IMG/VR virus record: IMGVR_UViG_3300037264_006619
Span: 1-28,443 of that record
DNA: 28,443 nucleotides
Source: a virus
Strand: one strand, 5' to 3'
Numbering within the stretch: the first letter of the stretch is position 1; every line of letters starts with the position of its first letter. The position numbers were made by a program, and so were the translations under genes. This document shows, piece after piece, positions 1 to 28,443 of this stretch. The notes beneath the pieces were generated by a model. That model was not told the origin of the DNA and ran no database searches. It worked only from the letters and a program-made list of their open reading frames with translations.

Positions 1-298
1 ACACGCTAATCGTGAAGGTGATGCCCCCGCCGCAGCACGGCGCCTGCGTGGTCGGGATGCCGACGTCGACGAAACTGCCGCCGTCGATTTGGACCTTGAA
101 GCCGTACAAATCAGTGAGGTCGGCGAGATCCCACGAGATAGTCGAGTTGTTCGTGACGGCGTTCGTCTGGACGCGGACAATAAACTGCGGCTCGGCCGCT
201 CGGTGCGTCGCGTAGACGCCCAGCGCCAACACCCCCACGAGCCCAATGATGGGCGGCGGGAGACGGGGCAGGCCAATCACGGGAGTCCTCCTCGTCAT
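1..298 (-). CDS. Membrane-anchored beta-domain protein (partial, C-terminus beyond the window)
   Basis: An open frame begins with ATG at 298 and stays open for 99 codons to the left edge of the window. Its ATG overlaps the stop codon of the upstream YkgJ-type gene as ATGA (295-298), the coupling used throughout this operon. The N-terminus is basic and proline-rich (MTRRTPVIGLPRLPPP), followed by one hydrophobic segment at about residues 17-31, then a beta-strand-rich region with aromatic residues (motifs ISWDLADL and YGFKVQIDGG) that resembles a fibronectin III or similar sandwich domain. A Cys-Cys-Gly-Gly-Gly stretch follows. This architecture suggests an N-terminal signal anchor exporting a small beta domain, so a lysis-accessory or surface protein is possible. 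I do not recognise the family. The frame is convincing from the overlap and composition; the function is unknown. Confidence 0.6.
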   Translation of the reverse strand, partial: MTRRTPVIGLPRLPPPIIGLVGVLALGVYATHRAAEPQFIVRVQTNAVTNNSTISWDLADLTDLYGFKVQIDGGSFVDVGIPTTQAPCCGGGITFTISV

Positions 299-789
299 GC
301 GTCGAGCGTCCAGTCGGTGACCGCGACGTCGCCATGCGTTTCGCGTAACCGAAATTCCCCACGCAGCGCCGCGACCCGGTCCTCGCGCGCGAACAACTCG
401 CGGCGCGCACCACTGATCACGACAACGTGATGCACGCCGTCGGCGACGAAATTGTCGATGAAGCCCTTGAGCGCCACGGTCGCGTGGCCTGGATACCCTG
501 GGTCTTCAACGAGTTGAATGTGTTCGCCAGTCCCGTCCGGGCACAACACCCCGTGGACGCGGTCGGGGCGCATGTCCGCCGGGCCGGCGCCAGCCAACCA
601 CAGACACACAAAATTCTGACAGGTCGTCGGCCGACGCGCGTAGATGGCGCAGCCGCTGGCTTTGTGGGCGTGCGGGCACCACGCGTCCTTCGGCTTCTCC
701 AGTTCCACGACGCCGAGCACTTTGCAACAGAGCGTACAACTCCCGCAGGTGCGCGGCGCGACCACGCGGAGTGGAATCGTGGGGTGCAT
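295..789 (-). CDS. YkgJ-type Cys-cluster (zinc/iron-chelating) protein
   Basis: This 164-residue protein carries the CxxCxxCC signature of the YkgJ zinc- or iron-chelating domain family at C15, C18, C21 and C22. Further cysteines follow at C38, C47, C57 and C62 in the usual setting: Gly-Cys-x-Ile-Tyr, then Arg-Arg-Pro-x-x-Cys, then Phe-x-Cys. Family members bind a metal ion through these eight cysteines, but their biochemical role is poorly known. The C-terminal 90 residues are a compact alpha/beta region without a motif I recognise. ATG at 789 was chosen; an in-frame TTG lies at 804, but neither has a strong ribosome-binding site. A strong hairpin (806-842) separates this gene from the upstream virion gene, and its stop overlaps the next start. 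The family call is strong. The presence of such a protein in a phage morphogenesis operon is unusual. Confidence 0.8.
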   Translation of the reverse strand: MHPTIPLRVVAPRTCGSCTLCCKVLGVVELEKPKDAWCPHAHKASGCAIYARRPTTCQNFVCLWLAGAGPADMRPDRVHGVLCPDGTGEHIQLVEDPGYPGHATVALKGFIDNFVADGVHHVVVISGARRELFAREDRVAALRGEFRLRETHGDVAVTDWTLDA

Positions 790-805
790 CGTGGCCCCGG
801 TCAAT

Positions 806-842
806 TCGCGCAGGAGCCCGCACGCGCGGGGCCCCTGCGCGA
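806..842 (-). terminator. Strong hairpin, possible terminator or attenuator
   Basis: Bases 806-814 pair perfectly with 834-842 (9 bp). Inside, 817-821 pairs with 826-830 around a 4-base loop (822-825), with a small internal loop between the two stems. The hairpin lies in the only sizeable gap of this section (790-853), just after the 164-residue virion protein gene. No T-run follows on the minus strand, so it is not a textbook intrinsic terminator. It could instead attenuate transcription or protect the upstream mRNA end. Confidence 0.4.
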
Positions 843-853
843 ACCAACGGTGA

Positions 854-1348
854 CTACAGCACTTCGATGGTCATCGAAGACATGAGCAGCCCTACGGTGC
901 CGCCCGTGAACGCGTTCAGCGACAGTTCGCCGAAGTTCACGGCCGCCCCGAGCGAGCTTATCAATTGGTCTGGGCCCATGTACCACCGGACGATGCCCCC
1001 GAACGCGTTGAACGAGAGGGGCACCAACATGCCGAGCGTCGCGCTCCGCTGCGGCTTCGTCGTGCTGGCGATGTAGAACACCGGCGGGTTGGCGATGGTC
1101 ACCGTGGCCGGGTCAATCGCCGCGATGCGGGCGGCCGTCAGCGTCGCCCCGGCCGTGGACGTGCGCCCCACAGTCATGAACGTCGGCGCGGACGCGCCCG
1201 CCTGCCCGCCGAGATACACCTCGCGCAACTCGCACCGCTGCGTCGAGACACCTCCCTGGAGCGTGTGGTGGCCGTTGTCGGTCATCGCCACGGTGTCGGC
1301 CACCGCGGTCGGGGTCCACGTCGGGACCACTGAAACATAGCGTGCCAT
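854..1348 (-). CDS. Conserved phage virion protein, beta-sandwich type
   Basis: This 164-residue protein is rich in beta-branched residues, Gly and Thr. It contains a GGQAGASAPTFM segment and a near-C-terminal LSFNAFGGIVRW motif followed by SLNAFTGGT. I recognise this pattern from conserved virion proteins of other tailed phages whose role is not defined. No signal peptide or membrane segment is visible. The start is well supported: ATG at 1348 is preceded by a strong GAAGGAG ribosome-binding site at about 8 bases. This is one of the best initiation sites in the window, comparable to those of the capsid and cement genes, which suggests an abundant structural protein. A strong hairpin follows the gene. 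Head decoration or a tail-surface protein are the likely roles, by inference only. Confidence 0.75.
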   Translation of the reverse strand: MARYVSVVPTWTPTAVADTVAMTDNGHHTLQGGVSTQRCELREVYLGGQAGASAPTFMTVGRTSTAGATLTAARIAAIDPATVTIANPPVFYIASTTKPQRSATLGMLVPLSFNAFGGIVRWYMGPDQLISSLGAAVNFGELSLNAFTGGTVGLLMSSMTIEVL

Positions 1349-1365
1349 TGGAGAACTCCTTCGGT

Positions 1366-1746
1366 TTACTGGTCCGTCAACAGAATGCGCGAGGAAGACC
1401 CGACGAGGGGGGCATCAGGGTGGACCGGTTGCCCGACGAGTGTGCGAGCGGCGACCTCTGCGTCGTCCAGCTGTTTGGCGAACGGGGCGCAGATGGTATT
1501 ACACAAGGGTGACTCGCAGAGGTAGGCCGCGCACTTGGCGCACCAGCCCTTCGGGCTCACCCGTCCTGGTTGCAGCAGAATCGCTTGTTGACAATGCGCG
1601 CACCCGAGCGCGTCGGCCTCGTGAACCGTGCCCTCGGGGACTGCCACCGCGTGCGGAACATGCGCCACGTCACGCGCCGACAATCCAGGGCTGGCACTGT
1701 GGTCGATCACGAGATACCCTGTGCCAGACTTGAACGAGCGTTTCAT
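1366..1746 (-). CDS. Conserved phage zinc-finger protein
   Basis: The protein has 126 residues. The N-terminal GYLVIDHSASPG segment and a cysteine array at C49, C52, C69, C72, C77, C82 and C86 (CAHC, then WCAKC, then C-x4-C-x3-C-x-P-F) match a family found widely among tailed phages, usually near the tail genes. The cysteines very likely bind one or two zinc ions. No enzymatic activity is known to me. ATG at 1746 was chosen because it overlaps the upstream stop as ATGA (1743-1746); the longer in-frame extension to 1971 is a shadow of the upstream gene. The family recognition is confident and the role is unknown. Confidence 0.8.
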   Translation of the reverse strand: MKRSFKSGTGYLVIDHSASPGLSARDVAHVPHAVAVPEGTVHEADALGCAHCQQAILLQPGRVSPKGWCAKCAAYLCESPLCNTICAPFAKQLDDAEVAARTLVGQPVHPDAPLVGSSSRILLTDQ

Positions 1747-2015
1747 TCTCCCACCAATCCGCCCATCAGGATCGTGTAGTTGGGCTGCTCGAGCTCTGCG
1801 GGCGGCTCCATGACCAACGTGGGGGTGCTCCCCATCTCCAGGTCCGCACCAGGAAACCCGGGAACAAATTGGTGCAACGTGATCTGCGCGGAGCCGCAGC
1901 CGGGACACGCGCGGCCGTCGAAGGTGCCGCCAATCGCATCGGATGGGCGGTCGATCCACTGACGCCTGCACGCCTCACAAAACCAACGCGTTTGGGTCGT
2001 CTGCATGGCGGCCAT
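1743..2015 (-). CDS. Small zinc-ribbon protein
   Basis: This is a 90-residue protein with two CxxC knuckles, C13/C16 (WFCEAC) and C37/C40 (ACPGC), spaced as in a zinc ribbon. The remaining C-terminal half is acidic and proline-containing, without a recognisable fold. ATG at 2015 lies one base after the TAG of the upstream gene (2017-2019); a second in-frame ATG at 2006 is possible. The gene ends in an ATGA overlap with the next zinc-finger gene, so the two are probably co-translated. Zinc binding is inferred from the cysteine pattern. DNA, RNA or protein binding are all possible. Confidence 0.7.
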   Translation of the reverse strand: MAAMQTTQTRWFCEACRRQWIDRPSDAIGGTFDGRACPGCGSAQITLHQFVPGFPGADLEMGSTPTLVMEPPAELEQPNYTILMGGLVGE

Positions 2016-2016
2016 T

Positions 2017-3249
2017 CTACAGCAGTCGCCGCGGGTTGGAGGATAAACGTGTCATAAACGGCGAACGGCCCGCAGACACCAGGAACGACCACCGCGCTTC
2101 GCGGGTGGCCGGCGTGCCCGTCAACACCGCATACTCGAACGACAACGCTTGCCCTGGCAGCACCGCGACCGCATGCGCGGTATCCCACGCTTTCACTTGC
2201 ACGCCGTCCGCGAGCACCACACCGAGGTCGGTCGGCGTGCCGTCCACGACCACGCGAAACCGCGACGATGTACCGGCGCCGAGCGCGCCGTTCAGGTTCA
2301 CCATGAGCCACTGCAGGGTGAAGCCGCGCACGCCCGCGAACACGCGCCGGATGGTCTCGGTCGCATCCCACGGCATGTTGGGGCTATCCAGGGTGCCGCA
2401 GAGCGGGTTGTATTCCGTCCCGGCGGCGGGCAACGTGTCGCCCTGCGACGCGCCCAGCATATGCACGCCTGGCTGCGTGGCCGAGAACCCCAGGCCAAAC
2501 GACGGGTCCATCACCGCGGGACTCCCAGATGGCGTTGCCCGCAACCGGAGCTCGTCCCCTTGAATCACCGGCAACGAGAACGCCGACACGCCGGTCGTCG
2601 CCGGGTCTTCGATCAGAATCGTGGTGTTCGGGGTGCCGCCCGTTCCATCCTGCGCCACGCCGTTCTTTAACAGCACGAACGTCCACGTCGCCGGACTCGT
2701 GGGCCCGACGCTCACCTGCACCCGGAGATCCGTGACGGTGCCGTTGGCGCTCACCCAGTTCTCGTCCCCGTTCCAGTTGGGGTCGTCCTGGGGCCACAGC
2801 GCGCCGTTGGTGCGCGTAATCGACACACCGCCCTGGACGCCGCACCCCCCGTAATGCGAGGCGTAGAGCGTCGTGGTCTCCGACTCGAGCGCCACCGCCA
2901 CCGCACTCACCGTCGGGGTGCCGGAGGGTGTACACCGCAGGCTGATGGTATCGCCGGCCACGACCGGCGCCGACACCGCCGTGTTCTGCCCCGTGGTCGC
3001 GCCGTCGGCAATCGTCACCACTAACCCGCTCGCGACGCCGTTCACCATGATCTCGAAGGCCAGGCTGCGCCCCGCGGTCGGCGCCGACGCGAGCACGACG
3101 GACAGGTTGCGGAACGAGAACGCGATGGGGGCGGGCGACCGGCCAAGGGTCGCCGAGGCATCCCACGTACCCCCGCTCACCGGCCCGATATACCGCACCG
3201 CCGAGGCACTCGGGCTGTTGAGCGACCGCCATAGGTGGATCTGCGTCAC
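2017..3249 (-). CDS. Triple beta-sandwich tail-surface protein (candidate fiber or decoration protein)
   Basis: The protein has 410 residues, starting at a GTG (3247-3249) one base after the upstream TGA. Three similar beta-sandwich units can be seen, ending near residues 125, 256 and 392. Units 1 and 2 share a clear motif, P-V-x-x-G-D-x-x-x-L-R-x-T-P-S-G-x-P (96-112 and 227-244); unit 3 has a diverged form around 364-381. Each unit also has a V-N-G or K-N-G hairpin followed by a L-x-V-x-I/L-A-D-G type strand. There is no enzyme motif, signal peptide or collagen repeat. Its position after the ejection protein, in the tail-tip section, and its all-beta repeated make-up suggest a virion surface or host-binding protein. 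That role is inferred. The longer frame up to 3339 overlaps the previous gene and is less likely. Confidence 0.65.
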   Translation of the reverse strand: MTQIHLWRSLNSPSASAVRYIGPVSGGTWDASATLGRSPAPIAFSFRNLSVVLASAPTAGRSLAFEIMVNGVASGLVVTIADGATTGQNTAVSAPVVAGDTISLRCTPSGTPTVSAVAVALESETTTLYASHYGGCGVQGGVSITRTNGALWPQDDPNWNGDENWVSANGTVTDLRVQVSVGPTSPATWTFVLLKNGVAQDGTGGTPNTTILIEDPATTGVSAFSLPVIQGDELRLRATPSGSPAVMDPSFGLGFSATQPGVHMLGASQGDTLPAAGTEYNPLCGTLDSPNMPWDATETIRRVFAGVRGFTLQWLMVNLNGALGAGTSSRFRVVVDGTPTDLGVVLADGVQVKAWDTAHAVAVLPGQALSFEYAVLTGTPATREARWSFLVSAGRSPFMTRLSSNPRRLL

Positions 3250-3250
3250 G

Positions 3251-3583
3251 TCAGAACTCTGGCACCGGCCGCGGGCGAATGTAGGCGCGCAACGGGCCGT
3301 CCCAGATGAACGCCGCCCCACCAGACGACGACAAGACACGGTCGGTCATCGTCAACCCCGCCCCGAGCGTGATCTGCTCAGGGTCGCCCATACCCCAGTT
3401 GCTGCCGCGGCCGAGCAATGTGGACGCCTCGAGGTCCGGCAACATCGCGAACGTGATGGCATCCGCGTTGATGAACGCTTCCTGCGACCCCACGCCAGGA
3501 CCAGCACTCACGTCCCCGTAGAGATGCGTGATACCGCCCGCGCCCAACTGCGTGTTCACGCGCCCACGTCGGAATCGAATCAT
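3251..3583 (-). CDS. Small beta-rich phage protein, probable virion component
   Basis: This is a 110-residue protein starting with MIRFRRGRVN at ATG 3583, which overlaps the upstream stop as ATGA (3580-3583). After the basic N-terminus it is Gly- and Thr-rich (NTQLGAGGITHLYGDVSAG, ITLGAGLTMTD), as expected of a small beta fold, with no Cys and no membrane segment. I do not recognise a family. It sits between a conserved tail-region protein and the triple beta-sandwich protein, with overlapping or adjacent ends on both sides, so it probably belongs to the same tail or decoration complex. The extension to 3658 lies wholly inside the upstream gene and was rejected. Confidence 0.65.
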   Translation of the reverse strand: MIRFRRGRVNTQLGAGGITHLYGDVSAGPGVGSQEAFINADAITFAMLPDLEASTLLGRGSNWGMGDPEQITLGAGLTMTDRVLSSSGGAAFIWDGPLRAYIRPRPVPEF

Positions 3584-4068
3584 CGCGTCAACCTCCACCG
3601 CCGAATCACGCTCGGGCTCGTTACGTCCGCCCACCCAGGCGTTGACCCAAAGTTGCACGAGTTGACGATGATGTCCACCACATACACGTTCGGGCTATCA
3701 TGCACGGGCGGCGCCACGCCGTGATAGTAGGCCACCACGTCGATCCCGAAGTCGTTCCGCTCCGGGCGCCAGCAGAACCCGAACCGCGTGTCAATCGCGC
3801 GCAGCGCCGCGACCACCCCGTCGAGAAAGTCCCACGTCCCTCCAGGCTGGTGGACGCAGTGGGCGGCGAACTGCCCGGGATTGGCAGCCGCGTACGCCGA
3901 GACGGTGCTGTACAAGAACGGCAAGGGCACCGTCGGGGGGTCGGCCCCGCCCCCCGTAGGCGGCTGCGCGCTGCCCTCGAGCACCGCGCCCTCTTCGAGG
4001 AAGCGCAGGTTGAACCGCCCGCGCCGCACCGGGCGCACGGGCAGCGGCGGCCACCGCAACGTCGTCAT
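3580..4068 (-). CDS. Conserved phage protein of unknown function (tail region)
   Basis: This 162-residue protein has a proline- and glycine-rich N-terminal third (residues 35-50) and a compact C-terminal domain. The C-terminal motifs are GGTWDFLDGVVAALR, DTRFGFCWRP, D-V-V-A-Y-Y-H and VYVVDIIVNSC, ending P-G-W-A-D-V-T. I recall similar C-terminal domains as stand-alone genes or appended to tail proteins in many tailed phages; their function has not been defined to my knowledge. Two cysteines and a His are conserved-looking, but no catalytic site is evident. The start at 4068 overlaps the stop of the giant ejection protein gene as ATGA (4065-4068), implying coupled translation. Confidence 0.7.
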   Translation of the reverse strand: MTTLRWPPLPVRPVRRGRFNLRFLEEGAVLEGSAQPPTGGGADPPTVPLPFLYSTVSAYAAANPGQFAAHCVHQPGGTWDFLDGVVAALRAIDTRFGFCWRPERNDFGIDVVAYYHGVAPPVHDSPNVYVVDIIVNSCNFGSTPGWADVTSPSVIRRWRLTR

Positions 4069-7000
4069 CGGCGCGCCTCACGCGACGGCCCGACGAGGAG
4101 CACCCCAGGATTGTCGGTGCGCCCGTCGCGCAGCGCGACCCATCCGTTGACCGTCTTCTCGATCTGCGACGACGGGTAGCCGACGAGAATGCCCGCCGGC
4201 CGATTCAGCGCCTTCCACAGTCCTTCATCGAGCTCGCCCTGCACCACTTGTTGCGCGAGCGGCGTCGCAAGCTGAATCGCCCGTGTGAACGCGGGGCCGC
4301 CATACGTACGCGACGGTTCCGCGCCAGTCAGATATTGCCCGACCGCGTTCAGCTCGCGCACCCACATCATGGTGTTCATCGCCGTGCTCAGGACGTTCCC
4401 CGCGAACTCGGCGAACAGGCCGTCGTCGTCCTCGGTGCGCCCGAACGCGCGGCTGAGCACCACTTCCATCATCGCCGGCAGGATGTAGAGCAGCGAGAGC
4501 CCCCACAGGAACTGCGCGAGCGCGAGCGGCCCAGACGACCCGGCCCGCAACGCGCGCGTCTGGTTGAACATCACGCTGCCGTAGGAATAGAACATCAGGA
4601 ACGCGCGGGCCATCGGTCCCCCACGCTGCACCTGCGCGAGGTCTTTGATTTGCCCGCCGCCCTGTGAATCGAGCACCGCCTGGTCCGCGAGCGCGACCGC
4701 GCGCGCCTCGTCGTTGCCGCCCGCCATCGCTTTCTCGTACGCCCCGAGCCAGGTGGGCACGTCGGCGATGCGCTGCGCTTGCCCGATGTGCCACAGCCAC
4801 GTATCCAGCACATGCCCGGAGTTGAGGCGCCCGCCCGTGGTGGTCCGCACCAGCGCGTTGAACCAACTGTCCTCGCGCTGCAACTCCGACCGCACCTCGT
4901 TCAATTCAGGCAGCGCCGTCCCGCTCCGGTTCCGCATCATCGGCGACCGCTCGTGAATCCACCCGACGGTCGACTCCATCGTCGCCGAGTCGCGCAGCCA
5001 GCGCCCGAGCCCCTGGAGTACCCAGGACGTGCCCACGCGGTGCATGCCGTTGAAGAGCCCGAGCGGCTGCTGCATGGCGCTCCAGGCCGCCCACCCCATA
5101 GAAGACACCTGCACGCCCGTGCGCAGGAACGTCGCGCCCGCGTCACCACCGTTGCCGCTGGGCAGATGGCCGACACGAATGTCTTCCAGCACCCCGCGGA
5201 ACTGGTCGAAGACCGAACTATCGCCAGACACCGCGAACAGCGCCGCGGCGATCTGTTCGTCACGCAGCAGGCGCGACAAGTCGATCAACGTCTCGCGATG
5301 CGTGAGGTCGTGCAGCACCTGGTCAACGTGCGAGAACAACACGTCCATGTCGAACTTGAGGGGCTGGCCCACGTTGGCGCGCCGCGCCATCGTATGCCCG
5401 TGACGCGTCATCATCGAGGCGCCCGCGGCCTGCACCCCGAGCTTCGCGTCGCTCACGGCGACGGCGCGACCGGCGGCCGCACTACGGCGCGGGTCGTACT
5501 GCAACGGGTAGTACCCGCCCTCGAGCGTGCCGAACGGGGTCGTGACCGCCACGCGTTCCACCCGCGTCGGCGGCAACCCTGTGATGCGCTCTTCGTGGGC
5601 CGCCACCTCGTCCCAGAAACTTTCGAGGAACGCCCACACGTCCCGCACGTACGCCCAATCGCGTGCCTCGAGCGTGCCGAGAATCGCCTCGACTTGGGCC
5701 GGCGAGTACTCGTGCAGCACCCGCTGTCGGTTTTCGACCGCACCCCAATTCAGCGCCACCGAGAGCACGGTCTCTTTCGTGAGGCTCACGCCCGCCGCAG
5801 GAATATGGCGACGCGTCCCCCAGCCGCGCCCGCCGCCCGGGTAGTGGGCATCGAGGATCGCCTTGAGTCGCGCGCCTTCCACGCGCCGCCGGTCGGCCTC
5901 GAGGTCGGCCGCGCGATTGAGTGGACGGATGAACGCCTCCCACAGCGCGCCGCCATCCTGTCCCCCGTCGAGGATGCGCGCGTAGGTGGCCACCTTGGTG
6001 TGCGCGGCGAACACCGCCTTGAGCCGGCGCAGTCGCGTTTCACTGGCCGTCTCGTCCACTCGAATCGCCTTCGTGGGCGCGTGCGCGGCAAGCGACGTGA
6101 CCACCGTGTCGCGTTGCGCGAGGAACGACCGCGCCTCGGCAGACGCGAGCAACCGGTTCTTCAGCCGCGACAAGTGTTCGATCTGCCGGACGGTGTCGCG
6201 CACCTGGCGCAGCTCATCGCGCGACAACTCGCGGTAATTCACCGCGCGCGCCGCCTCAATCGTGGCGGCGTCGATGTGCTCGGTCGGCAACTCCTCGGCC
6301 GCGCGGTCCTCGAGCCAGTTGACCAGACTGGCGCGTGATGCGAGCGTGCGGGCCGAGACGGGCACGAACTCGTACTTGTCCAGTATCGCGAGAATCTGCT
6401 GCAGGTAGGACGGACCCGCCGTGCCGAGGCGCTGCTGCACCGCGACCGTTTCGAATCGGCGCGCGTAGCGGGCGGTGGCCGTGGCTTCATCGCGGGCGTC
6501 GTTGGCCGCCCGATACAGCTCGACCGCCAGCCGCTGCTGTTCCTTCTTCGCCACCGCGCGCTCGTAGTGGCCGGCGAGTGCCGCCTCGCTGGCCTCCTTC
6601 GCTGACCGCCGCGCCGCCGCCCAGTACGTGTCGGGACGAAGGTCACGAATCTTCGCGAGGCCGATGATACGGTCGGCTTCCGCGCGCACCTGTTGGTCGG
6701 TGGGCCCTTGCCGCACCGCGGTCGCGACCGCCCGACGCCCTGCCACGTCTTCCGCCTGCACCGCCGCGATCCCCGCCTTGGCTTGGCGCGCTCGCCGACG
6801 GAACGCGCGCAGCTCCGCGTTGATCACGCGCGTGCGCCCCTCGGTACTCTGCACCGCTTTCCGCGCCTCACCCCGCAATCGCCCGTCGGCCAGGATGTCC
6901 CCGTGAAGCGCGCGCATGCGGGCCGCCGTGTCCGCGGCCACCGCTTCTTCGAAGGGCACGGCCTGCGCCAATGCATTCAGGAGCTCGTCACCGCTCGTGA

Positions 7001-10000
7001 ATCCCAAGACCTCCGCGGCCGCGTCAGGGGTGACGCCCTCGCTCGCGTAGGTGCCAGGCACCAGCGCCGCCTCGCCGTAGCCGTCCACGACGGCCGCCTT
7101 GTCCAGTCGCAAGGGAGGCGGCTGGTCCGCCTGGGCCGGTTGCGTCAACGCGTCCAATGCCGCGTAGACGCGGTCCTGCGCCAATTCCCGCGCGACCTCG
7201 ACGCGCACCGCGGCGGCTTGCGCCTGCCACCAGGCCGTGCGCTCGCGCCGCAACTCCTGCATCGCCTCGCGCTGCACGCGGTCCTGCGCCTGGCCACTCT
7301 CCGCGCGCACATCCTCGAGGTAGGCCTGGAACTCGAGCACCGACATGCCCGCCTCTTCCGGCGTCGCGAAGATGGGCGCAATCGCCGCTTCTTGGATGGC
7401 CGCGTCAATCTCGGCTTGTGTGGCCACCATGCGGTCGAACGCCGCCGTGACTTCCGGCTGGAGCGGAAGCCCCGCAAAGGTCAATCGCTGGTAGACCTGA
7501 ATCATCCAGGTCCGCAGCCGCGCGAAGGCGTCGCGGAGCGCCGGGGTCGGCGCCGTCGCCTGCAGGAGGTAGGTCTCGTACAGCTCGGCGAAGGCTTCCT
7601 GTTGCGCGACCGTCAGCGACGTGCCGGGGGTGCCCCCAACGGCCGCCATGAACGTCCCGTAGTCCGCGACCATCTGCCGTTGGGTCTCGGTCAGCGTGGC
7701 CGGGTCGAGTGCGCGGAGGTCGGTGGTCACGACCCGGAGCATCTCGAGATACGCATGCCCGGTCTCGTGGAGAAACGTCGAGAGGTCGGCCTCCGACAAC
7801 AACGCGATGCGGAACTGAAGGTCGGCCCCGAAGGTGATCCGGCCACGCGGCCCCTGGAAGAGCGTGCGCGTGGTCGGGTCTACGGGGTCGAAGGCTGCGC
7901 GCGCGCCAAGGTCGCCCGCATTGCCTCGAGCTCCTCCGGCGACGTCTCCCGCCCGTTCAGGGCCTTGACCATCGCCGCCAGCTCCTCCGCGGTCGGCAGG
8001 CCCGCCCTCGGTGCCTGAATCCGGCGGGCGACCTTGCCATCTGGCGTCATGGACGTGTCCTTCTGGGTAGACAACGGTCACCTCCTTCTCGGCCCTCAAG
8101 TCGAAGACCGCAATCTGCTCGTGCGCAACGCCCAACGCGAGCGCCTCTTCTACCGTCTCCACGACTCGCACGATGTCGAGGAAGAACCGCCCGGTCTCCA
8201 CCTCGTGCCACCCCCCGAGATGGTTGCCAGGGATCTGCAACAGGGCGGCCTTCGCTGTGACGTAGTCGACGAACTGCGTGCCGGTCACCGCCGCGAAGTT
8301 GGCGAAGACTTGGGTGTCATCCCCGTACGTCGAAACCGAGAACCCGTCCGCAGCCAGCTGCCCCGCGACCGGGGCGTACGTGAACCCGCTCTTCTTCCCG
8401 CCCTCCGCTATGCGTCGGAGGATATCGTCGTATTCGACCCGCTGCGGCGCTTTGCCTTGCCCGGCTTGGACGCGGCCGGTGAGAACGCGAGCGCGTACAG
8501 GTCCAGCTCCGAGCCCGGTATTTCTCCGGGGAGGTCCGCTGGGATCGAGGCCACCACGTCCGCGGGCAACGGAAACGGCGGGCTGGAGGGGCTGAACATA
8601 GCCCGCACGTAGGCGCTCTTCGTCAAGGGCCACCCGTGGCGGCGTATGTAACCAAGCAGGCTCTGTGACCCCGCCGGCCAGTGTGAGTAGTCGCGCGTGG
8701 AACTCATCAGGGGTGATGTTACCAACTTGGTGGTCCTTCCACAAGGCCTTGACGGTCGCGGCCAGCTTCGCGCCCGTCGGGCCCCGCTTCTGCTCGGGGG
8801 CGAACAACCCGCGGGCGACCTCCCACGTCACCGACTGCACCTCACGCGGAAGCACCCCGAGCTCCGCCGCGAGCCGGAAGTGCATCTCCGCGTAGAGGGG
8901 ATTGGCGCCGCTCAATCCGAGCAAGTTGTCCGAGGGCCCGCCCATCACGAACATGACTTCGGGGGAGGCTTGCGAGAAGGGCTCGAGATGGGTCGCCGCC
9001 ACCGAGTGCGTGTCGATGGTGACCGCGTCAGGGTTCCACGGGTCAATGATGTTGTTGTAGAACGACCGCACCTTGTGCTCCGTCGAGAGCTGGTGCGAGA
9101 TGCTGTCCATGGACCCGTCGCGCAGCACGCTGATCGCGCCCGCGATGGCGTCGTACCCGCCCCACCCGACCTTAGCCTCGGCCCCCGCCTTGGTACGGGC
9201 GAAGTCCCCGTCCTCGCCTTCCGGCAGAATGACGCGATAGGACCGCGGCGCCGTGGTCTCGTCCAGTACCCGCAGCAAGCGCGCCTGGCCGTCCAGCGGG
9301 AGGGCACGCCGCGCGACGCCCACCCAATCCTTGCGGTTCTGTGCGACCTCCTGCTGCTGCGACCGCACCACGGCACGCGCCGCCCGGTCCTGCGCGGCGA
9401 GGTTCCCGCCCGCTGCCGCGACCCGGGCGCGCGCCTTCTTCACCAACCCTGGACGCGCCGTGTGTGCCTGCGCCACGATGACCTTGAAGAGGTCTGTCGT
9501 GAACACGGGGTTGTCGCGCTCGGCCGCAAAGTACTGCGTGAAGACGCGCCGGCCCAGGTCCACGTTCTTGAACCAGTCCATCTGCGGGCTGAGGATGGCC
9601 ACCACCGCAGCGGCCTGTTGGTCGGTGACCCCGTAGTCGTCGGCCAGGTCGTGCATGATGCGGTGCGCGCCGACATACCACGTCCGCGCGCGCTCGCGCA
9701 TCTCCTCCGACGCGAGATGCCACAGCCACCGGAGGTTCTCCACCCCCTGCTCGATGAACGCCTCGACTTGTCCCCGCGGGTCGGCCGCCCGCGCCGACGC
9801 CGGCAGCTGCGGGTAGGTGCGAATCGTCTCCATGTACCGCTCGAGAATCGGCGCGACCCGCGCCGTCCCTTGCCCCTGGAGCACGACCGAGAGGTCGGTA
9901 CGCTGCACCGTGCCCTCCGGCGCGGCCGGGGCCTCGACTGCCGTGACCTGGCGCGTGGATAACCGGGGGCGCCCATCAATCACCGATGCCGGACTCACCT

Positions 10001-12242
10001 CGAGCCGAGGGAGCCGCGGACCCGTGAACGTCGGCCGGTCGCCTTGGTAGAGCGTCTGGGCGCCCTCAGGAACGTCCTCCTCGACGGCAGGGGTGACCGG
10101 CGCGGGGGGGATGGGGACGCCGTCCTGGGGCACCGTCGCCGTGTCTGGGCCCACTGCGAGCGGGAACCGGGCGAACAGCGCCTCGGGGGTGGTCCCCATC
10201 CGCTGCGCCATGACCGTGTAAATTTGCGCCACGTTCGCCGCATACGCGCGCGACGCCGTGGTCGCCTCAACGCCCGCGCGGGCCGCCATCGCCAGGAACC
10301 CGCTGTCGCCCTGCAGCTGCTGCGCGAGCGGGCCGGCGATAGGCCCGAGCGTCTCCGCAGGACCAACCCCCTCCACCAGCGGGACCGCCTCGACCTCTTG
10401 CCGAAGGGCCAGGAGGGCCTGGGCCGTCTCCTGCAGTTGCTGGGCGCCTTCCGCGAGCTCACGCACGTTGTGGCCCAACGGGTCCACTTTCAACTCGTTG
10501 GCGAAGAACGCGTGATGCTCGGTGCCGGCGAGCTTGGCGGCGTAGGTCGCGGTTGGAATCACCAGGTCCGCCCCGGCGGCTTCGGCCTCGGCCAGCGCCT
10601 CAGGGTGGCCGGTCAACTCCGCCGCGATGAGGTCGGGGTGCACATCGCGGTCCGTCCAATACTGTCGGAAAGTATCCGTCGGGGCATGGAGCGACTCCAC
10701 GAGGGTGCCACGCGTCGCGGACGCGACGTAGGCCTCGAAGGCCGTCGGGGACCGCTTGGCGGTCTTGCTCTCAGTCGCGCCCTGCGCGAGCCCCTCGAAG
10801 AAGGCCTGCTGCTGCTGCGAGGCCGCGAACCGCGCGGCCTCACCCCGATAGGCCACCGCCGCGGTGCCCCCACCGAACGCCCCGCCACCCAGCGCCCCGG
10901 CGATCATCTCCTCTGGCAACCGCCGCACCACGTCCGCCAGCGAGAAGTCTTTCTGCTCGGTCGCGGCCGCCGCGAACAACTCTTCGACCACCGCCTGCGC
11001 GCCTTCGGTGATCGCCTCGGCTGGTGCGTCGCTCAGAATCGCCTTGCCCGTCGCCGTGATGAACTGGGGCTTCAGGGGCGCCACGAGCGCCCGCTGCGCG
11101 ATCTCCTCTGCGGTCTCGCGTCCGAATGCCCGCACCAGCCGTCCACCCCACCGCAGGCCGGTGACCATGTCCAGCGCGGCCACCGCGGTCCCGCCAAGGA
11201 AGACGAGGTTCGGCGCGACCGCCTCGGGGTCCGCAGCCTTGGTGGCCGACTGCACCGCGCCAATCCCGAACACCTCGCCCACGGTGAAGGCGCCAATCGC
11301 CGCCCCAATGCTCGCTTTGAACCCGAGGGCCGCCGCCCCCACCCCGCCCGCGGCGCCGGCCGCCACCATCGGGATGATGATCGGCCCCTGCTCGATGAGG
11401 GTCTCGGCCACGTACTTCGCCACCGACGCCGGGTCCGTCGGGTCCACATCCGCGAGCTGCATGTCGGGCCCGCGCCGCGCGCGTTCGACCGCGTTGCGCT
11501 CACGCCGTGTGCGCCCGCGTGTCACCAGCGCCTCGTGAAAATCATCCCCGAGCAAGCGGCCCTCGTCGGAGTCCATCAGCTCCGCGTTCCGTCGGCCACG
11601 CTCACCGACCCACTCCTCGAAGCCGCCCACGAGCTCGCCTACGGTATCGCTCGCACGCAGGAATGCGCCCATCATCCAGAAGTGGTCCTCCAGCTGGGTG
11701 AGCGTGTCGAGGTCATCCGCGGCGGCGCCGGAGGTTTCGTAGTCCGCGGCGATCCAGGCCGCCAGCTTCGGCGCCCGCGCGAGGAGGTCCGCGTACTCAC
11801 GCTGCTTGTCGACCGCGCGCACCGCCTCGAGGTTGCGCTCGACCACGGGCACCGGGGTGCCGCCGTGCCGCTTCGACAGTCGCTGCGCTTCGGCGCGCTT
11901 GTCTGGGGTGGTAGCTGCGTGGTCGCGGGCCGCCGACGCCACGTCAGGCCTCGGGAGGCGCGCGATGATGTCTCGGTAGGGGTTCGGGGCCGCCTTCCCC
12001 GTGATCGTGTCCACGTCGTCCACGTAGCGGTTCCAGTGGTCCGCCTGCTTGAACTGCGACGGCCAGTGCCCAGACGCATCGGGGGTCGAGCCCGCGCGAT
12101 ACGCGGCCCGGTAGTCGTAGGCGCCTGAATCTGGGTCAGGGTCGAGCTTCAGCGTCGTGGCGTGTCCCGCGAACCACTCGCGGAAATCCACCTCCTCGTC
12201 GTCGGTCCAATCAGGGGCCGTCCCCCACGCGGGCTGAGCCAC
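4065..12242 (-). CDS. Giant multi-module internal virion/ejection protein of polyvalent type with zincin peptidase
   Basis: The protein has 2725 residues, from a GTG at 12242 directly after the upstream TAA. Visible in order: charged helical N-terminus (1-270); hydrophobic Gly/Ala segments at 283-330, 343-362 and 446-466 (membrane insertion likely); helical region to 720; T-L-Y-Q-G at 730-734; a helical module (785-1200) with LSPQMDW and I-D-T-H at 1076-1079, resembling HhH-GPD glycosylase-type domains; an unrecognised alpha/beta module (1268-1392); a Gly-rich linker (1400-1450); T-L-F-Q-G at 1460-1464; a zincin with H1492-E1493-T-G-H1496 and candidate third ligand E1549, E1553 or E1556; long helical arms (1640-2130); and a C-terminal region with a hydrophobic segment at 2571-2597. 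It follows the two internal-protein genes, the place of the T7 gp16 gene, so ejection into the host is inferred. No lytic transglycosylase motif was seen. Similar domain mixtures are known as phage polyvalent proteins. Confidence 0.85.
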   Translation of the reverse strand: MAQPAWGTAPDWTDDEEVDFREWFAGHATTLKLDPDPDSGAYDYRAAYRAGSTPDASGHWPSQFKQADHWNRYVDDVDTITGKAAPNPYRDIIARLPRPDVASAARDHAATTPDKRAEAQRLSKRHGGTPVPVVERNLEAVRAVDKQREYADLLARAPKLAAWIAADYETSGAAADDLDTLTQLEDHFWMMGAFLRASDTVGELVGGFEEWVGERGRRNAELMDSDEGRLLGDDFHEALVTRGRTRRERNAVERARRGPDMQLADVDPTDPASVAKYVAETLIEQGPIIIPMVAAGAAGGVGAAALGFKASIGAAIGAFTVGEVFGIGAVQSATKAADPEAVAPNLVFLGGTAVAALDMVTGLRWGGRLVRAFGRETAEEIAQRALVAPLKPQFITATGKAILSDAPAEAITEGAQAVVEELFAAAATEQKDFSLADVVRRLPEEMIAGALGGGAFGGGTAAVAYRGEAARFAASQQQQAFFEGLAQGATESKTAKRSPTAFEAYVASATRGTLVESLHAPTDTFRQYWTDRDVHPDLIAAELTGHPEALAEAEAAGADLVIPTATYAAKLAGTEHHAFFANELKVDPLGHNVRELAEGAQQLQETAQALLALRQEVEAVPLVEGVGPAETLGPIAGPLAQQLQGDSGFLAMAARAGVEATTASRAYAANVAQIYTVMAQRMGTTPEALFARFPLAVGPDTATVPQDGVPIPPAPVTPAVEEDVPEGAQTLYQGDRPTFTGPRLPRLEVSPASVIDGRPRLSTRQVTAVEAPAAPEGTVQRTDLSVVLQGQGTARVAPILERYMETIRTYPQLPASARAADPRGQVEAFIEQGVENLRWLWHLASEEMRERARTWYVGAHRIMHDLADDYGVTDQQAAAVVAILSPQMDWFKNVDLGRRVFTQYFAAERDNPVFTTDLFKVIVAQAHTARPGLVKKARARVAAAGGNLAAQDRAARAVVRSQQQEVAQNRKDWVGVARRALPLDGQARLLRVLDETTAPRSYRVILPEGEDGDFARTKAGAEAKVGWGGYDAIAGAISVLRDGSMDSISHQLSTEHKVRSFYNNIIDPWNPDAVTIDTHSVAATHLEPFSQASPEVMFVMGGPSDNLLGLSGANPLYAEMHFRLAAELGVLPREVQSVTWEVARGLFAPEQKRGPTGAKLAATVKALWKDHQVGNITPDEFHARLLTLAGGVTEPAWLHTPPRVALDEERLRAGYVQPLQPAVSVARGRGGLDPSGPPRRNTGLGAGPVRARVLTGRVQAGQGKAPQRVEYDDILRRIAEGGKKSGFTYAPVAGQLAADGFSVSTYGDDTQVFANFAAVTGTQFVDYVTAKAALLQIPGNHLGGWHEVETGRFFLDIVRVVETVEEALALGVAHEQIAVFDLRAEKEVTVVYPEGHVHDARWQGRPPDSGTEGGPADRGGAGGDGQGPERAGDVAGGARGNAGDLGARAAFDPVDPTTRTLFQGPRGRITFGADLQFRIALLSEADLSTFLHETGHAYLEMLRVVTTDLRALDPATLTETQRQMVADYGTFMAAVGGTPGTSLTVAQQEAFAELYETYLLQATAPTPALRDAFARLRTWMIQVYQRLTFAGLPLQPEVTAAFDRMVATQAEIDAAIQEAAIAPIFATPEEAGMSVLEFQAYLEDVRAESGQAQDRVQREAMQELRRERTAWWQAQAAAVRVEVARELAQDRVYAALDALTQPAQADQPPPLRLDKAAVVDGYGEAALVPGTYASEGVTPDAAAEVLGFTSGDELLNALAQAVPFEEAVAADTAARMRALHGDILADGRLRGEARKAVQSTEGRTRVINAELRAFRRRARQAKAGIAAVQAEDVAGRRAVATAVRQGPTDQQVRAEADRIIGLAKIRDLRPDTYWAAARRSAKEASEAALAGHYERAVAKKEQQRLAVELYRAANDARDEATATARYARRFETVAVQQRLGTAGPSYLQQILAILDKYEFVPVSARTLASRASLVNWLEDRAAEELPTEHIDAATIEAARAVNYRELSRDELRQVRDTVRQIEHLSRLKNRLLASAEARSFLAQRDTVVTSLAAHAPTKAIRVDETASETRLRRLKAVFAAHTKVATYARILDGGQDGGALWEAFIRPLNRAADLEADRRRVEGARLKAILDAHYPGGGRGWGTRRHIPAAGVSLTKETVLSVALNWGAVENRQRVLHEYSPAQVEAILGTLEARDWAYVRDVWAFLESFWDEVAAHEERITGLPPTRVERVAVTTPFGTLEGGYYPLQYDPRRSAAAGRAVAVSDAKLGVQAAGASMMTRHGHTMARRANVGQPLKFDMDVLFSHVDQVLHDLTHRETLIDLSRLLRDEQIAAALFAVSGDSSVFDQFRGVLEDIRVGHLPSGNGGDAGATFLRTGVQVSSMGWAAWSAMQQPLGLFNGMHRVGTSWVLQGLGRWLRDSATMESTVGWIHERSPMMRNRSGTALPELNEVRSELQREDSWFNALVRTTTGGRLNSGHVLDTWLWHIGQAQRIADVPTWLGAYEKAMAGGNDEARAVALADQAVLDSQGGGQIKDLAQVQRGGPMARAFLMFYSYGSVMFNQTRALRAGSSGPLALAQFLWGLSLLYILPAMMEVVLSRAFGRTEDDDGLFAEFAGNVLSTAMNTMMWVRELNAVGQYLTGAEPSRTYGGPAFTRAIQLATPLAQQVVQGELDEGLWKALNRPAGILVGYPSSQIEKTVNGWVALRDGRTDNPGVLLVGPSREARR

Positions 12243-14060
12243 TTATCTCTTGCCTCGGTCATACTTCCCGGCTGCGGCGTCGCGATACACACGCTTGATC
12301 GTGCGCTCCACCACTGGCTTGCCGGCCTCGACCAAGCCCGCGATGATCCGCGACCGCTCAGCCGGCGGGACCACGATGCTATCAATGGACGGCGACACCA
12401 GTGGGGCCGCCTGCGGCGCGACGGGCACACCAGCCGCCGTCGCCGCATCCACTTCCCACGCGAGTTGTGGGCGCCTGGGCCCATCGAACCATCCGGCCCC
12501 GACAATCCCGACGGGCAGGAGCAACTTGTCAAGGATGGCCTCGTGCTCCTCGTCGGTGAGGTTGCGTTTCAGCTCGGCGCGCTTCGCCGCGGTCTCGCGC
12601 TCGACAGACTCATAGAACCGGTCCACCTCGGCGACATCGGCCGGCTTCTTCGACGCCGGGCTCAATGACTCCACCCCACGCAACGCCCGCTGCGTCATTT
12701 GATTCTGCCGGGTCACGTTCGACAGATACGAGATGTCCTCGGGACTCTTCTTCCCGCCCCGCAGCTGCGCCTGCAGCGTCTGCAGCTGGTCCATGTCGGT
12801 CTTGTCGAGCAGGTTGACGTAGTCGCGGTCGAGGTTCACCTGGTCCACGAACCGCTGGCGCTCCTCGGCGCTCCCGTGCGCCATCCGCAGCAGCTCGCCC
12901 CGCACGCGAATGTTCGTCTTCACGGCGACCGCACCGGTCACGCCTTTGTTGCGGTCACGATAATGCTCGAGCTGCGCCGCGGCCCCGGGCGACGTCAGCT
13001 TCTGCCACTCCGTCACGGGCACCTTCTGCCCCGTGTCGATCAATCGCTTGATGTTCGACGCCACCGCCCGCTGGCCATCTTGCTCGTCGCGTTCTATCAC
13101 GGCCTGCTCGTGTTCCAGACGCCGCACGATGTCGTCCTCGAGCTTGCCCTCGTACGACTCCTGCGCCGCGGCGCGCCATTCCGCCATCGGCCGCGTCGCC
13201 ATGACCTTCGCGACCGCCTCCTGGGCCTGCTTGTCCTCGGTGCCCGCCTTGAGTAACCTCGTCACCTTTTCCAACGCCGGCCCCGTGATGCGCGGCGGGC
13301 CATCGGGTGGATTCACCGCCGCCAGGAGCTCGCGCGCCGCGTCCACCTTCTCCTCGGCCACGAGCTGCTCAACGGCGCCGCCGTACGCCTCATTCCACAG
13401 CGCCTGCTTCGCGCGCGCGAGCGCCTCCGGCCCCATCCCCACGCGCGCCGCGTGCTTCACCAGCGTCTCTTCTGCGAGCGCCACATGCCCGGCGGACACG
13501 GTCGGGTCCGCGCCGATGTGCGCGACGGCAAGCGCCACACTGTTCTCGATGAGCGCCGTCGATTCTTTCGTGTCGAAGTCGCGCATCTCGCGCGCCACAT
13601 GCTGATAGACCGTCGAGTGGATGCCAATCGACCGTTGCAAGCGCACCTTTTGGAACGCGGCCTTTTGTCGAGGCGTGCCGAGCGTGCCCTCGATCTCACC
13701 GGCCACCTTGTCGAACTCCGTGGAGATGGTCTCCGGCAAGCCGAAGGCGGCCTGCCCTTTGGTGTTCAACGCGCCCGTCGTCGGCGCGTGCAACCGCTCC
13801 ATCTCCCAGACGGCGAGCCGGTTGGTCGCCGACATCACGCCAATCTCTTCGGCCTCTTCACGCGCGCGCTCGCGCTGGTCGAGAATGCGCGTGGCCGCGC
13901 CCGTAATGGCGCCCCCGACGTCCCCTAGGGCGCCGTACAGTTGGGCCTGTGCCCGCGCCACGCCGACGCCCGCAGAAGCCTCGGTCTCACTCGCGCGGCG
14001 ATACGCGCCCGGAAGCGGGTCGGTCAGTACGCGCCGTCGCAGCGTCGGAACTGTCGGCAT
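12243..14060 (-). CDS. Internal virion protein (gp15-position, helical)
   Basis: This 605-residue protein is almost entirely helical, rich in Ala, Glu, Arg and Gln, with heptad-like stretches such as RILDQRERAREEAEE near residue 60 and many charged helices to about residue 480. The C-terminal 100 residues are Pro/Ala/Val-rich, then basic. No catalytic motif or membrane segment is evident. It lies between a gp14-like protein and the giant ejection protein, the slot of gp15 in T7-like phages, whose product forms part of the internal core and of the DNA-ejection tube. ATG 14060 was chosen; a GTG directly upstream (14063) is an equal candidate, and AGGA lies 5-8 bases before them. The stop at 12243 abuts the next start. 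The role is inferred mainly from position and composition. Confidence 0.75.
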   Translation of the reverse strand: MPTVPTLRRRVLTDPLPGAYRRASETEASAGVGVARAQAQLYGALGDVGGAITGAATRILDQRERAREEAEEIGVMSATNRLAVWEMERLHAPTTGALNTKGQAAFGLPETISTEFDKVAGEIEGTLGTPRQKAAFQKVRLQRSIGIHSTVYQHVAREMRDFDTKESTALIENSVALAVAHIGADPTVSAGHVALAEETLVKHAARVGMGPEALARAKQALWNEAYGGAVEQLVAEEKVDAARELLAAVNPPDGPPRITGPALEKVTRLLKAGTEDKQAQEAVAKVMATRPMAEWRAAAQESYEGKLEDDIVRRLEHEQAVIERDEQDGQRAVASNIKRLIDTGQKVPVTEWQKLTSPGAAAQLEHYRDRNKGVTGAVAVKTNIRVRGELLRMAHGSAEERQRFVDQVNLDRDYVNLLDKTDMDQLQTLQAQLRGGKKSPEDISYLSNVTRQNQMTQRALRGVESLSPASKKPADVAEVDRFYESVERETAAKRAELKRNLTDEEHEAILDKLLLPVGIVGAGWFDGPRRPQLAWEVDAATAAGVPVAPQAAPLVSPSIDSIVVPPAERSRIIAGLVEAGKPVVERTIKRVYRDAAAGKYDRGKR

Positions 14061-14069
14061 CACTGTGTC

Positions 14070-14621
14070 CTATCGGTTCGGAGTCCCCCACCCGTAGCGC
14101 GTCGCCAACGTCGAGCCCTGATTCAACAACGACGCCGCGCCGCTCAAATAGGCGGCGGTGCCGGCGGCGTTCCCCGCCCGCTCGAACGCGACGCCTTCTT
14201 TGCGACTGATGCGTGCGCGCTCTCGCAGGTCCACCGCTTGCACCTGGTAGCCCCATGCCTCGCGCGCCGCGTTCGTCCGAATGGTCAACGCGTCGAGCTC
14301 GCCCAGAAACGCCGCGTCGGCCTGCACATCCGCCGCCGACCCCGACGACACGTCGATGTTGGCGCCCGCGAACCCCGCCCGCTGCGCGCCCACGACACCG
14401 CGCACCTGCGCGCGGAACCGGCCCTCCTGTTCCACGCCACGCTCGACCGCGTCCTGCGCCTGCAACTGCGATACGGCCGCGTTGTATTCGCTCAGCGTCG
14501 CGCTGCCCTCCGCGACCGCCCGTTGAGCCTTCCCTGCGGCCTTCGCGGCTTTGCCCTGCTTGTACGACGAGTAGGCCGAGAGGGCCATCCCGGCGATGAG
14601 CATTCCTGTCACGACGCCCAT
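14070..14621 (-). CDS. Internal virion protein, T7 gp14-like
   Basis: This 183-residue protein opens with a short hydrophobic helix (VVTGMLIAGMALSAYSSY), then a Lys/Ala helix (KQGKAAKAAGKAQ), a long Gln/Glu/Ala helix and a Ser/Gly turn (GANIDVSSGSAADV). It ends with a second Ala/Gly-rich helix and a short basic tail. This plan, an N-terminal membrane-seeking helix plus long amphipathic helices, is that of the T7 gp14-type core protein. On infection that protein is ejected and inserts in the outer membrane. It is the first of three consecutive ejectosome genes here. It starts 3 bases after the tail tubular protein B stop. The fold and role are well supported by position and layout; sequence similarity to T7 itself is probably low. 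Confidence 0.75.
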   Translation of the reverse strand: MGVVTGMLIAGMALSAYSSYKQGKAAKAAGKAQRAVAEGSATLSEYNAAVSQLQAQDAVERGVEQEGRFRAQVRGVVGAQRAGFAGANIDVSSGSAADVQADAAFLGELDALTIRTNAAREAWGYQVQAVDLRERARISRKEGVAFERAGNAAGTAAYLSGAASLLNQGSTLATRYGWGTPNR

Positions 14622-14623
14622 AG

Positions 14624-16837
14624 CTACCCTCCCACCTCAACGCTCGGTAACACGCCCAAGAGCGTCAATGGCAGCGGCTCCGTCTGACGAATCACGAACC
14701 GCCCATGGTCAGTGAACCCGGCCGTGATGTTGTGCTCGAGCGCGTCGTCCACGAGCCCGCTACTCGCCTGCCACGTCTCCGGCTTGAACGCCAGCAAGTG
14801 GGCGCTGTCCGGCCCCGCCCAGAACGACTGCGCCGACTTCTCCACAAGCACCGTCAGGCTCTGCACGCGCTTGCGCTTGTCACGAATCGTGGACCCTGAC
14901 ACATCGAGGTCGAGCGTCTCGACCTCCGCGTAGCGAATCGGAATGCCGACGTGAATCACGCTGTAGGCGGCGGACAAGGTGAGTGCCCCCGCAGTCACCC
15001 GAAAGCTGCTCGCGCTCGGATGACTAGGGTCACCGTTGAAGACCACCTGTCCATCGCCGAGTACCGCGACGATCTGCCCCTCAAGATGCCCGAGTCCCGA
15101 CACCACCGCCGTCGGCGTGCCCGAGTAACTCAAGCCGGCATCCATGAAGAATGCGTCGGCCCGGGCCAACACCACCCGTGACGCCATGCGCTCGATGTAG
15201 CGCACCGCGACGGCGTTGATCGTGCGCGTCACGAGCAGGTAGACCGCGTCCTCACCAGACTCGGGCACCACGCACACATCTTTGAACGCCCCGACGGCGC
15301 CCGTGTCGTGACGGTGCCAGCCCCAAGTGTCGTCTTCGGGCACGTAGGTCAGACCGAGCAGCACGCCGTCTTCCCGCACCGCCCACACCACCGACTGCGG
15401 GCTCTGCGCGTAGTCCAGCTTGGTGATTGTTTCATCATCGAACAAGTGCCCCGCGAAGAGCGTCAGGTCGCGCCCCGTCAACCCGCTCGCCCCGGACTCG
15501 AGCGCCAGGTCGCGCACGATGCGCCCCCGCGCCTGGACGTAGATCACGCTTTGCCCAATGACGACCGGGACCACCGCCGACGCGCCCCAGTAGCTAATCT
15601 GCTCGGCCTGCAACGACGTGGGGCTGATGGGCCCGTCGCCCGCCCCCCCCACGAGCCACTCGCCCGTGCCCGTCAAGAGCACGAGGGTCCGCAGCCCAAT
15701 CAGATGCCGCACCGGTTGCCGTTGCTTGCCAGCCAGACGCAACGTGATGGCGTCGTCTTCCTGCAGCGGCGAGCTGATGCCGAAGTTGCTCGGGAACCCG
15801 ATGCGCGACGACCACACGGTCTCCGGCTCCGTCCGCGACGCGGCATACCACCGACGCTGTTGGTAGTACGCCACCATCGACGGGTAAAGATTCGGCGCGT
15901 TGAAGAGCCGCACCGCGAGGGACGGGGACTGCGAAAAGTCCGGCGGGAACCCGATGTCGTTGAACGTGAGCTGCCCCACGGCGGACCCGATAAACCCGTA
16001 TACGTTGTTGCGGAACGGGTCGAGATACAGGTAGTACTCGGCCGCGCCGGCCACGGCGGCCCAGCTCAATTCGAAGGGGTTGGTTTTCGTCGGCCCCGTC
16101 GGGCGGTAAATCGCGAACGGCGTCGAGGGCTCGGACTCCTCGTACGTAGTGGCATCGGCCGCCGTCACTCGATACTGGAATCGTTGCCCGGTCGTGCCAA
16201 CGCTCGCGGGCCCTGTCAACGAGCCCGGCACCGCCACCGCGGGCACCGTCGTCACGGGCGTGACGGTCCAGCGCGTGAGTGTAAAGAACGTCAGGTCTTG
16301 CGGCACGACGTCGGGATGCACGAGCGCGACGACACTCCCCGATTGTTCCCAGCGCGGGAGCTGTGTCCCGCTGAACGGATGCGGCACTTCGTAGATGTTC
16401 CCCACGAGCGGATACCAGAACGTCGCGTTCGGGGGAATGTTGGCCGTGTGCGCGAGGATGCAGTAATAGTTGACCCCGCCCTGCACGACCAGGTCGCCCA
16501 CGACATACGGCGTCGCGATGTTCCAGGCGGCGACGCCCGCCACCGCCACCTGCGCGCCATTCTGGTAGAACCGGAAGTAGTTCGCGCCGCACTCGATCAC
16601 CACGCTCTGCCCGAGCGTCTCCGACACGTAGCGCAGGAACTGCACGTTGCCCGTCGGCGCCTTCGTGGACGCGACGTAGCGCGTGCCCGGCCGGTTCGCC
16701 ACGCCCCCGTGCCGCTGCACCATGAAGTTGCGACAGGTCCGCAAGCCGGTCTGGTAGCGCGCCGTGTCCGCACGGGCGGCAAGGGTCGGCGATAGTTCGC
16801 CGCCGGAGAACGACCGTTGCATCGCGCTCTGTGGCAT
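14624..16837 (-). CDS. Tail tubular protein B-like tail nozzle protein
   Basis: The protein has 737 residues. The N-terminal FSGGELSPTLAARADTARYQTG, the C-R-N-F-M-V-Q-R-H-G-G-V-A-N-R-P-G-T-R-Y segment and the later YPSMVAYYQQRRWYAAS and W-S-S-R-I-G-F-P-S-N-F-G segments are hallmarks of podovirus tail nozzle (tail tubular protein B / stabilisation) proteins. It forms the distal tail tube after tail tubular protein A. At residues 102-146 there is an inserted carbohydrate-binding-like unit (W-N-I-A-T-P-Y-V-V-G-D-L-V-V then PPNATFW) that closely resembles one in the tail tubular protein A-like gene upstream. The rest is beta-rich. ATG at 16837 overlaps the preceding stop by one base (TGATG). The family call is confident. 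Confidence 0.88.
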   Translation of the reverse strand: MPQSAMQRSFSGGELSPTLAARADTARYQTGLRTCRNFMVQRHGGVANRPGTRYVASTKAPTGNVQFLRYVSETLGQSVVIECGANYFRFYQNGAQVAVAGVAAWNIATPYVVGDLVVQGGVNYYCILAHTANIPPNATFWYPLVGNIYEVPHPFSGTQLPRWEQSGSVVALVHPDVVPQDLTFFTLTRWTVTPVTTVPAVAVPGSLTGPASVGTTGQRFQYRVTAADATTYEESEPSTPFAIYRPTGPTKTNPFELSWAAVAGAAEYYLYLDPFRNNVYGFIGSAVGQLTFNDIGFPPDFSQSPSLAVRLFNAPNLYPSMVAYYQQRRWYAASRTEPETVWSSRIGFPSNFGISSPLQEDDAITLRLAGKQRQPVRHLIGLRTLVLLTGTGEWLVGGAGDGPISPTSLQAEQISYWGASAVVPVVIGQSVIYVQARGRIVRDLALESGASGLTGRDLTLFAGHLFDDETITKLDYAQSPQSVVWAVREDGVLLGLTYVPEDDTWGWHRHDTGAVGAFKDVCVVPESGEDAVYLLVTRTINAVAVRYIERMASRVVLARADAFFMDAGLSYSGTPTAVVSGLGHLEGQIVAVLGDGQVVFNGDPSHPSASSFRVTAGALTLSAAYSVIHVGIPIRYAEVETLDLDVSGSTIRDKRKRVQSLTVLVEKSAQSFWAGPDSAHLLAFKPETWQASSGLVDDALEHNITAGFTDHGRFVIRQTEPLPLTLLGVLPSVEVGG

Positions 16838-17028
16838 CAGTGCCTCGTCGCCGGCGGCAGGGGACGACCCTTCTCGTGTAACTCACGCCCGTCGGCGCTG
16901 CGATGTACCACGACCTTGCCGTGGCCGACCCAGTCTGGCTCGACCACCGTCGGCTGGCACCAACACCCGCGACAGTCCTCGTGCTCAATCGCGTCGTCCA
17001 CGGGAATCACATGAGTATCGATCGGCAT
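16837..17028 (-). CDS. Small Cys-containing conserved phage protein
   Basis: This is a 63-residue protein, HVIPVDDAIEHEDCRGCWC at the front and VVVHRSADGREL further on, with C19, C22, C24 and H42 as likely metal ligands. I recall short proteins of this type (I/V-P-x-x-D near the start, Cys-x-Cys-x-P, then V-H-x-S-x-D-G-R-E) between tail genes of many phages; no function is assigned. It starts 2 bases after the stop of the 967-residue tail gene and overlaps the tail tubular protein B start by one base, so it is translated as part of the tail cluster. A longer in-frame extension up to 17436 lies within the tail tubular protein A region and was rejected. Confidence 0.7.
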   Translation of the reverse strand: MPIDTHVIPVDDAIEHEDCRGCWCQPTVVEPDWVGHGKVVVHRSADGRELHEKGRPLPPATRH

Positions 17029-17030
17029 CG

Positions 17031-19934
17031 TCAGTCTCGTTTGTGAATCCAATTGGCGTCGCCGTGGTCTTCCTGCTGCTGCTCCCGGCTCGAGACCGCG
17101 CTGGCCGTGTCGAGGGTGTGTAGGTACATCTTCCAGCACTTCTCGGCGAGGTCGCCCTCGCGCGCCAGCGACGGCGCCAGCTTCGACGCCAGCCGCCAAC
17201 TGAGCGCGTCCTCGAACAACGCGTCGGCGAAGTTCTCGGCACACGCCACGTAGGCCGTGTACTCGAGCACGGCGTCGGCCTCGTTCGTGAACACCATCAT
17301 CGCATCGGTGTCCGTCAACACGCGCCAGTACGTGGCGTTCGGGGGCTGGAAGTTGAGGTGCCCCAGGATGCACACGTAGAGCACGCTCGCGCGCACCACG
17401 AGCGCGCCCACGGCGTAGGTCTCGGTGGCGCTCCACGCCTCCACGGGGGTATCCCAGAGGCGCCCCACCCGAAACGGAATCGGCGCCGGGTCGAACCGCC
17501 GACCACTCGAGCCGACGATGCGCCGCGCGAACAGGCAGTCGTCAGGGTAACGGTAGGCGTAGGTCCAGTCCCCGTTGATCGGCTCGTTGACCCCGCCGGC
17601 CGCCAGGAACATCGGGTCCGTCTCCGCCACGGCGTCCTCGTTCCGCGCGTACTTGGTGGCGAACGCCCACGGGTGCTGGCGCAAGGTCTCGCGCAGCACG
17701 CGGTCAAAGAGGTGCTCGGCCGTGAGGGCTTCCCGGCTCTGCTCGCCCAACATGGCGACCGTCTTCGACACCCCGATCTTGAGCAACGCGTCGTTAATCA
17801 CCTGCAGTTCAGTAGCCACACAGCACTCACAGACATGCCGAAAGACGGCGAACTGTGTCAGCGACCCCGGAGCGAAGTACGCCTGCACAGTCGTCTCTTC
17901 GACACCACTCGAGATGTTGAACCGAAACAACCGCCCCGTCCTGTTGTCCATCACCCAGAAGCGGTCACCCGAGCGCGTCAATTCGATGTCGAGCAACGTC
18001 GTCGCGTCGTTGGGAATCGACGGGGTGTACGTCTGAATCACCACGCCGCTGGAGTTGAGCCGCTGCACCACCGGGCTGTTCGCCACGAGCAGCTCGCCAC
18101 CAGGAAGCACCGCCAGCCCCTTGAGGCCAGGGTTCGGACCCGCCCCGAGCGTGAGCACGGCGAAGTCGGCCATGGCCTGGTTCAAGGTCATGTTCCAGCG
18201 TTTGATCCGCTGGCCACCGACGGGCACATAGAGGCCGCCCGCCGTGTAGTACAACACGCCGTTGGCCTCATCGAGCGCAATCGCCCAGGTCGCCGTGATC
18301 TCGTGCGGCGTGGGATAGGTCACCGCGGCCGGGAACGGCGCGCCCGCCTGCCCATCGCCGGACGTCGCGTCCACCAGCCGCAGTTGTCCCAACCCCAGCG
18401 TCGAGCTGAAGGTGTTCAAAAACGACGCAAGCGTCACGCCCGAGCTACCCACGAAGTGGTAGCCGTTCCCGTAGAAGCCGACGTGCAACATGCCAGCAGT
18501 GTTCACCACGAGTTGGGCGGGAGACGGGTTGACAGGCGGGGGGGCACCAACGGGGTCGAGCGGGTCACTGATGAAGTCGATCTCGCTGGGATACGCCGTG
18601 CTGTGGTTCAGCGTGGGCGCGTCGAAGAGCTCGATGAGGTTCGTCCCGAAGACCCCCACGAGCAGGCGCTCGCGCGTGTGCAGCGGGCCATTGAAGTCCA
18701 AGATGGGACGACCGGTGTAGTCCACCGCCACCCCGGTTAACAGCGCACCGCCCACGGGGCGAATATCCACGAACGCGCCGGCGCGAATCTTCACCAACTG
18801 GGTCGAGGGCACGATGATGTCGTCCTCCTCGATGGTCGTGGCCTTCTTGCACCCGCCGAGTCTGAGGAACCCGCCAGACAACGCCGGGAAGAGCCCGCTG
18901 CTCGAGTTGCGTCGCACCCGCACCCAGTACTGCGTCCCCGCCACCACCGCCACCATACAGGTCGAGAGGCTCCGGTGGAGACTCCACTGGATGTTGTTCT
19001 CCTGGCCGGCCACAAAGACCAGAGCCCCGCAGTTGCCCGTGTACACCAACACATCCACGAGGTAGTTGCTCCCATGCGACCAGAACAACATGTCGCGCGT
19101 CTCGTCCGCGATGAACGTCCAGAATATCTCGCGCAGTGTGCCCGGCGCCGCGGTCGTGTCCACGCCGGCATGCTGATACGGGAAGCTCGTGATGGAAATG
19201 GCTGTGGCGCACGTCGTGCCGGCACTCGGCGGCGCCGAGGCCGCTTGCGACGTCAAGTTGAACGAAAATTCCACCCACCCGACCCGCGACGTGGAGGTAT
19301 CGCCGGCCACCGCATCGGCGTGCGCCGGGTTGCCTCCGAGCGCCCGCCAGAAGCACTGCGTGTAGTTCGTGGGGGGATACGTCACGGCCGGCGTGGGGCT
19401 CGAGATAATCCGGTGCCCCAATTCGATCACGATAACATCGCCCGCCACGATGGTGCCGGCCACCGCCTGCGGGGCGGCGAGCGAGCGCCAGATCCCGTCC
19501 GTCGCCGCAATCCCGGGGAAGTCCACGCTGTCCACGTAGTTGTTGATCAGCGTCGTGCGCACCACGGCCGATTGGCCGACCGCGAGGTAGGCGTGGAGCT
19601 TGTACCGCACAATCGAGTCGTTGGTCGGGGGGTCGATGTCATCGAGCCACCGCGCATTGACCTGGATGCACACATCGAGCGTGCCGCTCAAGGTCGCGGC
19701 CTCGAGCGGCGGGGTCACCCACCGTGTGGTGTAGTAGTCGTAGTTGCCTTGCTGGTTGGAGTTGAGGCGCAGGAGCTCGGGACTGCCGAGGTCCGCCTTG
19801 GACGTGGACAACTGAAAACAGGTGTGCGCCGTCCCGAACGGCGCCTCGAGCCCGAGCGGGCCCCACGTCCCGACCGCGGGCCCATCCACGCGCACGCGCG
19901 GCGACTCTTTCGAGAAGTAGTAGCGCGTGGCCAT
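17031..19934 (-). CDS. Fused tail protein: propeller-like N-terminal module plus tail tubular protein A
   Basis: The protein has 967 residues. Residues 1-230 form a beta-sandwich region (MATRYYFSKESP). Residues 240-360 resemble a PPC-type beta domain (FWTFIADET, VDVLVYTGNCGALV, TQYWVRVRR). Residues 475-690 look like NHL or SMP-30-type propeller blades (AVLPGGELLVANS, GDRFWVMDNRTGRLFRFNI). Residues 706-967 are a tail tubular protein A domain (TELQVINDALLKIG, LRQHPWAFATKYA, YRYPDDC), which forms the upper tail ring below the portal. An inserted carbohydrate-binding-like unit lies at 831-875 (PPNATYW). No stop separates the modules. V706 is encoded by GTG (17817-17819), exactly where a separate tail tubular protein A would be expected to start; the site before it is weak (GTGAG). 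The product may be a fusion, or both forms may be made. The start at 19934 lies 6 bases after the upstream stop codon. Confidence 0.85.
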   Translation of the reverse strand: MATRYYFSKESPRVRVDGPAVGTWGPLGLEAPFGTAHTCFQLSTSKADLGSPELLRLNSNQQGNYDYYTTRWVTPPLEAATLSGTLDVCIQVNARWLDDIDPPTNDSIVRYKLHAYLAVGQSAVVRTTLINNYVDSVDFPGIAATDGIWRSLAAPQAVAGTIVAGDVIVIELGHRIISSPTPAVTYPPTNYTQCFWRALGGNPAHADAVAGDTSTSRVGWVEFSFNLTSQAASAPPSAGTTCATAISITSFPYQHAGVDTTAAPGTLREIFWTFIADETRDMLFWSHGSNYLVDVLVYTGNCGALVFVAGQENNIQWSLHRSLSTCMVAVVAGTQYWVRVRRNSSSGLFPALSGGFLRLGGCKKATTIEEDDIIVPSTQLVKIRAGAFVDIRPVGGALLTGVAVDYTGRPILDFNGPLHTRERLLVGVFGTNLIELFDAPTLNHSTAYPSEIDFISDPLDPVGAPPPVNPSPAQLVVNTAGMLHVGFYGNGYHFVGSSGVTLASFLNTFSSTLGLGQLRLVDATSGDGQAGAPFPAAVTYPTPHEITATWAIALDEANGVLYYTAGGLYVPVGGQRIKRWNMTLNQAMADFAVLTLGAGPNPGLKGLAVLPGGELLVANSPVVQRLNSSGVVIQTYTPSIPNDATTLLDIELTRSGDRFWVMDNRTGRLFRFNISSGVEETTVQAYFAPGSLTQFAVFRHVCECCVATELQVINDALLKIGVSKTVAMLGEQSREALTAEHLFDRVLRETLRQHPWAFATKYARNEDAVAETDPMFLAAGGVNEPINGDWTYAYRYPDDCLFARRIVGSSGRRFDPAPIPFRVGRLWDTPVEAWSATETYAVGALVVRASVLYVCILGHLNFQPPNATYWRVLTDTDAMMVFTNEADAVLEYTAYVACAENFADALFEDALSWRLASKLAPSLAREGDLAEKCWKMYLHTLDTASAVSSREQQQEDHGDANWIHKRD

Positions 19935-19940
19935 CGAGAC

Positions 19941-20432
19941 CTACTCGCCGAGCACGTCCTCGTCGCCCACCAGCCGCTCGGCCATCGTGCCCCCGAGAAT
20001 CTCGTCGTGCTGCTGACGCATCGCCTGCGGCATGCTCGTGAGCCGCTCCGGGGTCGCGGCGTGGACGGGTTCCATCCACTTGGCCGAGAACTCGCGCGGC
20101 GACGCAATCGTAAAGACATCGCCCTCGCGCCGGCGCGCGTGGTCGTAGTAGCCCATGCGCGTCGCACGCACGCGCTGCGGCTGCGCCTGCGCCGCGGGCC
20201 TGGGTGCGACCGGGCGCACGTACGGGACCGGGGGCACCGCCTGCCGCATCGGCGCGGTCTGGCCCAACGCCATGGCGCTGGTCAAGTCAATCGTGCCAGG
20301 GTCTTGGGGCGTCAACACGTCTTCGTTCGCATCGTAGATCGGCGCGGCCGGTGGGTCGCTGGGCTGGTTGCGGAAACGGGGCGTGCGCGGGCTGGTCCGC
20401 CTGGGCGCACGCGTCGTCAGGTCTGACGGCAT
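19941..20432 (-). CDS. Small basic structural protein (Bbp15 position)
   Basis: This is a 163-residue protein. Its N-terminal 85 residues are disordered-looking and rich in Pro, Arg and Ala. A compact core follows at residues 87-130: R-V-R-A-T-R-M-G-Y-Y-D-H, RREGDVFTI and FSAKWMEPV. I recall this core (variation of 'G-Y-Y, R-x-G-D-V-F-x-I, F-S-x-K-W-M') in small proteins between capsid and tail genes of other podoviruses, role unknown; it may bind the head-tail junction. ATG 20432 has an AGAGG ribosome-binding site about 8 bases upstream. The gene begins directly after the strong hairpin at 20458-20489, so it marks the start of the tail section of the operon. Confidence 0.7.
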   Translation of the reverse strand: MPSDLTTRAPRRTSPRTPRFRNQPSDPPAAPIYDANEDVLTPQDPGTIDLTSAMALGQTAPMRQAVPPVPYVRPVAPRPAAQAQPQRVRATRMGYYDHARRREGDVFTIASPREFSAKWMEPVHAATPERLTSMPQAMRQQHDEILGGTMAERLVGDEDVLGE

Positions 20433-20457
20433 ACAACTACCTCTCGTGAACAGAGAA

Positions 20458-20489
20458 GGACACGAGGGCGCCCAGGCGCCCCCGTGTCC
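20458..20489 (-). terminator. Strong GC hairpin downstream of the cement gene
   Basis: Bases 20458-20464 (GGACACG) pair with 20483-20489, and 20466-20470 pair with 20477-20481, giving 12 or more GC-rich pairs around a short loop with one mismatch (20465/20482). On the minus strand it is followed by the pyrimidine-rich CTTCTCTGTTC, not a pure T-run. It lies in the 66-bp gap between the cement gene (stop at 20499) and the next start at 20432. A terminator that lowers transcription into the tail genes, so that capsid and cement mRNA predominate, fits both position and structure. Confidence 0.6.
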
Positions 20490-20498
20490 AGGGAACGA

Positions 20499-20933
20499 CT
20501 AGCTGATGGTGAATCCGTCAGCGTAGTGCTTCGGCGCAATCGAGAACAACTGCGCGGCGGTCAGCCACGCCGTGCCCGAGATGGTGCCGCCGGCTGTAAT
20601 AGCCCGGATGCCGAGGAACCGCTGGGTCGGCGTCCCCATCGGGAGTGCCGCGAACCAGAGCGACCCGGCCACCGCCAACGCGAGCGGGATATTGATCCGC
20701 CCGTGGACGATGATGCCAGCCGTGAGCGCCGCGTCCGTCGCCGAGATCACCTCGACGGTGGTGTCGGCCACCGTGCCCGCCGTGGTGACTGCGAACGCGA
20801 ACCCCATCGGCTCGCCCGTCCCGATCTGCTTGCCCGTGGTGAGCAGCGTCAGGTCGATACTGTCGGTCGAAACCGCGCTCGCCCCGAACGCCTGCGCGTT
20901 CGACACGCGCGTGAGAGCGTCTACGAATGCCAT
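20499..20933 (-). CDS. Capsid cement (decoration) protein, Bbp16-like
   Basis: This 144-residue beta-rich protein has N-terminal DALTRVSNAQAFGASAVSTD and D-L-T-L-L-T-T-G-K-Q-I-G-T-G-E-P-M. It then has alternating hydrophobic strands and a FLGIRAITAGGTISGTAWL segment near the end. This matches the pattern of the Bbp16-type cement proteins of BPP-1-like phages, which form dimers on the outside of the head and lock capsomers together. It lies directly after the major capsid gene, as in those phages. A strong GGAAAGGAG site precedes ATG 20933, consistent with high expression, and a strong hairpin follows the gene. The assignment rests on sequence pattern plus gene order. Confidence 0.85.
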   Translation of the reverse strand: MAFVDALTRVSNAQAFGASAVSTDSIDLTLLTTGKQIGTGEPMGFAFAVTTAGTVADTTVEVISATDAALTAGIIVHGRINIPLALAVAGSLWFAALPMGTPTQRFLGIRAITAGGTISGTAWLTAAQLFSIAPKHYADGFTIS

Positions 20934-20957
20934 GGGTGTACTCCTTTCCGCCGCCGG

Positions 20958-21959
20958 TTAGGCGACCAACGCTTCGGTTTCGAGCAACGCATCGACCTTG
21001 GCGACGGGGATGCCGCGGAACGTGGGCCGCATGACGCCGTCCACGTTCGTGTAGGTCAGCCCGCCGCCCAGGATGACCTGGTCGCGACGCTGGATATCCA
21101 GCATCTCGAAACAGGTGCGGTTCATGTAGAACACGGGCTTGCCCATGCCCATCGTCGGGAGCCGGTGGATCGCCTTGATCATCAGCTCAGTGAGCGGCGC
21201 CGGGGTGGCGTTCGCGACGAGCAGGCTGATGTCGATGTTCGCGATGCGGACGGCGTAGCGCCAGTCCTTGACGGCCAGGCCGGCCTTCCACTGCCACCGC
21301 TCCTGGTAGGCGCGCATCCGCGACCCGGCCACGCCCGCGGTCAGCTCGACCGTGACTTCGCCGTAGTCGTCGTGGATGAGCCCGGCCCTGCTGCCCTTCG
21401 GGAACAGCCCCATGACCGACTGGTCGCCCCAGCAGACGAGCCACACGCTGGAGTTGTCCGCGCCCGCGCCGCCCCCGAGCAGAATGTTCTGCCCGTTGCC
21501 AGCCGTGGTCGAGGAGTAACGCGGCGAGAGCCCGAGAAACTCTTCGGGCGCCGTGCCGTTGTTGCCGTAGAACAGCGTCGAGGCCATTTCCTGGTTCATG
21601 GATTCGAGGAACGCGCGCGCCTCCGACAACCGGAAGCTCGACACGTTGCCGTTGAGCAGCGCCAAGTCCTTGTCCACTTCGGACCAGGCCTCGAGCATGC
21701 CGCACTGCTCATCGATCTGCGCCGTCTGGCTCTTGCTGGGCGTGATGCCCTGGTTGAGCAAGCGCCACGCGACCGCCGGCAACCCCGTCCGCACCGTCGT
21801 GCGGTGCCCGGTGGGCAGGTTGCCTTCAATCCAGCGCATGTCCGTGAGCAGTTCGTTCGTCTGCGACAGGAGCTCGACAATCGTCGGCACCTGTCCGTCG
21901 GGGTCAATCCGCTTCGCCCAGTCGGCGAGCGTGAGTGCGCCCGTGCTGAGTGCTGCCAT
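20958..21959 (-). CDS. Major capsid protein, BPP-1-type HK97 fold
   Basis: This 333-residue protein forms the icosahedral shell. The N-terminal half, TLADWAKRIDPDG, TIVELLSQTNELLTDM and the NLPTGHRTTVRTGLP segment, followed by F-R-L-S-E-A-R-A-F-L-E-S-M-N-Q and ASTLFYGNN, is distinctive of the major capsid proteins of BPP-1-like podoviruses. In BPP-1 itself this protein has an HK97-like fold with altered strand connectivity, so the same is likely here. No N-terminal pro-domain is evident and the length is usual for the family. ATG 21959 has a GGAG site 9 bases upstream. It sits between the scaffold-like and cement protein genes, the order expected. The call is among the most certain in the window. 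Confidence 0.93.
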   Translation of the reverse strand: MAALSTGALTLADWAKRIDPDGQVPTIVELLSQTNELLTDMRWIEGNLPTGHRTTVRTGLPAVAWRLLNQGITPSKSQTAQIDEQCGMLEAWSEVDKDLALLNGNVSSFRLSEARAFLESMNQEMASTLFYGNNGTAPEEFLGLSPRYSSTTAGNGQNILLGGGAGADNSSVWLVCWGDQSVMGLFPKGSRAGLIHDDYGEVTVELTAGVAGSRMRAYQERWQWKAGLAVKDWRYAVRIANIDISLLVANATPAPLTELMIKAIHRLPTMGMGKPVFYMNRTCFEMLDIQRRDQVILGGGLTYTNVDGVMRPTFRGIPVAKVDALLETEALVA

Positions 21960-21971
21960 GGGTCTACTCCG

Positions 21972-22586
21972 TTACGCGGAAGCCTTCCCGTAGAGAATCT
22001 CTTCGGTCGTGCGCGTCGGTGTCGCACTGCCGCCGACATTCCCGCCCGGGCGATCTTCCGCCATCAGTTTGCCGAGGTCCGCCAAAAAGCTGATGACCTC
22101 GACGTGGTTGCCATACCCCGTCGAATCCAGTAACTGGCGAAACGTGTCCGCACGTTTGTGGCCAGTCGGCCGAATCCGGTTGATCACTGACTCCGCGAGA
22201 CGCTGCGTCTCCGGCCAGTGCGTCGCCCCGTATTCCGGGTCAGCCAGTGTCGCTGCTTTGACCGCCTCGCGCTCAGTCGTCAGCGACTCCACCATGGCCT
22301 CGAAGTGCGTTTGCGCTTCGGCCTGGGTCCAGGCGTTGCTCTTGGCGATGGCCGCGAAGCGGTCCTGCGCCTGAGAGGTCAACCACCCTTCCGCTCCTGC
22401 CGGCACCGCCAGCTCGTACGTGTCGGGCACCACGGGCGCTGCCGTAGCAGCAGTGGGCGCCGGGTCCGTCTGCACGGGCGCAGGAGTCGTCACGGTCGCC
22501 GCGGCCGCAGCCGCCGGCGCAATCACGGTCGTCGCAGTCGAGGCGTCGGGGGTCACCTGGCCCGCTGCGGCTGGTGTCTCAGCCAT
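21972..22586 (-). CDS. Probable capsid scaffolding protein
   Basis: The protein has 204 residues. The first 50 are a low-complexity Ala/Pro/Thr tract. The middle (55-130) is helical and charged (AQDRFAAIAKSNAWTQAEAQTHFEAMV). Toward the end come a FLADLGKLMAED helix, a flexible Gly stretch (PGGNVGGSAT) and a short T-T-E-E-I-L-Y-G tail. This layout and the position immediately before the major capsid gene are those of podovirus scaffolding proteins, which bind the inside of the growing shell through a C-terminal helix and leave before packaging. ATG 22586 has a GGAG site and overlaps the previous gene by 8 bp; the longer in-frame extension to 22727 is a shadow. No protease motif was seen. The role is inferred from layout and order. 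Confidence 0.78.
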   Translation of the reverse strand: MAETPAAAGQVTPDASTATTVIAPAAAAAATVTTPAPVQTDPAPTAATAAPVVPDTYELAVPAGAEGWLTSQAQDRFAAIAKSNAWTQAEAQTHFEAMVESLTTEREAVKAATLADPEYGATHWPETQRLAESVINRIRPTGHKRADTFRQLLDSTGYGNHVEVISFLADLGKLMAEDRPGGNVGGSATPTRTTEEILYGKASA

Positions 22587-22950
22587 GTGCTTTCTCTCCA
22601 GTACTGAGGGTTTGTGCGGCGGCGATCGTGCGGTCCACACGGGCCGCGCGATCCATCGCCTCTTGTTGCATCTGCAGGTAGAGCTCGGGCCACCGCATCG
22701 CTTCCGCGTAGAGCTCGAGGCCCGCATCGCGGCGCCCCGACATCGCGTAGATCAGCGACGACTGCACCGTGATGGATTCGAAGATGTGGTGACGCGTCAG
22801 CTCAGACCACACGAACCACCGACCCTGGTACGTGCCCATCTGGTACTTCATCAAGCCTTCGCGCTGCTCGACCGCGTCGCGCTCGGTGCGCTTCGCGAAC
22901 CGGACCTGTGACGGGTCCGCCGCGTTCCGTTGCAACGGCTTGTCGCTCAC
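22579..22950 (-). CDS. Bbp19-like small phage protein
   Basis: This 123-residue protein begins LQRNAADPSQVRFAKRTERDAVEQRE, then YQGRWFVWSELTRHHIF, a hydrophobic/polar helix and YLQMQQEAMDRAA. The pattern N-A-A-D-P-x-Q-V then R-x-F-V-W is that of the Bbp19-type proteins encoded next to the portal in BPP-1-like and many other phages; their function is not known. GTG at 22950 is the start, overlapping the portal stop as GTGA (22947-22950), so expression is probably tied to portal translation. No membrane or metal-binding motif is visible. Confidence 0.82.
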   Translation of the reverse strand: MSDKPLQRNAADPSQVRFAKRTERDAVEQREGLMKYQMGTYQGRWFVWSELTRHHIFESITVQSSLIYAMSGRRDAGLELYAEAMRWPELYLQMQQEAMDRAARVDRTIAAAQTLSTGEKAHG

Positions 22951-24665
22951 AGCGCGGACCCCGCGGATTCGAGAATACGGTCGAGCGCGGAGTCGGCGCC
23001 CACTGGTGTCGTGCCCATGGCCTGCGTCGCCTTCGCCGCGTTGAGCATCTGTTCGCTCTCCGCCTGCGCCTGCGCCGCCTCCTGCTGGGCCGCCAGCATC
23101 GCCTCGGCTTCGTCGGTGCTCCGAATCGTCCGCGGGTCCACCCCGAGCATCTCGCCGTAGTTGTCCACGATCTGCGCGATGTTCACCTTCGCGCCGATGA
23201 TCGGGAACGCCTCGAGGAGGGGCACGGTGCTCATCAAGAACCGGTCCTGCGCGGTCACGCCGATCATCTTTTGCGCCTGCGACAGGATGCTGATGTACTC
23301 GACGCGCAGTTTCGCGCCGGCAATCTCCGGCGGCGCGTCGGGCAACATGCCGGGCACCTGGCCCATGAGATGAAACACGCGGTCGATGAGCGGGTCGAGC
23401 AGTTCGTCGTTCGTGCGTTCGAGCACCGGACCGAGCGCCAGCAGCTTCTCCTCGTGCCGCTCGTCAATCTCACGCGCAGTAGGGGGTTGCGACCCGCGCA
23501 CAGGATCGGACGTCGCGAGCATCAGGAATAAGTCCTCGAAGAAGGCGCGCTTGATCCGGTGCTCAACTCGTTCAATGTCGTAGGAGAGGTGCTCGAGGTT
23601 CAACGAAATCTCGTGAATTGACCGCAAGCCCTGCATCCCCTCGCGCGCATCCACGTAGGTGATGTCCCCGGGCAGCAACGAGGTCTTCTGCGTCCGCAGT
23701 GAACTGGGCCCGACGAGCGGGGGGTTCACGACCTTCTGGAGGGCCTGTCCTTTCGTCCGCTCCATCGCCTGCAGCTGCTTCGCATCGCCCAGGGCCGTCA
23801 TGCCCGGGCAATCGGTGCCGTAGGTGTCCTCGCCAGTGACGTCCCAGCGGGGCGCGAGAATCGGGAACGTGCGGAACCCGCTCTCCCGCAGGAAAATCGG
23901 TTCCGCGCCTCCCGTTTCGAACCAGCACGACGCCCACGGGAGATACTTCGCCTCGAGGCGGTCAGCCGTCGCCTCGCGGTTCGGGTAGACGACCCAGGTC
24001 ACATCCACCGGGCTCTCGTATTGGTTGCTGTCCCAGAGATGCTTGACCGTCGTCGTGAAACGCGACCAGTCGATGTCGCGCCCGTTCGCGGCGAGCCCAA
24101 ACTGCTCCACGAGCTGCGCCACCGTCAGCTGGTACTCGCGCAGGTACGTGTTCACCTGCCCACGCGCGTCGTGCCCCAGCCAGTAGCTGCCCGTTGGATA
24201 GGCGTACGCGCGGAACAAGTCGTCGCTGTCCTCGAGAATGCTCATGCACCCGGTGCCGAACAACCCCATGTCGCCATACACCTGGGGCAACACGTTGTAC
24301 AGATTCGTCACTGCGAACAGCTGCAGCATCCGCTGGGTCACGACGTGGAGCCACTCGCGCACAGGGCCGAAGCTGTTCAGGTCTTGGTCGGGCACCGACA
24401 ACTTCATCCACGGCCGGGCCGGCGAGGTCAGCCCCGCATGCAGCCCGGATTGCAGCGTCCGCACCGCGTAGCGCCCAGTCGAGTTGATGATGTTCTGGTT
24501 GCGCTTGTCGCCCTTGTTGCGGTCGCCGGCCCAGAAGCGCGTGCGCCGGGGCATGAAGTAGTCCGACAGCTCGCGCCAGTGCGCGTCGAATGTCCCGCGG
24601 TCCTGCATGAGCGAGCCGCGGAGACGGTCGAGCTTCGACCGCTTCGACGTGAACTCGAACGGCAT
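22947..24665 (-). CDS. Portal protein (T7-type head-tail connector)
   Basis: This 572-residue protein forms the dodecameric ring at one capsid vertex through which DNA enters and leaves. Visible family features are the N-terminal D-A-H-W-R-E-L-S-D-Y-F-M-P-R-R, the NSTGRYAVRTLQSGLHAGLTSPARPWMKL segment (about residues 61-89) and V-Y-G-D-M-G-L-F-G-T-G. Also present are RTFPILAPRWDVTGEDTYG, KVVNPPLVGPSSL and the C-terminal LLALGPVLERTNDELLDPLIDRVF. A Gln/Ala-rich helical tail (about 520-560) ends the protein. The length is standard for the family. It starts in a TGATG overlap with the upstream gene and is followed by the Bbp19-like gene. The assignment is certain. Confidence 0.95.
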   Translation of the reverse strand: MPFEFTSKRSKLDRLRGSLMQDRGTFDAHWRELSDYFMPRRTRFWAGDRNKGDKRNQNIINSTGRYAVRTLQSGLHAGLTSPARPWMKLSVPDQDLNSFGPVREWLHVVTQRMLQLFAVTNLYNVLPQVYGDMGLFGTGCMSILEDSDDLFRAYAYPTGSYWLGHDARGQVNTYLREYQLTVAQLVEQFGLAANGRDIDWSRFTTTVKHLWDSNQYESPVDVTWVVYPNREATADRLEAKYLPWASCWFETGGAEPIFLRESGFRTFPILAPRWDVTGEDTYGTDCPGMTALGDAKQLQAMERTKGQALQKVVNPPLVGPSSLRTQKTSLLPGDITYVDAREGMQGLRSIHEISLNLEHLSYDIERVEHRIKRAFFEDLFLMLATSDPVRGSQPPTAREIDERHEEKLLALGPVLERTNDELLDPLIDRVFHLMGQVPGMLPDAPPEIAGAKLRVEYISILSQAQKMIGVTAQDRFLMSTVPLLEAFPIIGAKVNIAQIVDNYGEMLGVDPRTIRSTDEAEAMLAAQQEAAQAQAESEQMLNAAKATQAMGTTPVGADSALDRILESAGSAL

Positions 24666-25024
24666 CAGTAGCCTCCCACCAGCGTGCGGGGGGCGACGAC
24701 CGCCGTCGCGCTAGGGGCCGTGCTCCGGCTCGCAGGACGGCCCAGGAGCGACGACCCTGCGGCCGCACGCTTCCTCGCCTTGTCGCGGGCGGCGAGCGCC
24801 TGGACGGTCGCCAGGCTCGAGGCCTCGGAGGCCGACGGGGGCGGTGGCGCCGCGGCGAGCAGGCCGGCTGCCGTCGTGGGCGGGGCCAGTCGCGCCGCCG
24901 CGGCGCCCGCGCCATGCACGCGGTCGAACGACTCGGCCGCCGTCATCGACGGACCCGTCAAGTCGCCCTTTTTCTTGCCCCGGCCCTGCAAGAACGGGCC
25001 GATGAGAATGTTCTTGATGCCCAT
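24665..25024 (-). CDS. Small Ala-rich phage protein upstream of portal
   Basis: This is a 119-residue protein that starts MGIKNILIGPFLQGRGKKKG. It has a low-complexity Ala/Pro centre and a basic helix D-K-A-R-K-R-A-A-A-G-S-S-L-L near residues 80-94. Short proteins with a 'K/R-K-R-A-A-A-G-x-S' helix are, as I recall, common just upstream of the portal gene in podoviruses, and their role is unknown. It begins directly after the TAA of the previous gene, and its stop overlaps the portal start by one base. The gene is supported by this packing; a function cannot be given. Confidence 0.65.
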   Translation of the reverse strand: MGIKNILIGPFLQGRGKKKGDLTGPSMTAAESFDRVHGAGAAAARLAPPTTAAGLLAAAPPPPSASEASSLATVQALAARDKARKRAAAGSSLLGRPASRSTAPSATAVVAPRTLVGGY

Positions 25025-25285
25025 TTACGCGGGCAACCCGCTGGGCTGCACGGGCGGGGGAACCGCCCTCGGTGTGTCGCGCCCGACGCGGCGCCGGACA
25101 TCGCGACCACCCACGACGTTGACGCCGGTGTTGGGTTGGGGGGAGACGAATCGGCCACTCACAAGCTCGGCGAGCTCGCGGGCGGTGGGCAGTTTACGCG
25201 TCGGAGGGGTCTGGTTGGTGCCCTGCGCGCGTTGCCGCGCGAGGGCCGTCAGCGTCTGCTGCTGGAGCGACGAGAAGAGGCCCAT
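25025..25285 (-). CDS. Small phage protein overlapping the acetyltransferase gene
   Basis: This is an 86-residue protein. It has a short amphipathic N-terminal helix (MGLFSSLQQQTLTALARQRA), a Pro/Thr-containing middle (PTARELAELVSGRF) and an Arg/Gly/Pro-rich tail, without a recognised family. A strong GGAGGG ribosome-binding site precedes ATG 25285. The first 92 bp (25194-25285) also encode the last 30 residues of the GNAT gene in another frame. It is followed without a gap by the next small gene and then by the portal, so it is probably a connector or core-associated virion protein; this is inferred from position only. Confidence 0.6.
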   Translation of the reverse strand: MGLFSSLQQQTLTALARQRAQGTNQTPPTRKLPTARELAELVSGRFVSPQPNTGVNVVGGRDVRRRVGRDTPRAVPPPVQPSGLPA

Positions 25286-25745
25286 GCGCCCTCCGGGGTA
25301 CTTTCACGTAGATGGTTTCGACCGGCCGGTAGCCTAACCGGCGATAGAACTCACCTACCCGTGTCCCCTCGGGCGCGACCATCTTAAACCATTTCACCCC
25401 CACCTGTGCGACCCAATTCTCTGCACACCGCAACAGGCGGGGGCCGACCATGCGATGGCGGGCGCCAGGCTCGACCCACCACCCCACCTCGTGCGCCTCG
25501 ACTTCGAACGACAGTGGATGCAGAAAGAGACCGAGGAGCAGGCCGCCGATGAGTCGGTCCCCGTCTTCGGCCACAAAGCACGTCGCTTGCTGCGGGCCCA
25601 TCTCCCAGAGCGTCGTCAGGAGCGCCTCAAGCTTCTCCTGGTCCACGGCGCCCACGAGCGTGGGGTACTGCGTCTGTTCGATGAACGACACCCCGAGCGC
25701 CGCGACCGCGGGGATGTCCGCCTCCACCCACGGGCGAATAGTCAT
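25194..25745 (-). CDS. GNAT-family N-acetyltransferase
   Basis: This is a 183-residue protein with the GNAT layout: MTIRPWVEADIPAVAAL at the start, a central beta4 region EVGWWVEPGARHRMVGPRLL (residues 86-105) corresponding to the acetyl-CoA pyrophosphate loop, and F-Y-R-R-L-G-Y-R-P-V-E-T-I-Y at 133-146. The R-x-x-G-x-G loop is degenerate (R-H-R-M-V-G), which may affect cofactor binding. The substrate is unknown. GNAT genes between terminase and portal occur in several podoviruses, and they may modify virion or host proteins. A normal GNAT core would end near residue 150, but here it runs about 33 residues on, through the start of the next gene. This tail looks unselected (A-H-G-P-L-L-V-A-P-A-A-D-A-D-G-P) and its function is doubtful. 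Confidence 0.85.
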   Translation of the reverse strand: MTIRPWVEADIPAVAALGVSFIEQTQYPTLVGAVDQEKLEALLTTLWEMGPQQATCFVAEDGDRLIGGLLLGLFLHPLSFEVEAHEVGWWVEPGARHRMVGPRLLRCAENWVAQVGVKWFKMVAPEGTRVGEFYRRLGYRPVETIYVKVPRRAHGPLLVAPAADADGPRAATRAGHQPDPSDA

Positions 25746-25760
25746 CGTCCGTACTCGGCC

Positions 25761-26429
25761 CTATCGCTTGTCTTTCCCACGCAACACAATCGGCGCGGGC
25801 CCGAGCACGCGGATGCTCGCCGCCCCCACGTACTCCGTCGGGATATCTTGGATCAACATCGCCAACGTGACGTGGCTCGTGTTCAGCGACTGCTCCAACT
25901 CGGCCACCCTGGCGTTGAGCGCGTCCACGCGCGCCAGCGTCAATTGCGCGAGGGTCTCGATCCGGTGCAGCGCCTCATCGCACGGGCAGGGGGTCGGCGT
26001 CGGCGGCACCGGGGGATCAGGCGGTACAGGGGGGACCGGGGGCTCCGGCGGCACCGTCGCGCCTAAATGGTCCTGCGGCGTGATGTACTCGGGCCGGACC
26101 TCGAAGAACTGCCCCGTGATATCCATCGAATCCGGGTTGTCCACCAACACCGGCGAGCCCGACCCCGCCCCGCTCAGGTTGTCCCACGCGAACAGCGACG
26201 CCGCAATCTGCCGCGCAATCGTGTCCTTACTGATGGGCCGCGTCGGGTCCGCGCGCTTCATCCCCCAACGCGAAGCTGCGACGCTCGTCTCCCACATGAT
26301 CTGCTCAGCGAACCCGATGGACCACTCCCGCGCCCGCTCCTCTGCCGCCGCGCCCGCCGGCATCGTCCACAGCGGGAACTTCGCCACATACGCCGCACGC
26401 CGCGCCAGCACCCAATCAGGGAGAAACAT
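25761..26429 (-). CDS. Proline-rich, coiled-coil phage protein of unknown function
   Basis: The protein has 222 residues. An N-terminal helical domain (1-90, MFLPDWVLARRAAYVAKFPLW then EERAREWSIGFAEQIMWETS) is followed by a short beta-like region (95-125, GQFFEVRPEYITPQD). Next come a proline-rich spacer at 127-149 of repeated P-P-x-P-P units, a Cys-Pro-Cys, and a likely coiled coil at 151-185 (ALHRIETLAQL to ARVAELEQSL). No enzymatic motif is seen. ATG 26429 overlaps the previous gene by 14 bp and has an AGAGAGG site; an upstream in-frame start at 26459 is less well placed. The spacer plus coiled coil suggests an oligomeric virion part, by inference. Confidence 0.6.
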   Translation of the reverse strand: MFLPDWVLARRAAYVAKFPLWTMPAGAAAEERAREWSIGFAEQIMWETSVAASRWGMKRADPTRPISKDTIARQIAASLFAWDNLSGAGSGSPVLVDNPDSMDITGQFFEVRPEYITPQDHLGATVPPEPPVPPVPPDPPVPPTPTPCPCDEALHRIETLAQLTLARVDALNARVAELEQSLNTSHVTLAMLIQDIPTEYVGAASIRVLGPAPIVLRGKDKR

Positions 26430-26607
26430 TTGTCGGCCTCTCTGGTATCTGAAGGTCAAGGGTCATCCCGATGGACTTCGGGCCGCACTGGGCATCGTGG
26501 AGTTGCTCGAATGCGAGACGCGCGGCCTGAACGTCTGGCGGCTCACGCGCGTATCGGATCGTCGTCACAGGATAGGTGGCACCGCAATAGATGCAGTGTA
26601 GCTGCAT
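26416..26607 (-). CDS. Cys/His mini-protein, possible zinc finger
   Basis: This is a 63-residue protein with C5 and C8 (HCIYCGATY) and H37 and C41 (QLHDAQCG), a spacing compatible with a single CCHC zinc site. The rest is charged and Pro-containing and shows no known domain. ATG 26607 lies three bases after the terminase stop (26611-26613), so it is read in the terminase transcript. The composition and packing support a real gene. Zinc binding is inferred and the function is unknown. Confidence 0.65.
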   Translation of the reverse strand: MQLHCIYCGATYPVTTIRYAREPPDVQAARLAFEQLHDAQCGPKSIGMTLDLQIPERPTNVSP

Positions 26608-26610
26608 AGG

Positions 26611-28095
26611 TCACTGCCTCCAGGCGAAGGGGTCGAACTCGACGGCCACGCGCGCCTCGCCAAGGGCCGCTGGAGCTCCATACGGGTCGAAGTCGTGCGA
26701 GGTCGCCGTCGTGCGCTTCAGCCGCTCCATCACATCCCCCGGCATGTCGGGGAACGCGTAGGTCTGCATGTACGCGTCCGCGAGGTCGGGACTGCGCTGC
26801 AGCCGCTCCTTGACCTGGTCTTTCTCTTCGAGCACGAACACGCCGTTCAAGAACGTGTACGTGGGCTCGGTCAACTCGGCCACCATCTCGGGGATGGGCG
26901 GCAGCGCCGCGCCATGCCGAATCGCCTCGGCCCCCTGAATCCACATCTCCGCGCGCCGGTTGCGATACCGGGGGTTGAGCGCCTTGCCGGCGTAGTTGAT
27001 CCCCAGCACCGGGATGCCGGCCGCGAGCAAGTTGTCGATCACCCCGTGACCCCAGTGCCCGGTGTCGTCGATGATCTCCAGCTCGCTGCCCCAGCGACGC
27101 TTGCACAGCATCACCTTCGCGGCGATGTCTGTCGTGCGCGCGTTCCGCATCACAATCGGCCGGAAGCTCGCGAGGCCTTGCCGCGGGAAGATGACCGTCC
27201 GGTCGTCGCCGAACCGTGCCACGTCCACTCCGAGCCGCTTCTGCGCCCAGTCGAATTGATCGGTTCGGAGGTGCCGCTTCATCGCGGCCTCGACCTCCTC
27301 GACGCCCAGGAGCGCGTTGATACTCGCCGCCGGGAACGCCCCGAGCACGTTGACCTGCACCCACGGGTTGTCCCGCCCGTAGCTCGCAATCTGCTCGCGC
27401 GCCCAGTCGAGTGCAATGCGCGGCGAGCGCAACGGATCGTCCGGGTCGCCTGTAATCTGAATAACTTGCCAGAGGTGACGGTCGGTCGTGCAGGCCCGAT
27501 AGAGCGGCCCCGTCGTGTGCGTGGGGTTCCCGGCCTGAATGACCTTGGCCTCGCTACCGGCCGTCGACAACACCGCTTCCGCCGTCACCATCACCGCCTG
27601 GGGAATGCCGCCGCTCTCGTCCAGCACGAACATGATGTGGTCTGCGTGCAATCCTGCGAGTGCGTCCGCCTGCTGCTGCGCGTCCCCACTCTTCGGCCAG
27701 GTGCGCTTGACGGCGAACCAGTTCTCGGGCGACGCGCGCCGGGCCACCGTCGTGCGCGTCCAGATGAACGCTGAGGAGAGGAAGCTCGACCGGCCCATCC
27801 ACTTAGCCAGTTCAGGCCAGAGGTTGCTGTCGATATTCCCTTCGGTGATGGACGTGCAGCCGACCTTGGCCTGATACCGAGTTGACAAAAACCACAGTAT
27901 GACCCATGCGAGCAGGGCCGTCTTCCCGGGCCCCTTGCAGGCCTTGAGCGCAAGGCGGCGTGTCTCCGGCTTGGCCACGAGGTGCAGCGCGTGGTCCTGC
28001 CACGCATCAGGCGTCACGCCGAAGCACTCGCGGACGAAGGCCCACGGCTCGGCCGCCCACCGCTGCACTGTCCCAGTGAGTTCGTCGTCAGGCAT
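26611..28095 (-). CDS. terL: Terminase large subunit (packaging ATPase-nuclease)
   Basis: This 494-residue protein is the motor that cuts concatemeric DNA and drives it into the head through the portal. The ATPase domain has a Walker A at residues 52-59 (ACKGPGKT), a Walker B with D159-E160 at 154-161 (IMFVLDES) and a coupling-type motif A-G-N-P-T (188-192). The RNase H-like nuclease domain has candidate metal-binding acids at D291 (GVDVARFGDD), D343/D344 (IIDDTGHWG) and D437/D440. The length is typical. ATG 28095 directly follows the upstream TGA, with AGGGTGA as a ribosome-binding site. The gene is complete, with no frameshift. The assignment is certain; the small terminase subunit is not recognised in the window and may be the partial gene at the right edge. 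Confidence 0.95.
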   Translation of the reverse strand: MPDDELTGTVQRWAAEPWAFVRECFGVTPDAWQDHALHLVAKPETRRLALKACKGPGKTALLAWVILWFLSTRYQAKVGCTSITEGNIDSNLWPELAKWMGRSSFLSSAFIWTRTTVARRASPENWFAVKRTWPKSGDAQQQADALAGLHADHIMFVLDESGGIPQAVMVTAEAVLSTAGSEAKVIQAGNPTHTTGPLYRACTTDRHLWQVIQITGDPDDPLRSPRIALDWAREQIASYGRDNPWVQVNVLGAFPAASINALLGVEEVEAAMKRHLRTDQFDWAQKRLGVDVARFGDDRTVIFPRQGLASFRPIVMRNARTTDIAAKVMLCKRRWGSELEIIDDTGHWGHGVIDNLLAAGIPVLGINYAGKALNPRYRNRRAEMWIQGAEAIRHGAALPPIPEMVAELTEPTYTFLNGVFVLEEKDQVKERLQRSPDLADAYMQTYAFPDMPGDVMERLKRTTATSHDFDPYGAPAALGEARVAVEFDPFAWRQ

Positions 28096-28320
28096 TCACC
28101 CTGCCATGGTCGCCCGGCTAATCTCATTGCACGCCCGCGTGATCGCCCGGCTAATCTCATTGCACGCCCGCGCCACCTCGCGCGCGAGGACACCCAACGC
28201 TTTCACCACCTCCATCGTCGCCTGCTCTTCTCGACCTGCTGCCGCTACCAGGCGCTCGAGGTGATACTCTTGGCGCTCCAAACTACCCTTGATACCGGCG
28301 AGCACTTCGTGGTCCGTCAT
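28096..28320 (-). CDS. Small helical protein with tandem 11-residue duplication
   Basis: This is a 74-residue, fully helical protein (LAGIKGSLERQEYHLERLVAAAG, then ATMEVVKALGVLAREV) that looks like a coiled coil or short helical hairpin. Its C-terminus contains two near-identical 11-residue units, A-R-A-C-N-E-I-S-R-A-I and T-R-A-C-N-E-I-S-R-A-T, encoded by a 33-bp tandem repeat. ATG 28320 has an AAGGTG ribosome-binding site; upstream in-frame codons reach 28392 but overlap the previous gene. Its end abuts the terminase start (TGA then ATG). No family is recognised. A terminase-associated or small terminase-like role is possible from position but unproven. Confidence 0.6.
   Translation of the reverse strand: MTDHEVLAGIKGSLERQEYHLERLVAAAGREEQATMEVVKALGVLAREVARACNEISRAITRACNEISRATMAG
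28107..28172 (-). repeat. 33-bp tandem duplication (2 copies)
   Basis: Two adjacent 33-bp units, 28107-28139 and 28140-28172, differ at a single base (28109 versus 28142). They lie in the 3' end of the small helical gene and keep the reading frame, adding an 11-residue helical unit. The near-identity at DNA level suggests a recent duplication by slippage or unequal exchange. Confidence 0.9.
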
Positions 28321-28330
28321 CTGAGCACCT

Positions 28331-28443
28331 TTATGCGTAGTCGTCGTAGTCTTGCTCGACCCGCGCCGAATCGCGCACCGCGAAGAATCCATCCAGCTCC
28401 GCCACGTCGCGCATCATCCACCGCGCGTAGAACGCCCGATGGT
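28331..28443 (-). CDS. C-terminal end of an upstream phage gene (partial)
   Basis: An open frame enters from the right edge and ends at TAA (28331-28333). About 36 residues are visible, beginning H-R-A-F-Y-A-R-W-M-M and ending A-R-V-E-Q-D-Y-D-Y-A, with an aromatic and acidic composition unlike the other two frames; one of those has a stop and the other is Arg/Gly-rich. It ends 10 bases before the next start, as other genes here do. It lies just upstream of the terminase gene and could be the small terminase subunit or another packaging or replication protein. Not enough is visible to assign a family. Confidence 0.55.
   Translation of the reverse strand, partial: HRAFYARWMMRDVAELDGFFAVRDSARVEQDYDDYA

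Follow-up and report, generated by a model that had tools for sequence, protein, structure and literature searches.

The locus analysed here raises the question of what a 2725-residue protein is doing at the position where T7-like phages encode their third ejection protein, gp16, and whether enzymes carried within it could enter the host cell with the phage DNA. The window (the whole stretch of DNA analysed) is a 28,443-bp virus fragment, IMGVR_UViG_3300037264_006619. A first-pass annotation made from the sequence had placed the gene at 4065–12242, taking up 29% of the window and following genes in the gp14 and gp15 positions, and had read its product as a polyvalent-type protein. These coordinates are kept (the measured share is 28.8%), and the strand, which was not given at the time, is minus. 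The cassette consists of the following genes:

4065..12242, minus strand: giant ejection/polyvalent protein (2725 aa, GTG start)
12243..14063, minus strand: gp15-slot ejection protein (606 aa, without SLT according to profile searches and comparison with Bbp11)
14070..14621, minus strand: gp14-like internal virion protein (PF24072, 6.6e-9; phrog_418, 4.8e-26)

At ~68% GC chance open reading frames are often long (e.g. 694 aa on the opposite strand), so the length of the giant frame proves little by itself and homology must decide. Judged by its sequence matches the frame is real, as it has full-length relatives and matches to LPD22, DUF7178 and phrog_9880, the last covering residues 1458–2712 with an E-value of 5.5e-292. 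Its GTG at 12242 abuts the gp15-slot gene, whose TAA ends at 12243, and its stop overlaps the ATG of the next gene (ATGA).

Upstream of the gp14 and gp15-slot genes, profile matches identify tail tube genes, a GP7-type capsid protein and a head-tail connector (portal), and a 494-aa ORF at 26611–28095 lies where phage BPP-1 has its terminase and is matched, alongside BPP-1 TerL, to genes that other phages carry at the terminase position. The order in BPP-1 is identical (bbp12, internal virion protein; bbp11, transglycosylase; bbp10; tail fibre), and gene order agrees, where seen, in Pseudomonas AF, Caulobacter Jess A, Xanthomonas CP2, Cobetia Carin1 and others. The giant protein is therefore a relative of Bbp10 in the gp16 slot, the third gene of a gp14-gp15-gp16 cassette defined by the PF24072 homologue, the gp15-slot gene and synteny with BPP-1, which bears out the order initially reported. 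A tail or tape-measure identity is ruled out by the cassette position together with the homology of the core.

Bbp10 (Rauchvirus; annotated as 'crystallin beta/gamma motif-containing protein') shares its gene position, LPD22, zincin and core with the window protein, the cores being 34–35% identical over ~1,270 aa. Among the 19 giants compared, the N-terminal side aligns to about residue 712 and the C-terminal side over residues 1454–2724, and the last 1,270 residues are kept in the 18 relatives (10 metagenomic, 8 isolated phages). We refer to these two conserved ends as the chassis, which comprises:

11664..11927, minus strand: LPD22, residues 106–193 (PF18834, E 1.5e-14)
10824..11561, minus strand: membrane-type module, residues 228–473 (phrog_6958 'virion structural protein', 1.7e-14; hydropathy)
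4071..7883, minus strand: conserved C-terminal core including the zincin, residues 1454–2724 (phrog_9880; 34% identity to BPP-1 Bbp10)
4626..6005, minus strand: probable gp16-like ejectosome fold within the core, ~residues 2080–2539 (VIA-align)
4443..4526, minus strand: C-terminal hydrophobic segment, residues 2573–2600 (hydropathy)

LPD22 is N-terminal in nearly all of the giants scanned (also BPP-1, AF, Jess A, Carin1, CP2, PS25B.1 and the records L001, L007 and L084), which suggests that it is part of the ejection chassis rather than an enzyme, a role that has been mentioned as possible (PMC5512222). DNA-pattern searches for the N-terminal part returned almost no further loci. The first-pass annotation had also described membrane segments and a membrane-associated C-terminus, and hydropathy does place hydrophobic stretches at residues 288–363 and 2573–2600; the boundaries it set between modules fit the homology map well.

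An AlphaFold2 model of the core (residues 1440–2639, 11 sequences, mean pLDDT 68) was compared with solved structures using VIA-align. The three top-ranked matches were the T7 core protein 9jyy_I (Z 8.0, 238 residues), the PhiM1 ejectosome 8vb2_A (Z 7.9, 217 residues) and T7 7eyb_I (Z 6.6, 198 residues), where Z-scores of ~7–8 lie within the range that helical proteins can reach by chance; the remaining rows were unrelated proteins, mostly membrane transporters, at Z ≤6.4. Since ejectosome cores fill all three leading ranks and the slot was already set by synteny, a chance match seems unlikely. Foldseek gave no significant match to the PDB with the core model, a sequence search of the PDB with the core profile matched no solved structure, and PDB sequence searches with the whole giant protein or a DUF7178 profile yielded nothing useful. 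The T7 gp16 and PhiM1 tetrameric ejection proteins share with the window protein the slot after gp14 and gp15 and may resemble it in structure over residues ~2080–2539, whereas the window protein is twice as long as T7 gp16 and lacks the lytic transglycosylase with which the latter starts (PMC8954989, PMC11440229). A Pfam profile search of the giant protein found no such domain, as had been claimed from inspection; P22-like phages are also without one (PMC8954989), so the transglycosylase does not define the gp16 slot.

Considering homology, synteny, payload exchange, invariant catalytic-type residues and the ejectosome-like structural match together, we think it quite probable that the giant protein belongs to a BPP-1-like podophage, in which it would fill the gp16 position as the third ejection protein and the largest, with an exchangeable enzyme cargo. 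The ejection-slot identity proposed at the outset is upheld by the synteny with BPP-1 and by the T7 and PhiM1 matches; the literature searched contained no virion proteomics for the Bbp10-type family.

The cargo lies between the two ends of the chassis, in a bay that varies from ~150 to ~1,800 aa among the compared giants. In BPP-1 the bay is ~150 aa long and holds PBECR1, a predicted RNase, while the ~740-aa bay of the window protein holds DUF7178 and a small second module. Other bays contain ART-PolyVal (Jess A, 200 aa), LPD23 (AF, 310 aa), PBECR5 (Carin1, 880 aa), DUF7178 with PBECR5 (L004, 1,230 aa), or ParB- and GNAT-like domains with DUF7178 (L001, 1,830 aa); that of CP2 measures 560 aa, and in the more distant giants L009 and L014 DUF7178 is combined with ART-PolyVal and LPD38. 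At the sequence level this is direct evidence that unrelated enzymes are exchanged inside one chassis. The window protein itself joins several unrelated enzyme-type domains in one chain (LPD22, DUF7178, an HExxH zincin and a further module), and with PBECR1, PBECR5, ART-PolyVal, LPD23, ParB and GNAT shuffled through the same slot among its relatives the polyvalent label fits. In the window the bay contains:

8622..9845, minus strand: payload 1, DUF7178 module, residues 800–1207, HhH-GPD glycosylase-like (PF23802, 6.2e-22)
9072..9074, minus strand: K1057, predicted catalytic lysine of DUF7178 (29/29 polyvalent and 6/6 compact relatives)
9012..9014, minus strand: D1077 in T-I-D-T-H, predicted catalytic aspartate of DUF7178 (29/29 and 6/6)
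8103..8459, minus strand: payload 2, small unnamed module, residues 1262–1380, with a GGW...TG...LD motif

It could be argued that the giant protein is purely structural, a gp16-type protein whose enzyme-like modules are spacers or degenerate, given that no activity is known and that the bay is only ~150 aa in some phages. We consider this improbable, as the active-site-type residues of both the zincin and DUF7178 are invariant across ~30% identity and the bay domains are swapped for other enzymes, not for spacers.

DUF7178 also occurs in other very large phage proteins. A single 5,074-aa polypeptide (L017:3559-18783) combines SLT, inorganic pyrophosphatase, GNAT, ART-PolyVal and DUF7178, and an unannotated giant in L088 (Phage zth2-2) has an ART-PolyVal-like sequence (YHGT...GVYLTD, by eye) directly before DUF7178.

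The second payload module, of which the model mostly has pLDDT <50, matches gp34 of Synechococcus phage P60, which is annotated as an 'internal virion protein' (31.5%, E 7e-4); Gordonia and Fusobacterium phages encode further matching proteins, which are small and free-standing. A search with the Fusobacterium phage relative found none on plasmids, and DNA-pattern searches for this module returned almost no further loci.

The Pfam match of the DUF7178 module begins at residue 831, and its AlphaFold2 model is of high confidence (pLDDT mostly 90–98). By VIA-align the model resembles the 8-oxoguanine glycosylase AGOG (Z 6.8, 193 residues), human and mouse OGG1 (Z up to 6.7) and MUTYH (5.9), and no other matches recurred that spanned most of the module, the remaining rows being confined to a single helical hairpin. 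Nine residues (P886, W890, N893, K1057, D1077, H1079, Q1136, W1140 and R1144) do not vary among 29 polyvalent-type sequences and six compact relatives. The latter, ~200 aa long and encoded by phages of Streptomyces, Synechococcus and Maribacter, are also assigned to DUF7178 by Pfam (five scanned), and depositors named two of them 'glycosylase' and 'N-glycosylase/DNA lyase'. The invariant residues include K1057 and D1077, a pair with the arrangement of HhH-GPD enzymes, in which the catalytic aspartate lies in (V/I)DxH with a lysine ~18–20 residues upstream. Aligned by eye, AAGVIAALSPQ..W..NV of DUF7178 corresponds to IAVLLSAQ...D..VN of EndoIII and G-x-K...IDxH to GRK...VDTH, with a Lys-Asp spacing of 17–20 compared to 18.

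The HhH-GPD glycosylases AGOG, OGG1, MUTYH and EndoIII thus share with DUF7178 the Lys-Asp pair and, as VIA-align suggests, may share its overall helical fold; DUF7178 differs from them in its large helical insert and in showing no significant profile similarity. The PF00730 (HhH-GPD) profile has no match at E ≤10 in 16 records, and hhalign of DUF7178 against EndoIII and MutY is not significant, with or without the helical insert or with the compact relatives; we therefore do not file DUF7178 as HhH-GPD. A search of NCBIfam gave nothing relevant. Overall, from motif and model, DUF7178 looks, and probably works, like an HhH-GPD enzyme. The glycosylase-like helical module of the first-pass annotation accordingly stands in its resemblance to AGOG, OGG1 and MUTYH and in its Lys-Asp pair, but neither profile comparison nor Foldseek against the PDB gave it a significant match.

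If DUF7178 does act on DNA, its substrate could be the phage's own genome, with base repair or modification taking place at entry as by a packaged repair enzyme or a glycosylase-superfamily hypermodification enzyme. Enzymes of this superfamily are known in phage thymidine hypermodification, and the HhH-GPD-like features would suit such a role. However, the window (a fragment) contains no recognised base-modification genes, and the co-occurrence of DUF7178 with ART, PBECR and ParB payloads suggests conflict, so that we regard action on the phage's own DNA as conceivable and on balance unlikely.

An alternative substrate would be peptidoglycan, DUF7178 then being the cell-wall enzyme of the ejectosome, in place of a lost transglycosylase, and cutting the wall instead of DNA. 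This touches on the neighbouring gene, since BPP-1 keeps its SLT domain in Bbp11, next to Bbp10, whereas the window's gp15-slot protein has none; the latter aligns weakly to Bbp11, at both ends, and matches phrogs named 'endolysin' only outside their catalytic part, so that an automatic 'endolysin' label for it is probably wrong. The SLT profile PF01464 has no match in the window record or in any of the ten further DUF7178 records searched (eight of which have a Bbp10-type giant), but it does match in L084, where the core is the same and no DUF7178 was detected. Most DUF7178 giants checked are accompanied by gp15-slot forms of 583–606 aa without SLT, compared to 700–745 aa in BPP-1, AF and L084, the BPP-1 and L084 forms carrying SLT; and the noise-level Foldseek matches of DUF7178 include SltB3 and SltB1 (E 2.5–4). 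Against this, the gp15-slot protein that stands alongside DUF7178 in L013 is 699 aa long, although the SLT search found nothing there, and L017 has both domains in a single polypeptide. The case of L017 rules out strict exclusion of SLT by DUF7178 and means that DUF7178 is probably no substitute for a transglycosylase. The compact DUF7178 genes of Streptomyces, cyanobacterial and Maribacter phages also lie outside lysis clusters, and the K...IDxH pattern and the AGOG, OGG1 and MUTYH matches point to DNA. We therefore judge a peptidoglycan substrate very improbable.

The compact relatives are also found free-standing, outside structural clusters, and ejection is therefore not intrinsic to DUF7178. 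A virion placement in other phages is nonetheless suggested by genes following the terminase or portal and by gp205 of Rhodococcus phage E3, a DUF7178 protein annotated as a 'structural protein'. Five records (L025, L046, L054, L078 and L082) have free-standing DUF7178 genes of 466–835 aa shortly downstream of the terminase or portal, where MuF-type head proteins often occur.

The remaining enzyme-type module belongs to the chassis and was found between bay and core in every giant compared:

7443..7850, minus strand: zincin-like metallopeptidase, residues 1465–1600 (HExxH plus model helices)
7755..7769, minus strand: HETGH motif, residues 1492–1496 (sequence)

All 19 giants have an HExxH motif, in a shared context that typically reads (S/T)T-x-x-HE-x-x-H, and none of the aligned sequences that extend over H1492, E1493, H1496 and E1549 departs from these residues. 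In the core model HETGH lies on a helix (1487–1510) and E1549 on a second (1545–1561), the zincin arrangement of an HExxH helix and a further helix with a glutamate. The zincin, which had been predicted with HETGH at exactly this position, is thus supported at the level of motif and secondary structure. Zincins are the commonest polyvalent domain, and self-processing has been proposed for them (PMC5512222).

From these observations we infer a mechanism extending from packaging and ejection to cleavage, a DNA substrate and a role in conflict. The chassis (LPD22 and the hydrophobic segments on one side, the zincin and gp16-like helical core on the other) would be stored in the phage head, above the portal, and leave it ahead of the DNA; once reassembled, it would form that end of the entry channel which lies at the inner membrane or in the cytoplasm. 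The enzymes of the bay, DUF7178 and the small module, would thereby be delivered to the cytoplasm as the phage enters. Lying at the junction of payload and core, the zincin would most likely cut the chain, either releasing the payload or remodelling the complex; of these, a role in cargo release is the one we prefer. DUF7178 would most likely excise a DNA base by means of its Lys/Asp active site. Its target would be DNA that belongs to the host or is modified, or else lesions in the genome being delivered, and the reaction would serve takeover or counter host defences early on. The reading in full, in which a gp16-type protein is a delivery chassis whose cargo bay lies between membrane and protease modules, DUF7178 is an active DNA N-glycosylase/lyase injected before the genome and the zincin frees the cargo, is put forward tentatively, as a possibility; base excision would then be an injected weapon or shield of the first minute.

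The closest functional parallel is the virion RNA polymerase of N4, a proven ejected protein in which a zincin is followed by a large helical C-terminal domain (PMC12633501). It resembles the window protein in being a giant third ejection protein, in the order of zincin (C1) and helical domain and in its early enzyme cargo, although that cargo is an RNA polymerase, unlike that of the window protein. With the polyvalent proteins of Iyer et al. 2017 (PMC5512222) the window protein shares LPD22, the zincin metallopeptidase, the exchange of enzyme domains and predicted injection with DNA; the main text of that study contains neither 'glycosylase' nor 'Bordetella', and we found in it no description of a fixed ejectosome chassis around an exchangeable bay. 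The first-pass interpretation holds for the most part. Polyvalent proteins as a class, and the ejectosome as an enzyme carrier (N4), are already known, while the description of chassis and bay across BPP-1-like phages, drawn from sequence comparison, and the predicted glycosylase-like enzyme as cargo are new. If the proposal is correct, the DNA-entry machine of a widespread podophage group doubles as a modular protein-delivery device, the enzymes of its bay probably work within the first minute of infection, and novel early takeover and counter-defence enzymes may be sought there. It would further offer a testable role for DUF7178, a family so far without a function, and would suggest LPD22, once thought possibly enzymatic, as a part of the ejection chassis.

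Several other genes in the window deserve mention. The gene at 17031–19934 (minus strand) encodes 967 aa, of which ~700 residues are without a family match (apart from a weak NHL repeat) and the C-terminus is tail-tube-A-like (phrog_394 at 707–966); its BPP-1 counterpart has only ~223 aa. CBM_5_12-like stretches (PF02839) occur in this protein (E 0.019) and in the tail protein at 14624–16837 (minus strand, E 4e-6). Finally, a 169-aa protein encoded at 298–804 (minus strand), with no Pfam match at E ≤0.01, has a CGSCTLCC motif and resembles a small metal-binding protein.
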